From contig JAHEFG010000006.1 of assembly GCA_024640305.1 (NCBI GenBank), positions 1-64,000 of the forward strand: 64,000 nt of DNA. Reading direction: 5' to 3'. Below the pieces are notes generated by a model that worked only from the letters and a program-made list of their open reading frames with translations, did not search any database and was not told the DNA's origin. The translations under genes were made by a program, and so were the position numbers. This document shows positions 1 to 64,000 of this stretch, one piece after another (positions within the stretch are counted from its first letter, which is position 1; each line of letters begins with the position of its first letter). Source of the stretch: Gammaproteobacteria bacterium (GTDB lineage: Bacteria; Pseudomonadota; Gammaproteobacteria; Steroidobacterales; Woeseiaceae).

Positions 1-554
1 GGACCGACTCCTGCTCCGCCCTCAACATCCAGGCGCCAGTCACCTGGCAGAGTGACTGGTTCCGGACAGTCCTCGTCACAGTACAACAAGGTACTACCGT
101 CACTGGTTGTATTTACAGCCTGACCCAGTTCACCACTGATGTCCTGGTAGACAATCGAGAAGTAGATCTCACCGAGGACGTCGGCCTCGGTAATTTCACG
201 AACCGCGTACCAACCATTTACCCTGCCAACCACCTCGGCCGCCACGTCGTTAATGGTGACGAGGGGAGTCATCAGAGCTTCGCTGGCGACAATGTCGACG
301 CGGACAAACTTACCAAGCTTGACCGTACCGTTCGGCTTTGCAGACTTGGTACTTTCCCTGATGCTGACGCTCGTCAGCGTAGGTGGTACGCCGTCCCTGG
401 AGGGGGGGTCAGTCAGGTTGTTTTCCGTGACATCTTTGGTGCTGCCGCCACACGCGGACAGGAGAAGCAGGCCTGTCATGGCCAGTATTGCACCAAAGCG
501 ACTGGCATATTTGCCGAGTAGCCCGTGCTCTGAGTTCAAGATTTGCCGTTGCAT
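1..554 (-). CDS. partial lipoprotein with Ig-like region (possible surface glycan-binding protein)
   Basis: This is an open minus-strand frame of 184 codons that runs off the left edge, so its C-terminus is missing. It starts at the ATG at 552-554, just after a strong TAGGGGGC ribosome site. Residues 1-35 form a lipoprotein signal ending LLLLSACGG, with Cys as the lipidation site. The next 100 or so residues are beta-rich and Ig-like, followed by CDEDC and then GDWRLDVEGGAGVGP at the edge. The gene lies 85 bases downstream of the TonB receptor on the same strand, so it is probably co-transcribed with it. In gammaproteobacterial glycan loci that slot often holds a surface glycan-binding lipoprotein. 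The lipoprotein call is seen directly; the glycan-binding role is inferred from position only. Confidence 0.75.
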   Translation of the reverse strand, partial: MQRQILNSEHGLLGKYASRFGAILAMTGLLLLSACGGSTKDVTENNLTDPPSRDGVPPTLTSVSIRESTKSAKPNGTVKLGKFVRVDIVASEALMTPLVTINDVAAEVVGRVNGWYAVREITEADVLGEIYFSIVYQDISGELGQAVNTTSDGSTLLYCDEDCPEPVTLPGDWRLDVEGGAGVG

Positions 555-639
555 TACGCCCCCTAAAAATAAGTCTTTCGCTGCCTGACCAAGCTAAAAT
601 TTGTACTTTGACTGGGCCATCAGTAGTCAGCGGCTTCCG

Positions 640-3630
640 TCAGTAGTCGAAGTTGTAGCGAACCCCAAAGTCATATCGAGGACCACCCTGAACAGCCTGC
701 ATCACCTGTTGTTTCGTCAGGCTGTAGACGTGCCTTGTCTCTTCAGTGAGGTTCAACCCGGAGAAATATAACGTGAGGTTATCGTTGTAGTAATAGGTAA
801 CTCCCAGATCCCACTGCCCGTAGGCCTCAACAAACTGGGGGTTGGTCCGTGTGCCCTCGGCCTGGCCAACTCCGGAGATGAAGTCGTCGCGCCAGTTGTA
901 AGCGAGACGAATCTGCAGGTCTTCACTATCGTAGAAAGCAATCAGGTTAGCCGAATCACTCAATCCATTTAGTACAAACTGGCCTTCCAGGGAGTTAAAG
1001 AGGTCATAAGAGACATCTGCGCTGGCAAACGTTGCGTTAACAATAAACCCGAACGGGGAATCATCGAAGGTGTGCTGAAGGTTCACCTCAACACCGTCCA
1101 CCTTTGCCGTTCTCTGGTTTGTAGGCTGGCTCAGATCAAAGACGATGGATGGGTCGCCCGCTACGCTAACAATAGTCTCGCCATTCACTGCCGGGTCATC
1201 CTGATAGTTGTCCAGGATGTACCGACCGACCGCGGTATAGTTGTTGGGATCCAGGCCGCTGTCTGCAAGGGCGCGGTTCCAGAGGGCGCCACCGACAATG
1301 TTGGGAATCTCGAACGTGGTACCTGACTCGCGACCGGTGCCGATGAAGTTATCTACATCCTTTTCGAAATAACCCACGGACAGGTAGCTTCCGCCCGCGT
1401 AGTACCACTCAAACGACAGATCAGTGTTAAACGACTGAATAGGAACAAGACCCGGGTTGCCTGCAGATGCCGACGGCCGCGTATTTGGGAAGTACTGGGT
1501 GCCGTCGGGCGATAAGCCACCCTTGATGTCATTATAATTCGGACGGGTGATGGTTTCGCTGAATGAAGCTCGAAGGACAATATCCTCCCAGGGCTCGATA
1601 TCGAAATCGAAGCTGGGCAGCGTGACATCGTAGTTACCCGGAACGTTAGTGAAGCTCTGAATGATATTACCGTCGGCATCTCGAGCTTCCGTAATATTGA
1701 GCTCGTTGCCTGCGCCTACCCATGAAGAGCCGTCATAATTCGTATTCAATGCGGCAGAAGTTACATCTGTCTCTTCGTAGCGAACGCCCACATGCAGATT
1801 GGCAGGCATATCACCGAGTACCCCGGCCCAGTTGTATTGAAGATAAAAGGCAGTAGTCTCCTCAGTGGTTCGAAGATCGTCCCTCCATTCAGTAGAAGCA
1901 CAATAGCCCGTACCACAGTCACCGACCTCGGCATATTCTGCACCGCTGCCGGCGTAGAATGCCTCACCGGCGGCCTGAAGATCGGCGAGATTGGCCGTGA
2001 AGTACTCAGTCTGCAATTGCGGATGATCATGACCGGACAGCTCGTCGAACTGACCCTCAATGCTTGAACGAACAACGACATCCGAGATGTCTCCAGGCTC
2101 ACCAATACCGCCCCAGTTGTCCAACTGCACGACGCTGAACACCGAACGATTGCTGACCTCTGTCGTCTGCACACCAAAATCGACGCTGGAACTTTCGAAG
2201 AAATCGAAACTGCCACTGAACCTGGCCTGATTCAGATCCATCTGGGACGCACCGTTAGTGAACACACTACCCGTCAGTATCATGTCATTCTTATACAGAG
2301 GGCGATTCGCCTCTCCCCCGGAATTCAGGTTTAGTGCCATGATCGGCAATTCATAACCTGTAATAAAACTCTGACCAACCTTGTTAAAGCTCGCCATGGT
2401 GATCAGCGAGCTTGTGCCGTTAGGACCGTTGGCCCCGTTTTCAGCCGAAGAATCGTGGTAGTCAAATTCGAGGCGGAGCCGATCGGTAAGGAACCACTCG
2501 AAGTTGAACCCAACTGACTGATTCAGGTTTTTGAAGCCGTCCCTGCCAGTTCCCATGGCAAAGTCATTATTGTCATTCGTCTCTGTGTAGATAACCGGGC
2601 TTGCAATAGGGCCATCGGTAAATTCACTGGCTTGAGAAAGGGCCGCCGTATTGGAGAACCAGGCAGAAAGATCGCTGTAGGATCGGTTCAATTCAAATTC
2701 AGACCGGATGTAATCCACCGTTGCAGTAATGTTCTCTGTCGGTGCCCACTGCAGCACAAGCTGGGCATTGGTCCTTTCACTTTCAAATTCTGCAATGTTG
2801 TACGCTACCGCCTGCGGGATGGAATAGCTTTCATCGGCCGTCTGCGGCCGGTTTATCTGGTTCTCGTCATTTATGACCCTGACATCCGTGCTTCCATCTG
2901 GCAACACATCGTCACCCGGCCTGGTGTACCAACCATTCACCTGTGCTGAATTCACACCATTATTTCTGGTCTGGTGGCTTGCTGTGACGGCGATACCCAC
3001 GGTGTCATCCATAAACTTACCGAGGTAAATGCCGGAGAATTCCGGTGTAACCGTATCGCCGGTGCGACTCGAAGTATCATATACAGCCTTACCCGCGATA
3101 CTTGCAGTCGGTTCACCTTTGAGTGGCTCAGGCGTGGAAATATTGATTGTGGAACCGATACCGCCGGAGGGCACATCGGCTCGACCGGTCTTGTAGACCT
3201 GGACACCCGCTACACCTTCTGCAGCCAGATCAGCGAAGTCAAAAGAGCGGTTGACGCCGTTGTGAGTTGGCATCTGACGGCCGTTAACAGTCACCAGGTT
3301 GTATTCCGGACCGAATCCACGCACTGTCACCTGACTGCCCTCGCCGCGCTCACGGTCGATGGACACACCGGTCACCCTTTGCAGGGACTCTGCCAGGTTT
3401 GCATCAGGAAACTTACCAATATCTTCCGCAGAAATTGCGTCTACAACGCCTTTTTCATTGCGCTTTATGTCCATGGAGCGATTCAAGCTGCCGCGGATAC
3501 CGGTAGTGACAATTTCCTCGATGACTTCGCCGTCCTGCGCTACAGACACCGAAGGCGTCGCGAAGACCGCGCCCACCGCGACAGCGACGGCCACAGCGAG
3601 TGGTTTCCTGTTAAAAGAAGAATCTTGCAT
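640..3630 (-). CDS. TonB-dependent outer-membrane receptor, glycan-import type
   Basis: This 996-residue outer-membrane receptor most likely imports oligosaccharides using TonB energy. The start chosen is the ATG at 3628-3630, because it gives a proper signal peptide (MQDSSFNRKPLAVAVAVAVG, cleaved near VSVAQ) and follows a GGGGGGA ribosome site. The frame stays open upstream to 3825, but that extension crosses the promoter and operators. The plug domain (about residues 60-190) carries the family signatures GKFPDANLAESLQRVTGVSI and VTVRGFGPEYNLVTVNG. The rest is a beta-barrel ending in DFGVRYNFDY. It matches the large TonB-receptor subfamily typical of Caulobacter and Xanthomonas polysaccharide loci. 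It is transcribed divergently from the glucan phosphorylase operon, with LacI-type operators between them. Confidence 0.95.
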   Translation of the reverse strand: MQDSSFNRKPLAVAVAVAVGAVFATPSVSVAQDGEVIEEIVTTGIRGSLNRSMDIKRNEKGVVDAISAEDIGKFPDANLAESLQRVTGVSIDRERGEGSQVTVRGFGPEYNLVTVNGRQMPTHNGVNRSFDFADLAAEGVAGVQVYKTGRADVPSGGIGSTINISTPEPLKGEPTASIAGKAVYDTSSRTGDTVTPEFSGIYLGKFMDDTVGIAVTASHQTRNNGVNSAQVNGWYTRPGDDVLPDGSTDVRVINDENQINRPQTADESYSIPQAVAYNIAEFESERTNAQLVLQWAPTENITATVDYIRSEFELNRSYSDLSAWFSNTAALSQASEFTDGPIASPVIYTETNDNNDFAMGTGRDGFKNLNQSVGFNFEWFLTDRLRLEFDYHDSSAENGANGPNGTSSLITMASFNKVGQSFITGYELPIMALNLNSGGEANRPLYKNDMILTGSVFTNGASQMDLNQARFSGSFDFFESSSVDFGVQTTEVSNRSVFSVVQLDNWGGIGEPGDISDVVVRSSIEGQFDELSGHDHPQLQTEYFTANLADLQAAGEAFYAGSGAEYAEVGDCGTGYCASTEWRDDLRTTEETTAFYLQYNWAGVLGDMPANLHVGVRYEETDVTSAALNTNYDGSSWVGAGNELNITEARDADGNIIQSFTNVPGNYDVTLPSFDFDIEPWEDIVLRASFSETITRPNYNDIKGGLSPDGTQYFPNTRPSASAGNPGLVPIQSFNTDLSFEWYYAGGSYLSVGYFEKDVDNFIGTGRESGTTFEIPNIVGGALWNRALADSGLDPNNYTAVGRYILDNYQDDPAVNGETIVSVAGDPSIVFDLSQPTNQRTAKVDGVEVNLQHTFDDSPFGFIVNATFASADVSYDLFNSLEGQFVLNGLSDSANLIAFYDSEDLQIRLAYNWRDDFISGVGQAEGTRTNPQFVEAYGQWDLGVTYYYNDNLTLYFSGLNLTEETRHVYSLTKQQVMQAVQGGPRYDFGVRYNFDY

Positions 3631-3752
3631 GCCTGAAGTCCCCCCGGGCTCTTGTATACAAACATGTATCGCGTGCCGCCGGAACAAAGCTCCTCCAGCA
3701 ACCCGCCTGTTTTTCGTTAGTGCAGCAGAGCCCAGTGGCTCTGCTATATTTT

Positions 3753-3768
3753 TTGACAACGCTGTCAA
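3753..3768. promoter_or_regulatory. LacI-type operator O1
   Basis: TTGACAACGCTGTCAA is a near-perfect palindrome, one base away from the perfect copy at 16712-16727. It covers the -35 of the plus-strand promoter and the predicted start site of the receptor transcript. Confidence 0.75.
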
Positions 3769-3783
3769 TAGTGTACTTATAAT
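3753..3783 (+). promoter_or_regulatory. predicted promoter of the glucan phosphorylase operon
   Basis: TTGACA at 3753-3758 and a perfect TATAAT at 3778-3783 are separated by 19 bases, slightly longer than ideal. The predicted start near 3790 falls inside the operator at 3789-3804. This promoter overlaps the divergent receptor promoter almost completely, and the two share the AT-rich -10 stretch. Confidence 0.55.
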
Positions 3784-3804
3784 AGAGGCTGACAGCGCTG
3801 TCAA
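3776..3804 (-). promoter_or_regulatory. predicted sigma70 promoter of the TonB receptor
   Basis: On the minus strand TTGACA (3804-3799) is followed by 17 bases and then TATAAG (3781-3776). This is a consensus -35 with a 5/6 -10 at ideal spacing. The predicted transcript starts near 3769 and leaves a leader of about 140 bases before the receptor ATG. The -35 lies inside one LacI-type palindrome and the start site lies at another, as expected for a repressed promoter. Confidence 0.7.
3789..3804. promoter_or_regulatory. LacI-type operator O2
   Basis: CTGACAGCGCTGTCAA contains the 14-base perfect palindrome TGACAGCGCTGTCA at 3790-3803. The central CG dyad and inward symmetry are typical of LacI-family operators. 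It overlaps the -35 of the receptor promoter and the predicted +1 of the divergent operon. Confidence 0.8.
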
Positions 3805-3822
3805 CTCGAATTGCAAAAAGAT

Positions 3823-3838
3823 CAAACAGCACTGTCAA
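3823..3838. promoter_or_regulatory. weak third LacI-type operator half
   Basis: CAAACAGCACTGTCAA matches the operator consensus at 12 of 16 positions, with the right arm intact and the left arm degraded. Its spacing of 34 bases from O2 might allow cooperative binding, but the match is weak. Confidence 0.35.
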
Positions 3839-3858
3839 CATACGTAGGGGGGTGACAT

Positions 3859-4938
3859 TTGAATATTGTGAGTGCTGATCCGGTTAAAATTCGTGCCGCA
3901 TGGCAAGGGCGGATATCGGGCTGCATACTGGGCAAACCGGTAGAAGTCCTGTCATTTCAACAGGGTCTTGACGGGTTGACCAACTATCTCGAGGGCACCG
4001 GCGCGTTGCCACTGCGCGACTACGTGCCGGCCGAGGCAGGCTCCGCCGTGGATCGGATCGGGAGCCCCTGCTGCCGTGGCCACATTGAGCGCGCCGAGCC
4101 CGATGACGACATTAACTACACGGTTCTCGCCCTGATGCTGCTCGAGGAACGCGGCATCGGATTCGACGTCACCGACGTGGCCCGTGCATGGCTGCGGCTG
4201 TTGCCCGCCGGCGCCACATGGACAGCCGAGCGCGCCGCTTATGCAACTTTGCTCACCAATATGGACGACGAGTTCGTCAATGGGGACGAACCGGGCTTCG
4301 ATATCACTATCTGTTCGCAGAACGACTACAACGATTGGATCGGAGCCCAGATACGCGCCGACCTCTATGGCTGGGTATGCCCGGGGCGTCCCGCGCTCGC
4401 CGCGGAGCTCGCCGCCAGGGATGCCTCGCTGTCGCACCGCGGCGACGGCGTCTACAGCGCGATGTTTGTTGCAGCCCTTGGTGCATCAATACCAACGATT
4501 GACGATCTCGATACGGCGATCGATGCCGCGCTCGCACAAATCCCGGAGGGCAGTAATGTCGCGGCAGCTGTCGCATTTGGCCGAGAACTAGCCGGTCGCG
4601 AAGACGCCGTCGAACGACTGCACCGGGAATATGCCGGCCTGTCACCGGTACATACACTGAATAACCTTTCGCTCGTCGTCTGGGCACTGTTGTCTGCAGG
4701 CGACGACTTCAGCGCTGCTATTGGTGATGCCGTGGCGGCGGGCTGGGACACCGACTGCAACGGTGCGACTGTCGGCGGCCTGTTCGGTCTGACCGGGCAT
4801 GCAATCCCCGAACGCTGGACAGCACCCTGGAACGAGCGTGTCGGTTTGAGCCTGGCCGGCCACTCCGAACTGTCACTGGATGAACTCGTTGCGCGTACGG
4901 TCGCCGTAGCCGACAGCATCGGAGCGAGCCATGTTTAG
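3859..4938 (+). CDS. ADP-ribosylglycohydrolase (DraG/ARH) family protein
   Basis: This 359-residue protein belongs to the ADP-ribosylglycohydrolase fold, an all-alpha di-metal hydrolase. Likely metal-site motifs are PDDDINYTVLAL (D82-D84) near the N-terminus and GWDTDCNGATVGGLFG near residue 300, the family's DxD signature. No signal peptide is present, so it should act in the cytoplasm. The start is the TTG at 3859, six bases after AGGGGGG; the GTG at 3868 is the alternative. It is the first gene of an operon with a CBM9-like protein, a glucan phosphorylase and a GH17, overlapping the next gene by eight bases. Its substrate is unknown: this family removes ADP-ribose from proteins, but members inside sugar operons may act on another N- or O-glycoside. 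Confidence 0.85.
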   Translation: MNIVSADPVKIRAAWQGRISGCILGKPVEVLSFQQGLDGLTNYLEGTGALPLRDYVPAEAGSAVDRIGSPCCRGHIERAEPDDDINYTVLALMLLEERGIGFDVTDVARAWLRLLPAGATWTAERAAYATLLTNMDDEFVNGDEPGFDITICSQNDYNDWIGAQIRADLYGWVCPGRPALAAELAARDASLSHRGDGVYSAMFVAALGASIPTIDDLDTAIDAALAQIPEGSNVAAAVAFGRELAGREDAVERLHREYAGLSPVHTLNNLSLVVWALLSAGDDFSAAIGDAVAAGWDTDCNGATVGGLFGLTGHAIPERWTAPWNERVGLSLAGHSELSLDELVARTVAVADSIGASHV

Positions 4939-5677
4939 TCGCGCGATACTCCTTGTACTGTGCATGGCTGCCGGCAACGTCGATGCCAGGCCGCACAGTG
5001 ATGGCAGAAGCCTTTACAAGGCGCCGTTCGCCGCTGAGGCGCCGGTCACGGACGGCAATATCGACGACCCCGCCTGGAGCACTGCGCGATGGCGCGACAT
5101 CAACTATCGCTGGCTTGGTCCCGAATATGCTGAAACGGATTTCAGCGGTAAATTCAAGGTCGTCTGGACCGAAGAGAGGCTTTACATTGTTGTGGTAATC
5201 GTAGACGACATCCTGTTCGATTCTCACCGCGATCCGCTGGTGCAGTACTGGGACGATGACTGCCTCGAAGTATTTCTCGACGAAGACTACTCAGGGGGCG
5301 ATCACCAGCATAATCACAACGCATTCGCCTACCACATGTCATTAGATAATCGTGCCATCGACATCGGCACGAATGGCGAGGCGCGAGATTATTCTCACCA
5401 TGTCAACAGCCAATGGCGACAGCATGGGGAGACGATCGTCTGGGAACTGGCGATTGATATATACAAAAGTGATTACATAGACGAGTCACCCAACAATGTG
5501 CCCGTCATATTGCAGTCGGGCAAAGTTATGGGACTCATGATCGCCTACTGTGACAACGACGGAAGTGAGCTTCGAGAAAACTTTGTCGGGTCCGAGTCTG
5601 TACCGAGCGGCCCAAAAGACCGTGGCTGGATTGATGCCGGGCTTTTTGGGGCGCTTGAGCTCGTGGAGTCAAATTGA
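4931..5677 (+). CDS. exported CBM9-like carbohydrate-binding domain protein
   Basis: This 248-residue protein starts with a signal peptide (MFSRAILLVLCMAAGNVDA). The rest is one beta-sandwich of the CBM9/DOMON type, with the usual opening PVTDGNIDDPAWSTARW and the conserved strand WDDDCLEVFLDED. In known proteins the domain binds glycans or redox cofactors. It lacks a catalytic partner domain, so it may be a periplasmic or surface glycan-binding protein. Its ATG overlaps the end of the preceding gene by eight bases, and its stop is one base before the next start, so the four genes are translationally linked. Confidence 0.85.
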   Translation: MFSRAILLVLCMAAGNVDARPHSDGRSLYKAPFAAEAPVTDGNIDDPAWSTARWRDINYRWLGPEYAETDFSGKFKVVWTEERLYIVVVIVDDILFDSHRDPLVQYWDDDCLEVFLDEDYSGGDHQHNHNAFAYHMSLDNRAIDIGTNGEARDYSHHVNSQWRQHGETIVWELAIDIYKSDYIDESPNNVPVILQSGKVMGLMIAYCDNDGSELRENFVGSESVPSGPKDRGWIDAGLFGALELVESN

Positions 5678-5678
5678 C

Positions 5679-8600
5679 GTGTTGAAAATTCAAGAAGAAA
5701 GTATCGTCGCAAGCCAGGATGCCGTGTCTGGTGAGTTCGTAACTTGTGGCGAAGAGCGTTACTACGCAATCCGTAACGTGGACAAGATGGCACCGTTTCT
5801 AATCAGTGTTGTGTCGAGTTCGGATCACTGGCTGTTCGTGTCATCGACCGGCGGGCTGACGGCTGGTCGCATTTCACCCGAACAGGCCTTATTCCCTTAC
5901 ATCACGGTGGACAAGATTCATGACAGCTGGCCGCACACAGGTTGCAAGACCCTGCTCAGGGTCGAAACTGGCGGCGGACATGCTGTATGGGAACCATTCG
6001 ATACTGCGCGCAGCGGCGAGTTTTCAATATGCCGTAATCTCTACAAGAACGTACTTGGCAACAAGCTGCGGTTCGAAGAGATCAATCACTCGTTGGGACT
6101 TGCATTTCGCTATAGCTGGGTCACAAGCGATCGCTTCGGCTTTGTGCGGTGTTGTGAAATCGAAAACCTGCGTAGCAAACCGCAGAACGTAGCCATATTG
6201 GACGGCCTGCAAAATCTTCTGCCGGCGGCAACTCCCAGACACTCTCAAAGTGAAGCCAGTAACCTGGTCAATGCTTACAAATGGAGCGAACTGGATGCAG
6301 AAACCGGGCTGGGAATGTACGCCCTGTATTCCAGTATTTCGGATCGCGCCGAACCTGTCGAGTCACTGCGAGCCAACACTGTCTTTAGCCTCGGTCTCCC
6401 AGGTTGCAGAACTTTACTATCTTCGCGCCAGGTGGAAGCATTCCGGGGCGATGGTAACGTGGTACAGGAATCACTGGTTCGCGGAACGCGCTGCGCGTAT
6501 TTCGTCAATGCAGAGCTGGAACTTGGGCCGCGCGAATTGCAGCCCTGGCAGATTGTCGCCGACACTGAAAAAACGCAGGCAGATGTGGCAAGTCTGAGAG
6601 ATGAATTAAAAGACCCGGACGCCATCGCGGCCCAAATCTCATACTCGATCGACCAGGGCTCGGATGAACTGGCGCGTATCATTGGCACATCGGACGGATT
6701 CCAATGCGCGGCCGAGGAAAACGTTACTGCACACCACTACGCGAACGTCCTGTTCAATGTGATGCGTGGAGGGGTCTTTGCCGATCAATACAGGGTTTAC
6801 AGCGAGGACCTCGCCAGTTCAGTTCGCCAATTTAATCGCCAGGTTTTCGAGCGCCATAGGAAATTGCTTACCGAGCTTCCTGATTCGATTCAACTTTCGG
6901 AGCTCCTGGAAAAGATCTTGCAACAGGACGACCGCCAGCTGGCCCGTCTTTGCTACGAGTACCTGCCCATCACGTTTGGACGACGTCACGGTGACCCGAG
7001 CAGACCGTGGAATCATTTCGCAATTAATTTGAAAGATGAACACGGGAGGCCGCTCCTTTCTTACGAAGGTAATTGGAGGGATATTTTTCAGAACTGGGAA
7101 TCACTCGCACTGAGCTTTCCGGAATTCATAGAAAACATCATTGCGAAGTTCGTAAACGCATCGACAATGGATGGCTACAACCCTTACCGGATCACCAAGA
7201 AGGGCATTGACTGGGAGATAGAAGACCCTGACGACCCATGGAGTTATATCGGTTACTGGGGTGACCACCAGATTATTTACCTGCTTAAACTGCTGGAACT
7301 GTCGCAACATTTTCATCCGAATCGTCTGGCGCGGTTGCTGCGCGAACCGATTTTCTGCTACGCCAACGTGCCATACCGAATAAAAAGTTTTGAGGAACTG
7401 CTCGCGAATCCGAAAAACACTGTTGTTTACGACTCGAAACTGGCAAAACGCATTGAAGAGCGTGTCGAGGCTATCGGTGCCGACGGCAAACTCGTCCTCG
7501 ACGCAAACGGCGAGGTCTACCAGGTAAACCTGCTGGACAAACTGTTAATCCCGTTGCTCGCCAAACTTGGCAATCTCGTGGTCGATGGTGGCATATGGAT
7601 GAACACTCAGCGCCCCGAATGGAATGACGCGAACAACGCACTGGTTGGCCAGGGTCTTTCGATGGTAACGCTCTACTACATGCGTCGTTACGTGCGTTTC
7701 ATGCAAGACCTCCTCCACGGCGACACGCAGTCGGTGGAGTTATCCATCGAGGTTACTATCTGGCTAACGGAAACTGCGACGGTACTGCATAAGATCTGTT
7801 CGGCGCTGGACGGGCATCGAATCGATGCCGAGCAGCGATACGATTTCCTGCACCAACTGGGGAGAGCTGCTGATAGATATCGACAAACTATTTACAAACA
7901 GGAGTCATTCTCGGGCAAGGCGCAGCTACCCGCATCAAAGTTACTGGCGATGCTCGACGACGCACTCGCGGTAATCGATCACACGATAGGCACCAACAAG
8001 CGTGACGATGGCTTGTATCACGCATACAACCTGCTCGATGTTGGCGAAGATCGCATTGATATCGACTCGCTCTACCTGATGCTGGAGGGACAGGTCGCCG
8101 CTGTCAGCAGCGGTGCCCTCGATGCAGCCGAGGTCGCAGCGATACTCGAATCACTGTTCGTGAGCGAAATCTACAGAGAGGACCAGCAGTCATTCATGCT
8201 GTACCCGGACCGGCAACTTCCGGGCTTTCTGGAAAAGAACCGCATTTCACAGCCAGACGCGAACCAAATTCCCGTACTGCAACAAATGCTCGACGCTGGC
8301 GACACACGGCTGATCCTGCGCGACTCGGATCGGGTCCTGCGCTTCAATGCCGACATAGTAAACGTGCGAGCTCTCGATACCAGGCTCGATGAAATCGCGT
8401 CCGACTACGGCAACGAGCTGCAGAAGTCGCGACAGTCATTGCGGACTCTGCATGAAAAGGTGTTTCTGCATAACAAGTTCACCGGACGGTCGGGCACCAT
8501 GTTCGGATTCGAAGGATTGGGATCCATTTACTGGCACATGGTAGCCAAACTCATGTTGGCCACCGAAGAGGTGTTCTTCAAGACTATCGACGATGGCCCA

Positions 8601-9143
8601 GACAAGTCTACGCGCCAGTCCATAGGGCACCTGTACTACCGTATCCGCGACGGAATTGGCTTCAACAAATCTCCGCTCGAGTATGGCGCGTTCCCGACCG
8701 ACCCCTACTCGCACACTCCGGCGCACGCAGGCGCACGACAGCCTGGCATGACCGGTCAGGTCAAGGAAGAGGTGCTTTGTCGGTTTGCAGAGTTGGGCGT
8801 CCGTGTAAGTGACGGCATCGTCAGTTTCGATCCGGGCCTGCTGCGAGGGCGAGAATTCTGTACCACGAACGGATCATTTGAGTATCTGGACATAGGCGGC
8901 GACTGGAAAACAGTAGCGGTTCCCGAGACCGCACTCGCATTTACCTGGTGCCAGGTGCCAATCCTTTACAAGCTCGTCGATGATGGACGACCGGGCGTCT
9001 TAATACATCGCGGAGAAGGCAGCACGCAAGCTAGCGACGGTCTGCGGCTCTCTGCAGAGGATAGCAATGCGCTTTTTCAGCGCAATGGAGATATACGCCA
9101 GCTGACGGTGTCCTTTGCGCCAGACGTGTTATTGGCCGACTGA
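5679..9143 (+). CDS. large GH94/GH149-type beta-1,3-glucan phosphorylase
   Basis: This cytoplasmic protein of 1154 residues most likely cleaves beta-1,3-gluco-oligosaccharides with phosphate to give glucose 1-phosphate. The start chosen is the GTG at 5679, ten bases after GGAG; the longer reading from 5550 would overlap the upstream gene by 128 bases. The N-terminal half is a beta-sandwich region. The second half carries the (alpha/alpha)6 barrel with the motif PEWNDANNALVG, in which D650 is the expected general acid, as in cellobiose-phosphorylase-type enzymes. The length exceeds ordinary GH94 (about 800) and fits GH149 enzymes (about 1100). Context (GH17, GH16, GH3, LacI) supports beta-1,3-glucan as the substrate. 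The exact family is an inference; GH161 or another GH94-like group is possible. Confidence 0.8.
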   Translation: MLKIQEESIVASQDAVSGEFVTCGEERYYAIRNVDKMAPFLISVVSSSDHWLFVSSTGGLTAGRISPEQALFPYITVDKIHDSWPHTGCKTLLRVETGGGHAVWEPFDTARSGEFSICRNLYKNVLGNKLRFEEINHSLGLAFRYSWVTSDRFGFVRCCEIENLRSKPQNVAILDGLQNLLPAATPRHSQSEASNLVNAYKWSELDAETGLGMYALYSSISDRAEPVESLRANTVFSLGLPGCRTLLSSRQVEAFRGDGNVVQESLVRGTRCAYFVNAELELGPRELQPWQIVADTEKTQADVASLRDELKDPDAIAAQISYSIDQGSDELARIIGTSDGFQCAAEENVTAHHYANVLFNVMRGGVFADQYRVYSEDLASSVRQFNRQVFERHRKLLTELPDSIQLSELLEKILQQDDRQLARLCYEYLPITFGRRHGDPSRPWNHFAINLKDEHGRPLLSYEGNWRDIFQNWESLALSFPEFIENIIAKFVNASTMDGYNPYRITKKGIDWEIEDPDDPWSYIGYWGDHQIIYLLKLLELSQHFHPNRLARLLREPIFCYANVPYRIKSFEELLANPKNTVVYDSKLAKRIEERVEAIGADGKLVLDANGEVYQVNLLDKLLIPLLAKLGNLVVDGGIWMNTQRPEWNDANNALVGQGLSMVTLYYMRRYVRFMQDLLHGDTQSVELSIEVTIWLTETATVLHKICSALDGHRIDAEQRYDFLHQLGRAADRYRQTIYKQESFSGKAQLPASKLLAMLDDALAVIDHTIGTNKRDDGLYHAYNLLDVGEDRIDIDSLYLMLEGQVAAVSSGALDAAEVAAILESLFVSEIYREDQQSFMLYPDRQLPGFLEKNRISQPDANQIPVLQQMLDAGDTRLILRDSDRVLRFNADIVNVRALDTRLDEIASDYGNELQKSRQSLRTLHEKVFLHNKFTGRSGTMFGFEGLGSIYWHMVAKLMLATEEVFFKTIDDGPDKSTRQSIGHLYYRIRDGIGFNKSPLEYGAFPTDPYSHTPAHAGARQPGMTGQVKEEVLCRFAELGVRVSDGIVSFDPGLLRGREFCTTNGSFEYLDIGGDWKTVAVPETALAFTWCQVPILYKLVDDGRPGVLIHRGEGSTQASDGLRLSAEDSNALFQRNGDIRQLTVSFAPDVLLAD

Positions 9144-9144
9144 C

Positions 9145-10032
9145 ATGTCTAACCCCTACCAGCGCCGACTTTCCTTATCGGGTGTCAATACAGCGTCCTT
9201 GTCTGAGGGTGAATTGAAGCAACTGGTTCACCAGATCCTGGAGTCCGGAATCCACGGCATTTCATTCAGCCCCTACGGTGCAGACCAGGGACCCGGGTCG
9301 CATTTAGGCGAAGACCAGTTGCGAAGCCGGCTCGATATCGTACGGCCGCATGTTCAGTGGGTGCGAACGTTTTCGTGCACGGATGGCAACGAGTTAATAC
9401 CGTCAATTGCGGCTGAGAATGGCCTGAAGACGATCGTTGGCGTTTGGCTAGATGACAATCGCGACAACAATGAAAAGGAACTCGCTGCCGGGCTCGAAAT
9501 TGCCGGTCGTGGACATGCGGACGTTCTGGCGATCGGGAACGAAGTGTTGCTTCGGGACGAATTATCCGAGGACGAATTGATCGACTATTTGCAGCGCGCA
9601 AAAAGCGCAGTCCCCGATGTCGACATTGGCTACGTGGACGCTTACTTCAAGTTTGAGGGGCACCCGCGGGTTACTGATGCATGTGACGTGGTGTTGGCCA
9701 ATTGCTATCCGTTCTGGGAAGGATGCCCTGCCGAGCATGCTCTGCTCTATATGAAAGAGATGTATCGTTGTGCTGTCAGAGCAGCAAATGGCAAAAAGGT
9801 AATCGTCAGTGAAACAGGCTGGCCAAATGTCGGCACAAATACCGACGGAGCGGTGCCATCATTCGACAATGCGATCAAATACTTCATCGATACGTATCGA
9901 TGGGCTGAGCAAGATGGTATAGAGATTATCTGGTTTTCGTCATTCGACGAGCCGTGGAAAACCGGTGCCGAGGGTGATGTAGGCGCATACTGGGGCCTCT
10001 GGGACCACGACGGGCAGCCCAAGTACTTTTGA
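9145..10032 (+). CDS. cytoplasmic GH17 beta-1,3-glucanase or transglycosylase
   Basis: This 295-residue TIM barrel belongs to glycoside hydrolase family 17. The acid/base motif is AIGNEV (E133) and the nucleophile motif is VSETGWPN (E223), both textbook GH17. The start is the ATG at 9145, one base after the preceding stop; an upstream in-frame codon at 9115 lies inside the phosphorylase gene. There is no signal peptide, so it acts in the cytoplasm beside the phosphorylase. It may trim or rearrange imported beta-1,3-gluco-oligosaccharides. The C-terminal motif FSSFDEPWKTG and the aromatic tail are also found in the second barrel of the lipoprotein encoded at 12112-14340, so the two share ancestry. 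Confidence 0.9.
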   Translation: MSNPYQRRLSLSGVNTASLSEGELKQLVHQILESGIHGISFSPYGADQGPGSHLGEDQLRSRLDIVRPHVQWVRTFSCTDGNELIPSIAAENGLKTIVGVWLDDNRDNNEKELAAGLEIAGRGHADVLAIGNEVLLRDELSEDELIDYLQRAKSAVPDVDIGYVDAYFKFEGHPRVTDACDVVLANCYPFWEGCPAEHALLYMKEMYRCAVRAANGKKVIVSETGWPNVGTNTDGAVPSFDNAIKYFIDTYRWAEQDGIEIIWFSSFDEPWKTGAEGDVGAYWGLWDHDGQPKYF

Positions 10033-10043
10033 ATTGTCGGCTA

Positions 10044-10059
10044 AGGACAGCGCTGTCAT
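10044..10059. promoter_or_regulatory. LacI-type operator O4 upstream of the regulator gene
   Basis: AGGACAGCGCTGTCAT contains the 12-base perfect palindrome GACAGCGCTGTC (10046-10057) and matches the locus consensus at 13 of 16 positions. A TATACT -10 lies at 10077-10082, and the operator overlaps where its -35 would be (about 10054-10059). This fits autoregulation of the LacI-family gene that starts at 10118. Confidence 0.7.
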
Positions 10060-10117
10060 CAAATCAGGATTTCTCCTATACTTCGGTCAGTAGAGAAGCC
10101 CGTGAGACAGCCCAGGC

Positions 10118-11152
10118 ATGCCGAAAGCCACAATTGATGACGTCGCCAAATTAGCAGGACTATCCATCAAGACCGTCTCACGCGTCGTCAATCGCGAACC
10201 AAACGTACGCGAGCAGACACGCGAGAAGGTCGAGAAAGCGATTGCGCGACTCAACTATCGGCCAAACAAAGCGGCGCAGAATCTCGCCAGTCATCATTCG
10301 CATCTGATTGTGCTGATCTACGACGATCCGAGCGCATACGAAATCCCGAGTGCGGGCTTCATCATTCGCATGCAGGAAGGCGCCTTGCGTGCTTGTCGTA
10401 TGGCGAATTACGAGTTGCTGATTCATCCCTGTCGCTACCGCGGCAAGAACGTCGTCGCGGAACTCAATGCAATGATCGAACAGGTGCGGCCCGATGGCAT
10501 CGTGCTGGCTGCGCCCTTGTCGAATGTGCGGAGAGTCGTCCAGACGATCGAGGCTACCGGCACGCCCCTTGTTCGCGTTTCCCCCGGCAAGACCAACGGC
10601 AATCCGCTGTATGTTGCCACCAACGATCGTGAAATCAGCTCGGAGATGACGCGCTACCTTGCCTCTCTGGGCCACAGGCGCATTGCATTCATCAAGGGTC
10701 ACCCGGGCCACAAGGCTGTAGGCAGCCGCTACCAGGGCTACCTGGATGGGCTCGAGCAGAGCGGCCTCGAAGTCTGCGACGAACTCATTGCCAAAGGTGA
10801 CAACTCCGTTCGCTCCGGCGAAGCGGCGGCGCTTGAACTGCTTAAAAGGCGCGACCTGCCGACGGCAATCTTCGCGGCCAACGACGATATGGCAGCCGGC
10901 GTGATGCGCGTGGCTGATCGCCTTGGCATCAAAGTCCCCGACCAACTCTCGGTAGCCGGCTGCGACGACATAGCATTGGCACAGCAGATTTACCCGACGC
11001 TGACTACGATCAACCAGCCACTCTCGCAAATGGCCGAAGCCGCCGTCCTGATGCTAATCGAATCGCAGCGTAAGAAGAAGAAACCAGATAGTCCGACCGT
11101 CGTGCCAGGCACGCTCAAGGTCAGGGAATCGACAGCAGCCCGGGAAGACTGA
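10118..11152 (+). CDS. LacI-family transcriptional regulator of the glucan locus
   Basis: This 344-residue repressor has an N-terminal LacI helix-turn-helix (ATIDDVAKLAGLSIKTVSRV, residues 4-23) and hinge, followed by a periplasmic-binding-protein-like effector domain with the usual C-terminal motif LSVAGCDDIALAQQIYPTLT. The 12-base core GACAGCGCTGTC of its predicted operator lies in front of its own gene, between the receptor and phosphorylase operons, and between GH3 and the symporters. The effector is probably a small glucan breakdown product. It is convergent with the GH16 gene, 14 bases away. Confidence 0.93.
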   Translation: MPKATIDDVAKLAGLSIKTVSRVVNREPNVREQTREKVEKAIARLNYRPNKAAQNLASHHSHLIVLIYDDPSAYEIPSAGFIIRMQEGALRACRMANYELLIHPCRYRGKNVVAELNAMIEQVRPDGIVLAAPLSNVRRVVQTIEATGTPLVRVSPGKTNGNPLYVATNDREISSEMTRYLASLGHRRIAFIKGHPGHKAVGSRYQGYLDGLEQSGLEVCDELIAKGDNSVRSGEAAALELLKRRDLPTAIFAANDDMAAGVMRVADRLGIKVPDQLSVAGCDDIALAQQIYPTLTTINQPLSQMAEAAVLMLIESQRKKKKPDSPTVVPGTLKVRESTAARED

Positions 11153-11166
11153 AGGCTGCGGAAATA

Positions 11167-12108
11167 TCAGGGCTCGCCGCTATAAACCCTGACGTAATCT
11201 ACCTCCACTGTCACTGGGAATACGGTTGATGCATCCGGCGCCCCCGGCCAGTTACCACCTACCGCGACATTCAGAAGGATGTAGAAACGCTCATCGAACG
11301 GCGCCGGGAATGGCGCAGCCGTCGTTGACCAGTTGTTTTGCATTGCATATAAGATGCCGTCAACGTACCAGCGCATCTCCGACGCATCCCATTCGAGCGC
11401 GTAGACATGAAAGTCTGTGGTCGCATCAGTCGCCACTTCGTATCCGCTACCAGTCGAGACGTTGTTCGGCCATACCCCACCATAGTGCAGTGTGCCGTGG
11501 ACTGTGTTGCCGCCCGACGCGCCGAGGTTTATGGCTTCCATGATGTCGATCTCACCGGAAGCTGCCCATGTCCCGTAGACTTCATCCTGCGGCAATAACC
11601 AGAACGCTGGCCAGATGCCCTGCCCGCCCGGCAGGCGCATACGGGCCTCGATTCGTCCATACCTGAAAGCGAAGCGATCCCGCGTGTTGATCCGCGCCGA
11701 CGTGTAGTTCCTGCCGTTGGACACCTCGTTGCGAGCCGTAATCACGAGGTTACCGTTTTCGAGCTGCGCGCTGTTCGGCAAGTACCACTGCAATTCGTTG
11801 TTACCCCAGCCCGGGATACCGTACTGGGAACCATCGCCCTCCTCGAAAAACCAGCTCTCCGGGTCGAGCTGCGCCGCATCGAATTCGTCGCTCCAGACTA
11901 GTGTCAACGTATCGCCAGGCGATACCGCAGAATTGTCGGCAATGACCAACGTTGGGTTGTTGATATTGACGTTGTCCCCTGTCGGTGGGGGCGGCGGTGG
12001 GGGTGGTGGTGGCGGTGAAGGATTATTGCCAGCTCCGCCACCTCCTCCACAGGCGGCCAGTCCAAACGTCATCAGGATCAATACGAGGTGTTGCTTGCTT
12101 GTTTTCAT
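11167..12108 (-). CDS. GH16 endo-beta-1,3-glucanase (laminarinase), lipoprotein
   Basis: This 313-residue outer-membrane-type lipoprotein has a signal peptide ending FGLAAC, with C20 lipidated. A Gly/Asn stretch and 11 consecutive prolines (residues 32-42) form a rigid spacer, and a GH16 jelly-roll domain follows. The catalytic motif GEIDIMEA has nucleophile E186, helper D188 and acid/base E191. The surrounding WPAFWLLP and the C-terminal DYVRVY are typical of bacterial laminarinases. The expected reaction is endo-cleavage of beta-1,3-glucan at the cell surface. It is the last gene of the minus-strand operon after GH3 and the dual-barrel protein, three bases from its upstream neighbour. Confidence 0.94.
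   Translation of the reverse strand: MKTSKQHLVLILMTFGLAACGGGGGAGNNPSPPPPPPPPPPPTGDNVNINNPTLVIADNSAVSPGDTLTLVWSDEFDAAQLDPESWFFEEGDGSQYGIPGWGNNELQWYLPNSAQLENGNLVITARNEVSNGRNYTSARINTRDRFAFRYGRIEARMRLPGGQGIWPAFWLLPQDEVYGTWAASGEIDIMEAINLGASGGNTVHGTLHYGGVWPNNVSTGSGYEVATDATTDFHVYALEWDASEMRWYVDGILYAMQNNWSTTAAPFPAPFDERFYILLNVAVGGNWPGAPDASTVFPVTVEVDYVRVYSGEP
11983..12015 (-). repeat. polyproline-coding repeat in the GH16 gene
   Basis: Eleven proline codons in a row (mixed CCG, CCA, CCC) encode the spacer between the lipidated Cys and the GH16 domain. On the plus strand this reads as a G-rich run that could slip or form secondary structure. Confidence 0.85.
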
Positions 12109-12111
12109 TAC

Positions 12112-14340
12112 TTACTTAACCATTACTTGTTTCGGTGCCCGATCGACAAAGAACAGGCCCCAGTGCTTCTCTGCACCAAGCGGATCATTCTCATCACCTT
12201 TCCAGGGCTCATCGAAGGCCTCAAAAAAGAATACGGTTGTATTTGTCTTCTCGGACCAGGCAGACATCTCCTCGAAATAGCGGGCCTGATCCGGCTGATT
12301 GGCACGCTCGCCGAACTCATTTGCCGATGTGGCCCACCCGGCTTCGAGGATCGCGATCGGTGTACCGGGCAGCGCCGCCCGCACACGGCGGATGTTATCG
12401 ATCGTGTAGTCCAGCGCCTCGTCAATCGGCTTGTTCTCCCAGACCGGGTAGGTATGCACGCCGACGAAATCGACCTCGGTTGCCAACGGCGCACCATCAC
12501 GTATCCACCATTCATAGTTGTCGGCCACGGTGACAGGCTGCTCGATTGATGCCTTGACGAGGCGAACCAGTTCGATAACCCGGTCCAGCGACACCATGTG
12601 GTCATTCCACTCGACGAGTGCCTCATTACCCACATTTACAGCAATAATGATGTCGTCGAATTCGTTCGCAAGTTCGATGCCGCGCTGCACCTGAGTCGCG
12701 TTTTTCAGCACATTGGCATCCAGCTGCTGCTGCGGAATAGGCTCGTCAAGCCATGGGCAACCCTCGTGATTGCTAATCTCGGCCCGCAGCCAGATGCCCA
12801 GCAACACCTTGATCGGCAATTTGTGCTCACGAATCAGTTCGAGCGTGGTCCGGGTGTTTTCCTCCGTGTCGTACATCCTTACGAGCCTGAGGTTGTGCGC
12901 CAGCAATATATTGAGATCCTCAAGAATTTCGGCACGGCTCGGGTTCGCGGCACCCGAACCACGGTCAGGGTGTTGGCCGGCGCGAAAGCCCGAATAGGCG
13001 ACCGCCATTGTCTCACCCGCAATCAACGCATCTTCTGGCTGAACCAACGACGTCTCCACCAGGAACGGGATATTGGCGTGAGCCACATGACCATGATCAT
13101 CGGAAGCGTACGCAAACAACCGGTATTGGCCGGGCTCCGGCGCCATCAATCGAGTGACCGCCGCATCGGGGTTCGACAGCAAGCCTTCAAGGTTATCGAT
13201 GGCCTCTTCGAAGTCGCCACCTTCTGCGGTCTGATCACTTTCGGATTTTACTTCCCACCGAAAGGTCAGTGGATCACCCTCGAGATCGAGGACATCGAAC
13301 TCGGCATCGTAACTTTCTCCTGACACCAGCGTAACGCTTTGTTTGTGGCCTCTGCCGTCAAGAAGCATTGAGCGAACCTGCGGAGTGCGATTATCTGGCC
13401 ACTCACCGTTCCAAATATAATGCATCGCATCGACTGCCTCGGTTTCCTCACCTGCATCGGTGAACAACCCAAACCAGGTCGAGGTTCGCTCCTGCTTCTG
13501 GCCCCAAAGGAACGCGTAGGAACCTATCATCTGCCCCTCGAGCGGACTCAGGACCTCGCGGTCGGCACGCAGGAACACGTCGGCTTTTTCAGTACTCGTC
13601 AGTTCGACCGGCACACCCCAGGTGGTCTTCTCCATCTCCCAGTAGCCTATCGTGCCCCATTCCGTCATCATGAACGGGTCTGTGAATCCGAGCTGATTCA
13701 GCTCATCATGCAACCCGAAAAGACTCCCGTACATCTGGAAGCTGATGAAATCGAGCTGCGGCGCCCGCAGCTTGATTTCGCCTATTACGTCGGGCTTGAA
13801 GCCTGACAGCGTTGTGGTTGTTGGGTGATTCGGGTCCAGCTCATGGATCATCGCGGCTACATCATTGACTGCGTCATAAACAGCCGGGTTGGAATAGCTG
13901 TGATTCAACTCGTTGCCGATTATCCATACAAGCAGTGCCGGGTGATCCCGATACTTGATGACATCCTGGCGAAACACTTCGAGCTGTCTCTCTACAGCTT
14001 CAGGATTATCGTAGTCGAATCCGTGGCGTTCAGCCCGCATTGGTAAGCCAAGCGCAACCGTCACACCGTGTGCGTGGGCAGAATCCAGAAGTGCCAGGAC
14101 ATCCTGATACTCGCTCGTCGTGGTCCAGTTGCGAATCGAATTACCGCCATGTGAGGCGAATCGTTCGATATCGTCAATACCCATGCCGGCACCCTTGATC
14201 TCGTAGCGCTCGCCACCACGCATGAGCTGGTAGCCGACGTCTGTTTTAACGATCTCGACTTTCACGGCAGATTGCATCTCTTCAGTTTCGGGAGTGCATG
14301 CAGCCAGAACACACACCATTACAAGAACAAAGGACCTCAT
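12112..14340 (-). CDS. lipoprotein with two fused glycosidase barrels (clan GH-A plus GH17)
   Basis: This 742-residue lipoprotein has a signal MRSFVLVMVCVLAAC with C15 lipidated. Residues 45-330 form a GH2-C/GH5-like TIM barrel with acid/base IIGNEL (E145) and nucleophile MTEWGT (E228). Residues 330-430 look like an Ig or PKD-like linker domain. Residues 440-742 form a GH17-like barrel with acid/base VNVGNEAL (E574) and nucleophile ILEAGWAT (E667). Both barrels keep two catalytic glutamates, so both could be active. It sits in an operon between GH3 and the GH16 laminarinase. A two-step surface attack on branched or mixed beta-glucan is the inferred role. The family of the first barrel (for example GH158 or GH2-like) cannot be fixed by eye. 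Confidence 0.88.
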   Translation of the reverse strand: MRSFVLVMVCVLAACTPETEEMQSAVKVEIVKTDVGYQLMRGGERYEIKGAGMGIDDIERFASHGGNSIRNWTTTSEYQDVLALLDSAHAHGVTVALGLPMRAERHGFDYDNPEAVERQLEVFRQDVIKYRDHPALLVWIIGNELNHSYSNPAVYDAVNDVAAMIHELDPNHPTTTTLSGFKPDVIGEIKLRAPQLDFISFQMYGSLFGLHDELNQLGFTDPFMMTEWGTIGYWEMEKTTWGVPVELTSTEKADVFLRADREVLSPLEGQMIGSYAFLWGQKQERTSTWFGLFTDAGEETEAVDAMHYIWNGEWPDNRTPQVRSMLLDGRGHKQSVTLVSGESYDAEFDVLDLEGDPLTFRWEVKSESDQTAEGGDFEEAIDNLEGLLSNPDAAVTRLMAPEPGQYRLFAYASDDHGHVAHANIPFLVETSLVQPEDALIAGETMAVAYSGFRAGQHPDRGSGAANPSRAEILEDLNILLAHNLRLVRMYDTEENTRTTLELIREHKLPIKVLLGIWLRAEISNHEGCPWLDEPIPQQQLDANVLKNATQVQRGIELANEFDDIIIAVNVGNEALVEWNDHMVSLDRVIELVRLVKASIEQPVTVADNYEWWIRDGAPLATEVDFVGVHTYPVWENKPIDEALDYTIDNIRRVRAALPGTPIAILEAGWATSANEFGERANQPDQARYFEEMSAWSEKTNTTVFFFEAFDEPWKGDENDPLGAEKHWGLFFVDRAPKQVMVK

Positions 14341-14359
14341 GTTGACCCCGTCAGATGAC

Positions 14360-16582
14360 TCACTCGCTATTCACTAATCGAAACTCACTGCGCAATTCGG
14401 TATCCGAGCTACCACCAATCCAGACATGGAAATCGCCGGGTTCGGTCGTCAACTGCATGTTGCGTCCAAAGAATGAGAGATCGTCCATATCAATTTCGAA
14501 GTCGATAGTAACCGTCTGTCCGGGCTCAACAAGGACTCTCTTAAACCCTTTCAGTTCCCGAATCGGCCGTGTCACGCTCGCTGCGAGATCCCGAACATAT
14601 AGTTGCACAACCTCTTCGGCGGCGACGTCACTGTCATTGGACAGATCAGCGCTGATCGTAACGGTGTCACCAACACTCATCTCTGCAGGACTGACGCGAA
14701 TATTGTCGTAGCGAAACGCCGCGTAGGACAGGCCGTGCCCGAAAGAGTACAACGGCGTGTAACCAGCATCGAGATGATAGGCCGTGTTGCCCACAGACGT
14801 CTGTCTTGCGCCAACCGGAATATCGTCTATCAACACGGTTGTCTCGGGTATTGGCGGCTTCCCCGTGTTCTTGCGATTATAGTAAATCGGCACCTGGCCA
14901 ACCACGCGCGGAAACGTCGCTGGCAACTTGCCCGATGGCGATTCGACACCTAACAACAGGTCAGCTATCGCGGGCCCACCCATCGTGCCCGGATGCCAGG
15001 CAAACAGAATCGCATCGACATTGTCGACAATATTGCTCAATGTCAGTGGCCTGCCGGCGAGGACGACCGCGATGACGGGTTTACCCGTCGCCTTGACACG
15101 CCGCACGAGCTCCGCCTGATCACCGGGCAGGTTAATGTCCGCTCGTGAATGTGCCTCGCCCGAGAGGATGGACTCCTCGCCCAGAAACAGCAGCGCAACG
15201 TCTGACTCGCGCGCCGCATCGACAGCCTCGTCAAATGCAGGACTCACTTTGCTGCGTGAAGTCTCCATCGCCCGCACATAGCGTATCGCTACTTCTTCAC
15301 TAAGTTGATCTCTCAATGACGCCAGCGGCGTGATAGTGAGTTCGGGCTCACCGTCGAAAATCCAGGTGCCCAGCTGTTCATACGGAGCGTCCGCCAGCGG
15401 CCCGATCACAGCCAGCGACGAGATACTGTCCTTTGATAACGGTAATGCGTTCGCATCATTCTTCAGCATTACTACGCTTTGCAGCGCAGCTTGCCTTGCT
15501 ACCTGCAACGCGTCGTCGCTTACAAGGGGCGGCAGTCGACTCGGATCCGTATATGGCTTTTCAAAAAGCCCGAGCTCGAACTTGATCCGCAGTATGTTAG
15601 CGACGCGTGTGTCGATGGTGTCCACGCTCACTCGACCGTCTTCGACCAGGCCTTCGAGGTGACTAATGTAGGCATCGCCGGCCATCTCCATGTCGACACC
15701 GGCAGTAACTGCCATGTAGGCCGATTCGCGGTCGTCCGCAGTTAGTCCATGCACTTGTAATTGACGCACCGAGTCCCAGTCACTGACAACAAAACCGTCG
15801 AAGCTCCACTCGTCCCGGAGCACCTGCCGCAGCAGGAAGTCGTTACCGGTAGCCGGCACGCCGTCCAGTTCGCTGAACGATGTCATGAACGTAGTAACGC
15901 CGGCATCCACAGCAGACCTGAACGGTCTCAGGTAGACGTTGCGTAGTTCGTTTTCCGGTATGTTTGTGGCGGAATAGTCGCGCCCGGCTTCACTCGCACC
16001 ATAACCGGCGAAGTGCTTCGCGCATGCCGCAATTGTTCCTGTAGCCGCAAGATCATCGCCCTGGAAACCCTGCACCATGGCGGCGCCGAGCACACCAGTA
16101 AGAAAGGGATCTTCACCCAGGCTTTCGGCGATACGCCCCCAGCGCGCATCGCGCGAGATATCGATCATCGGTGCAAACGTCCAGTTAATTCCAGCACTCG
16201 CTGCTTCGAGAGCGGCAATGCGCGCGCCGTCTCGCGCAACATCAGGATTAAAGCTTGCAGCCTGTCCCAATGGAATCGGCATGATGGTCTTGAAGCCATG
16301 GATGACGTCGCGGCCGACAAGAAGCGGAATGCCGAGTCGGCTTTCTTCGACAGCAATGCGCTGTAGCTCGTTGATAACCTCCACATCGGCGACATTTAGC
16401 ACCGAACCGACTCTTCCGGCCCGCAGCGCATCTCCGAGGTAATCCGGCGCATTCGCGTCACTCGCATTGAGTTGGCTCATCTGGCCGATTTTCTCCGCGA
16501 GCGTCATTTGCCCGAGCAACGCCTCGACACGTCGCTCGATAGCCGCAGTTTCTTTCGTCGATTCAGCTATCGTGGCGCTCAT
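14360..16582 (-). CDS. GH3 beta-glucosidase
   Basis: This is a glycoside hydrolase family 3 beta-glucosidase of the BglX type, about 740 residues. It contains the N-terminal TIM barrel with KHFAGYGASEAGRDY and the nucleophile motif FVVSDWDSV (first Asp), the second alpha/beta domain, and a C-terminal FnIII-like domain. It releases glucose from beta-glucan oligosaccharides. I chose the ATG at 16582, seven bases after a GGATG ribosome site; an ATG at 16591 and a GTG at 16618 are in frame. None of these gives a convincing signal peptide, so the enzyme may be cytoplasmic. It is first in the operon with the dual-barrel lipoprotein and GH16, and is divergent from the sugar symporters across an operator. 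Confidence 0.93.
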   Translation of the reverse strand: MSATIAESTKETAAIERRVEALLGQMTLAEKIGQMSQLNASDANAPDYLGDALRAGRVGSVLNVADVEVINELQRIAVEESRLGIPLLVGRDVIHGFKTIMPIPLGQAASFNPDVARDGARIAALEAASAGINWTFAPMIDISRDARWGRIAESLGEDPFLTGVLGAAMVQGFQGDDLAATGTIAACAKHFAGYGASEAGRDYSATNIPENELRNVYLRPFRSAVDAGVTTFMTSFSELDGVPATGNDFLLRQVLRDEWSFDGFVVSDWDSVRQLQVHGLTADDRESAYMAVTAGVDMEMAGDAYISHLEGLVEDGRVSVDTIDTRVANILRIKFELGLFEKPYTDPSRLPPLVSDDALQVARQAALQSVVMLKNDANALPLSKDSISSLAVIGPLADAPYEQLGTWIFDGEPELTITPLASLRDQLSEEVAIRYVRAMETSRSKVSPAFDEAVDAARESDVALLFLGEESILSGEAHSRADINLPGDQAELVRRVKATGKPVIAVVLAGRPLTLSNIVDNVDAILFAWHPGTMGGPAIADLLLGVESPSGKLPATFPRVVGQVPIYYNRKNTGKPPIPETTVLIDDIPVGARQTSVGNTAYHLDAGYTPLYSFGHGLSYAAFRYDNIRVSPAEMSVGDTVTISADLSNDSDVAAEEVVQLYVRDLAASVTRPIRELKGFKRVLVEPGQTVTIDFEIDMDDLSFFGRNMQLTTEPGDFHVWIGGSSDTELRSEFRLVNSE

Positions 16583-16711
16583 AGTCGTCATCCAGCAGAA
16601 GCCGCAGCACGCGGCCACAACAGAAATTTAATCGCAGGGTGTGTAATGCCCCCCTAGGTCCGGCTGTACCACTCGTCATTTGGCACGGCCGTACCGAGCT
16701 TGTAACAACGT

Positions 16712-16727
16712 TTGACAGCGCTGTCAA
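16712..16727. promoter_or_regulatory. LacI-type operator O5, perfect palindrome
   Basis: TTGACAGCGCTGTCAA is a 16-base perfect palindrome between the divergent GH3 operon and the symporter operon. Each arm contains TTGACA. On the minus strand TTGACA is followed after 17 bases by TACAAG, a possible GH3 promoter. I see no convincing -10 for the plus-strand operon. Confidence 0.82.
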
Positions 16728-16748
16728 TATGATACACGATGCGCCAAG

Positions 16749-18170
16749 ATGAAGCATTATCAGACAGCGCCTGAAGACCGCATTCCAATTCATCAAAAGC
16801 TTATCTATGGTCTCGGCGCCCTCGTCAACAACCTGCTTGCCGCCGCCATTGGCGGCATGGTCATCGTACTAAACCTTGGTCTTGGTATGAACCCGGCCCT
16901 GGTCGGGCTGCTTGGGGCGCTACCGCGCATAACAGACGCCATCACTGATCCTTTGATGGGGTATATCTCCGACCACACCCGCACCCGATGGGGCCGCAGG
17001 CGCCCGTACATATTTGTTGGCGCAATAGCCGTTGGCATAGTGTATGCCGTGCTCTGGCAGCTACCGGACGGCAAAAGCGAAGCCTGGTACTTCTGGTATT
17101 TTCTGTCCGGTTCGGTGATTTTTTATCTTGCCTATACGGTTTTCGTAACCCCCTGGGTTGCGCTGGGCTATGAATTAACACCTGATTATCACGAGCGTAC
17201 ACGCTTGATGGGCACGCAGAATTTCGTTGGCCAGATTGCCTACATGATTTCGCCCTATTTCCTCGCCATCATGTACAGCAAGAGCCTGTTTGACAACGAG
17301 GTCGAAGGCGCTGCCGGTCTGGCGTTGATGATTGCTGCGGTTGTCATTGTGGTGGGCGTTCTGCCGGCAATTTTTTTGCGGGAGCGATTCGCTTTCGATC
17401 CCGATACTGCACAGCCGCGACAGCACACATTCTTCGATGGTGCGCGTGATTTCTTCAGGGGCTTTGCCATCACACTGAAGTTCAAACCATTCCTGAAGTT
17501 GTGTGCAGCAACCTTCCTGGTCTTCAACAGCTTCATACTGATCGCAGCCTTCCAGTCCTACGTTATCATCTATTACATTTTTGCAGGCGATGCGACGGAG
17601 GGCGCCAAATTCATAGGTCACTCGGGTCTACTGCAAACTGTCAGCGCGCTGGGCGTGATTGCAATAGTCACGTGGCTCGCCACTAAGATTGGCAAGCGGC
17701 GTGCATTCTTTGTTGCCATCGGAATCTCGATGGTCGGTTATGCGCTTAAATGGTTTTGCTATACCCCTGAGAACCCATGGCTTGTGCTCATTCCTGCGCC
17801 ATTGATGGCATTTGGCCTCGGCGGACTGTTTACGCTGATGGGCTCAATGATTGCCGACGTTATCGATATGGACGAACTGGAGACGAATGAGAGACGCGAA
17901 GGCATGTATGGATCGATTTTCTGGTGGGTCGTGAAGCTCGGCCAGGCAGTCGCGATCGCAGGTGGCGGCCTGCTCCTGAATGTTACTGGTTTTGATGTTG
18001 CGTTACAGGGAGGTCAGTCAGAGCAAACAATTACTGCAATGAGATTCTTCGACGCATTCGTGCCGGTCATTGCATCGGGTATCGCTATCTGGGCGATCGC
18101 ATCCTATTCAATTACGGAAGAGAAAGCGCACGAGATCCGGCAACAGCTCGAAGCGCGCCGAGGATCCTGA
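16749..18170 (+). CDS. GPH-family sugar:cation symporter (MFS)
   Basis: This 473-residue inner-membrane protein has about 12 hydrophobic helices. The GPH/MelB features include PRITDAITDPLMGYISDHTRTRWGRRRPYI at the loop 2-3 position, with the conserved Asp and Arg residues. It should import a sugar or oligosaccharide with a cation from the periplasm. It is divergent from the GH3 operon across the perfect operator, and it is followed after one base by a second GPH symporter. Two symporters suggest either two sizes of glucan product or a heteromeric pair. Confidence 0.92.
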   Translation: MKHYQTAPEDRIPIHQKLIYGLGALVNNLLAAAIGGMVIVLNLGLGMNPALVGLLGALPRITDAITDPLMGYISDHTRTRWGRRRPYIFVGAIAVGIVYAVLWQLPDGKSEAWYFWYFLSGSVIFYLAYTVFVTPWVALGYELTPDYHERTRLMGTQNFVGQIAYMISPYFLAIMYSKSLFDNEVEGAAGLALMIAAVVIVVGVLPAIFLRERFAFDPDTAQPRQHTFFDGARDFFRGFAITLKFKPFLKLCAATFLVFNSFILIAAFQSYVIIYYIFAGDATEGAKFIGHSGLLQTVSALGVIAIVTWLATKIGKRRAFFVAIGISMVGYALKWFCYTPENPWLVLIPAPLMAFGLGGLFTLMGSMIADVIDMDELETNERREGMYGSIFWWVVKLGQAVAIAGGGLLLNVTGFDVALQGGQSEQTITAMRFFDAFVPVIASGIAIWAIASYSITEEKAHEIRQQLEARRGS

Positions 18171-18171
18171 T

Positions 18172-19533
18172 TTGGAAACTTTAAGATTCAGAGAAAAACT
18201 GGGTTACGGCCTCGGCGATACCGCATCCAATTTCTTCTTCGCCACATTCAACGTCTTCCTGCTCTACTACTACACAGATATTTTCGGCCTGTCCGCTGCA
18301 GCTGTTGGCACGATGTTCCTCGTCACCAAGATACTCGACGCTGTCAGCGACCCGATAATGGGCCTGATCGCCGATCGGACGGATTCCCGCTGGGGTAAGT
18401 TTCGACCCTACTTGTTGTGGGCGGCAGTTCCATATGGTCTTTGCGGCTATGCGATGTTCGCCAATCCCGACCTTTCTTATACCGGCAAACTGATTTATGC
18501 CTATGTAACTTATTCGCTGATGATGCTGGCCTACACCGCAATCAACGTGCCCTACTCGGCGTTGATGGGAGTGATATCGCCCTCGTCGATCGAACGCACC
18601 AAGGTTGCCAGCTACCGTTTCTTCTGTGCTTTCGCCGCAGGATGGCTGGTTGGCACGTTTGTTACACCGCTGAAAAACATCCTCGGCGGTGGCAACGAAG
18701 CCCTTGGATTTAAACTCACCATGGCAATCTTCGCGGTTGTCTCAGTTACCCTGTTCTGGATCACGTTTGCGACAACCAAAGAACGTGTCATTCCCACGCC
18801 CACCAAGTCCGATTTGAAACTTGATTTTAAGGCTTTACTCGCAAATGGCCCCTGGAGAGCATTGTTCGCGACCGGGATCTTCACGTTGATCAATATCGCC
18901 GTGCGCAATGGCACCTTGTTGTATTACTTCAAGTACTACGTGGGTGACGATGGCACCCGGATTTTCCTGATCTTCGACAAGACTGCGGTGTTCCTGTCGT
19001 TGGGCCTGCTGGCGATGATGGTCGGCGTTGCGTTGACGAAGGCATTGAGTCAACGTTTCGAGAAACGCCAACTCATGATTGTGCTGTCCCTGCTGAATGC
19101 ACTTTCGATGGCAGCGTTCTATTTTACGCCTCCGAATTACTACTGGCTGATGGTTGCCATCAATTGTGCGGGCATGTTAGCCGCGGGACCGACTCCGGCA
19201 CTGGTGTGGTCCATGTATGCAGATTGCGCTGATTACGGCGAGTGGAAAAGCGGACGGCGCACAACTGCACTGGTGTTTTCCACTGTGCAGTTTTCGCACA
19301 AGATGGGCCTTGCAGTTGGTGCGGGTTTTGCCGGAATTATCCTGTCCTGGTTTGGTTTCGTGGCAAATGAAACTCAAACGGCGACGTCAATGGCGGGCAT
19401 CCGATTTATGTTCAGCATCTTTCCCGCCGCGTTTGCGATCATGGGTATAGTCGCTATCTACTTCTACCGCATTGACAGAAATACGATCAGGGAGATGGAG
19501 CGGGACCTGTCAGCACGACACAGCCCCGCTTAG
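18172..19533 (+). CDS. second GPH-family sugar symporter (MFS)
   Basis: This 453-residue transporter has about 12 membrane helices. It shows the same GPH loop as its neighbour (DAVSDPIMGLIADRTDSRWGK), then SALMGVISPSSIERTKVASYRF. The start chosen is the TTG at 18172, eight bases after AGGATCC and one base after the preceding stop. The longer reading from 18070 overlaps the previous gene by 101 bases and adds a charged leader unlike the family. It is likely co-transcribed with the first symporter. Its 3' end overlaps the convergent ribA by four bases. Confidence 0.9.
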   Translation: METLRFREKLGYGLGDTASNFFFATFNVFLLYYYTDIFGLSAAAVGTMFLVTKILDAVSDPIMGLIADRTDSRWGKFRPYLLWAAVPYGLCGYAMFANPDLSYTGKLIYAYVTYSLMMLAYTAINVPYSALMGVISPSSIERTKVASYRFFCAFAAGWLVGTFVTPLKNILGGGNEALGFKLTMAIFAVVSVTLFWITFATTKERVIPTPTKSDLKLDFKALLANGPWRALFATGIFTLINIAVRNGTLLYYFKYYVGDDGTRIFLIFDKTAVFLSLGLLAMMVGVALTKALSQRFEKRQLMIVLSLLNALSMAAFYFTPPNYYWLMVAINCAGMLAAGPTPALVWSMYADCADYGEWKSGRRTTALVFSTVQFSHKMGLAVGAGFAGIILSWFGFVANETQTATSMAGIRFMFSIFPAAFAIMGIVAIYFYRIDRNTIREMERDLSARHSPA

Positions 19534-20357
19534 TCCTCGCAGATATCCTCGTCGGCCAGTTTGTGGCCCCAGCCCTGCTTTGCAGCCAGGTAACGGCGAT
19601 TCGATCTGGTGACGCCAAAAACATGTTTTACGGCCGTGATATCGGTCAACCCGGCAGCCGTCAGGTCGTCGATTTTCTTCGGGTTATTCGTCAACAGTCG
19701 AAACGGCCCATCCTTGCGGAAGAATTTGATTAACGCCGCAGCATCGCTGAAATCCCGAGAATCATCTGGCAGACCCAGCGTGCGATTCGCCTGGTAAGTA
19801 TCCTCGCCGCCATCCTGTAACAGGTAAGTGGCCGCCTTCGCCCACAGACCGATGCCTCGCCCTTCGTGACCCGACATGTATATCAGCATGCCGCCCTGCT
19901 CATCTTTGCTGATCAGGTCTATCGCAGACTGAAATTGCGGCCCGCACTCGCAGCGTTGCGAGCCAAAGACATCACCGGTCATACAACTCGAATGCACGCG
20001 CACAAGTGGATTCGTCCAGGTCTCCGGGTTTCCGATCAACAAGACGCTGTTGACGGCCATCGATGACGCCAGTTCAGCGAAAGATCGCTGGCCGTGCTTC
20101 GCGCTCAACTCGGCGGCGAAGTCTTCGATCTTCGTCAACTCGGTATTGCGCACAGTGGCGTACCACTGCACATCGACTGTGTTCTCGCCGAGAAGCAAGG
20201 GCAGCGGTATCGGACCCAGCGCGCTTATGCTGCCGCTCCCGGACGCCGCCTGGTCGATCGGCACTTCAATACCCTGCCTGTCGATGCGGAACAGTTTGCC
20301 CGCCGCGACCAGGCGCTCCCGGACGGTCGGATCAATGTAAGTAAACATGGTCCGCAT
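19530..20357 (-). CDS. ribA: GTP cyclohydrolase II (riboflavin synthesis)
   Basis: RibA converts GTP to 2,5-diamino-6-ribosylamino-4(3H)-pyrimidinone 5'-phosphate, the first step of riboflavin synthesis. The zinc ligands are in SSCMTGDVFGSQRCECG (C125, C136, C138), and the catalytic loop is GHEGRGIGLWAK. At 275 residues it is longer than Escherichia coli RibA (about 196), with some 75 extra N-terminal residues. The start is set at the ATG at 20357, ten bases after GGTGGA; a GTG at 20372 is also possible. The gene stands alone between the symporter and the divergent TetR gene, whose operators lie in its upstream region. Confidence 0.93.
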   Translation of the reverse strand: MRTMFTYIDPTVRERLVAAGKLFRIDRQGIEVPIDQAASGSGSISALGPIPLPLLLGENTVDVQWYATVRNTELTKIEDFAAELSAKHGQRSFAELASSMAVNSVLLIGNPETWTNPLVRVHSSCMTGDVFGSQRCECGPQFQSAIDLISKDEQGGMLIYMSGHEGRGIGLWAKAATYLLQDGGEDTYQANRTLGLPDDSRDFSDAAALIKFFRKDGPFRLLTNNPKKIDDLTAAGLTDITAVKHVFGVTRSNRRYLAAKQGWGHKLADEDICED

Positions 20358-20391
20358 TATGAACGAATCCACCGTTTGTGACTCATTTCAC

Positions 20392-20420
20392 TTGCTGACC
20401 CATCGGTCATTAACTATAAT
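20392..20420 (+). promoter_or_regulatory. predicted promoter of the TetR-exporter operon
   Basis: TTGCTG (20392-20397), 17 bases, then TATAAT (20415-20420). One TetR-type operator covers the -35/spacer and the other begins just after the -10, so binding would block transcription. Confidence 0.6.
20395..20413. promoter_or_regulatory. TetR-type operator 1
   Basis: CTGACCCATCGGTCATTAA lies within the promoter. It is an imperfect palindrome (TGACC/GGTCA) and matches the second site in 15 of 19 positions, 28 bases upstream of it. Confidence 0.65.
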
Positions 20421-20443
20421 TACTGACCCGTTAGTCAGTAATT
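20418..20443. promoter_or_regulatory. TetR-type operator 2
   Basis: This is a perfect inverted repeat with 10-base arms (AATTACTGAC and GTCAGTAATT) around a six-base centre. It lies directly upstream of the TetR-family start codon and downstream of the -10 box. Confidence 0.75.
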
Positions 20444-20453
20444 GGGCGCACTC

Positions 20454-21071
20454 ATGCCAGAACCCCGTTTCCGTCGCCGCAAGGAAGACAGACCTCAGGA
20501 AATAACCGAGGCCGCACTCACCGCATTTGCCGAAAAGGGCTACGCCGCAACACGTGTTGATGACGTTGCCAAACGTGCCGGTGTCAGCAAGGGCCTGCTC
20601 TACCTGTACTTCAAGACGAAAGAGGATCTGTTCAAGGCTGTCATCCGCAGTTTCGTTGTACCGAGAATCGACGCGCTAACGACCATTATCGACAACTCGG
20701 AGATGTCCGCCGAAGAGTTTCTGCGCGGTCCCTTCTTTGAATTCGCAAGGACCTTGCCGGGATCGCACATATCTATTCTCATCCGGCTGATGATCGCCGA
20801 GGGTCCGAAGCACCCGGACCTGTTGCAGTTTTATTGGGACAATGTCGTGTCGCGAGGCCTGGGCGCCATTTCCGAGCTGCTCGAGCGCGGTGTGCAACAG
20901 GGAGAATTTCGTCGCTCAGCTGTAAATGAACTGCCGCATTTATTTGCGATGCCGGTGTTGTTCTCGGTTGTATTCCGATCGCTGTTTGAAAAGCAATGCC
21001 CAGACACCGACAAGCTGATCGGTGCGCAACTCGACTTGCTCATCGCGCACATGAAAGGAGACGTAGCATGA
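20454..21071 (+). CDS. TetR-family repressor of the adjacent exporter
   Basis: This 205-residue regulator has an N-terminal TetR helix-turn-helix (TRVDDVAKRAGVSKGLLYLYF) and a C-terminal ligand-binding region. The start at the ATG at 20454 is preferred over an in-frame TTG at 20442, which lies inside the operator. Two tandem operators sit just upstream, indicating autoregulation. Its stop overlaps the start of the HlyD-family gene (ATGA), so regulator and exporter form one operon. Confidence 0.92.
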   Translation: MPEPRFRRRKEDRPQEITEAALTAFAEKGYAATRVDDVAKRAGVSKGLLYLYFKTKEDLFKAVIRSFVVPRIDALTTIIDNSEMSAEEFLRGPFFEFARTLPGSHISILIRLMIAEGPKHPDLLQFYWDNVVSRGLGAISELLERGVQQGEFRRSAVNELPHLFAMPVLFSVVFRSLFEKQCPDTDKLIGAQLDLLIAHMKGDVA

Positions 21072-22036
21072 AGCTTCATAGCCAATGGGCAGCCATGGCA
21101 TGTGTGCTGATGATCAGTGCTTGTGACCCATCCTCGAACGGCGACCATGTCGTTGGAGAACTCGCCTCCGATCGCATTGAACTGACTGCCGAAAACTCGG
21201 AACCAGTTGTCGAGATACTCGTGGCCGAAGGCGAAGCGGTGATGGCAGGCCAGGTGTTGATGCGTCAGGACAACGCTCGTGCAACGGCACGCCTTGCTGA
21301 GTCGGATGCTGCGCTCGGCCAGGCGCAGGCACGGCTTGACGAGCTCGTGCGAGGGCCTCGAAGTGAGCAAATCTCTGCAGCGAGAGCAAACATGGACGGG
21401 GCCACTGACGAATTGACGTTTCGTCGTGCTGATTACACGCGCGTTCAGGAAATCTTCGCGAAGAATCTCGCATCACCTGATTTACTGGACCGCGCCAAGG
21501 CTGCACTTGACGCGGCGGAAGCAAACTCCAAATTGCGACGCGCCCAGTTACAGGAACTCCTGAGCGGAACGACCATTGAGGAACTCGCCCAGGCAGAACA
21601 ATCGCTTAAGCAGGCAGCGTCGCGACGTGACTTGCTTGCAGTAGATCTATCCCGGCATGACATCAAAGCACCCGTGGATGGCATCGTGGATAGTCGCCTG
21701 TTTGAACTCGGTGAACGCCCGGCGCCGGGACAGACGATGCTCGTAATGTTGCCAGCCGGACAACCCTATGCGCGAGTTTATGTTCCGGAGCATCTGCGCG
21801 TGCAGGTCAGTGTCGGTATGTCGGTTCTGATTTACGTCGATGGACTCGACGCCGCAATTGACGGGCGCGTGCGCTGGGTCTCTTCCGAAGCGGCATTCAC
21901 TCCCTACTACGCCCTTACGGAGAGAGACCGCGGCCATCTGACTTATCTCGCCAAGATCGATGTAGTCGAGGATCGGGAGCGTTTGCCGAACGGTATACCA
22001 GTCGACGTCGACCTCATGCTGAGTAACTCCGAGTGA
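21068..22036 (+). CDS. HlyD/YbhG-family membrane fusion lipoprotein
   Basis: This 322-residue periplasmic adaptor belongs to an ABC exporter. The signal peptide ends VLMISAC and is lipoprotein-like. A split biotinyl-lipoyl domain (VEILVAEGEAVMAGQVL near the start, then HDIKAPVDGIVDSRLFELGE) flanks a long alpha-hairpin with coiled-coil character. The start at the ATG at 21068 follows AAAGGAG and overlaps the TetR stop. A long alternative reading from 20996 lies inside the TetR gene and lacks a signal peptide. It should bridge the ABC transporter to an outer-membrane factor that is not encoded here. Confidence 0.92.
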   Translation: MKLHSQWAAMACVLMISACDPSSNGDHVVGELASDRIELTAENSEPVVEILVAEGEAVMAGQVLMRQDNARATARLAESDAALGQAQARLDELVRGPRSEQISAARANMDGATDELTFRRADYTRVQEIFAKNLASPDLLDRAKAALDAAEANSKLRRAQLQELLSGTTIEELAQAEQSLKQAASRRDLLAVDLSRHDIKAPVDGIVDSRLFELGERPAPGQTMLVMLPAGQPYARVYVPEHLRVQVSVGMSVLIYVDGLDAAIDGRVRWVSSEAAFTPYYALTERDRGHLTYLAKIDVVEDRERLPNGIPVDVDLMLSNSE

Positions 22037-22974
22037 GTGACGAATTCGCCATTCGTGCGCGCGGGCTGAGTAAACACTTCGGAGAACTTCGTGCCGTCGA
22101 TCGTCTCGACCTCGATGTTCCCAAGGCGTCCATCTACGGCTTTCTTGGTCCCAATGGATCAGGAAAATCCACAACCATTCGCATGCTGTGTGGTCTTCTG
22201 ACCCCAACCGAAGGCTCCGCTGACGTATTAGGATACCGCGTCCCGCAGCAATCGAAGAATCTGAAACCGAAGATCGGTTACATGACGCAGAGATTTTCCC
22301 TGTTCGGCGACATGACTGTGGTCGAGAACCTCGAATTTATCGCCGAAATCTACTCCGTTCCGTCCGCCCTTCGCGCCCCGCGCGTCGACGAGCTATTGCA
22401 GAAATACGATCTCGTGCCGCAGCGCAAACAGTTCGCCGGAACCATGAGCGGAGGCCAGAGACAGCGCCTCGCCCTGGCCTGTGCGGTGCTGCATAAGCCC
22501 GAGCTGTTGTTGCTCGATGAACCAACCAGCGCTGTGGATCCGCAAAGTCGGCGTGATTTCTGGGCCAATCTGTTTCGCCTTGCTGAAGCCGGCACAACCA
22601 TTCTTGTATCTACTCATTACATGGACGAGGCGGAGCGCTGCCACAAGCTCGCAATTCTCGATCACGGCGTCAAAGTCGCCGACGGATCGCCGCAGGAGTT
22701 GCAGGCCAATACCGGCATGACAATCGTCGAGATACTTGCCGAAGACCCGTACCGGGCGCAGACGATAGTCAATGATCTTCCAATGGTTGCCAGCGTCACG
22801 CAGCTCGGTATCAGGCTGCGAGTACTTGTTCCGGAATCATTTGGCGACGCACTGCAGCTTATTGAACAATCACTGAAGAACAATAACGTGGTCGCAGAAT
22901 CACACATAGCCCATGCGACACTCGAGGACGTGTTCGTTGCGGTCACCCTGCAGCCAATGCAGCGTGCAGCATGA
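22033..22974 (+). CDS. ABC transporter ATP-binding protein (YbhF-type)
   Basis: This 313-residue ATPase has Walker A GPNGSGKST (residues 39-47), signature MSGGQRQR, Walker B ELLLLDEPTS and a switch His in VSTHYMDEAERC. It uses a GTG start that overlaps the adaptor stop by four bases. It contains one nucleotide-binding domain, half the size of the double-domain YbhF, so it must dimerise. It energises the ABC-2 permease encoded next. Confidence 0.94.
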   Translation: MSDEFAIRARGLSKHFGELRAVDRLDLDVPKASIYGFLGPNGSGKSTTIRMLCGLLTPTEGSADVLGYRVPQQSKNLKPKIGYMTQRFSLFGDMTVVENLEFIAEIYSVPSALRAPRVDELLQKYDLVPQRKQFAGTMSGGQRQRLALACAVLHKPELLLLDEPTSAVDPQSRRDFWANLFRLAEAGTTILVSTHYMDEAERCHKLAILDHGVKVADGSPQELQANTGMTIVEILAEDPYRAQTIVNDLPMVASVTQLGIRLRVLVPESFGDALQLIEQSLKNNNVVAESHIAHATLEDVFVAVTLQPMQRAA

Positions 22975-24068
22975 AATCCCTGGGCAGACTCATCGCGGTC
23001 ACGCGCAAAGAAGTTCGTCAGTTGCGGCGTGACCGACTTACATTCGCGATGATCTTCGGCATGCCGATGATGCAGATCCTGTTGTTCGGCTATGCAATCA
23101 ACACCGATGTTCGCAACCTGAAAACCGCCGTCGCTGACGAGGCAAACACACATCTGTCGCGCGAGCTCATCTCCCAAATAGGTCAATCGCAGGTCGCCAA
23201 CATCGTAAAACGCGCAAGTTCTGTTGCCGAATTGGAATCTTTGCTGCGCACTGGCGATGTATCGATTGGCGTTGCTATTCCACCGGATTTCGACCGCCGC
23301 GTAATTGACGACAATCGCTCGGCGATACAACTCCTCGTAGATGGCAGTGACCCGACGGTCCTCGGTGTCGCCAACCAGTTGCGCGGCATGCCTGTCAGCT
23401 TCGACTCGAATCGGCGCCAGACGGTACTATCTGCTATTGAGGTGCGTCCGTACTACAACCCCGAACGACGCACTCCCGTGAACATCGTGCCCGGACTTAT
23501 GGGCGTCATACTCACAATGACAATGATGATTTTCACGGCCGTGGCCATCGTGCGTGAGCGCGAGCACGGCAACCTGGAGTTATTGATTAACACCCCTGTC
23601 ACTTCCTTCGAGCTCATGACAGGGAAGATCCTGCCGTACATCGCTATAGGGATGATACAGCTGGCAGTGATTCTGGGAATCGGAGACCTCCTGTTCGATG
23701 TGCCAGTGCGTGGCAGTGTGCTGGATCTGTATCTTGCTGCCAGTTTGTTCATTGCAGCGAATCTGGCATTGGGTCTGTTCGTCTCGACGATGGTTTCGAC
23801 CCAGTTTCAGGCCATGCAGGCCACTTTTTTCCTGATGATGCCGTCGATCCTGCTATCCGGCTTCATATTTCCATTCGACGGCATGCCCATCGTCGCGCAG
23901 TACATTGGCGAAGCGCTTCCGATTACGCACTTTATCCGCTTGACGCGCGGCATCATGCTGCGCGAGGCAACGTTGGGCGATTTGCCATTCGCCCTGATCT
24001 ACCTGGCCACATTTTCAGCTGTCGCGATGACCGCAGCAGCATTGAGATTCTCGAAGCGCCTTGACTAG
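22971..24068 (+). CDS. ABC-2 type permease (YbhS/YhhJ-like)
   Basis: This 365-residue permease has one N-terminal membrane helix, a periplasmic domain of about 140 residues and five further helices. The ABC-2 motif AIVREREHGNLELLINTPV lies before the second helix. The start overlaps the ATPase stop (ATGA). Related operons in enterobacteria carry two permease genes; here there is one, so a homodimer is expected. The substrate is unknown, probably a toxic hydrophobic or cationic compound given the TetR control. Confidence 0.92.
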   Translation: MKSLGRLIAVTRKEVRQLRRDRLTFAMIFGMPMMQILLFGYAINTDVRNLKTAVADEANTHLSRELISQIGQSQVANIVKRASSVAELESLLRTGDVSIGVAIPPDFDRRVIDDNRSAIQLLVDGSDPTVLGVANQLRGMPVSFDSNRRQTVLSAIEVRPYYNPERRTPVNIVPGLMGVILTMTMMIFTAVAIVREREHGNLELLINTPVTSFELMTGKILPYIAIGMIQLAVILGIGDLLFDVPVRGSVLDLYLAASLFIAANLALGLFVSTMVSTQFQAMQATFFLMMPSILLSGFIFPFDGMPIVAQYIGEALPITHFIRLTRGIMLREATLGDLPFALIYLATFSAVAMTAAALRFSKRLD

Positions 24069-24338
24069 CACACGCTCTGCTCCCGCGGCTCGGTTCACTA
24101 CACGGCCGTCTAGCGGGGCGTTTATCGAGGGAAGTAGAGCGCAGCGTGCGCAGCACGCGAGCCATGACCGAGAGAAATGCGCCGTTTGCCGGCCGTGTGA
24201 TGCTCCGTATCGCGGGCGCAGACAGTGAAGAGGAAGCACAATACTGCCGTCATCCGTTCAACTCTAAACTCCCTTAGACTCGCAATACTCGACCAATTCT
24301 GATCCAATCAGCACCAGAATGAACTGACCCCCGGTATT
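24069..24338. other. intergenic region with no gene seen
   Basis: There are 270 bases between the permease and the response regulator. I see no open frame with coding character. A small inverted repeat GCGTGC/GCACGC at 24144-24158 has no T-run after it, so I do not call it a terminator. Confidence 0.5.
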
Positions 24339-24953
24339 ATGACGCAGAATCTAGACAAGCAAGCTACAGTTTTCATCGTCGATGACGATCCCGCAATTCG
24401 GTTCGCGATGCAGGCGCTGATGGACTCGGTCAACATTGAGCACGAGATCTATGCTTCAGGTGATGAGTTCCTGGAGAGCGCGGCGGAACAGCGTCCGGGC
24501 TGCCTCGTGCTCGATATCCGTATGCCCGGTCTCGGCGGCCTGGAGCTGCAGGAAGAACTGATTCGGCGCGGCAGCAGCTTGCCGATCATATTTATCACCG
24601 GGCACGGCGATGTGCCAATGGCTGTCGACGCCATGCAGAAAGGTGCTGTCGATTTCATTCAAAAGCCGTTCCGCGACCAGGATCTGCTCGACCGGGTACA
24701 CGAGGCACTGAAAACCGACCAGGAAAGACGTGAGGAACAACAGGCACACGCTGAAGTTGCTGAGCGACTCGCGCGCCTCACGAATCGCGAACGCGAAGTA
24801 TTCGACCTCGTTGTCACAGGCAAGCCAAACAAAGTCATTGCTTATGATCTGGGCGTTAGTCAGCGCACCGTCGAAATTCACCGCGCGCGCGTCATGGAGA
24901 AAATGCAGGCCAGGTCGCTAGCCGACCTTGTCAAAATGCATATGACAGCCTGA
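24339..24953 (+). CDS. FixJ-family response regulator
   Basis: This 204-residue two-domain regulator has a receiver domain with the acidic pocket VDDD, phospho-acceptor D59 in LVLDIRMPG, Thr in FITGHGD and Lys in IQKPF, followed by a LuxR-type helix-turn-helix (LTNREREVFDLVVTGKPNKV). It belongs to the FixJ/NarL-like group that activates respiratory or redox genes. No histidine kinase gene is adjacent, so it is an orphan; the PAS hybrid kinase encoded at 32740-34311 is a possible partner. It is convergent with the DksA-like gene. Confidence 0.92.
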   Translation: MTQNLDKQATVFIVDDDPAIRFAMQALMDSVNIEHEIYASGDEFLESAAEQRPGCLVLDIRMPGLGGLELQEELIRRGSSLPIIFITGHGDVPMAVDAMQKGAVDFIQKPFRDQDLLDRVHEALKTDQERREEQQAHAEVAERLARLTNREREVFDLVVTGKPNKVIAYDLGVSQRTVEIHRARVMEKMQARSLADLVKMHMTA

Positions 24954-24955
24954 CC

Positions 24956-25300
24956 CTACAACCTCCTGCGTTTGCGCTCGTCAAACTCGGCACATTCAAT
25001 GCACTCATCCGCATACGGATAAGCTTCAAGTCGGCCAAGCTGAATTTTTTCGCCGCACTCCACGCACGTGCCGAACTCGCCTGAGTCCATGCGTCCTAGC
25101 GCAGCAACGATCTTGACCAGTTCTCTGCGAGCCTCGTTGCCCAGGGCATCAACGACTTCGCTATCCTCGAGCTCTTTTGCCTGTTCCTTGGAATCTGCAT
25201 TCAGGCCGCGACGCAGATTCTGCGTGATCCGATCGAGTCGCAGACCCAGTTCGTTCTTTTTTTGTTCAAGCTGCAGGCGCAAGCCCTCATACCCCGGCAT
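24956..25300 (-). CDS. DksA/TraR-family zinc-finger protein
   Basis: This 114-residue protein has an N-terminal coiled coil (residues 5-45) and a C-terminal four-cysteine zinc finger, C79-x2-C82 and C100-x2-C103. DksA-type proteins bind the RNA polymerase secondary channel and modify promoter responses. It is shorter than DksA (about 150), which points to one of the small DksA/TraR relatives. It is encoded alone, divergent from the universal stress protein. Confidence 0.9.
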   Translation of the reverse strand: MPGYEGLRLQLEQKKNELGLRLDRITQNLRRGLNADSKEQAKELEDSEVVDALGNEARRELVKIVAALGRMDSGEFGTCVECGEKIQLGRLEAYPYADECIECAEFDERKRRRL

Positions 25301-25491
25301 GGCGAAGTTCCTTCTAAATTCGTCTTGCTAATCTACGCGTCAGGACAGCGCCTCGGTAATTAGTACATCCCCTTACGCTCCCGTACGTAAAAGCCACTAT
25401 GCCCTAGGCATCACGCCTTATGGAAAGGTCGGTGCAACGGAAATATTCTCTTTCTTGAGTGGTAGGTGTATTTCGAACAACAGAGGAAGTT

Positions 25492-26454
25492 ATGCGCACG
25501 ATTACCAGGATTCTGTCGGTCATAGATCCGACAGCAAAAGACCAGCCGGCATTGCGACATGCGGCCTGGCTTGCCGAACGCGCAGGTGCGGAACTCGAAT
25601 TGCTAGTTTGTTATTACAATGAATACCTTAGTGGAGACCGCCTTTTCGACTCACCATCGTTGGAGAAAGCACGCGGCGAGGTCATTGCCAACCAGGAGCA
25701 ACACCTCGAACTGCTCGCCGAGCCGATTCGCAAGGCCGGGGTCGTCGTTACAACGACAGCGGTTTGGGATCACCCCTTGTTTGAAGGCATCGTGCGTCAT
25801 GCTATCAGTAGCAATGCGGACATCGTCTTCAAGGACACGCACCACCATTCGGCGGTAACGCGGGCGCTCCTGACAAACACTGACTGGAACCTCATTCGCA
25901 CTTGTCCGATTCCTCTTTGGCTCGTCAAGCCAAAAGACCTCCCCGAAAAGCCAATTTTCGTCGCGGCCATCGATCCGATGAACCAACATGACAAGCCGGC
26001 GGCGCTTGATGACGAGATAATACAAATCAGCAAACTCCTCGGCGAAACGGTCGGAGGCGAGGTTCACGCGTTCCACTCTTACGATCCGCGCATTGCGGTC
26101 GCAACGGCGACAGCCAATGCCTATATCCCCGTCTCGCTGCCGTTCGACGAAATCGAGCAGCAGATGCACGAGGACCATCAGAAACGGTTCACTGAGATCA
26201 CCTCCTTCCATGGCCTTGCCGACGACCACGCGCACCTTGTTGCGGGCTTAACTCACGAGGAGCTTCCGCTGATCGCTGAAAACCTTAAGGCCGACGTTGT
26301 TGTAATGGGTGCTGTTGCGCGCAATCGCTGGAAGCGGCTATTCATCGGCGCAACTGCGGAACGAACACTTGAGCACCTGCCTTGCGACCTGCTGATTATC
26401 AAGCCGGACTGGTTCCAGTCACCGGTAGAGCTGACCACACACAACGCCGCCTGA
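25492..26454 (+). CDS. tandem universal stress protein (UspE-like)
   Basis: This 320-residue cytoplasmic protein is built of two Usp domains (residues 1-145 and 150-305). The second ends with the ATP-loop-like VVMGAVARNRWKRLFIGATAERTLEHLPCDLLIIKP. The start at the ATG at 25492 follows AGAGGAAG; an in-frame codon at 25459 has no ribosome site. Its length and tandem layout match UspE, which is often under anaerobic (FNR-type) control. I did not find a clear FNR box in the 190 bases upstream. Confidence 0.92.
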   Translation: MRTITRILSVIDPTAKDQPALRHAAWLAERAGAELELLVCYYNEYLSGDRLFDSPSLEKARGEVIANQEQHLELLAEPIRKAGVVVTTTAVWDHPLFEGIVRHAISSNADIVFKDTHHHSAVTRALLTNTDWNLIRTCPIPLWLVKPKDLPEKPIFVAAIDPMNQHDKPAALDDEIIQISKLLGETVGGEVHAFHSYDPRIAVATATANAYIPVSLPFDEIEQQMHEDHQKRFTEITSFHGLADDHAHLVAGLTHEELPLIAENLKADVVVMGAVARNRWKRLFIGATAERTLEHLPCDLLIIKPDWFQSPVELTTHNAA

Positions 26455-26474
26455 TACCGCGCTAAAGTCTCTGC

Positions 26475-27767
26475 TTATCTCGATGCGCTGACACGAGAGA
26501 GGCTGTCGTCGAGGATGTCGATCATGTAGTCGGCATCTTCGTTCGACAGAACCATGGGTGGCCTCAGCTTGAGGATATTCGCATGCGGCCCGATCAACCC
26601 ACTCAGCACCCCATGTCTGCGCAAATCATTGACCACCCTGGCAGCCAAGGCCTCAGCCGGCGTGCGGTCTTCCCGGTCAGCAACCAGATCCAGCGCCAGA
26701 AAGAGCCCAGTGCCACGAATATCGCCGATGCATTCGTGTTTTCTGGCAAGGCCCAAAAGGCGATCAACAATGTGCTGCCCGACATTCAGGGCGTTTTCCT
26801 GCAAACGCTCGTCTTCAATAACATCCAGTACGGCGAGCGCAGCAGCGCAAGAGACCGGATTACCGCCGAAGGTATTGAAGTAGCCGCTACGCTCGGCAAA
26901 AGCGCTGACGAGATCGCGCCGTGACACCACCGCTGCTATCGGGTGGCCATTGCCCATTGGTTTGCCCAGGGTGACAATATCCGGAATGACCCCATCCTTC
27001 TCAAAGCCCCAGAAATGTGTCCCTGTTCGACCGAATCCTGGTTGAACCTCATCGGCAACGAACAGTCCGCCGGCACCGCGAATAATTTTCGCCATACTGC
27101 TTAGGTAACCTTGCGGAGTCGACACAACTCCTCCGCTGGAAACTATCGTGTCGATTACCAACGCGGCAGGCTTATAACCACGACTTCCCAGGAGCTCGAT
27201 CGCTTCGTGCACGTAAGCTGCATATTGCGTCCCGGCATCTGCGTCACGATGCTCTCCGCGATAGGTGTCCGGTGACGGCACTGTGACGACATAGTCCGGT
27301 AATTCCTGCGGCGAAATACTATCGGTTGATATTTCAAATGTTGCTTTGGAATTGCCATGGTACGCACTGTCGGTAACCACGATACCCGCTCCACCCGTTA
27401 CGGCGCGGGCAATTCGCAGCGCGAGCTCATTGGCCTCGCTTCCCGTACAACAAAACATTGCCGTATCGAGATCGTCCGGTAATTTGTCCGTCAGCCGCTC
27501 AGCATAGTCGAGTACATTTTCGTGAAGATAGCGTGTGTGCGTATTGAGAACGCTGGCTTGCTGGCAGATCGCATCGACTACGCGCGGATGGCAGTGGCCC
27601 ACATGGGCCACGTTGTTGTACATGTCGAGGTATTTCCTGCCGTCCGCATCGAATAGCCAAACGCCTTCACCACGCACGAGGTGCAGCGGCTCATCGTAAA
27701 ACAGCCGATAGGCAGAGCCCATCAGCTGTTGTCGTCGTTCGAGAAGTTTTGAGGTGTCTGCCGTCAC
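26475..27767 (-). CDS. class III PLP-dependent aminotransferase (AGXT2/phospholyase-like)
   Basis: This 430-residue PLP enzyme has the class III layout: YNNVAHVGHCHPRVVDAI near residue 50, CTGSEANELALR for phosphate binding, FVADEVQPGFGRTG, and the Schiff-base lysine in VTLGKPMGNGHP. The HVGH motif resembles alanine-glyoxylate aminotransferase 2 and ethanolamine-phosphate phospholyase relatives. The substrate cannot be fixed by eye. The longest reading starts with a GTG at 27767 without a clear ribosome site, so the exact start is uncertain. It is convergent with the universal stress protein gene. Confidence 0.9.
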   Translation of the reverse strand: MTADTSKLLERRQQLMGSAYRLFYDEPLHLVRGEGVWLFDADGRKYLDMYNNVAHVGHCHPRVVDAICQQASVLNTHTRYLHENVLDYAERLTDKLPDDLDTAMFCCTGSEANELALRIARAVTGGAGIVVTDSAYHGNSKATFEISTDSISPQELPDYVVTVPSPDTYRGEHRDADAGTQYAAYVHEAIELLGSRGYKPAALVIDTIVSSGGVVSTPQGYLSSMAKIIRGAGGLFVADEVQPGFGRTGTHFWGFEKDGVIPDIVTLGKPMGNGHPIAAVVSRRDLVSAFAERSGYFNTFGGNPVSCAAALAVLDVIEDERLQENALNVGQHIVDRLLGLARKHECIGDIRGTGLFLALDLVADREDRTPAEALAARVVNDLRRHGVLSGLIGPHANILKLRPPMVLSNEDADYMIDILDDSLSRVSASR

Positions 27768-27857
27768 TACCGATTAGATTACCGGAAGCAACGGCAGACT
27801 GCGATGATCAATATCCCGCTGTGATCATGACCCCAAAACTATAGGCGGTACTTGTCA

Positions 27858-30011
<2,154 letters not shown>

Positions 30012-30035
30012 TTACACTCCTGTCATTACGGATTA

Positions 30036-32234
30036 TTACCAATTGACGGCCAGGCTTACGGACGCGCTGCGTCCGGCCTGAGCGAGAGTTGGAAGAATTG
30101 GGTCATTGGGAGACAGGCCACGCACGTCGGACCAATTCCAGTACGTGCGGTCGGTCAGGTTATGGATACCGGCACGAACAGTCGTTTGTTCGCCCAGCTT
30201 CTGTGTCAGGTAAAGATCGAATACGGCGTACCCGGCGGGTTTAAACAGTTCACCGGACGTCTCGTCGCGGTCCGACCAGTCATCGGTCAGTGTTGTCTTG
30301 AGCCGTAACTGGCGTTGCTCATCCTGCGAATGCCAGCTAACACCTAGCACAGCCTGAGGAGGACCAACCGAATTCAGGGCCTCGTCTGTCTCAGTATTGA
30401 CGCCGCGCGCATAGAACGCAGAACCGTCGAACCCAAACTGATCAAAAGCCCCACCAAATCGAGCGGACCACCCGGCCTCTATACCTTCAATGCGTGTTTC
30501 ACGCAGATTCAATGACTGGAACAAGACGCGGCCGCTAACCGGATCCAGCCCAAGTCGAACCTTTGACTCGATAAAGTCGTCGTAGCGCGTATGGAATACC
30601 GACAACCGCGCGGACGAGTTAATGCCGCGCCAGCGCAATCCGAGATCGAAGCCATCCGATGATTCCGACCTGAGATCCGGGTTTGGAATAGCGCGGTAAT
30701 TGAAAAGCGGCAGGTCGAGGCCTATGTTTGCGTCCGCATATGGAGGCGCGCGAAAACCATGCGAATACTGCAGGTACACATCAACACCCGGCGTTATCTT
30801 GTAAATCACGCCAAGTTTGGGTGACAGATCCGATTCCGTTAGCGACACGAGTTCGGCAAATGGATAGTCCTCGAGGTACATCGGATCCTGGTTCGGCGAC
30901 AAATCGAATCGATCTGCCCTTAGCGCTGCGATGATGGTCCAGTCGCCAGCCGATATCGTGTCCTCAATATAGGCACCGGTCTCGCGGGTCTTCGAGATCG
31001 GAAAATCGCGGAGCGGGAAGACCTCTCCAAGTAGGACGTTGGTCTGCTCGCCAGTCACCATGTCCGTTGACATGCCGTCGCGATACTCTTCGCTGCGCCG
31101 TTCGCGGTACTCGAGGCCGAAACCAAGCCGATGAGACCATCTGTTGCCGGCGATGTCCTTCCAGAGATTTAATTCAAGACCCTGTATTTCCTGCTCAAAC
31201 GAAAAATAGCGATCAATGGATACTGGTGTGCTCGCCGCGCCACGCTCATCCAGGGTTGTCTGCCGGACGTCTGCAACTTCGTAGTAGCCGCGCACGACGC
31301 CGTTGTCGACCCAGCCATCCGGCGAACCGAAATCGTAGGAAATTATCAGGACGTCCATTTGGTACTCGTCGTCGCCCTCCAACGCAGTCGTTGAACGGTA
31401 TCGACCCTGGCCCAGCATGGAATTAAGGTCAGACAAAGTGTGCGAGTCCTGGTGGATCAGACCCGCACGCCAGGTATTTCCGAGCCGATCATCCGCGACC
31501 ACTTTAAGTAGCGCCGTTTGTCTCTCTGTATCGCGTGTATCTTTGTTGTCCGGCGCAGCTGCCGACTCCGTCTGCCCACCATTTCGCCAGCTGATTCCTG
31601 CGGTCACGCCAAAAGAACTGTCACCGAGTGCAAGCATCGCCTGGCCATGTGCACTCTGATCCGCTCCACGCCACGTCGCAAGCAGATCGCCACCGTTGCC
31701 ATCGGCTCCGGCCAGGTCATGAGGATCCGGTGTTTTTACAGCGACAACGCCACCGATCGCCGAACTTCCATACAGCGCAGATGCCGGACCATGCAAGACC
31801 TCGATATTCTGAATAAGCCCGGCATCAATGAAGTCGCGCGTCGCATTGGAAAAACTGCCAACATCGAAATGATCGGACAAAGGCACGCCGTCGACGACTA
31901 TCGCGACCCGATTGCCGCCGATGCCGCGAATGTTGATGCCCTCGGTACCGAATCGTGTACCTGAACCTTCGTAATCAACGCCTGGAACATAACGCAGTAC
32001 ATCGCCAATGGATGTCGCGAGTTGATCATTGAGATCAGCACGCGACAAAACCGTGACATTCGCTGCAATCTCTCGAACTGACCTCTTGTCTTTGTGTGCG
32101 ACAACAACAACCTGCTCGACTACCTCATCTGCCGGCACTGCCATAGCATCGGCCAGGACAACGGTCGGACAAAAAAAGGCGCCCACCACTGCAATAGCGA
32201 CGGGCGCAAAAAAGGTACAATTTATTCGTCGCAC
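30036..32234 (-). CDS. TonB-dependent receptor, haem/metal type
   Basis: This 732-residue outer-membrane receptor resembles the haemoglobin/haem and copper receptor group: a plug with GTEGINIRGIGGNRVAIVVDGV and LHGPASALYGSSAIGG, then a barrel ending in SVSLAVNW. I prefer the GTG at 32234, which gives an ideal signal peptide (MRRINCTFFAPVAIAVVGA, cleaved near VLADA), over a TTG at 32282 that adds 16 polar residues. It is immediately upstream of nirS on the same strand, so it may supply a cofactor (iron, haem or copper) needed for nitrite respiration. The cargo is inferred, not shown. Confidence 0.9.
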   Translation of the reverse strand: MRRINCTFFAPVAIAVVGAFFCPTVVLADAMAVPADEVVEQVVVVAHKDKRSVREIAANVTVLSRADLNDQLATSIGDVLRYVPGVDYEGSGTRFGTEGINIRGIGGNRVAIVVDGVPLSDHFDVGSFSNATRDFIDAGLIQNIEVLHGPASALYGSSAIGGVVAVKTPDPHDLAGADGNGGDLLATWRGADQSAHGQAMLALGDSSFGVTAGISWRNGGQTESAAAPDNKDTRDTERQTALLKVVADDRLGNTWRAGLIHQDSHTLSDLNSMLGQGRYRSTTALEGDDEYQMDVLIISYDFGSPDGWVDNGVVRGYYEVADVRQTTLDERGAASTPVSIDRYFSFEQEIQGLELNLWKDIAGNRWSHRLGFGLEYRERRSEEYRDGMSTDMVTGEQTNVLLGEVFPLRDFPISKTRETGAYIEDTISAGDWTIIAALRADRFDLSPNQDPMYLEDYPFAELVSLTESDLSPKLGVIYKITPGVDVYLQYSHGFRAPPYADANIGLDLPLFNYRAIPNPDLRSESSDGFDLGLRWRGINSSARLSVFHTRYDDFIESKVRLGLDPVSGRVLFQSLNLRETRIEGIEAGWSARFGGAFDQFGFDGSAFYARGVNTETDEALNSVGPPQAVLGVSWHSQDEQRQLRLKTTLTDDWSDRDETSGELFKPAGYAVFDLYLTQKLGEQTTVRAGIHNLTDRTYWNWSDVRGLSPNDPILPTLAQAGRSASVSLAVNW

Positions 32235-32356
32235 GTGTGAATTGCTACCTGATAAGATCCAATTAGTTCGACACCTTGCCAAACACCACCGTCAATACCA
32301 TAGGTAGCAACCCGTACTCGCTGCCGAGACTCAATTAGCAGCTAAAGTGGTGATGT

Positions 32357-32743
32357 ATGTATCTGATTATCAAGAATATTCACATAGCGTTCGCCACGCT
32401 GACAATCATCGGATTTTTGCTGCGAGCGTATTGGAAGGCGATCGGGTCCAATTTGCACCAAAATCGCGCAACCAAAATCGTGCCGCACACGATCGACGCC
32501 ATGTTTCTCGCAACGGGAATCTGGCTGCTGATGATGCTCGACATGAACCCTCTGCAGCAACCATGGCTAGTCGCGAAATTCGCGGCCATTTTTGCCTATG
32601 TGGGCCTTGGGATGGTCGCGTTTCGCTTCGGCCGTACGCCCCGGATAAGGTCACTTGCCTTCGTCGGCGCGCTGGCGTCGTTCGCGTTTGTCGTTGGAGC
32701 TGCCCTGAACAAGAACCCAATGAGCTGGCTGGCCTTCGGCTAG
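32357..32743 (+). CDS. SirB2-family small membrane protein
   Basis: This 128-residue protein has four hydrophobic segments and the SirB2-like signatures IKNIHIAFATLTIIGFLLRAYW and PHTIDAMFLATGIWL. Members are widespread in proteobacteria and have no firm function. It is divergent from the TonB-nirS operon and convergent with the hybrid kinase gene, overlapping its end by four bases. Confidence 0.88.
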   Translation: MYLIIKNIHIAFATLTIIGFLLRAYWKAIGSNLHQNRATKIVPHTIDAMFLATGIWLLMMLDMNPLQQPWLVAKFAAIFAYVGLGMVAFRFGRTPRIRSLAFVGALASFAFVVGAALNKNPMSWLAFG

Positions 32744-34311
32744 TCTTGCGGAACCTTGCCCGTGCGCGTCGCTATTCTGGCCGCCGCGAGCAAACGAGCA
32801 GTATTAACAGGTTTGCTCATCAAAGTGCTGTTATCGACCGGTCGCGCGTCCTTCACTACTTTCGACGTATCGCCGCTAACGATAAACGCAGGAATATTCC
32901 GGTCGTAGAACTTGCGAATTTCGCTAACGGCCTCGACGCCGGTCGAGCCATCAAGCAAATGGAAGTCCGAAACGACCAGCGCAGGTACATCGTCGAGATG
33001 CTTGATCAGTGCTCGTGTTTCGGTGGCCGATGCCGCGGTCGCGACACGATAGCCCTCTGCTTCGAGCAACATGCCCCACGCATTAGCGACGTTGACATTG
33101 TCTTCAATCAGCACCACAAGACCGGAAACCGAATCTTCAGAAACGACACCAAGGCCATCATTATCGTCTGCCGCCTTACCCTTGGTATCCACAATCGGCA
33201 GTTTCACGGTAAAGCAGGATCCGGTACCAAGATCGGACGTCACCTCTAGTTCGTGGCCAAGCAAATCGGCTAACCTGCGAACAATGGCAAGGCCCAAACC
33301 GAATCCCTCCTTGGCGCCGCCCTTTGCTCGTACTTGGTGAAACTCGAGAAATATGGCCTCGAGTTGATCCTCGTCGATACCAATGCCCGTGTCTTCGACC
33401 TTAATATGGCAATGTCCGTCGCGCTCGACACAGCTCACCGAGACCTTGCCCCTGTCGGTGTAACGAATCGCGTTGGCCACCAGATTCTGAATAATTTCAC
33501 TGAGCAAGTTCGGATCGCTACATACACTCGTATTGCAAGGACTGGACTCAAACTCCAGGCCTTTGTGCTGTGCCTGCCGCGCAAACTCCGCCGACAGACG
33601 ATCGACCAGTCGCTGCATCGGAAACTCTTCCAGATCCGGTGTAATTGCACCTGCATCCAGACGACTGATATCAAGCAGGGAGTTCAGGAGATTCGTCATC
33701 GCGGTCAGGGAATGCTCCTGGCTTTCGATCATCTCGAGCGCCCGGTCATCTTTGACCGTGCGGCGCAAAGCTCCGTTGAGAAGGCTTAGCGCCTGCACCG
33801 GTTGCCTCAAATCGTGGCTGGCGGCAGCGAGAAATGCACTATTGGCCTTGTTGGCCCGTTCAGCTGCCTGCTGCGCAGCAATAATATCCTGCTCCATGCG
33901 TTTGCGGTTGGTGACGTCGCGGATAACGCTTGAGACAAATGATGTCTTTGGCGTCGAAACCGGGCTCAGGCTGATTTCAACCGGGAATTCGCTGCCGTCC
34001 TTGCGCCGCCCAACCAACTCCATCCCAGATCCCATCGGCCGCAGACTGGGGTCATTTGTATAGTCTGTGCGGTGTTTGACATGCGACTTGCGGACTGAGT
34101 CCGGCAACAGCATTTCGATTTTTTTGCCGAGCATCTCCGCGCGGTCAAAGCCAAACATGCGCTCTGCCTGACCATTGACGATCGTAATTTCGCCGGTATC
34201 ATCCACAATGATCATCGCGTCAGGTGCTGATTCGAGCAGATTGCGAAAATACGCCTCTGACTCGTCGGCCTGTAATTTATCTGAACCCATTAATCCTGCC
34301 ATAAGCACCAC
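32740..34311 (-). CDS. PAS-domain hybrid sensor histidine kinase
   Basis: This 523-residue protein has one PAS domain (residues 18-135), a short coiled coil, a HisKA dimerisation domain with H166 in AAASHDLRQPV, an HATPase domain (NLVANAIRYTD, then DTGIGI and GFGLGLAIV) and a C-terminal receiver (LVVLIEDNVNVANAW; phospho-Asp in VVSDFHLLDG). No membrane segment is seen, so it is probably cytoplasmic, as FixL-type oxygen or redox sensors can be. The PAS domain lacks an obvious FixL haem-binding His, so the signal is unknown. It is divergent from the cbb3 operon, which makes control of respiration plausible. Start choice among ATGs at 34311, 34302 and 34290 is uncertain. Confidence 0.9.
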   Translation of the reverse strand: MVLMAGLMGSDKLQADESEAYFRNLLESAPDAMIIVDDTGEITIVNGQAERMFGFDRAEMLGKKIEMLLPDSVRKSHVKHRTDYTNDPSLRPMGSGMELVGRRKDGSEFPVEISLSPVSTPKTSFVSSVIRDVTNRKRMEQDIIAAQQAAERANKANSAFLAAASHDLRQPVQALSLLNGALRRTVKDDRALEMIESQEHSLTAMTNLLNSLLDISRLDAGAITPDLEEFPMQRLVDRLSAEFARQAQHKGLEFESSPCNTSVCSDPNLLSEIIQNLVANAIRYTDRGKVSVSCVERDGHCHIKVEDTGIGIDEDQLEAIFLEFHQVRAKGGAKEGFGLGLAIVRRLADLLGHELEVTSDLGTGSCFTVKLPIVDTKGKAADDNDGLGVVSEDSVSGLVVLIEDNVNVANAWGMLLEAEGYRVATAASATETRALIKHLDDVPALVVSDFHLLDGSTGVEAVSEIRKFYDRNIPAFIVSGDTSKVVKDARPVDNSTLMSKPVNTARLLAAARIATRTGKVPQD

Positions 34312-34467
34312 TGGATATTGTAAGTATACCGTCTTGGGGAGCGCTCATTGTCGGGCGAGGAAGGGCTACAGGTACAATAAGTATCGTCACGTATGTGTAT
34401 CGAGCCAGTACGCTGCTAGCCTGCCTGCCGATATGGCAATGTTAAAAACCAATTAGGGGTCCGTCCA

Positions 34468-35883
34468 TTGGACAAGACAGCTTCATATAACGACAAAGTG
34501 GTGCGGCAGTTCGCGATTATGACCGTGGTCTGGGGCATCGTAGGAATGCTCGTTGGTCTGATAGTCGCCGCGCAGTTGATCTGGCCGCAGCTCAACTTCG
34601 ACGTGCCGTACCTTACCTACAGCCGCTTACGGCCGCTGCACACCAATGCTGTAATTTTCGCGTTTGGCGGATCAGCGTTATTTGCAACTTGTTATTACGT
34701 CGTGCAGCGAACCTGCCACGTTCGCCTCATGTTTGACAAGCTCGCAGCGTTTACGTTTTGGGGTTGGCAAGCCATCATTGTACTTGCCGCAATCACGTTG
34801 CCACTGGGCATCACACAGAGCAAGGAATATGCCGAGCTCGAGTGGCCGATTGATCTGTTAATCGCTGTTGTTTGGGTGGCTTTTGCGATCGTCTTTTTCA
34901 CGACGATCGGCAAACGTCGTATCAAGCATATTTATGTTGCTAACTGGTTCTACGGTGCGTTCATCATCACCATCGCCGTTCTTCATATTTTCAATAACCT
35001 GGCGATCCCCGTTACGTTGACCAAGTCCTACAGCATTTACACAGGTGTCGTCGATGGAATGATGCAGTGGTGGTATGGCCACAATGCGGTTGGATTCTTC
35101 CTGACCGCAGGATTCCTCGGCATGATGTATTACTTCGTGCCAAAGCAGGCCGGACGACCGGTCTACTCATACCGCCTGTCCGTTGTCCACTTCTGGTCCC
35201 TGATTGCCGTCTACATGTGGGCCGGCCCCCATCATCTGCATTACACGTCATTGCCAGACTGGGCACAGACACTTGGCATGGTGTTCTCAATTATTCTGCT
35301 GGCGCCATCATGGGGCGGCATGATCAACGGCATCATGACGCTATCGGGCGCGTGGCATAAGCTACGCTCGGATCCGATTCTCAAGTTCATGATCGTCGCG
35401 CTGTCGTTCTATGGCATGTCGACCTTCGAAGGTCCCATGATGTCGATCAAGACCGTCAATGCTCTGTCGCATTACACCAACTGGAACATTGCCCACGTGC
35501 ATTCAGGGGCGCTCGGTTGGGTTGCAATGATGACGATCGGCTCGCTTTACTCATTGATTCCGCGCCTCTACAACCGAGACTCGATGCATAGCATCAAGCT
35601 CATTGATGTTCATTTCTGGACATCAACAATTGGGGTCGTGCTATACGCAGTACCCATGTGGATTGCCGGTGTCACAGAAGGACTGATGTGGCGAGCGGTC
35701 AACGATGACGGCACGCTGACCTACTCATTCGTAGAGTCAATAAAGGCTGTAGAGCCTTATCACGCGATTCGGCTGCTTGGGGGACTCGTGTTCTTCAGCG
35801 GTATGATCATCATGGCGTATAACGTCTGGAAAACAATCAGCGACAGAAAACCGGTACCGGTCGCCGTCATTGACCCGGCGTAG
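34468..35883 (+). CDS. ccoN: cbb3-type cytochrome c oxidase subunit I
   Basis: This is the catalytic subunit of the high-affinity cbb3 oxidase: 471 residues, 12 membrane helices, carrying haem b, haem b3 and CuB. The haem and copper ligands lie in [14 protein letters not shown] (H58), [31 protein letters not shown] and [12 protein letters not shown]. The start is a TTG nine bases after AGGGG. It begins the cco operon, with ccoO 12 bases downstream. The PAS hybrid kinase is divergent. Confidence 0.96.
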
Positions 35884-35895
35884 AGGAGCTCACCG

Positions 35896-36504
35896 ATGCG
35901 TCATGAAGTAATTGAAAAAAGCGTAAACCTGATGATGGTGCTGATCGTAATAGCGATTAGCATCGGTGGCTTGGTCGAAATTATCCCGCTCATGATGAGC
36001 GCGGATGCGACCGATCCGGACGAGAATATCGCGCCCTACTCGGCATTGCGTCTTGCGGGTCGCGATGTTTATGTTCGCGAAGGTTGTTACGGCTGCCACT
36101 CGCAGATGATTCGACCATTCCGCAGCGAGACTGAGCGATACGGCCCGTATACGACTGCAGGCGAAACAGTTTACGACCGTCCCTTCCAGTTTGGCTCGAA
36201 GCGAACAGGACCTGATCTGGCACGCGTTGGTGGTCGCTACTCCGATGAGTGGCAGCGGCTACACCTGATGGATCCACGTGCACTCGTGCCCGAGTCCAAT
36301 ATGCCTGGGTACCCATGGCTGGCTGATCGAAAAATCGACCCGGAACTCATAACAAGCAAGCTCAAAGCATTGCGCTTGCTCGGCGACCCGTACACCGATG
36401 AGCAAATAGCGTCGGCTGCGGCAGAAGTAGACGGCAAGACCGAGATGGATGCTGTCATTGCCTATCTGCAGGAACTCGGCACCAACCGCCGGGCGCGCAG
36501 GTAA
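35896..36504 (+). CDS. ccoO: cbb3 oxidase monohaem subunit II
   Basis: This 202-residue membrane-anchored cytochrome c has one N-terminal helix (residues 9-33) and a periplasmic domain with haem motif CYGCH (C64, C67, H68) followed by SQMIRPF, which is diagnostic of CcoO. Methionine near [10 protein letters not shown] is the likely sixth ligand. It passes electrons from CcoP to CcoN. Confidence 0.96.
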
Positions 36505-36507
36505 CGC

Positions 36508-36681
36508 ATGATGGATATCAACGATCTGCGCGGATTATTAACCGCTGTATTACTTTTTTCGTTTCTCGGGCTCTGTGTCTGGGCCTGGAGCAGTCGTCGC
36601 AACGCCGACTTTGACGCCAGCGCGGCACTACCATTGGAAGAGGATCATTTCATGACTAACAGCGATCAGGAGAGCAACTGA
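36508..36681 (+). CDS. ccoQ: cbb3 oxidase small subunit CcoQ
   Basis: This 57-residue protein begins MMDINDLRGLLTAVLLFSFL. It has a single membrane helix (about residues 8-27) followed by WAWSSRRNADFDASAALPLEED, typical of CcoQ. It lies between ccoO and ccoP, three bases after the first, and shares ATGA with the second. CcoQ stabilises or assembles the oxidase. Confidence 0.92.
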   Translation: MMDINDLRGLLTAVLLFSFLGLCVWAWSSRRNADFDASAALPLEEDHFMTNSDQESN

Positions 36682-37577
36682 TGACTGCATTCTGGGCGTG
36701 GTTCGTTGCAGCCGGCACGGTCATATTTGTCATTTATTGTATCTGGCTGATTACCTGGTCGGCGAAGCAGGGGCCAACAAACAAGGAAGACGCCGATCTC
36801 GTCGGCCACAAGTGGGACGGTGACCTCGAAGAGCTGAACAACCCGGCACCAAAATGGTGGCTATACCTGTATTTTGGCACGATAGTCTGGGCACTCGGCT
36901 ACCTGGTATTTTATCCCGGCATCGGCATTTTCGAAGGAACGTTGGGCTGGTCGAAATATGGGCAGTACGAAGAAGAAATGCAGGCCGCTGCAGATCGTTA
37001 CGAACCGATCTATGCGCGCTTTGCTGAAATGGACTTCGACGTTTTGGCACAAGATCCGGATGCGCAACAATTGGGCAAAAGCCTGTTCGCAAGCTATTGC
37101 ACAACTTGTCACGGCTCCGACGCTCGCGGCGCGGCCGGCTATCCAAACCTGACCGACAACGACTGGATATGGGGCGATACCGAAGCAGCGATTACAACTA
37201 CCATTCGGCAGGGGCGTAACAGCATCATGCCGTCATTGGCGGCTGCTCTTGGTGGCGACGCCGGCGTCGACAACATGGTCAATTACGTACGCAGCCTCAG
37301 CGGTTTGGTCGAGGCGGACAATGCCGCGATGACAGCACAGCCAATGTTTGTAGCTCTTTGCAGCGCCTGCCATATGCCCGATGGTACCGGCAACCAGGTT
37401 CTTGGCGGGCTCAACCTGACGGACGACACATGGCTGTATGGCTCGTCGGAAGATGCGGTACGTTCAACAATCGTTAACGGCCGCAACGGGGTTATGCCGG
37501 CACACGGCGATTTGTTAGGTGACAAAAAGACGAAAATCCTCGCGGCTTACATATCCAGTCTTTCTGCGGCGCAGTAG
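36681..37577 (+). CDS. ccoP: cbb3 oxidase dihaem subunit III
   Basis: This 298-residue protein has two N-terminal helices, the CcoP motif VGHKWDGDLEELNNPAPKWW (residues 41-60), and two cytochrome c domains with CTTCH (140-144) and CSACH (227-231). It accepts electrons from soluble or membrane cytochromes. The start overlaps the ccoQ stop. Confidence 0.96.
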   Translation: MTAFWAWFVAAGTVIFVIYCIWLITWSAKQGPTNKEDADLVGHKWDGDLEELNNPAPKWWLYLYFGTIVWALGYLVFYPGIGIFEGTLGWSKYGQYEEEMQAAADRYEPIYARFAEMDFDVLAQDPDAQQLGKSLFASYCTTCHGSDARGAAGYPNLTDNDWIWGDTEAAITTTIRQGRNSIMPSLAAALGGDAGVDNMVNYVRSLSGLVEADNAAMTAQPMFVALCSACHMPDGTGNQVLGGLNLTDDTWLYGSSEDAVRSTIVNGRNGVMPAHGDLLGDKKTKILAAYISSLSAAQ

Positions 37578-37588
37578 TACCTGACGGC

Positions 37589-37876
37589 GTGATCAGCGAA
37601 GATTATCGGGGCACAAAACAATGGAGTCGTAACCGGCAAGCGGTTGCAACCGTTGCCTGGATTTCTTTCCTGAGTGCGGCAGTAGCAACCATGTTGTTTT
37701 TTGCACTCTTTGATCCGATCGAACTCATCGCTGCATTTGATCCCGATCTCGAAGCAGGCCGCGAGGCCGGCTATGCAATCGGGTTCTTCTTTTTCTGGAT
37801 CCTCGCTGCTTTCTGTTCTGGCGTCACTGCCTGGCTGGTACGCACGGCTCCAAAACGCGATCAGCGACACCGCTAA
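37589..37876 (+). CDS. small two-helix membrane protein of the cco cluster
   Basis: This 95-residue protein has two hydrophobic segments (about residues 20-42 and 62-84). It is encoded between ccoP and ccoG, with a GTG start and a stop overlapping the ccoG start (TAATG). I do not recognise a named family. Position suggests an accessory role in oxidase assembly. Confidence 0.8.
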   Translation: MISEDYRGTKQWSRNRQAVATVAWISFLSAAVATMLFFALFDPIELIAAFDPDLEAGREAGYAIGFFFFWILAAFCSGVTAWLVRTAPKRDQRHR

Positions 37877-39267
37877 TGGCCGCCCAAGCGAAGAACAAGG
37901 GGGCCGCAGAAGGCTCTTTGTACCAGAGCGCGGCGAAAATCTATCCGCGGGAAATCGGTGGTAAATTCGCCAACCTGAGCAGACTGGCAACCGTTACCCT
38001 TCTGGGTCTGTTCTACATCGTCCCATGGCTCATGTGGGATGACCGGCAGGCAATCCTGTTCGACATGCCAGCCCGCAAATTTTATCTGCTCGGCTTGACC
38101 CTTTGGCCGCAGGACTTTCCATTCCTCGCTTTGCTACTGATCATCGCAGCATTGTCATTGTTCTTTTTTACGGCGCTTGCCGGTCGACTCTTTTGCGGTT
38201 TCGCCTGCCCTCAGACTGTCTGGACGGAAGCTTTCATCTGGATGGAACAACTCACTGAGGGTACGCGTTCACAGCGCATGAAACTCGACAAAGCGCCATG
38301 GTCACTAAACAAGTTGCGGCGCAAGGGCTCCAAGCAACTGCTGTGGATCACGTTTTCCCTGTGGACAGGCTTTACCTTCGTCGGTTTTTTTGTGCCGATT
38401 CGCCAGCTCGGTATCGACGTCGTCGCATTCAACATCGGCGGGTGGACGCTGTTCTGGATGTTCTTCTACGGATTCGCGACATACGGTAACGCGGGCTACA
38501 TGCGCGAACAGGTTTGCAAGTACATGTGCCCGTATGCACGTTTCCAGAGCGCGATGTTCGACAAAGACACGCTCATTATTTCTTACGATGAGAAACGCGG
38601 TGAGCCGCGCGGGGGTCGTAAACGATCCGTCGACCCGAAGCAGGCAGGGCTTGGCGATTGTATCGACTGCAAACTGTGTGTACAGGTATGTCCGACTGGC
38701 ATCGATATTCGCGATGGTCTGCAATATGAGTGCATCGCCTGTGCCGCCTGCATCGATGCCTGCGATTCAATAATGGACAAGATGAACTACCCCCGCGGCC
38801 TGGTGCGATATTCAACCGAGCACGCCATGAATAGCGAATCGACGAGGGTCTTTCGGCCAAGGATGTTCGTTTACGGGGCGCTGCTGCTGGTTCTTGTCGG
38901 CGGCCTGTTGACAGCGATGGCATCGAGAACGCCGGTCTTACTCGACGTTATTAGAGATAGAAACTCTCTGTACCGCGAGCTCCCGGGCGATGTCATCGAA
39001 AACATTTATACACTCAAGATCATCAACCAAAGCAACGATGCACGACAGTTTCGCTTGTCGGTCGAGGGCATTCCCGGACTCACGCTGGATGGTGTTGCAG
39101 ACCAGTTCAGCGTTGAAGGCGGTGGCGTTCTGTCGATGCCTGTAAGGGTTCGCACCAACCGCGATAACGCCTATGGCATTATGAACATCACGTTTAACCT
39201 GAGTGCCACAGACGATGAGAGTGTCAGCGTGATTGAGGATAGCCGCTTCCTGGGACCAACACCCTGA
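37876..39267 (+). CDS. ccoG: cytochrome oxidase accessory Fe-S protein CcoG (RdxA/FixG)
   Basis: This 463-residue inner-membrane protein has about five helices. It carries CGFACPQTVWTEAFIWME, CKYMCPYARFQ and a dicluster ferredoxin domain (CIDCKLCVQVCPTG, CIACAACIDAC), followed by a C-terminal Ig-like IG_CcoG domain. CcoG reduces Cu(II) to Cu(I) for cbb3 copper insertion. It overlaps the genes on both sides by one or more bases. Confidence 0.95.
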   Translation: MAAQAKNKGAAEGSLYQSAAKIYPREIGGKFANLSRLATVTLLGLFYIVPWLMWDDRQAILFDMPARKFYLLGLTLWPQDFPFLALLLIIAALSLFFFTALAGRLFCGFACPQTVWTEAFIWMEQLTEGTRSQRMKLDKAPWSLNKLRRKGSKQLLWITFSLWTGFTFVGFFVPIRQLGIDVVAFNIGGWTLFWMFFYGFATYGNAGYMREQVCKYMCPYARFQSAMFDKDTLIISYDEKRGEPRGGRKRSVDPKQAGLGDCIDCKLCVQVCPTGIDIRDGLQYECIACAACIDACDSIMDKMNYPRGLVRYSTEHAMNSESTRVFRPRMFVYGALLLVLVGGLLTAMASRTPVLLDVIRDRNSLYRELPGDVIENIYTLKIINQSNDARQFRLSVEGIPGLTLDGVADQFSVEGGGVLSMPVRVRTNRDNAYGIMNITFNLSATDDESVSVIEDSRFLGPTP

Positions 39268-39422
39268 TGTCCGAGCGCGACAGCAAGCCCTGGTACCGAT
39301 ATTTCTGGCCCTGGTTCGTCATCGGTCTGCTGGCCAGTGCGGTGAGTGGCAGCTTGTACAGCGTGTACCTGGCGATGAGTACTGCGGAGCCCGTGTTGAC
39401 GGAGACGCGCGAACGTCAATGA
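39267..39422 (+). CDS. ccoH: very short CcoH/FixH-like membrane protein
   Basis: This 51-residue protein begins MSERDSKPWYRYFWPWFVIG, the characteristic CcoH/FixH opening, and has one membrane helix. It then stops about 100 residues earlier than usual, lacking the periplasmic domain. It overlaps ccoG (TGATG) and ccoI (ATGA) exactly as an intact gene would, so it is probably a functional short form rather than a decayed one. Confidence 0.8.
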   Translation: MSERDSKPWYRYFWPWFVIGLLASAVSGSLYSVYLAMSTAEPVLTETRERQ

Positions 39423-41812
39423 GCACCAGCGCCTGCTTTCATTGCGCGCTGCCGGTCGACCGCGACGACGAATTCCAGGTTGAGATCGACGGTAGCCTGA
39501 AACCCGTTTGCTGTCCCGGCTGCAAGGCCGTCGCCGAACTCATCCGCGATACCGGCATGTCGAGCTATTACGCCATGCGCGAGGCGCCGCAACCCGGCGT
39601 TGGACGCCCGGCCGATGACAGTACCGAATGGCAGGTGTTCGACCGCGATGATATGGTCGACGCGTTCGCCGAAACCAACGACAAGGAAGCAGAGGCAACG
39701 ATTTACATCGGCGGCATGTACTGTGCTGCGTGTAGCTGGCTGATCGAATCGACGCTGACGTCCCTGCCCGGCATCGCGAGCGCGGACGTCAACCCCGTGA
39801 CTCATCGGGTTCGAATTCGCTGGAGCCGCGACGATATTGGCCTGGGTCGAATTCTCGGTACACTTGCCGGCCTCGGGTACGAGCCGCAACCGCTGGCACC
39901 GGAGTCTGCTGCACGCCCGGAGATCGCCGAGCAGCGAACCGCACTTAAGCGGCTTCTCGTCGCTTCGCTGGGCATGATGCAGGCGATGATGTTCGCGGTT
40001 GGACTTTATGCGGGCGATTTCCAGGGCATGGATCCTGACATGCAACATTTCCTGCGCCTGGTTAGTTTCTTTGTGACGACGCCTGTCGTCTTCTACTCGG
40101 CACGTCCGTTTTTTGCCGCTGCGTGGCGCGGAGTCATATCACGACGGCCGGGCATGGACTTGCCGGTTTCGCTAGCTGTTGGAACAGCCTATGTCGCATC
40201 GGTGTACGCCACGTTTACACGCGGTGAGGCGGTCTGGTTCGACTCTGTAACGATGTTTGTATTCTTCCTGACTGTGGGACGTTTTCTCGAGATGCGGGCC
40301 AGGCATCGCTCGGTCGACCGCAGCAGAGCACTGGCTACAGTATTGCCGAACACCGTGACCCGAATCGAAGGCGGAGCAAGTGTCGTAGTGCCACTGAGTC
40401 AGCTGATTGCCGGGGACACGGTTAGCGTCAGAGCGGGCGACGCAATTCCGGCAGACGGTTACCTCATGACCAGAGTTGCGTCTGTCGATGAGGCGCTGCT
40501 GACCGGGGAAGCCATGCCGCAGGCTAAATCATCGGGCGACCTCCTTGTCGCTGGAAGCATCAATCTCGACTCCATGATCGAGATGCAAGTAGAGAAGACC
40601 GGTCCTGATACGACACTTGGCACGATCAACCGGCTTAGTGAACGTGCGCGCTATGCGCGGCCTGCCTTCGTGCAGCTGGCCGATCGCATAGCGAGTTATA
40701 TCGTCGTTGCGATCCTGCTTATCGCGATCGCCGTGGCCTCGTTCTGGCTGTTCATGTCGCCCGACCGCGCCTTCGTCATTACATTGTCCGTTCTCGTTGT
40801 CACTTGCCCCTGTGCACTGGCGCTTGCTACTCCTGCCGCGTTTGCAGCAGCGGGGTCGCGGCTGGCCGATCTGCGCCTGCTGCTTACCAACGGCAACGCT
40901 ATTGAGGCCCTTTCCAGGGCAACCCACATCGTCTTCGACAAGACCGGAACGCTGACGAAAGGCTCGCCGGTCGTGGTGGCGACATCAATAGTCGATCCCT
41001 CCTTCGACGAGACCAACTGTCTGCACATTGCAGGCGCCCTGGAGCTCGCCTCCTCTCATCCTATTGCGAGCGCGTTTTCACAGCAGCAAAGCAACATTGT
41101 CGCCTCGGACCATCGCATCGCGATCGGCGAAGGTGTTGCCGCTACGATAGGCGGTCGTCGCTGGCGACTTGGACGCTGTTCGTTTGCCGCACCGGGCGCG
41201 CTGGCAGGGATCGCCAACTCCGACGCAGCGCGTGTTTTTCTTGGTGTCGACGGGCAATTAGTCGCAATTTTCGACCTCGAAGACGAAATTCGAACGGACG
41301 CTTACGAAGTGCTGCAGCGGCTCAGAGGACTGGGTCTTAATATAGTGCTGGCAAGCGGGGATAATGACGCATCCGTGTTGCATGTTGCCACTGCATTGGC
41401 GATCGATGACTATCGCAGCCGTTGCTCGCCTGAGGATAAACTCGAGCTTATTCACACAATGCAGGAAAACGGAGACACGGTGATTATGGTCGGGGACGGC
41501 ATCAATGACGCGCCTGTTCTCGCCGGCGCAGATGCGTCCGTTGCATTGGCGGATGGCGCCCTCCTCGCGCAAACCAGCGCTGATCTCATAATGCTGGGCC
41601 ACTCTCTCGGCCCGCTCGTTACAGCGTTTCGAACAGCCAGGCAAACCATGCGCATCGTGCGACAAAACCTGGTGTGGGCTGTGGTTTACAATGCAACGGC
41701 GTTACCACTTGCTGCGATGGGTATGGTGCCGCCGTGGGCAGCGGCAATTGGAATGAGTGCCAGCTCCCTAATCGTGGTGTTGAATGCATTACGTCTGAGT
41801 CGGTTCAAGTAG
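39419..41812 (+). CDS. ccoI: copper-exporting P1B-type ATPase CcoI/FixI
   Basis: This 797-residue copper pump loads copper for cbb3 assembly. It has an N-terminal Cys-rich element (CFHC and CCPGC), a heavy-metal domain (MYCAAC), eight helices with the CPC metal site (VTCPCALALATP), the phosphorylation motif DKTGTLTKGSP and the hinge GDGINDAPVL. The start at the ATG at 39419 overlaps the ccoH stop; the frame is open upstream only because it crosses ccoG and ccoH in another register. Confidence 0.95.
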   Translation: MSTSACFHCALPVDRDDEFQVEIDGSLKPVCCPGCKAVAELIRDTGMSSYYAMREAPQPGVGRPADDSTEWQVFDRDDMVDAFAETNDKEAEATIYIGGMYCAACSWLIESTLTSLPGIASADVNPVTHRVRIRWSRDDIGLGRILGTLAGLGYEPQPLAPESAARPEIAEQRTALKRLLVASLGMMQAMMFAVGLYAGDFQGMDPDMQHFLRLVSFFVTTPVVFYSARPFFAAAWRGVISRRPGMDLPVSLAVGTAYVASVYATFTRGEAVWFDSVTMFVFFLTVGRFLEMRARHRSVDRSRALATVLPNTVTRIEGGASVVVPLSQLIAGDTVSVRAGDAIPADGYLMTRVASVDEALLTGEAMPQAKSSGDLLVAGSINLDSMIEMQVEKTGPDTTLGTINRLSERARYARPAFVQLADRIASYIVVAILLIAIAVASFWLFMSPDRAFVITLSVLVVTCPCALALATPAAFAAAGSRLADLRLLLTNGNAIEALSRATHIVFDKTGTLTKGSPVVVATSIVDPSFDETNCLHIAGALELASSHPIASAFSQQQSNIVASDHRIAIGEGVAATIGGRRWRLGRCSFAAPGALAGIANSDAARVFLGVDGQLVAIFDLEDEIRTDAYEVLQRLRGLGLNIVLASGDNDASVLHVATALAIDDYRSRCSPEDKLELIHTMQENGDTVIMVGDGINDAPVLAGADASVALADGALLAQTSADLIMLGHSLGPLVTAFRTARQTMRIVRQNLVWAVVYNATALPLAAMGMVPPWAAAIGMSASSLIVVLNALRLSRFK

Positions 41813-41814
41813 TC

Positions 41815-41982
41815 ATGAGTATTCTTTACGTCCTGATCCCTTTGGCGCTGCTGCTGCTCGGTGGCGCGGTGTGGGCTTTTTTCTGGGCGGTCAGTTCCGG
41901 CCAGTTTGACGACCTGGACACGCCTGCCGTGCGAATCATCCTGGATGATGACGACAAGCCACCTGAAGATTCGCAATCATGA
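41815..41982 (+). CDS. ccoS: cbb3 oxidase maturation protein CcoS
   Basis: This 55-residue protein has one membrane helix and the CcoS signature FFWAVSSGQFDDLDTPAVRIILDDD. The ATG at 41815 lies two bases after the ccoI stop, and the end overlaps the next gene by four bases. CcoS is needed for haem and copper insertion into CcoN. Confidence 0.94.
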   Translation: MSILYVLIPLALLLLGGAVWAFFWAVSSGQFDDLDTPAVRIILDDDDKPPEDSQS

Positions 41983-42683
41983 CCGACCTAACCCCTGCTT
42001 TGACCGCCGCGCTGCTCACCGGGCTCCTCGGCAGCGCACACTGTGTCGGCATGTGCGCCGGAATCTCCGGATTATTTGCAGTCAATACAAACGTCGCTTC
42101 ACTGCGTGGACAGCTGCCAATGGCACTGACCTATAACTTCGGACGCGTTCTGAGTTATGCCGTTCTCGGCCTCGTTGTCGGCTCGTTTGGCAGTGTCATT
42201 GTGAAAGTGTCGCCGTCCATTGGCGGCCCTATTCGAGTCGTGAGTGGCGCCGTCATTATTCTCGTTGGTCTCAAAGTGGCGTTCGACTGGCGCTTCCTGA
42301 ACATCGTAGAGCGCATGGGAAGCACACTTTGGGCGCGCATCGCTCCAGCCGCAAAAGGTCTGGTACCTGTAACGAATTATCCACGGGCGCTTGGTCTTGG
42401 CCTGGTCTGGGGCTGGCTGCCGTGTGGTCTCGTCTACAGCGTCCTGCTAATCGCGGCAACCAGCGCGAAACCGCTGAGCGGTGCCCTTGTCATGTCAGCA
42501 TTCGGCATAGGAACTCTGCCCGCCATGGTCATGACAGGCCTCGGCGCGGCACAACTCTCCAGAGTCATGAGTCGGCGCGGAACGCGTATCGGCCTCGGCT
42601 TGCTCATCGTCGTTCTTGGCCTACTGACGATCGCGATGCCAATCGCTTCATGGCTGTCGCCGGCGATGCCACAACACCACTAG
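41979..42683 (+). CDS. sulfite exporter TauE/SafE-like (UreH-domain) membrane protein
   Basis: This 234-residue protein has six hydrophobic helices and conserved cysteine motifs in the first and fourth (GLLGSAHCVGMCAG and WGWLPCGLVYSVL). It belongs to the UreH/SafE-like family related to DsbD-type thiol or metal transporters, and this gene commonly closes cco clusters. A role in copper or thiol supply for oxidase assembly is inferred. Confidence 0.9.
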   Translation: MTDLTPALTAALLTGLLGSAHCVGMCAGISGLFAVNTNVASLRGQLPMALTYNFGRVLSYAVLGLVVGSFGSVIVKVSPSIGGPIRVVSGAVIILVGLKVAFDWRFLNIVERMGSTLWARIAPAAKGLVPVTNYPRALGLGLVWGWLPCGLVYSVLLIAATSAKPLSGALVMSAFGIGTLPAMVMTGLGAAQLSRVMSRRGTRIGLGLLIVVLGLLTIAMPIASWLSPAMPQHH

Positions 42684-42731
42684 TCAAGACGGCTGAGACC
42701 AGTCGTCACAAGAATCCGATCAAATTCCAGC

Positions 42732-42890
42732 ATCAACCTTCACAGTGTGCTTGTGGTCAAGGACAACAAGCTGGTATTTGACGAGTCTTTCTCGGGGAAG
42801 GATCAGAACCGGGGTGAGAACTTCTCAAACGGTGGCTTCGATAGCGCCGCGACCAAACTCACCGTAAGCGATAGGCGTATGAAAGGCTGA
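42732..42890 (+). pseudogene. possible remnant of a beta-lactamase-like serine hydrolase
   Basis: After the previous stop the frame reads INLHSVLVVKDNKLVFDE and then SFSGKDQNRGENFSNGG, ending at TGA 42888-42890 with no start codon. This resembles the N-terminal strand of class C beta-lactamase-type serine hydrolases (HSVLVVKDGKLVFEEYF in typical members). The SxxK catalytic region is absent or unrecognisable, and the 3' end runs into the convergent gene. I infer a decayed fragment from this short similarity. Confidence 0.35.
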
Positions 42891-43764
42891 TCGTATTGTA
42901 GTCCCCGCCAAAATCTGTCGCGATGTCATTGGTGAAGCTGAATTTCAACAGGTGACGGCCTGAGAACGGATAAGCTATCGAGAAACCTAGCCTTGAATTT
43001 CGCTGATAGTCCACGTTGATCGTGTTGTCGACCTTCGTGCGACCTCCGATGTAATAAGTCCCGTCAAGAGATGCCCAGAACCCAGGTCTGATTCTACGAA
43101 TAAGGCTGAGGTCGAATGCGGTAATTGGCTTTTGCTGGCGGACACCGCTTACAAAATCCTTGTTATCCTGGAAGAACCAGGTTCCTGCCGATAGTTCGAG
43201 AATCCAGAGATCAGTGAGCGGCTGAATGTAGCCAAGCCGTACGCGTGTGGCCCAGCGGTTGCTCCCAATGTTGACCAGTTTGTCATCATCGTATTGACCG
43301 AAAGGAGCAACTACCTTGATACCAACACCCAGGATTGGTCGCGGATTTTTTCGAAATGACTGAAATGCCTCGGGGCTAAACGACGGCGCGCCAAGCAGGT
43401 TTATTGACAACGTTGCAGCAACATCCCCCATGCCCGAAACGTCTCTTCGTGCAGGAACTCCCATAAGGTTGGCGCGCGACGAACCGGAAGCAAATGGCAG
43501 CTCAACTTGAAGGTTCGTAGTTCGCCCGAATAGGCTAAGTGTCTTTTGATACGCAAAAATAAAGGAGTTGCTTCGCGATTCCGCGCCATCAATTGGCAGA
43601 GACTGATCAGTAATAACATCCCCCGCTTGATGCCCATAGACCAATACAAGCAGATTTGTGCCGTTTGGCGCAGGCCAATATGCGCGAGGTGTAATCTCCT
43701 GTGCGAAACAGAACCCCGTCATCAGCAGCGCAACGCTTATCGTTAAAATTCGGGTCATTTGCAT
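42859..43764 (-). CDS. outer-membrane beta-barrel, MetA-pathway-of-phenol-degradation type
   Basis: This 301-residue protein has a signal peptide (MQMTRILTISVALLMTGFCFA) and regular amphipathic strands ending SLSYAYRLR. The pattern RAYWPAPNGTNLLVLVYGHQAG followed by FGRTTNLQVELPFASG matches the transporter family named for MetA-type phenol degradation, whose members are often annotated as porins without proven cargo. It stands alone, divergent from the ATP-grasp-like gene. Confidence 0.82.
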   Translation of the reverse strand: MQMTRILTISVALLMTGFCFAQEITPRAYWPAPNGTNLLVLVYGHQAGDVITDQSLPIDGAESRSNSFIFAYQKTLSLFGRTTNLQVELPFASGSSRANLMGVPARRDVSGMGDVAATLSINLLGAPSFSPEAFQSFRKNPRPILGVGIKVVAPFGQYDDDKLVNIGSNRWATRVRLGYIQPLTDLWILELSAGTWFFQDNKDFVSGVRQQKPITAFDLSLIRRIRPGFWASLDGTYYIGGRTKVDNTINVDYQRNSRLGFSIAYPFSGRHLLKFSFTNDIATDFGGDYNTISLSYAYRLR

Positions 43765-43965
43765 TAATTCTCAGGAATCGTGGATACCGGGTGCTCTAAC
43801 TGAGCATAGCGTAACTGATGGCGGTGCAAAATTTCAAAGTGCCTGGTCGCCGGTTTTGGCCACGTCCTGCTGATTGCCGATTTTCAAATCGTTGGCGCAA
43901 CCCTGACATGTATCATAGGCGCTATTGAACGGCTAGCGAAACCCCGTCTACCGCAGAGACAGCCA

Positions 43966-45252
43966 ATGACAGAACAACTCGCCGAAACCCTGAACAGAGA
44001 TTGCTACTGTATCGCTGTAAATAAAGAAGCGCTTCGCAATAGCCTGAAATTCCACCTCAGAGATTCAGGTCTGCCGGAACAACTCCTCGACTCTAACAGC
44101 CACCTATTCGCGGATTCACCTGTCTTTCTGGAGCGTGAACATCTTCGAAAAATGGAGCAGCTAATTCACGCCGTGGAGAGTGTTACCGGAAACACCGCTT
44201 ATCGAGGTAAGGTGCTCGCCGCTGCACCCGCCTCCGCTCGTCAGGACTTCGGCCCACGAGGCGTCTTTTTTGGTTACGATTTTCACCTCGGCGCGGATGG
44301 CCCGCAGTTAATCGAGATCAACACGAATGCTGGCGGAGTATTGCTAAGTTTGTATTTGGCTTCAGCCCAACAAGCCTGCTGTGAAGAGGTCACGGCCTTC
44401 TTTGGCGGACGAACGAACTTCGCGGATGCCGAGAACGAACTGATCGAAATGTTCGAGAAGGAATGGAAATCGCAGCGTCCGGATACGGCCTTACATACAG
44501 TCGCCATTGTTGACAACAAACCATCTTCGCAGTTCTTGTACCCTGAGTTTCTGCTCTTTCAGTCGATGTTTGAACGGCATGGTATTGAAGCAATAATAGC
44601 CGATCCCAAAGACTTCACAATCGAAGACAACAAGTTGAGTTGCGGCGGGCAGAAGATCGACTTGGTTTATAACCGCCTCACGGACTTTTACCTGGAGGCT
44701 CCTGAATCCGCTTGCTTGCTCGAGGCCTATCGTAAAGGTATTGCGACAGTCACTCCGTCACCGTACCTCTACGCTCTCTATGCGGACAAACGTAATCTGC
44801 CACTGCTTTCAGATGCAAAACAGCTCGAGGCACTTGGCGTTGCGGCGGAGGTTATAAATACGCTGGGTCGTTCATTGCCAAAGACAGTGGCTGTCACGAA
44901 AGACAACGCCGACCAACTCTGGGCGAATCGAAAACAGCTTTTTTTTAAACCCGCAACCGGATATGGCAGTCGTGGTGCATATCGTGGCGCCAAGGTCACG
45001 AAGCGGGTTTGGGAAGACATCATCCGCGCTAATTACGTTGCCCAGGCGATGATCCCACCCAGCAAACGGCAACTCATTATCAACGGCGAGAAGCGGTCGT
45101 TAAAACTCGATATCCGTTGCGTAGCCTACAACGGCAAGATTCAGCAATTATCGGCCAGATTATACGAAGGCCAGACAACCAACCTCAGGACCGAGGGCGG
45201 TGGCCTCGCTACTGTCTTCTCAACTCCGGAAAGTCGCCTTGCGGGTCAATAA
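43966..45252 (+). CDS. ATP-grasp-like protein of unknown function
   Basis: This 428-residue cytoplasmic protein contains GVFFGYDFHLGADGPQLIEINTNAGG (residues 100-125), resembling an ATP-grasp acidic metal-binding segment, and FFKPATGYGSRGAYRGAKV (about residues 327-345), resembling the nucleotide-binding lysine and glycine loop. The metal-type motif preceding the nucleotide loop hints at circular permutation, as in the glutathionylspermidine-synthase-like group. I do not recognise a specific family, and the ligated substrates are unknown. Its end is three bases from the convergent oxidoreductase gene. Confidence 0.8.
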   Translation: MTEQLAETLNRDCYCIAVNKEALRNSLKFHLRDSGLPEQLLDSNSHLFADSPVFLEREHLRKMEQLIHAVESVTGNTAYRGKVLAAAPASARQDFGPRGVFFGYDFHLGADGPQLIEINTNAGGVLLSLYLASAQQACCEEVTAFFGGRTNFADAENELIEMFEKEWKSQRPDTALHTVAIVDNKPSSQFLYPEFLLFQSMFERHGIEAIIADPKDFTIEDNKLSCGGQKIDLVYNRLTDFYLEAPESACLLEAYRKGIATVTPSPYLYALYADKRNLPLLSDAKQLEALGVAAEVINTLGRSLPKTVAVTKDNADQLWANRKQLFFKPATGYGSRGAYRGAKVTKRVWEDIIRANYVAQAMIPPSKRQLIINGEKRSLKLDIRCVAYNGKIQQLSARLYEGQTTNLRTEGGGLATVFSTPESRLAGQ

Positions 45253-45255
45253 CAC

Positions 45256-46572
45256 TTACTCCGTTCCCCATTTAGTCTCGACGTTGATGCCTATCGTGCG
45301 TAAAAACGCACTCGGCAGAATTCCGCCAGCTGAGACGACGACTGCATCGTTCGGAATTGACTCATTTGTGCCTTCCACGTCGATTATGACGCTGCGTTCG
45401 CCAATAGCCTGGACGTTGGAATTGAAAAGCACGCGAATTCGACCAGCCGCTTCCATCTCTTCAACCAGTTCACGGTTCTTGAGCTTTGCTCGTGAAAAAG
45501 CGGCAGACCGGTACGACAAAGTGACCGTGGTGCCAGGCTCAGCAGCAATAGTCGTGGCAGCCTCCAGTGCACTATCTCCACCACCAACAACAAGAACGTT
45601 CTGATTGCGGTGTTGCCCGGGATCGATAACCCGGTATACGACTTTGGTCCTCTCTTCGCCAGGCACACCGAGTTTTCGCGGCGAACCGCGACGGCCAATT
45701 GCCAGCAATACGGTACGTGTGTTGTAGCTGGTGGCATTGGTTTTCACTGTAAATCCACCGCCAGCTGCGCCTTCAACCGCCTCGACGTGCTCGTCGTAAT
45801 TAATCGAGATTCCGGTTTTATGCTCGACCTGCTGCCAGTACTCGATCAGTGTTTCCTTTTGCACTTCCTTAAAGCTCATGAGACCAACCATGGGCAGCGA
45901 TGCAGGTTGCGTCATGACGAGCTTGCGCCGAGGAAAGTGGGCAACTGTACCACCCAGCTCTTCCTGCTCCAGAGTGGCGTATCGAAGCTTCGATTCATGC
46001 GCCCCAAGCGTCGCCGAGATACCTGCAGGACCAGCACCAACGATAACAAGGTCCAGCTCATTCTGATGCGGCTCTTTGACGACAGCAGCAATATTTTGTA
46101 ATGCCTGCTTACCCTGCTCCACAGCATTCCTGATCAACCCCATGCCACCCAGTTCTCCGGCAATAAAGACACCTGGCACGTCGGTCTGAAAATCGGGGTT
46201 CACGCGTGGAATATCGATGCCCCGCCGGGACGTTCCAAATACGAGCGTAATCGCATTGACGGGGCAAACGGTCTTGCATGCACCATGGCCGATACAATCG
46301 GTTGGCCCGACCAGGTGAGCTTTCTTTCTGATCATGCCCAGTACCGCATGGGAACTCTGCTCCGGACACGCCGCCACGCAATTGGTGCAACCGATGCACT
46401 TCGTCAGGTCGATCTCCGGATGCAGCGTCGGTGGCTCAATCATGCCGGATTCAGTGGACGTCACAAGAACGCCCAGACTGGACGATTCCTTGTGCCTGTG
46501 ACTTCGCATGTACAACGCGAAAATCACTATGACTGGCACCGCATAGAGAGCTATATGTAGAGCATTACCCAA
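45256..46572 (-). CDS. membrane-anchored ferredoxin/FAD-dependent oxidoreductase
   Basis: This 438-residue protein has one N-terminal helix (residues 5-22), a dicluster ferredoxin domain and a thioredoxin-reductase-like FAD/NAD(P) domain. The first cluster motif is CIGCTNCVAACP (C59, C62, C65, C69). The second is CIGHGACKTVCP, with His in place of the second Cys (C93, H96, C99, C103). FAD binding is at VIVGAGPAGISA and NAD(P) binding at VVVGGGDSALEAA. No CxxC redox-active disulfide of true thioredoxin reductase is evident. It is divergent from the multihaem cytochrome operon and probably feeds electrons from NAD(P)H or ferredoxin into it, or receives them. Confidence 0.9.
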   Translation of the reverse strand: MGNALHIALYAVPVIVIFALYMRSHRHKESSSLGVLVTSTESGMIEPPTLHPEIDLTKCIGCTNCVAACPEQSSHAVLGMIRKKAHLVGPTDCIGHGACKTVCPVNAITLVFGTSRRGIDIPRVNPDFQTDVPGVFIAGELGGMGLIRNAVEQGKQALQNIAAVVKEPHQNELDLVIVGAGPAGISATLGAHESKLRYATLEQEELGGTVAHFPRRKLVMTQPASLPMVGLMSFKEVQKETLIEYWQQVEHKTGISINYDEHVEAVEGAAGGGFTVKTNATSYNTRTVLLAIGRRGSPRKLGVPGEERTKVVYRVIDPGQHRNQNVLVVGGGDSALEAATTIAAEPGTTVTLSYRSAAFSRAKLKNRELVEEMEAAGRIRVLFNSNVQAIGERSVIIDVEGTNESIPNDAVVVSAGGILPSAFLRTIGINVETKWGTE

Positions 46573-46805
46573 TGGCGATCACTTGTAATTGCGCAGTAAG
46601 GGAATTCAAGGTTAGTGAGGCTGCAATTTCCTAGTGTGACCCGAATCACAAAATAGTCCAAATAGCAGTCAATTCGGCCTTAATCCTGTCGGCAAAAAGA
46701 GACATCAACGCAAAATCGGGAACCATTCCCGCTTTTTGTCCGTGTTAATGAGTAATGTCTCTTCTAGCCGGCAACAATGTTGCCAGAATCGCGTCAGGAT
46801 TGGAT
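46573..46805. promoter_or_regulatory. divergent control region of the multihaem cytochrome locus
   Basis: This 233-base gap separates the oxidoreductase gene from the cytochrome operon and must hold both promoters. The clearest element is the CRP-type palindrome at 46635-46650. I do not see unambiguous -35/-10 pairs. Confidence 0.6.
46635..46650. promoter_or_regulatory. CRP/Vfr-type binding site
   Basis: TGTGACCCGAATCACA carries both consensus half sites TGTGA and TCACA with the canonical six-base spacer. It lies about 63 bases before the oxidoreductase ATG and about 155 bases before the first cytochrome-operon start. FNR sites would read TTGAT/ATCAA, so a cAMP receptor protein-type regulator is the better match. 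Confidence 0.7.
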
Positions 46806-47261
46806 ATGTCAGGATTATTTTGGGTAGCCAGCATCACGTTGGCCAGCGTCGCCTTTGCCTTTGTGGGCCTGCCGCTGCTATCAAACGGCAGGCGCAGATT
46901 TGTACTCGTCGCCGCGGTTGCTGTGCCGGTTTTTTCGGGCGGACTTTATTGGACGTTAGGTACACCAGCAGCAGCTGGCGGAGTGCTTTCTTCAGGCGAT
47001 GCGCCGCACGTGAGTCGCAGTAGCTCATCGAGAGCAACAGGACAACCGGTTGGTTCAGTTGCCAGCATGGTCGACGGACTTGCCGTCCGACTTGAGGCCA
47101 ATCCGGAAGACGGCGCGAGCTGGCTGTTACTGGCGAAGTCCTACAAACACCTTGGCCAAATCCCCGAAGCTATCGCAGCGTACGCAAGGGCGGCGGCACT
47201 TGGCAAGACCGACCCGGATCTGGCAGCCCTGTCCGGTATTCAGACTCCTATCAACCAATAA
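46806..47261 (+). CDS. CcmI/CycH-like TPR membrane protein
   Basis: This 151-residue protein has two N-terminal helices (MSGLFWVASITLASVAFAFVG and FVLVAAVAVPVFSGGLYW) and a C-terminal TPR pair (VDGLAVRLEANPEDGASWLLLAKSYKHLGQIPEAIAAYARAAAL). This layout matches a compact CcmI, the apocytochrome chaperone of the Ccm system I. The start at the ATG at 46806 follows AGGA by seven bases; the ATG at 46755 lacks a ribosome site. As first gene of the operon it may present the many-CXXCH apoproteins for haem attachment. Confidence 0.82.
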   Translation: MSGLFWVASITLASVAFAFVGLPLLSNGRRRFVLVAAVAVPVFSGGLYWTLGTPAAAGGVLSSGDAPHVSRSSSSRATGQPVGSVASMVDGLAVRLEANPEDGASWLLLAKSYKHLGQIPEAIAAYARAAALGKTDPDLAALSGIQTPINQ

Positions 47262-47275
47262 AAAGACCAATAACC

Positions 47276-48181
47276 ATGATGGAAACAACTGTCATTACCC
47301 AGGCGGCGACGCAGGAAACGGTCGAACCGAAGCAACCGACGAAAGTAAAGTCACGCATTGGCCTTTACGGTTACCTGTTTTTATTCGCCGCCTTGATCGG
47401 CGGTTTGCTATTGCGGGAACAAAAACTCGTGAACCCGCAAGTCGGTTTCGGCTATTGGCTCGGCATCGTCGGCGGATCGCTGATGCTGTTCCTGCTCCTG
47501 TACCCGGCCGGCAAGAAGTCGGCGATCCTGCGACGAATGGGCCTCGTTAAGCACTGGTTTCGCATCCATATGATTATCGGCCTGGTCGGTCCACTACTTA
47601 TTCTCTATCACTGCAACTTCAGCGTGTCGGCCATGAACAGCAAAGTCGCGCTCTATAGCATGCTCGGTGTTGCGTTCAGCGGCCTCATCGGGCGCTATTT
47701 CTACACACGCATTCACCGCGGCCTTTATGGCAAGCGAGCTGGTATTGAGGACCTTCGAAGTGAAATCGCAGATGCCATGAGCAACAGCCGCGGCCTTGCG
47801 GCGATATTGCCAAATTTTATTGGCGAATTACACGCCGTTTCCGCTGACCTTATCGGCGACAAATTCACTCGTGCAATCAGCATGCGGCGAAGCCTCTTGT
47901 GGATCATTAAGTATTACGTCGTACGAGCCCGGCTTTACCTCACGATTCAACGCGAGCTACACGGTCGTGCCGCCAGCTCAGACACAATGCGCGCCAACAC
48001 GAAGAACCTGCGAAAGACCGCCAATGCGTACGCCGCACAGCAGGTTCGCCTCATGCGGCAGGTCGCGCAACTTTCATTTTATGAGCGTCTCTTTTCGCTG
48101 TGGCATGTCTTTCACATGCCACTTTTCATTTTACTCGTGATATCGGCACTGGTGCATGTGCTCGCAGTTCACATGTACTAG
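47276..48181 (+). CDS. His-rich inner-membrane protein, possible b-type cytochrome
   Basis: This 301-residue protein has about five to six helices (residues 30-47, 57-77, 96-113, 122-140 and 278-300). Histidines sit where bis-His haem ligation is possible: H93, H98 and H112 around the third helix, and H277, H280, H294 and H299 around the last. I infer a cytochrome b or ferric-reductase-like electron link between the cytoplasmic-side oxidoreductase and periplasmic cytochromes. No close family name is certain. It is 14 bases after the TPR gene and 17 before the 21-haem cytochrome. Confidence 0.82.
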   Translation: MMETTVITQAATQETVEPKQPTKVKSRIGLYGYLFLFAALIGGLLLREQKLVNPQVGFGYWLGIVGGSLMLFLLLYPAGKKSAILRRMGLVKHWFRIHMIIGLVGPLLILYHCNFSVSAMNSKVALYSMLGVAFSGLIGRYFYTRIHRGLYGKRAGIEDLRSEIADAMSNSRGLAAILPNFIGELHAVSADLIGDKFTRAISMRRSLLWIIKYYVVRARLYLTIQRELHGRAASSDTMRANTKNLRKTANAYAAQQVRLMRQVAQLSFYERLFSLWHVFHMPLFILLVISALVHVLAVHMY

Positions 48182-48198
48182 CCACGTATTCGAGTGGC

Positions 48199-49767
48199 AT
48201 GAGCTGGCACAAATACATATTAATCGGATTGGCGATGACGCTTGCGGTCCTTAAATATACCGACGCGCCTGCGCAGGAGATCGAGACGCTGGTAATGCCC
48301 GGGCAGGTAATTGCTGGACATGCGGATATCGAGCCCGAGTGTGCGTCGTGCCACAAGATGTTTGACAGAAAGGCTCAGCCGCAACTCTGCATGGACTGCC
48401 ACGAAGACATCGGCGCCGACATTGGCTCTTCCACTGGCTTTCACGGCCTTCATCCGGAGGCGAGCAAGGATCAATGTTCAAGTTGTCACGCTGAACATGA
48501 AGGTCGCGACGCTGTCGTTGTGATCCTCGACGAGAATCTTTTTGATCATTCATTCACTGACTTCGACCTGTCCGGTGCACATCTGGAGGCCGAGTGTGCC
48601 AACTGCCATGCAACCGGTAAGAAGCATCGCGAAGCCCCTTCCGACTGCGTGAATTGCCACGAAGAGGACTTGCCTCACGAAGAAACCATGGGTACCGATT
48701 GCGCAAGCTGTCACCAGCCGACCGAGTGGCGGCACGCCATGTTTGATCACTCGACGACGGACTTTCTACTCGTTGGCAAGCATCAGGATGCTGCATGTCT
48801 TGATTGTCACGAGGACCGGACATTTCCGAGTCCGGCATCGACTTGTGTTAGCTGCCACGCAGAAGATGATGCCCACGACGGCCGCAGCGGCGATGACTGC
48901 GCAAACTGCCACACACCGACTGGCTGGAATGATACGACCTTCAATCATTCCCGCGATACGGAGTTTGAATTGCTCGACAGCCATGCGGCCTTGTCATGCG
49001 GCGACTGCCACTCCGAAAATCCGTTCGAGGATCAGATGGAAATGACCTGTGTGTCCTGCCATCTGGAAGATGATAGCCACGACGGCCATAACGGCGACCA
49101 ATGCGACACCTGCCACCGCAGTACGTCCTGGGAGGAACCGTTTTTCGACCATGACCGGGACACGAAGTACCGACTTCTCGGCGGACACAAGGAAGTCGCA
49201 TGTCTTGACTGCCACCTCGAGCCGATTTTCGAGGTAGCGCCGCTAACGAGTTGTGATTCCTGTCATCTGGACGACGACGCTCACGAGGGGTCGTTGGGAT
49301 CGCGTTGCGGAAGTTGCCATACAGAAGTTAAGTGGCAGGATCCTGTGTTTTTCGACCACGACCTTACGAGGTTTCCTCTCCTTGGCGTGCACAACGAGAA
49401 TGAATGCGAGGATTGCCACGAGACACAAGCTTTCGGCCACCAGGAAGGTGACTGTGCCTCCTGCCACCGCGACGACGACCCGCACAACGGTCACTTCCAT
49501 GAGCGCTGCGATACCTGTCACAACCCCGTTGCCTGGGAGATCTGGGCATTTGATCACGACTTACAGACGAGCTTTCCGCTCACTGGCGCGCATGTCAGCG
49601 TCGTCTGTGAAGAATGCCACCGAAGCTCGCTGGACAAGATGATGTCGATCAGCAATAGCTGTCGCAGCTGCCATCGCGCAGATGATATCCATGATGGTGA
49701 ATTCGGATCAGATTGTGGTCGTTGTCACACCGCCGACTCGTTTATCGAAGTGAGGTCACTGCAATGA
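48199..49767 (+). CDS. 21-haem periplasmic cytochrome c
   Basis: This 522-residue exported protein has a signal peptide (MSWHKYILIGLAMTLAVL, cleaved near APAQ) and 21 CXXCH motifs. After the first three they recur as a three-haem unit of about 66-70 residues: CxxCH, W, F-DH, L-x2-H, CxxCH, CxxCH, then D-D-x-H-x-G. The non-CXXCH histidines (FDH, GxH, DDxH) supply one candidate distal ligand per haem, so bis-His haems are likely. It has no other domain, which suggests a periplasmic wire. The ATG at 48199 was chosen because the longer reading overlaps the previous gene and has no signal peptide. Its stop overlaps the next start (ATGA). Confidence 0.93.
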   Translation: MSWHKYILIGLAMTLAVLKYTDAPAQEIETLVMPGQVIAGHADIEPECASCHKMFDRKAQPQLCMDCHEDIGADIGSSTGFHGLHPEASKDQCSSCHAEHEGRDAVVVILDENLFDHSFTDFDLSGAHLEAECANCHATGKKHREAPSDCVNCHEEDLPHEETMGTDCASCHQPTEWRHAMFDHSTTDFLLVGKHQDAACLDCHEDRTFPSPASTCVSCHAEDDAHDGRSGDDCANCHTPTGWNDTTFNHSRDTEFELLDSHAALSCGDCHSENPFEDQMEMTCVSCHLEDDSHDGHNGDQCDTCHRSTSWEEPFFDHDRDTKYRLLGGHKEVACLDCHLEPIFEVAPLTSCDSCHLDDDAHEGSLGSRCGSCHTEVKWQDPVFFDHDLTRFPLLGVHNENECEDCHETQAFGHQEGDCASCHRDDDPHNGHFHERCDTCHNPVAWEIWAFDHDLQTSFPLTGAHVSVVCEECHRSSLDKMMSISNSCRSCHRADDIHDGEFGSDCGRCHTADSFIEVRSLQ

Positions 49768-52721
49768 AAGAACCAATATTGAAGACCTCAATTCAACCGG
49801 GTGCGGCGTCAAGAATCTGGCACCTTTTTCTGCTATCGATCGCCATCATCGGCCTGTTTGTGTCAGGCGATGCGTTATCTCAGCAATCGTTCGATCACTT
49901 TAGTACCGGCTTCGTACTCGATGGGGCCCACACCAACGTTACCTGCGAAAGCTGCCATGCGGGCGGAACGTTTGGCCCGACCGACGCTTCCTGCTCAAGC
50001 TGCCATTCGCAAACCGGAGTCGTGCGCGCATCGTCAAAACCAGCAAGCCATATTGCGACGTTGGGAGAGTGTTCGGATTGCCACATTACGGCAAACTGGG
50101 CCGTCGTAAGCTTCATAGACCATTCTTCCCTGACTGGTAACTGCGTTAGTTGCCACAACGGCTTCCAGGCAACCGGAAAGACTCCGACACATATTTCATC
50201 GGGCGATCGATGCGAAGATTGTCACAATACGACAGGCTGGCTCCCGGCGAATTTCGACCACTCCGGGATCATTGGAAACTGCGTCAGCTGCCATGACGGC
50301 ACTGCCGCGACCGGCAAGGGCCCGACACATGTGCAGACTACGAATGTCTGCGAAGACTGTCACAGCACGATTACGTTCGTTCCGGTCACCACTGTCGATC
50401 ACACGCAAGTTCTGGGCGCATGCAGTTCCTGCCATGACGGCATAACGGCGACTGGTAAACATGCTACTCACATTAGTAGTGGCACGAATTGCGATGACTG
50501 CCATTCGACGGTTGCCTGGTTGCCTGCCAATTTCGATCACATCGACATCACCGGCAATTGCGTGAGTTGCCACAACGGTGTCGAAGCGACCGGCAAGAAT
50601 TTCTCGCACATGCAGACAACGAACGTCTGTGAAGACTGCCATAACCCCAATTTATGGGCGCCGACATTTACGGTTGATCACACGCAGGTACTGGGAACCT
50701 GCGGGTCTTGCCACGATGGCGTAACCGCAACGGGCAGGAATCCAACCCATATTTCGAGTGGCATCAACTGTGACGACTGCCACGCGACAACGGGCTGGTT
50801 ACCCGCCAACTTCAACCATGCCGATATCACGAATAACTGCAGCAACTGTCACAACGGCGTGGACGCGACGGGCAAAGACCTTACTCACATCCAAACCAGC
50901 AACATCTGCGAAGACTGCCACAATTCAAACGTATGGGTCCCGGTGAACACGGTCGACCACACGCAGGTCACAGGAACTTGTAGTTCATGTCATGACGGTG
51001 TAACGGCAACTGGCAAGAACCTGACACACATCACCAGCGGTGACACCTGTGACGATTGTCACTCGACAGTTGGCTGGCTGCCGGCGAACTTCGATCATTT
51101 GAACATCACCGGTAGCTGCATTGACTGCCATAACGGCGTGGATGCCATCGGTAAGGGTGCCACGCATATCCAGACCAGCGACGTATGCGAGGACTGCCAT
51201 AACACCAACGTATTTGCGCCCTCGTTTACAGTCGACCATACGCAGGTCATCGGCGTCTGCAGCTCTTGTCACGATGGCATAGTCGCGACCGGCAAGCACC
51301 CGACGCACTTTGCCAGCAGCGATACTTGCGATGACTGCCACACGACAGTTGCATGGCGACCAGCGACATTCGATCACCTGGACATTACGGGCAATTGCGT
51401 TAGCTGCCACAACGGTCTGGATGCCACGGGCAAGAACCTGACGCATATGCAGACGAGTAACGTCTGTGAGGATTGCCACAATAGTAATGCGTGGTCTCCA
51501 GCCGATACGGTTGATCACACACAGGTACTGGGCAGTTGCGGCTCCTGTCATGACGGTTTTACTGCAACGGGCAAACATCCAACGCACATCACGAGCAATG
51601 ATAGTTGCGACGACTGTCATTCGACAGTTGGCTGGTTACCAGCTAATTTCGATCACGCCGGCATCGTTGGCAATTGCGTCAGCTGCCATAACGGCGTCGA
51701 GGCCACCGGCAAAGATCTCACTCACATCCAGACGACTGACGTCTGCGAGGACTGCCATAACCCGAATGTCTGGACACCGGTTTTCACGGTTGACCATACA
51801 CAGGTAATTGGTGCCTGCGGCTCCTGCCACGACGGAATAATTGCCACAGGCAAGAACGCAACACACATTACCAGCGGCACTAATTGCGACGACTGTCACT
51901 CAACGGTCAGCTGGCTGCCTGCCAATTTCGATCACGTAAATATTACGGGCAACTGTGCCGACTGCCACAATGGTACCGATGCGACGGGCAAGAACCCGAC
52001 ACACATTCAGACGACCAACGTGTGCGAAGACTGCCACACGTCCAACGTCTGGGTTCCCGTATACACCGTCGACCACACGCAGGTCATTGGTACATGTGGT
52101 TCCTGCCACGATGGCAACATAGCGACCGGCAAGAACCCGACGCATATCGCCAGTGGCAATAACTGCGATGACTGCCACACGACAGTCGCGTGGCTGCCCG
52201 CCAACTTCGACCACGTCAACATCGTGGATAACTGTTTCAGCTGCCACAACGGCACTGATGCCATCGGTAAGGGACCGACCCACGTCCAGACAACCAATGT
52301 CTGCGAGGATTGCCACACCACAACGGTCTGGGCACCTGTTACAACGGTGGATCACAACCAGGTTCTCGGCTCATGCTCGTCCTGCCACAATGGCACGACG
52401 GCCACCGGACAAAACCCCGGCCACTTCAATACGTCGCAAGACTGTGGCGTGTGCCACAGTCCCGTCGCGTGGCAGCCGGCTGACTATCGGCACACCGGAC
52501 TTACGTACGAACCGCAGGATCATCGTGGCAACTTCGCCTGCACCGAGTGCCACCAGAACAATTCGGACGTGGTCAACTGGTCGTCGCCCGGATACCAGCC
52601 AAACTGCGCAGGTTGTCACGCCGGTGACTACAAGGCCCGCGTAGACAAGCACAACGGTCTGTCCCAGGATCAGAACTGTGCGTCCAGCGGCTGTCACAGA
52701 ATCAGTGACAGAGAATGGTAG
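49764..52721 (+). CDS. 40-haem repeat cytochrome c
   Basis: This 985-residue exported protein has a signal peptide (residues 1-39, hydrophobic core FLLSIAIIGLFVSG) and 39 CXXCH motifs plus one CASSGCH near the C-terminus. From residue 150 to 893 it consists of eight 93-residue units, each with four haem sites in the order CDDCH, CVSCH, CEDCH, CSSCH. W, FDH/VDH and THI/SHM lie at fixed places, giving four candidate distal histidines per unit. It contains no other domain. Density is one haem per 25 residues. Position between a periplasmic 21-haem cytochrome and a beta-barrel suggests a wire crossing or leaving the envelope. Confidence 0.93.
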   Translation: MKEPILKTSIQPGAASRIWHLFLLSIAIIGLFVSGDALSQQSFDHFSTGFVLDGAHTNVTCESCHAGGTFGPTDASCSSCHSQTGVVRASSKPASHIATLGECSDCHITANWAVVSFIDHSSLTGNCVSCHNGFQATGKTPTHISSGDRCEDCHNTTGWLPANFDHSGIIGNCVSCHDGTAATGKGPTHVQTTNVCEDCHSTITFVPVTTVDHTQVLGACSSCHDGITATGKHATHISSGTNCDDCHSTVAWLPANFDHIDITGNCVSCHNGVEATGKNFSHMQTTNVCEDCHNPNLWAPTFTVDHTQVLGTCGSCHDGVTATGRNPTHISSGINCDDCHATTGWLPANFNHADITNNCSNCHNGVDATGKDLTHIQTSNICEDCHNSNVWVPVNTVDHTQVTGTCSSCHDGVTATGKNLTHITSGDTCDDCHSTVGWLPANFDHLNITGSCIDCHNGVDAIGKGATHIQTSDVCEDCHNTNVFAPSFTVDHTQVIGVCSSCHDGIVATGKHPTHFASSDTCDDCHTTVAWRPATFDHLDITGNCVSCHNGLDATGKNLTHMQTSNVCEDCHNSNAWSPADTVDHTQVLGSCGSCHDGFTATGKHPTHITSNDSCDDCHSTVGWLPANFDHAGIVGNCVSCHNGVEATGKDLTHIQTTDVCEDCHNPNVWTPVFTVDHTQVIGACGSCHDGIIATGKNATHITSGTNCDDCHSTVSWLPANFDHVNITGNCADCHNGTDATGKNPTHIQTTNVCEDCHTSNVWVPVYTVDHTQVIGTCGSCHDGNIATGKNPTHIASGNNCDDCHTTVAWLPANFDHVNIVDNCFSCHNGTDAIGKGPTHVQTTNVCEDCHTTTVWAPVTTVDHNQVLGSCSSCHNGTTATGQNPGHFNTSQDCGVCHSPVAWQPADYRHTGLTYEPQDHRGNFACTECHQNNSDVVNWSSPGYQPNCAGCHAGDYKARVDKHNGLSQDQNCASSGCHRISDREW
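50211..52442 (+). repeat. eight tandem 279-bp coding repeats
   Basis: The codon for the first Cys of the CDDCH-class motif occurs at 50211, 50490 and then every 279 bases to 52164, with no insertion or deletion. A ninth partial unit begins at 52443. Units differ by scattered substitutions but keep all haem codons, so the array was made by tandem duplication and is held by selection on length. Confidence 0.92.
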
Positions 52722-55159
52722 CTTCGTATTTCAACTGTGGCGGTCGCCCATTCGGCCGCTGGGTAACTGCTACTTTGCTGGCTTTTGCGACCCAAGTGAC
52801 GTGGGCGGGGCCGGGTTTCATTAGCAGCGCCCGGGTTTCAGGTGATGACCTGAGCGCCGAGATTGCAATCAGTTTTAATTGTAAAGCCCAATACATTCGA
52901 CATGAGCCGCAGGGCAGCGGCGACTATGTGCGCATTTATTTGGATCCAACCGGGATCTGCAATGGAGTGTCCCCACTCGTCACGAATTCCCGAGCACTGA
53001 TGCGTCCGATCAACTCCGACATGGCGCACCTGTCTGATCTGGAATACGACGGCGACTCAGCCGCTGGTTCGGTACTTACGCTGAGCTTCAGCGAACCGGT
53101 TGACTACACGGTGGAGATGTCGGGCATCTCCTTCGAACTCGTGGTTCACGTTCATCCTTTCTCAGCGCAGCCCGTAGCAAAGGCAGAAAAGCCAGCCGTT
53201 GACCACCGACGCGTCCCCCAACAGCCGCTCGAGACGCCGGACTACGCAATCAATCTGGCGTCGTTTCAGCGCATACCAACCATTGCGGATGCACCCGGAC
53301 TGGTCCCCGCATCCAACCAGAGACTTTACTACTCGGAGGCGAGTGTCGACGGTAAACCCTGGTACCGCTTGAGCCTGGGTAATTTTGTCTCTGTCGATGA
53401 AGCCTCAGCAGTACTCACTGGCCTGCGACAGAAATATCCCGATGCCTGGATAGGCGAGATCGACACAGATGATGTCACCGTCGAATTGACTGCCGTGGAC
53501 GATGACGAGATGTCCGCACTCAGCAACTTGGGCGACGGCGCCAGCAAGGTCGATTTGCTGATGGAGGAAGCGCGCAAGACCATGGTGGCAGGCGACACGT
53601 CCAGAGCGATCCAGATCTATACCAAAATTCTCCAAATGCCAGAGAACTCCCGCCAGCCGGAGGCCCAGGAGTACCTTGCCCTGGCTCGCGAGAAAAATGG
53701 ACAAATGGCACATGCAAAAGCGGAGTACCAGCGCTATTTGTCCATGTACCCCGATGACGATGGCGCCCCCCGAGTTGCGCAGCGGCTTGCCGCCCTGCTC
53801 GCAAGCGGCCGTCAAGCTGGAACCGTAAGCAATGGGCAAGGCAATAACAAAATCGCGAAGCGCAGCGACTGGCGAATGCAGACGTTCTTTTCTCAATACT
53901 ATCGACGTGATGCGAACCAGCAGAATGAGCAGGAACAGATACTCAGCCAGTCAGCGCTATACTCCGACGTAAATTTCGATGCAAGGCGGCGTGGCGAACG
54001 TTTCGATTTCAGCAGCCGAGTATCTGCCGGGTATCGCAACGACTTTCTCGACGAGGAAGTGGCCACAGGCAACGATACGAGAGTTTCCTATGCGTATGCT
54101 GATTTGGCAGACGCGAAAACAGGATGGCGTGGAAGACTTGGTCGCCAGTCCAGAAATACTGGCGGTGTACTCGGTCGATTCGACGGTTTGAACATCGGCT
54201 ACCAGGCGAGCGAGAGACTGCTGCTTAACGCCGTCGTCGGGAAGCCGGCATATTCCGCATCTGAAGGCGTCGATTCGTCACGCTCGTTCTACGGTGCCAG
54301 CCTTAATTTCGGGCCAGTTTTGGACAACCTCGACGTCGGGCTGTTCTATATCGACCAAAAAATTGAAGGCATCCAGGATCGGCAAGCAATTGGTACCGAG
54401 TTCCGCTACTTCGGCACCAACCAGAGCCTTTGGGGCATGATCGACTATGACGTTGCATTCGGCGAACTTTCCAGCGCGTTCCTGCAAGGCAGCTGGCGAC
54501 TACCATCGCGGTTGTCAATTCACGGAGTTATCGATCGGCGCGGTAGCCCATTCCTGAGTACCGGCAACGCCATCATCGGCCAACCAGTGACATCGTTTGA
54601 TGAACTCGCTGTTATCTTCAGTGAAGATGAGCTGCTGCAACTCAGTCGGGATCGTACGCCCATTTCGACGACATTCACGGTCGGACTGTCTTATCCGATT
54701 TCGACGAAGTTGCAGATCAACGCCGACACGAGCCAATCGACAATTGAGGAAACCCCGGCATCTGGCGGCGTCCTGTCAACTCCCGGCGCAAGCTACAGTT
54801 ACTATTCAACCAGCCTTATCGCCAGCAGCCTGTTCAAAGAAGGCGACGTGACGATATTTGGTGCTCGCTACTCGGACTCGGATACGACAAAAGTTATATC
54901 GCTCACGGTCGACAGCCGCTACCCAATTGGTAGAACCTGGCGGATAAACCCGAGGTTAAGGGTTGACCGGAGACAAAGGCTGGCGGATTCGAGTTACGAA
55001 TGGCTTTACACGCCTGGATTACGAATCCAGTATCGGCGTAGTCAAAAGCTGCGCGTCGATCTCGAAGTCGGCAAGCAATTCGCACAGCGAGAAACGGTCG
55101 ATGTAAATTTGGATCGCGAGTCCTATTTCATTAGCCTCGGCTATCAGCTGTTCTTCTGA
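52715..55159 (+). CDS. SPOR-TPR-beta-barrel outer-membrane protein of the cytochrome locus
   Basis: This 814-residue protein has a signal peptide (cleaved near VTWA-GPG), an AMIN-like beta domain (residues 30-150), a SPOR-like domain (about 185-255, YAINLASFQRIPT...WYRLSLGNFVS), TPR-like helices (275-360) and a C-terminal region of alternating strands (about 390-814) ending YFISLGYQLFF. The aromatic end is a typical outer-membrane barrel signal. It follows the 40-haem gene with a seven-base overlap. The barrel may be the sheath of the conduit; the SPOR and TPR parts could bind peptidoglycan and the cytochromes. The function is inferred. Confidence 0.85.
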   Translation: MVASYFNCGGRPFGRWVTATLLAFATQVTWAGPGFISSARVSGDDLSAEIAISFNCKAQYIRHEPQGSGDYVRIYLDPTGICNGVSPLVTNSRALMRPINSDMAHLSDLEYDGDSAAGSVLTLSFSEPVDYTVEMSGISFELVVHVHPFSAQPVAKAEKPAVDHRRVPQQPLETPDYAINLASFQRIPTIADAPGLVPASNQRLYYSEASVDGKPWYRLSLGNFVSVDEASAVLTGLRQKYPDAWIGEIDTDDVTVELTAVDDDEMSALSNLGDGASKVDLLMEEARKTMVAGDTSRAIQIYTKILQMPENSRQPEAQEYLALAREKNGQMAHAKAEYQRYLSMYPDDDGAPRVAQRLAALLASGRQAGTVSNGQGNNKIAKRSDWRMQTFFSQYYRRDANQQNEQEQILSQSALYSDVNFDARRRGERFDFSSRVSAGYRNDFLDEEVATGNDTRVSYAYADLADAKTGWRGRLGRQSRNTGGVLGRFDGLNIGYQASERLLLNAVVGKPAYSASEGVDSSRSFYGASLNFGPVLDNLDVGLFYIDQKIEGIQDRQAIGTEFRYFGTNQSLWGMIDYDVAFGELSSAFLQGSWRLPSRLSIHGVIDRRGSPFLSTGNAIIGQPVTSFDELAVIFSEDELLQLSRDRTPISTTFTVGLSYPISTKLQINADTSQSTIEETPASGGVLSTPGASYSYYSTSLIASSLFKEGDVTIFGARYSDSDTTKVISLTVDSRYPIGRTWRINPRLRVDRRQRLADSSYEWLYTPGLRIQYRRSQKLRVDLEVGKQFAQRETVDVNLDRESYFISLGYQLFF

Positions 55160-55764
55160 TGATGTTGGAGCAATCGAAAATGTCGTTGCGGAAATTGCAG
55201 TGTCTCCTAACCGCGGTCGTGCTTGCTTCATTCATCGGGTGTTCGTCTACTGACTCAATGCCGACTCAGAAACTGGATCCGTTGACCGCAGTCACGATCA
55301 CATTTGCCAAGTCGCCACTTGTCTTCTATCACGACCAATCCGGTCGCGCCGCATATGCGCGAGACTATATTCATATGGCACCGCTCGAGGTTAACCGAGG
55401 CGGAACTTACCGCTATTTTATTTGGCTCGGAATCTGGAACACGCAACAAGACAGCCAGACCGGCGGCCCGCGTGATGGCTTCGAATCCATTATCGTATTA
55501 GCAGACGGAGAACCCAAAGTACTGGAACTAAGCGGCTGGACAGCGGCTTCCGTTGGCGCGAGTGAACCGATATACCTGAAACCGGTTGCTTCGTCGTCGG
55601 ATGCCTACTATGAAGTGACTGCCGATTATCTTCGGCTGCTCGCCGAGTCGACGGAAATTCAGGTTCGATCGAGCGGCTCGCGTGGAGCATCCTACGAACC
55701 CTGGGACAACCAGGAGCGAGCTTTGATTAGCCTGCGCGATTTCGTGCGCGACGTCAGGTACTGA
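55159..55764 (+). CDS. lipoprotein of unknown function in the cytochrome operon
   Basis: This 201-residue lipoprotein has a signal ending ASFIGCSS. The mature part is beta-rich with YRYFIWLGIWNT near residue 88 and no recognised domain or haem motif. Its ATG overlaps the barrel gene stop by one base (TGATG), so it belongs to the same operon. It may be a small outer-membrane accessory to the barrel. Confidence 0.82.
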   Translation: MMLEQSKMSLRKLQCLLTAVVLASFIGCSSTDSMPTQKLDPLTAVTITFAKSPLVFYHDQSGRAAYARDYIHMAPLEVNRGGTYRYFIWLGIWNTQQDSQTGGPRDGFESIIVLADGEPKVLELSGWTAASVGASEPIYLKPVASSSDAYYEVTADYLRLLAESTEIQVRSSGSRGASYEPWDNQERALISLRDFVRDVRY

Positions 55765-55774
55765 TCGCCTCGGC

Positions 55775-56377
55775 CTAGTTGCCTGCCGCGGCTCTAAAAT
55801 CGCTGATCCACTTTTGTGCTATTTGCTGAGCTTTGGCAACGTCTTCGGCGGACAATCTCTCCAGGAGTTCATCGCGTTTCAGCCCCGCACCCATGTCATC
55901 ACCGACCTGAGCTGCGATGTCGTACCAGGCGAATGCCTGAACGCGGTCTTTTGTTACACCCATACCGTGGCCGCAGGCGTAAGCCAGCGCCTTCTGCGCT
56001 GGTACGAATCCTTGCTCCGCTGCCAGCAGGTAGTAACGCGCGGACTCTTCCCAGTTCATATCCACGCCCCAACCATTTGCGTACATGACACCAAGATTGA
56101 ACTGGGCTTCGGCGTGACCGGCATCGGCCGCCAGGCTATACCACTTAATCGCCAAGGCGTCGTCCATCGCCACGCCAAAACCGTTCGCATACAAGCGGCC
56201 AACACAGAATTGAGCCCCCGCATTGCCTGCATCTGCCAATGGCTGACACTCGGCAAGTGACGTCGCATAGTCTCCCTCATTGAACGCGGCTAACCCTTTT
56301 TTCAGATCGGCAGAATCAGCCAGTCCGGCCGCATGCAGAAGCGCAAGAACAATTGCGATTCTGGTAATAACACGCAT
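55775..56377 (-). CDS. Sel1-repeat exported protein
   Basis: This 200-residue protein has a signal peptide (MRVITRIAIVLALLHAAGLADS) and about four Sel1-type repeats of 36 residues (AGNAGAQFCVGRLYANGFGV, AGHAEAQFNLGVMYANGWGV and so on). Sel1 arrays are protein-binding scaffolds. The ATG at 56377 follows AGGAGGAG; the longer reading from 56407 has no signal. It is convergent with the cytochrome operon. Confidence 0.9.
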   Translation of the reverse strand: MRVITRIAIVLALLHAAGLADSADLKKGLAAFNEGDYATSLAECQPLADAGNAGAQFCVGRLYANGFGVAMDDALAIKWYSLAADAGHAEAQFNLGVMYANGWGVDMNWEESARYYLLAAEQGFVPAQKALAYACGHGMGVTKDRVQAFAWYDIAAQVGDDMGAGLKRDELLERLSAEDVAKAQQIAQKWISDFRAAAGN

Positions 56378-56488
56378 GATGCTTAACTCCTCCTGGCGCC
56401 GCCACAATCGACTGCAGCAGCATCGCTCCCATTTGCTCAGGAAGGACTCTTAATCTCAATCGGGAGAAGTACTTACGATTCCGACGGT

Positions 56489-57346
56489 CTATAAAAAACC
56501 GAGAATTTCGGCATGGTGCCTGAGGTGGTCTTCGACGAAAGTCGAGATGAAATAGTAGCCATGATCGTAGCCGTCGTGCATCCGTAGCTCCAGGTTCAAA
56601 CCACTTTCGGCACAGGCTGCTACAAAAAGATCCGGTTTCAGCTGCTCGGCCAGATACGCATCATCCGCACCCTGGTCCACGAGAATCTTTGGGCGCTGGG
56701 CGCCATCAGCTACGTTTCGGGCCACTTCGCACGCGTCATACTCATGCCAGGCGGCCTTTTCATTGCCAAGATAGTAGCGCAGTGCTTTTTGGCCCCAAAG
56801 GCTGTGCAGCGTGGTGCAAATCGGCGCGAACGCCGACAAAGACTTGAATACGTCGGGATGCTTGAGCCCGATCGTCAGTGCACCATGGCCGCCCATTGAG
56901 TGCCCGGTCAGCCCGTGCCGGCTTGCATCACCAGGGAAGTTGCCAAATACCGCCGGCTGCAATTCGTCCATTACATAGTCGTACATATTGTAGTGGCGGG
57001 ACCAGGGTTCTGCGGTCGCATTGAGATAGAAACCGGCACCCAGGCCGAAATCGTAATCATCGTCCGGGTCATCCGGCACGCCGTCACCGCGCGGACTGGT
57101 ATCCGGGGAAACCAGCATGATACCGAGCTCGGCAGCGATTCTTTGCGCACCACTCTTAACCATGAAATTCGCCTCCGTGCAGGTCAGGCCTGACAGAAAT
57201 GTAACAACGGGGACAGCACCATTCGTCGCCTGGGGCGGGACGAATACTGAGAATTGCATGTCGCAGTTGTTGGCGCTGGACGGATGGCGATAGAAACCCA
57301 TCTTGCCGCCAAAGCAGCGGGTTTCGCTAAGTGTTTCGAGTGTCAT
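56489..57346 (-). CDS. fghA: S-formylglutathione hydrolase
   Basis: This 285-residue alpha/beta hydrolase of the esterase D family hydrolyses S-formylglutathione to formate and glutathione in formaldehyde detoxification. The nucleophile is S150 in LTGHSMGGHGAL; LSGLTCTEANF forms the oxyanion region; the Asp is in DQGADD and the His in DGYDHGYYF. Its usual partner, glutathione-dependent formaldehyde dehydrogenase, is not in the window. Confidence 0.95.
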   Translation of the reverse strand: MTLETLSETRCFGGKMGFYRHPSSANNCDMQFSVFVPPQATNGAVPVVTFLSGLTCTEANFMVKSGAQRIAAELGIMLVSPDTSPRGDGVPDDPDDDYDFGLGAGFYLNATAEPWSRHYNMYDYVMDELQPAVFGNFPGDASRHGLTGHSMGGHGALTIGLKHPDVFKSLSAFAPICTTLHSLWGQKALRYYLGNEKAAWHEYDACEVARNVADGAQRPKILVDQGADDAYLAEQLKPDLFVAACAESGLNLELRMHDGYDHGYYFISTFVEDHLRHHAEILGFL

Positions 57347-57368
57347 GTGAGCGGATTATGCCCGGACA

Positions 57369-58580
57369 TCAGCTCTTCTGAAATACCAGCGTCGCGTTAG
57401 TGCCGCCAAAGCCGAAGCTGTTCGACATGACGGTCTTGATACCGGCATTGTCCAAACGCTCTGTCACCAACGGTGCACCTTCGATTGCGGGATCCGGGTC
57501 GTTGACGTTGATCGATGGCGCAATGAAGTCGTCTTTAAGCATAAGGAGGCAGTGAATTGCTTCCTGCACGCCGGTTGCGCCCAGTGAATGGCCACACAGT
57601 GACTTCGATGACCCGAATTTCGGCATGGCATCGCCAAACACCGATCGCATCGCCGTAATTTCGGCAATATCACCAGCCGGCGTGCTCGTGCCATGCGTGT
57701 TGATGTAGTCGATTGGGCCGTCGACCGTCGAGTTGGCTAACTCCATGCATCGCTGCGCGCCTTCGCCCGATGGGGCAACCATGTCGTAACCATCAGATGT
57801 CGCACCGTAACCAACGAGTTCAGCGTAAATTTTCGCACCGCGTGCTTTGGCGTGCTCGAGTTCCTCCAGAACGACCATACCGCCGCCCGCTGCAATGACG
57901 AATCCGTCACGTGTCGCGTCGTAGGGTCGAGAAGCCGTCGTCGGTGTGTCATTGTACTTGGATGACAAAGCGCCCATCGCATCAAATAGGCATGCTAGTG
58001 TCCAATCTTCCTCTTCGCCGCCGCCGGCGAACACTATGTCTTGCTTGCCGAACTGAATTTGTTCGGCACCCGCTCCGATGCAGTGGGCACTCGTAGCACA
58101 GGCCGATGTGATCGAATAATTTATGCCTTTGATCTTGAACGGCGTTGCAAGACACGCCGAAACAGTGCTGCCCATCGTTCGCGTAACCATATACGGACCG
58201 ATTTTTCGCACACCACGATCGCGCAACTTATCCGCGCTTTGTACAATGTTCGCGCTCGAGGCGCCGCCCGATGCCGCGATCAGTCCTGAGCGGGCATTGG
58301 AAACGTCTTTTTCCTCAAGGCCGGCATCGTCAATAGCCTGTTGCATCGAGATATAGGAATACGCTGCTGCGTCGCCCATGAAGCGCCGTACTTTTCTATC
58401 GATGTGATCGGCAATATCGATATTGACGGTTCCCGAAATCTGGCTGCGAAGACCCATCTCCTGGTAGGACTCATTCGCAACGATACCCGACCGGCCATTG
58501 CGCAATGATTCAACAATTTCCGCCTGGCTGTTGCCAATGCACGAGACGGCACCAATACCTGTAACGACAACTCGTCGCAT
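57369..58580 (-). CDS. fabB: 3-oxoacyl-ACP synthase I
   Basis: This 403-residue condensing enzyme elongates unsaturated fatty acids. The catalytic triad is C161 in [10 protein letters not shown], His in [11 protein letters not shown] and His in [14 protein letters not shown]. It is nine bases downstream of fabA, the classic fabAB operon of gammaproteobacteria. Its 57-59 kb neighbours are on the same strand. Confidence 0.97.
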
Positions 58581-58589
58581 CGCTATTTC

Positions 58590-59141
58590 CTAGAAGTCAT
58601 CCGTGGAAGTGAATAAACCAACCCGAAGGTCTTCAGCCACATAAATTTCACGCCCATCAACCGACATTGTGGCATCGGCAATAGCCATGTTCAATTTGCG
58701 CTCAATGACACGTTTCAAATCGATTTGATAGGTCACCAGCTTCGCTGTTGGCAGAACCTGGCCTGAAAATTTGACCTTGCCTGAGCCCAGCGCCCTGCCT
58801 CGCCCGGGCAGATTTTTCCAGACCAGAAAAAATCCAACGAGCTGCCACATGGCATCCAGCCCGAGACAGCCCGGCATGACCGGATCGCCTTCGAAGTGAC
58901 AGTCGAAAAACCACAAATCGGGGCGGATATCGAGCTCTGCCTTTATCTCACCCTTGCCATATTTACCGCCCTCGTCCGAAATATGCGTAATACGATCCAT
59001 CATCAGCATATTGGGTAATGGCAATCGACCGTTGTTAGGCCCAAACATGTTGCCGTGGGCGCAGTCGATGAGTTCGTCATAACTGAATGAATTCGGTCGC
59101 CCGGGAGTTTCGGGTATGGAGGAATTATTGGAATCGTTCAT
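58590..59141 (-). CDS. fabA: 3-hydroxydecanoyl-ACP dehydratase/isomerase
   Basis: This 183-residue protein makes cis-3-decenoyl-ACP, the branch to unsaturated fatty acids under anaerobic-type synthesis. The hot-dog fold signature [22 protein letters not shown] holds the active His and Asp. The FabA/FabB pair is a useful taxonomic marker for gamma- and some alphaproteobacteria. Confidence 0.97.
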
Positions 59142-59272
59142 TTTATCTCTAGCGCATTCGCGTCTTGTAAGGAGTCATCGCGCAAGTGTGCGCAGTCTCG
59201 CTATATCGATCATACCGATTGCGAAAAGAGCCTGCTTGCGAATACGCGCCAATCGCCCCGGATTATGGTCAG

Positions 59273-60460
59273 TCAATCATCCACGGTTTGCGGTTTCCCG
59301 GCTGGCAATGACACCTGCAATACAAGATAACCGCAAGCGCCGGATAGCAACGATCCAAAGATGATGCCCAGCCTCTCGTCAAAGAGCAGGTTAACCCCCG
59401 TCTCCTCGAACGCCAGAGATCCTATGAACAGGCTCATCGTAAAGCCCACGCCACACAGCAAAGAGACGCCATAAACGCTCATCCAGCCAAGATCGTCCGG
59501 CAATTTCGCCAGGCCAACGCGCACACTCAACCAGCAAAAGAGAAATATTCCGAATTGCTTGCCTATGAACAAACCCGCGGCAATGCCGAGCGATACCGGG
59601 TGGATCAGATACTCCAGTGACACGCCGTCAAGCGAAATTCCGGCATTGGCGAAAGCGAATATCGGCAAGATAAAGAATGCTACCGCCGTATGCAGGTCGT
59701 GCTCGAGCTCGTGCAGTGGCGATTGTCCGCGTTCGGAGTTTCGAATGGGAATGAAAAATGCCAACACAATTCCCGCGAGAGTCGCATGCACACCCGACTT
59801 CAGAAGCGCCGCCCACATGACCAGCCCAACCAGCAAGTAAGGTGCCCGCTCAAATACCTCGCGACGATTGAGTATATAAAGTACCGGCAGGCAGGCAAAT
59901 GCGACGACCAAAGCGGTGACCGAAAGTTTGCTCGTGTAAAACAGCGCAATAATGACAATCGCGCCGATATCGTCAAATATCGCTATCGATACCAGAAAAA
60001 CCCGCAGCGCAATCGGCACACGATCACCAAGCAGCGCAAGTATGGCCAGTGCGAAGGCAATATCGGTAGCCGCCGGTATTGCCCACCCCTGCAATGCTGA
60101 AGAATCACCCCAGTTAATCCAAATGTAGATTAGCGCGGGCGCCAGCATGCCGCCTACCGCACCGACTGCTGGCAACGCTGCCTGCTTCATGTCAGAAAGT
60201 TGGCCCTCGACGATTTCTCGTTTCAGCTCCAGGCCTACCATGAGAAAAAACAAGGCCATGAGCCCGTCGTTGATCCAAAGAAGCATCGGCTTGGCAATCT
60301 GAAAGTCACCGATCCGAATCTCGACAGGCAAATCAATGAGCGACGCGTACAGCCCCTGCAACGGTGAATTGGCCACGAACATTGCCGCCACAGAGGCAAC
60401 AACGAGAATCATGCCGCTGGCCGTTTCGAGCTTCAGAAAATCGCGGAGTGCACTTAGCAT
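59273..60460 (-). CDS. nhaA: Na+/H+ antiporter NhaA
   Basis: This 395-residue inner-membrane antiporter has about 12 helices. The ion-binding aspartates are in IAIFDDIGAIVII (equivalent to D163/D164) and AATDIAFALAIL (equivalent to D133); DGLMALFFLMVGLELKRE is also conserved. It exports sodium at alkaline pH, which fits a saline habitat. Confidence 0.97.
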   Translation of the reverse strand: MLSALRDFLKLETASGMILVVASVAAMFVANSPLQGLYASLIDLPVEIRIGDFQIAKPMLLWINDGLMALFFLMVGLELKREIVEGQLSDMKQAALPAVGAVGGMLAPALIYIWINWGDSSALQGWAIPAATDIAFALAILALLGDRVPIALRVFLVSIAIFDDIGAIVIIALFYTSKLSVTALVVAFACLPVLYILNRREVFERAPYLLVGLVMWAALLKSGVHATLAGIVLAFFIPIRNSERGQSPLHELEHDLHTAVAFFILPIFAFANAGISLDGVSLEYLIHPVSLGIAAGLFIGKQFGIFLFCWLSVRVGLAKLPDDLGWMSVYGVSLLCGVGFTMSLFIGSLAFEETGVNLLFDERLGIIFGSLLSGACGYLVLQVSLPAGKPQTVDD

Positions 60461-60499
60461 TTGTTGTCTCTATCTCAGTACTAAAGGGCTGCGCCTATT

Positions 60500-62743
60500 C
60501 TAATCGGAAGACAGATTCAGAGTATATCGGAGCCCTATTGTTCGCGGCGCTTCCAGGAACGGAGCGCCAGGGCCCGGGTCTGTAACCGGATTGCCAGTTG
60601 CAGCTGCAGCCTGCACATCCTGATTTTCAAGGTTCTTCGCCCACAGTCCCAGCGACCAGTTTTTCCCCGACGGGCGATACGTTACCGCCACGTCGGTCTT
60701 GGTGTAGCTATCCTGATAGAGACCGGACGAGTGCGAAAAATCGCCCCAGAATCCACTCTCATATCGAGAGCTGATACTTGCCTCTACGGAAGCGCCGGCC
60801 TGTAATTCCCATGCCCGAAAAAAGCCCAGAGTCGCCGTCCAGTCTGGCGCATTTTGCAATTGACCATCGTTAAAAACATCCAGTGAGTCGACCAGGAAGT
60901 CCTCGTAGCGGGCATGCAAATATCCGAGTGACAACGTGAAACGCGTATTGCTTATGCTATCTGGCACGTACGCGAGATCGAGTTGATCTCCGTAGATCAC
61001 AACGTCGGCATTTGACAGGCGATTCGTTCCGGTCGCTGCATCAAAAGACTGTGTCAGAAGGTTGTCGAATTCGTAGTAGAAAATCTCGTTGTTCAATAAT
61101 AGACGGCCATTGAGGAAGTAGTTCTTGGCACCAACTGTGAATGCCAGCAATTCGGACTCCTCCGTCGTCGTGTCCGGAAACACATCAAATGTACCCGGTT
61201 GAAAACCAGTCTGTATCGTTGCGTACAACATCGACTCGTCACCCGCATCAAATTCAATGCCAAGCTTCCAGTCGACGTGGTCCCAGCTCTCGCTGTTCGA
61301 CCAGGCTGGCGGCGCGACACCGGTAAACAAGGCCACGGGGTCTGTGCTCACGGCAGGCTCGGTGACGATGTCTGGTTGAAACCCGAAGCCTTCTCGATCA
61401 TCGCTTGAGAGTCGGCCGCCAGCGACAAGACGCGTGCGTCCGCTGATCGCCCAGTTCACCTCTCCAAAAAGCGCGTTGCCTTTTAGTTCGTGATATCGAA
61501 CATCACTTGCGTCGAGCCAAAGTCCCGCAGGCGAACCCGAGAACAACTCATCCGGCCCGAATTGAATGAACAGCTGCCCGTTCGTTTCGATCCGGTAATC
61601 GTAGAGACCTACAAGCCATGTGACGTCACTGCCATCATCGTAGGCGAGCCTCAGTTCATGAGTGCGTTGATCAATCTCTTCGTTGAAATCCCCATTCTTG
61701 TGGGTCAACCAGTATCCCTGACGCCAGTCAAAATTGAGGTACGACGGCACGTAGGTCAATGACAGCTTGTCACTGATTTTCCAATCCATCTCAGCACCAA
61801 CAAGAACGGTATCCCACTCTCGATACTGCGCATCGATCGGGCCCAGCGTCGCGAATGACGCCAGGTCACCTTCGAGTCGATCATCCCACGGGTCCTTATT
61901 GGGAAATGCCTGGCTGCGGGGGTTGCCTACCTGCCCCTTACTCAACAGGTTGGCTGAGTAGCCTTCGCGATTTTCCAAATGGCTCCATACATGAATACTC
62001 AGGTCATCGCGTGGCATTATTTCGAGGGCGAGGAAACCGGCAAGATCATCGGCAGAATCGGCGCCACTCTTGAGGTACCCGTCACGATTGAGATAACTCA
62101 ACGAGCCTCGCAGGCGCAGGTGTTCGCTGACAGGAATGTTTTGTGTAACTGTCGCGCGCAGGTGCGAATAATCACCGGCCTCGACAATCGCCGTCGTCTC
62201 AAACTTGTCTGTCGGACGACGCGTAATTGTATTGACTACGCCTCCGATTGCGCCGCGCCCATACAAAGTTCCTTGCGGGCCGGGCAACACTTCGATGCGT
62301 TCCACATCTACGAGCGATGCCGACGTAACTTCGCGAGGTATATAGACCCCATTAATGTTGTACGCATTCGGCGGCTCAATCATCGGCACATCGAGCGTCG
62401 ACCCCACACCGCGAATATAGATTTCGGTTGATGCTGATTCCTTTTGTAGCCGAACTGAAGGAACCAGGTTCTGGATATCTGCCAGTGTTGTTACGCCGCG
62501 AACATCCAACGTATCGCTATCGATTGCCGTGATGGCCGCCGGTATATCCTGGATTACCTGACTTCGCTTTTGCGCCGTTACGACGATCTCATCCATGAAG
62601 ATGCCGGCTACCGACGCGGATTCATCGCCTGCGGCAATCGCATTGGTCGAATATTGCAGAGCTGCTGCAGGCAGCAGTGTTGCAGCCAGGCGTAACAGAC
62701 CCGATACCTGGTTGCGGGATAGAGGACGTTTCAATTTCAGCAT
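60500..62743 (-). CDS. TonB-dependent receptor, siderophore/small-molecule type
   Basis: This 747-residue outer-membrane receptor has a signal peptide ending near STNAIA and a TonB box region DEIVVTAQKRSQ. The plug carries STEIYIRGVGSTLDVPMIEPPN and EVLPGPQGTLYGRGAIGGVVNT. The barrel ends IGLRYTLNLSSD without the usual terminal aromatic. The plug style is common in sphingomonad and marine receptors of unknown cargo. It is divergent from the MBL-fold gene and 39 bases upstream of nhaA on the same strand. Confidence 0.92.
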   Translation of the reverse strand: MLKLKRPLSRNQVSGLLRLAATLLPAAALQYSTNAIAAGDESASVAGIFMDEIVVTAQKRSQVIQDIPAAITAIDSDTLDVRGVTTLADIQNLVPSVRLQKESASTEIYIRGVGSTLDVPMIEPPNAYNINGVYIPREVTSASLVDVERIEVLPGPQGTLYGRGAIGGVVNTITRRPTDKFETTAIVEAGDYSHLRATVTQNIPVSEHLRLRGSLSYLNRDGYLKSGADSADDLAGFLALEIMPRDDLSIHVWSHLENREGYSANLLSKGQVGNPRSQAFPNKDPWDDRLEGDLASFATLGPIDAQYREWDTVLVGAEMDWKISDKLSLTYVPSYLNFDWRQGYWLTHKNGDFNEEIDQRTHELRLAYDDGSDVTWLVGLYDYRIETNGQLFIQFGPDELFSGSPAGLWLDASDVRYHELKGNALFGEVNWAISGRTRLVAGGRLSSDDREGFGFQPDIVTEPAVSTDPVALFTGVAPPAWSNSESWDHVDWKLGIEFDAGDESMLYATIQTGFQPGTFDVFPDTTTEESELLAFTVGAKNYFLNGRLLLNNEIFYYEFDNLLTQSFDAATGTNRLSNADVVIYGDQLDLAYVPDSISNTRFTLSLGYLHARYEDFLVDSLDVFNDGQLQNAPDWTATLGFFRAWELQAGASVEASISSRYESGFWGDFSHSSGLYQDSYTKTDVAVTYRPSGKNWSLGLWAKNLENQDVQAAAATGNPVTDPGPGAPFLEAPRTIGLRYTLNLSSD

Positions 62744-62844
62744 TTCCGTTGTTTTTTATCGAAAGGACACATTGGTGCGGAATCCTACAGGTCTTTTTAG
62801 ATCAATTCTGCCTAAAAAAGATCTGCTCATGCGATCATGCGCGA

Positions 62845-63867
62845 ATGACGATCAGCTATGAGTTCGATTCGACGCCGGAATTGGGAAAATCCTTACTCAT
62901 TGCCGATGGCATCCGCTGGCTGCGCATGCCCCTGCCTTTTGAGTTGGCGCATATCAATCTTTGGCTTCTCGAAGACCGCGATAGCTGGGTGGTTGTTGAC
63001 TCGGGAATGCGCACCGACGACAGTCAGGGCGTCTGGAGGAAAACGATTGCTGATCTGATGCAGGACAAGCCGCTCAGACATATCGTCGTTACTCACCTAC
63101 ACCCCGACCACGTTGGTTGCGCCGGTTGGCTGGCCGACGAACACGGCGCAGACCTCTGGATGTCGCGTGCCGAGTATCTGCTGTGCCGCATACTCGTCGC
63201 CGATCACGGCCGCAGCGCTCCCGAAGAAGGAATTCATTTCTACAAGTCAGCCGGATTTCCGGATGATGCGCTCAGTAGTTACAAAAAAATGTTTGGCATG
63301 TTCGGTAAGTATGTCGCACCACTTCCGGAGGCTTACAGAAGGATAAAGGACGGTGATCAGCTCACGTTTGCGGGCCATCGCTTTGAGATAGTCGTCGGCC
63401 GCGGCCATTCGTTGGAACATGCATGCCTGTTTGACGCCGAGCGAAACCTGTTTATCTCGGGCGACCAGATACTGCCGACGATTTCGTCGAACGTCAGCGT
63501 GTATCCGACTGAGCCGGACGCAAACCCCCTGCACGATTGGTTGCAATCGCTGCAAATGCTAAAGGAGCGCCTGCCTGAAGATGTCCTCGTCTTGCCGTCA
63601 CATGGCAAACCTTTTCGCGGCGTATACGACAGGCTGGATGCGTTAATTAAAGAGCATCTGGATGGACTCGACGCTTTGCTCGCCTATTGCGATGAACCTC
63701 GCCGCGCTGTCGACGTGTTTCCGGCCTTGTTCAAAGGCCGCATTACTCGAAGAAACATGATCATGGCGACCGGAGAGTCCATCTCTCACCTTAATTATCT
63801 CGTCCAGGAAAACGAGATACGAACAGCGCGTGACGCCGATGGCGTCATCTGGTACCAGCGGGCATAG
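62845..63867 (+). CDS. metallo-beta-lactamase-fold hydrolase
   Basis: This 340-residue cytoplasmic protein has the MBL metal motif THLHPDHVG, further ligands in RGHSLEHACLFD and SGDQILP, and a C-terminal helical extension (LPSHGKPFRGVYDRLDALIKEHL) like that of glyoxalase II-related lactonases and thioesterases. The ATG at 62845 was chosen; the longer reading from 62677 crosses the divergent receptor gene start. The substrate is unknown. Confidence 0.9.
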   Translation: MTISYEFDSTPELGKSLLIADGIRWLRMPLPFELAHINLWLLEDRDSWVVVDSGMRTDDSQGVWRKTIADLMQDKPLRHIVVTHLHPDHVGCAGWLADEHGADLWMSRAEYLLCRILVADHGRSAPEEGIHFYKSAGFPDDALSSYKKMFGMFGKYVAPLPEAYRRIKDGDQLTFAGHRFEIVVGRGHSLEHACLFDAERNLFISGDQILPTISSNVSVYPTEPDANPLHDWLQSLQMLKERLPEDVLVLPSHGKPFRGVYDRLDALIKEHLDGLDALLAYCDEPRRAVDVFPALFKGRITRRNMIMATGESISHLNYLVQENEIRTARDADGVIWYQRA

Positions 63868-63940
63868 CCTCTGCTGCGCTGGCTTAAGAGCTCGTGACGC
63901 TGCGCTTCTTCATGGTTTTCCGAACCCTTATCAGGACTGT

Positions 63941-64000
63941 TTAGTCGTCTAGTTCGTAGGCAAGCAACACATTGCCGGGCATCTGGCCGAACATGCCGTA
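63941..64000 (-). CDS. C-terminal end of an unidentified minus-strand gene
   Basis: The last 60 bases read on the minus strand as 19 codons with no interruption (YGMFGQMPGNVLLAYELDD) followed by TAA at 63943-63941. The composition looks coding and it is convergent with the MBL gene. It is too short to identify. Confidence 0.5.
   Translation of the reverse strand, partial: YGMFGQMPGNVLLAYELDD

Follow-up and report, generated by a model that had tools for sequence, protein, structure and literature searches.

Porin–cytochrome clusters of the PCC3 kind were named in 2017 (He et al., PMC5566968), where they are described as a porin, an extracellular multihaem cytochrome (MHC), a periplasmic MHC and an inner-membrane protein (IMP). 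In that description, the periplasmic MHC has a median of 21 haems and the extracellular MHC a median of 34, rising to 85. The porins have up to 42 transmembrane strands, and the IMP, of ~300 residues, carries two WX3HX13H motifs and an SGXXG motif. Two clusters with the same parts are described for Sideroxydans ES-1 (PMC8788666); the cytochromes have 17 and 21 haems in Slit_0867-0870 and 24 and 28 in Slit_1446-1449.

Woeseiaceae are known from marine sediments, and a 2025 paper on sediment Woeseiaceae reports mtrCAB-type genes. The main text of that paper contains no word starting with 'PCC', and our literature search returned nothing joining Woeseia and PCC3 among the matches listed. Here, we place a conduit of the PCC3 kind in this family. 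What is new is its link to a flavoprotein and a haem rule in which the inside is fixed and the outside variable.

A PCC3 cluster in Woeseiaceae

The window, the whole 64,000-base stretch that was analysed, comes from a 2.8 Mb genome assembly that is 78% complete. Its list of open reading frames (ORFs) holds seven genes at 45256-55764 in two divergent units, all where an earlier note on this DNA had placed them:

45256..46572, minus strand: OXR, Fe-S/FAD oxidoreductase (Pfam Fer4_21, Pyr_redox_3)
46573..46754, no strand: intergenic region, presumed site of both promoters
46755..47261, plus strand: CcmI/CycH-like membrane protein with TPR (PF23914, E 3.7e-6, under the cut-off)
47276..48181, plus strand: IMP, five-helix membrane protein, putative dihaem cytochrome b (motifs, model, hydropathy, loop charges)
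48199..49767, plus strand: 21-haem cytochrome, putative periplasmic (Cytochrome_C7; likely start 48199)
49764..52721, plus strand: 40-haem cytochrome, putative surface (Cytochrome_C7, doubled CXXCH; likely start 49764)
52715..55159, plus strand: outer-membrane barrel protein with SPOR and TPR (Pfam SPOR/TPR, model, fold matches)
55159..55764, plus strand: putative outer-membrane lipoprotein (lipobox-like FIGC, by eye)

Five of the six junctions are tight, as the earlier note had counted. A 182-base gap (46573..46754) separates the divergent starts of the OXR and CcmI-like genes, followed by gaps of 14 bases (CcmI-like/IMP) and 17 bases (IMP/21-haem) and by overlaps of 4 bases (21-haem/40-haem), 7 bases (40-haem/barrel) and 1 base (barrel/lipoprotein), all lengths that depend on the start codons we picked. 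Dozens of loci show the same gene order, and the arrangement in the window is therefore not due to chance.

Compared with published PCC3 by description, motifs and gene order, the cluster is a member of this group. It shows the IMP motifs, a ~21-haem MHC, a large repetitive MHC and an adjacent barrel, their locations being predicted. The order of IMP, periplasmic MHC, surface MHC and porin is that of Sideroxydans Slit_1446-1449 (PMC5566968), and the 21- or 24-haem periplasmic cytochrome, the long low-complexity surface cytochrome and the IMP motifs are likewise shared. With 21 haems at the published PCC3 median and 40 within the published range, the haem numbers are typical rather than distinctive. 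The earlier note had seen a distinct combination in these numbers, the SPOR-TPR barrel and the oxidoreductase; the latter two are also found in PCC3 loci class-wide, and we dropped the idea of a distinct new system because the cluster has the features of PCC3. What stands of the proposed trans-envelope conduit is a conserved set of parts, with the barrel and both cytochromes together. The published four-gene description of PCC3 does not list OXR, the CcmI-like protein, the lipoprotein or the Sel1-ankyrin partner described below.

Other known systems are more distant. PCC4 and the 'other MHC' clusters (PMC5566968) resemble the window in having a five-helix IMP with two HX13H motifs and, as is noted there for most non-porin clusters, another redox protein. 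Unlike the window, PCC4 has no surface MHC, the cytochromes of both groups are smaller, and their IMPs are stated to have no significant overall similarity to PCC3 IMPs. MtrCAB, MtoAB and PioAB also cross the outer membrane by means of a barrel with a multihaem cytochrome, but the window has far more haems and a different inner-membrane protein. No window protein matched the MtrB family in Pfam at E<=0.01. An MtrCAB-type assignment was rejected for want of an MtrB-type or DmsE/MtrA match above cut-off, the 40-haem protein scoring 172.7 bits to TIGR03508 against a cut-off of 192.2.

The inner-membrane protein

The gene product that had been called a His-rich membrane protein is indeed predicted to lie in the membrane, and its motifs now identify it as a PCC3 IMP. 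The 301-residue protein contains both WX3HX13H motifs and SGXXG, and W94, H98, H112, S135, G136, G139, W276, H280 and H294 are invariant in a 54-row alignment. Among IMP ORFs of 230 aa or longer in the fetched loci, 71 of 72 have all motifs, a count that includes duplicates (L001-L003 repeat the contigs of L006, L010 and L008); the exception is the broken locus L083. As two His pairs, H98, H112, H280 and H294 would bind stacked b haems. The loops of the IMP (model pLDDT 88.9) are basic at 73-92 and 147-270 and carry little charge at 113-119 and the C-terminus. Together with hydropathy, these charges predict that a helical insert (~150-265) is cytoplasmic, presumably on the OXR side.

The arrangement is reminiscent of NADPH oxidases and ferric reductases (FRD), which also have four histidines, as HX13H on two helices (noted in PMC5566968), and a partner binding NAD(P) and FAD on the side of the cytoplasm, where we would also place that of the window. 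It differs in that the window IMP lacks PF01794, the flavoprotein is a separate gene of thioredoxin reductase (TrxR) type with Fe-S sites, and the electrons would pass to a c-type cytochrome. The window IMP has no Pfam match at E<=0.01, PF01794 included, and a search with 54 IMPs at E<=1 does not show PF01794 among the families listed (the best 25 of 29). Weak matches at this threshold include DUF4405 (9/54) and Ni_hydr_CYTB (3/54). Foldseek gave no match to the fold at E<=0.001, VIA-align returned other sorts of helical bundle, and no FRD or cytochrome-b chain stands among the best 50 rows of either search. Against solved structures, the IMP profile returned three designed coiled coils and one histone-like protein.

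The barrel protein and accessory genes

In the predicted model, the barrel protein consists of a beta-rich domain (36-148), SPOR (177-258), TPR (264-364) and the barrel itself (386-814). The barrel has ~22 strands in this model, whose pLDDT is 68.6 and in which the barrel part is uneven, with ~390-560 poorly predicted. The barrel matches porins in fold, and the TPR part YbgF and BamD. SPOR scores 22.2 bits, just above the cut-off of 21, and TPR is weak in Pfam; both domains recur in all three barrels scanned outside Woeseiaceae (L047, L060, L065). SPOR domains generally bind the cell wall, which suggests that the barrel is anchored to it. An AMIN-like assignment of the N-terminal beta domain, a pattern impression, was dropped as Pfam gave no support. 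A small ORF matching this domain at E<=1e-3 occurs in 9 of 40 class loci. Among the matches listed, the barrel homologues with organism names are 'Woeseiaceae bacterium' or 'Gammaproteobacteria bacterium'.

For the CcmI-like chaperone of the earlier note, Pfam gives a weak PF23914 match, 27.3 bits against a cut-off of 42. It is possibly a dedicated apocytochrome chaperone; a CcmI-like match was found in 8 of 40 class loci. The lipoprotein has 317 homologues and no Pfam match at E<=0.01, and among the fetched loci it is confined to Woeseiaceae and two other families of the same order (L046, L047). Both genes look like lineage features. Ten bases lie between the lipoprotein gene and the end of a separate Sel1 gene (210 aa). 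Elsewhere, a secreted protein with Sel1 and ankyrin repeats is encoded in 29 of the 40 class loci (L046-L085, >200 bits), usually beside OXR; none was seen beside the window cluster.

Conservation of the proposed conduit

Eighty stretches were fetched, from which L001-L005 (duplicates, a stray match and the own genome) were left out. The barrel profile matched in 42 of 107 Woeseiaceae genomes, marginally in G044, whose locus shows no other PCC3 gene. The earlier note had suggested checking whether barrel and cytochromes occur together, and they do: in 61 of 65 barrel loci a script found a multihaem gene upstream. Among the other four, L022 fails the overlap cut-off only, L026 and L036 lie at or near a contig end, and L083 is broken. 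Barrels are therefore not consistently found without multihaem cytochromes. L083 itself is a degraded PCC3, in which the IMP and barrel are fragmented with no cytochrome between them, and OXR and Sel1-ankyrin are present.

The class-wide set comprised 369 genomes. The IMP matched in 62, of which 41 scored >80 bits, a cut-off for strong IMPs that was set once the scores were seen; the 21 genomes with weaker matches are counted among the 328 without.

Haem numbers inside and outside

The first cytochrome has 21 CXXCH motifs, mostly in trihaem (c7-like) repeats of ~68 residues, and no match among solved structures. The 40 haems claimed for the second hold only if one CX4CH near its C-terminus is added to 39 CXXCH; the number 21 stands as given. 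A 93-residue tetrahaem repeat dominates the second protein (lag-93 identity 0.57; 24.6 aa per haem), and Pfam Cytochrome_C7/c3 families match both.

Counted across loci by CXXCH only, and with some loci from closely related species, the first cytochrome has 21 haem sites in 55, 24 in 6 and 18 in 2 of the 63 complete loci (from 66 strong-IMP loci). All 63 counts are multiples of three, matching the trihaem repeat of the window protein. The second cytochrome ranges from 5 to 67 with a median of 24 (52 complete loci with barrel). Inside, in the periplasm, length hardly changes between loci and outside it varies freely, a rule that extends the published haem counts. At L053:6577-18834, a stop-free ORF of 4086 aa with 133 CXXCH follows a 24-haem PCC3 cytochrome, exceeding the maxima of 85 and 86 haems published in two papers.

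The flavoprotein and its link to the IMP

The description of OXR as a membrane-anchored ferredoxin/FAD oxidoreductase agrees with its Pfam Fer4 and Pyr_redox matches and with an N-terminal membrane segment read by eye. Basic residues after this segment suggest a cytoplasmic orientation. The sequence contains two [4Fe-4S]-type sites, CxxCxxCxxxCP and CxxHxxCxxxCP. Site one consists of four Cys, of which C62 gives way to Ser or Thr in 5 of the 51 alignment rows (the L001 row duplicates L006). Site two (C93, H96, C99, C103) is invariant in all 51, and its invariant His at a Cys position is a notable detail. The putative FAD/NAD(P) domain is thioredoxin-reductase-like; among solved structures, a thioredoxin reductase entry and Bdr/YpdA come closest. 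In the window protein this domain contains no Cys and thus is not a dithiol reductase.

Scoring at most four candidates per genome, we found OXR at E<=1e-100 in 43 of the 369 class genomes: in 41 of 41 with a strong IMP versus 2 of 328 others (Fisher p ~1.7e-52, kinship ignored). In one of the two extras, G283, the contig with OXR also bears a PCC3 barrel and a cytochrome that is cut off (L105); the other, G204, has a partial OXR match only. An OXR match lies within 3.5 kb of the IMP in 51 of 66 strong-IMP loci, divergently in 50 of the 51. The 51 include L010, whose PCC3 is otherwise normal and has 53 haems in the second cytochrome but keeps of OXR just the C-terminal residues 350-436 (L010:16065-16325). 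Eight of 40 class loci have OXR more than 3.5 kb away from the IMP, at another place in the genome.

OXR is not universal in PCC3: four of the nine Woeseiaceae genomes searched have PCC3 without an intact OXR. At E<=1e-60, OXR is present in G038, G033, G025, G011 and G006 and absent in G085, G071, G067 and G073. The first three of the latter are 89-100% complete and hold a second type of PCC3 with a 5- or 9-haem second cytochrome; the main PCC3 of G073 (76% complete) retains only a C-terminal OXR remnant. This second Woeseiaceae type is seen in six loci, L038-L043, where the second cytochrome has 5 or 9 haems and OXR was not found nearby; L041 and L043 also have a HYR-domain protein nearby with weak PSCyt/PSD-type matches. 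Nor was OXR seen within 20 kb around L086, a PCC3 of another class.

Distant IMPs show a similar association. We examined 16 weak-IMP loci (15 of the 28 weak rows plus L045; L045, L090-L104), none of whose stretches has a barrel match. A long ORF precedes the IMP in all 16. In 10, an OXR-like long protein, the IMP and a 10-haem cytochrome follow each other; in 6, another long protein precedes the IMP and the cytochrome has 6 or 7 haems. All eight partners scanned have NAD(P)/FAD/Fe-S domains, four as TrxR, cNMP and Fer4 and four as FAD_binding_6, NAD_binding_1 and Fer2. The words FAD, CcmI and lipoprotein are absent from the main text of PMC5566968, and among the titles listed in literature searches none dealt with OXR in PCC3. 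A flavoprotein that nearly always accompanies PCC3 class-wide offers a handle on the electron source or sink and allows predictions for deletion strains.

Proposed mechanism and direction

The presence of OXR suggests that the wire may be fed directly by the NAD(P)H of the cell. With about even confidence, we propose that PCC3 forms a conduit leading from an NAD(P)H-type flavoprotein through a dihaem cytochrome b, the 21-haem cytochrome and the barrel to the 40-haem cytochrome, with flow mostly outward. OXR, facing the cytoplasm from its membrane anchor and bearing two Fe-S sites, would exchange electrons with the IMP, and the IMP would hand them across the inner membrane to the 21-haem cytochrome. 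The latter, with about seven trihaem units, would span the periplasm, enter the beta-barrel, whose SPOR and TPR domains would tie it to the cell wall, and pass the electrons to the 40-haem surface wire. Net flow from NAD(P)H to an outside acceptor would make the system akin to an NADPH oxidase or ferric reductase in split form that feeds a wire.

The negative-inside membrane potential favours the exit of electrons and opposes direct uptake to NAD(P)+, which leads us to lean to export. That OXR accompanies every strong IMP class-wide, and that distant, barrel-less IMPs also stand behind flavoproteins, supports a flavoprotein-fed IMP. The loop charges, which put the large IMP insert on the presumed OXR side, and the Cys-free flavin domain also count in its favour. 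Against it count the Woeseiaceae genomes without intact OXR, L086, the loci where OXR lies further off and the want of a significant fold match for the IMP.

The published account of PCC3 runs the other way. An outside donor (Fe(II), minerals or other cells) would reduce the surface cytochrome, and electrons would reach the quinone pool through the IMP, leaving OXR an accessory role, for example in NADH production. We consider this account unlikely on the whole, though it draws on the model and habitats in PMC5566968, on the many iron oxidisers that carry PCC3 and on the PCC3-bearing genomes without intact OXR; PCC3 is also discussed as a possible iron oxidase (PMC12442390). Expression data point both ways. 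In ES-1, both PCC3 clusters are lower on Fe(II) than on thiosulfate, and the authors judge that PCC3 apparently had no part in Fe(II) oxidation under the conditions used (PMC8788666), which counts for export. In CL21, both clusters lie above mean expression and one PCC3 IMP rises when cells can oxidise iron (PMC12442390), which, with the published quinone-pool model, argues against export. RuBisCO is modestly commoner in PCC3 genomes (28/41 versus 153/328, p 0.012, kinship ignored) and leans to uptake, but no match was found in the own genome (78% complete) or in G123 and G473, PCC3-bearing members of the same order. We did not retain RuBisCO as an uptake marker, the association being weak. 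The regular company of OXR class-wide and the pairing of IMP relatives with flavoproteins even where no barrel is visible also speak against the published direction.

An improbable alternative gives OXR and the CcmI-like protein no part in respiratory electron transfer; they would instead help to attach haem to the giant apocytochromes or to reduce their cysteines. The nearest relatives of OXR, thioredoxin and bacillithiol reductases, and the adjoining CcmI-like gene fit such a role, but the Cys-free flavin domain, the two Fe-S sites, the scarcity of CcmI-like matches in class loci and the different flavoprotein family beside some distant IMPs do not. That the cytochromes are mainly an electron store, a capacitor as proposed in PMC10734462, or a means of cell-to-cell contact without a dedicated external substrate would suit the many and variable haems of the surface protein (5 to 67 with barrel) and is very improbable, since a constant barrel and a periplasmic haem number that hardly varies speak for a path across the envelope and not for a pool.

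Returning to the export wire, we tentatively extend it to a broader proposal that is distinctly less probable. The IMP with its cytoplasmic flavoprotein would be a general and transferable 'split NADPH oxidase', and PCC3 an NAD(P)H-fed export wire assisted by the membrane potential and not primarily an Fe(II) oxidase. If so, many proteobacteria plug the same pair into 6/7-haem cytochromes, 10-haem cytochromes or PCC3 with its barrel, with a periplasmic ruler of mostly seven or eight trihaem units and an outside wire of 5 to >130 haems.

Surroundings of the cluster

A 428-aa ORF (window 43966-45252) without Pfam match adjoins OXR on the opposite strand. From ORF translations, window 3859-19533 holds a probable cluster for the use of beta-glucan (laminarin-type), with glycosidases, transporters and a LacI-type regulator. 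Upstream of the conduit (window 27858-42683), translations likewise indicate a cytochrome cd1-type nitrite reductase and a cbb3 oxidase (cco) cluster, which suggests low-oxygen or nitrite respiration.
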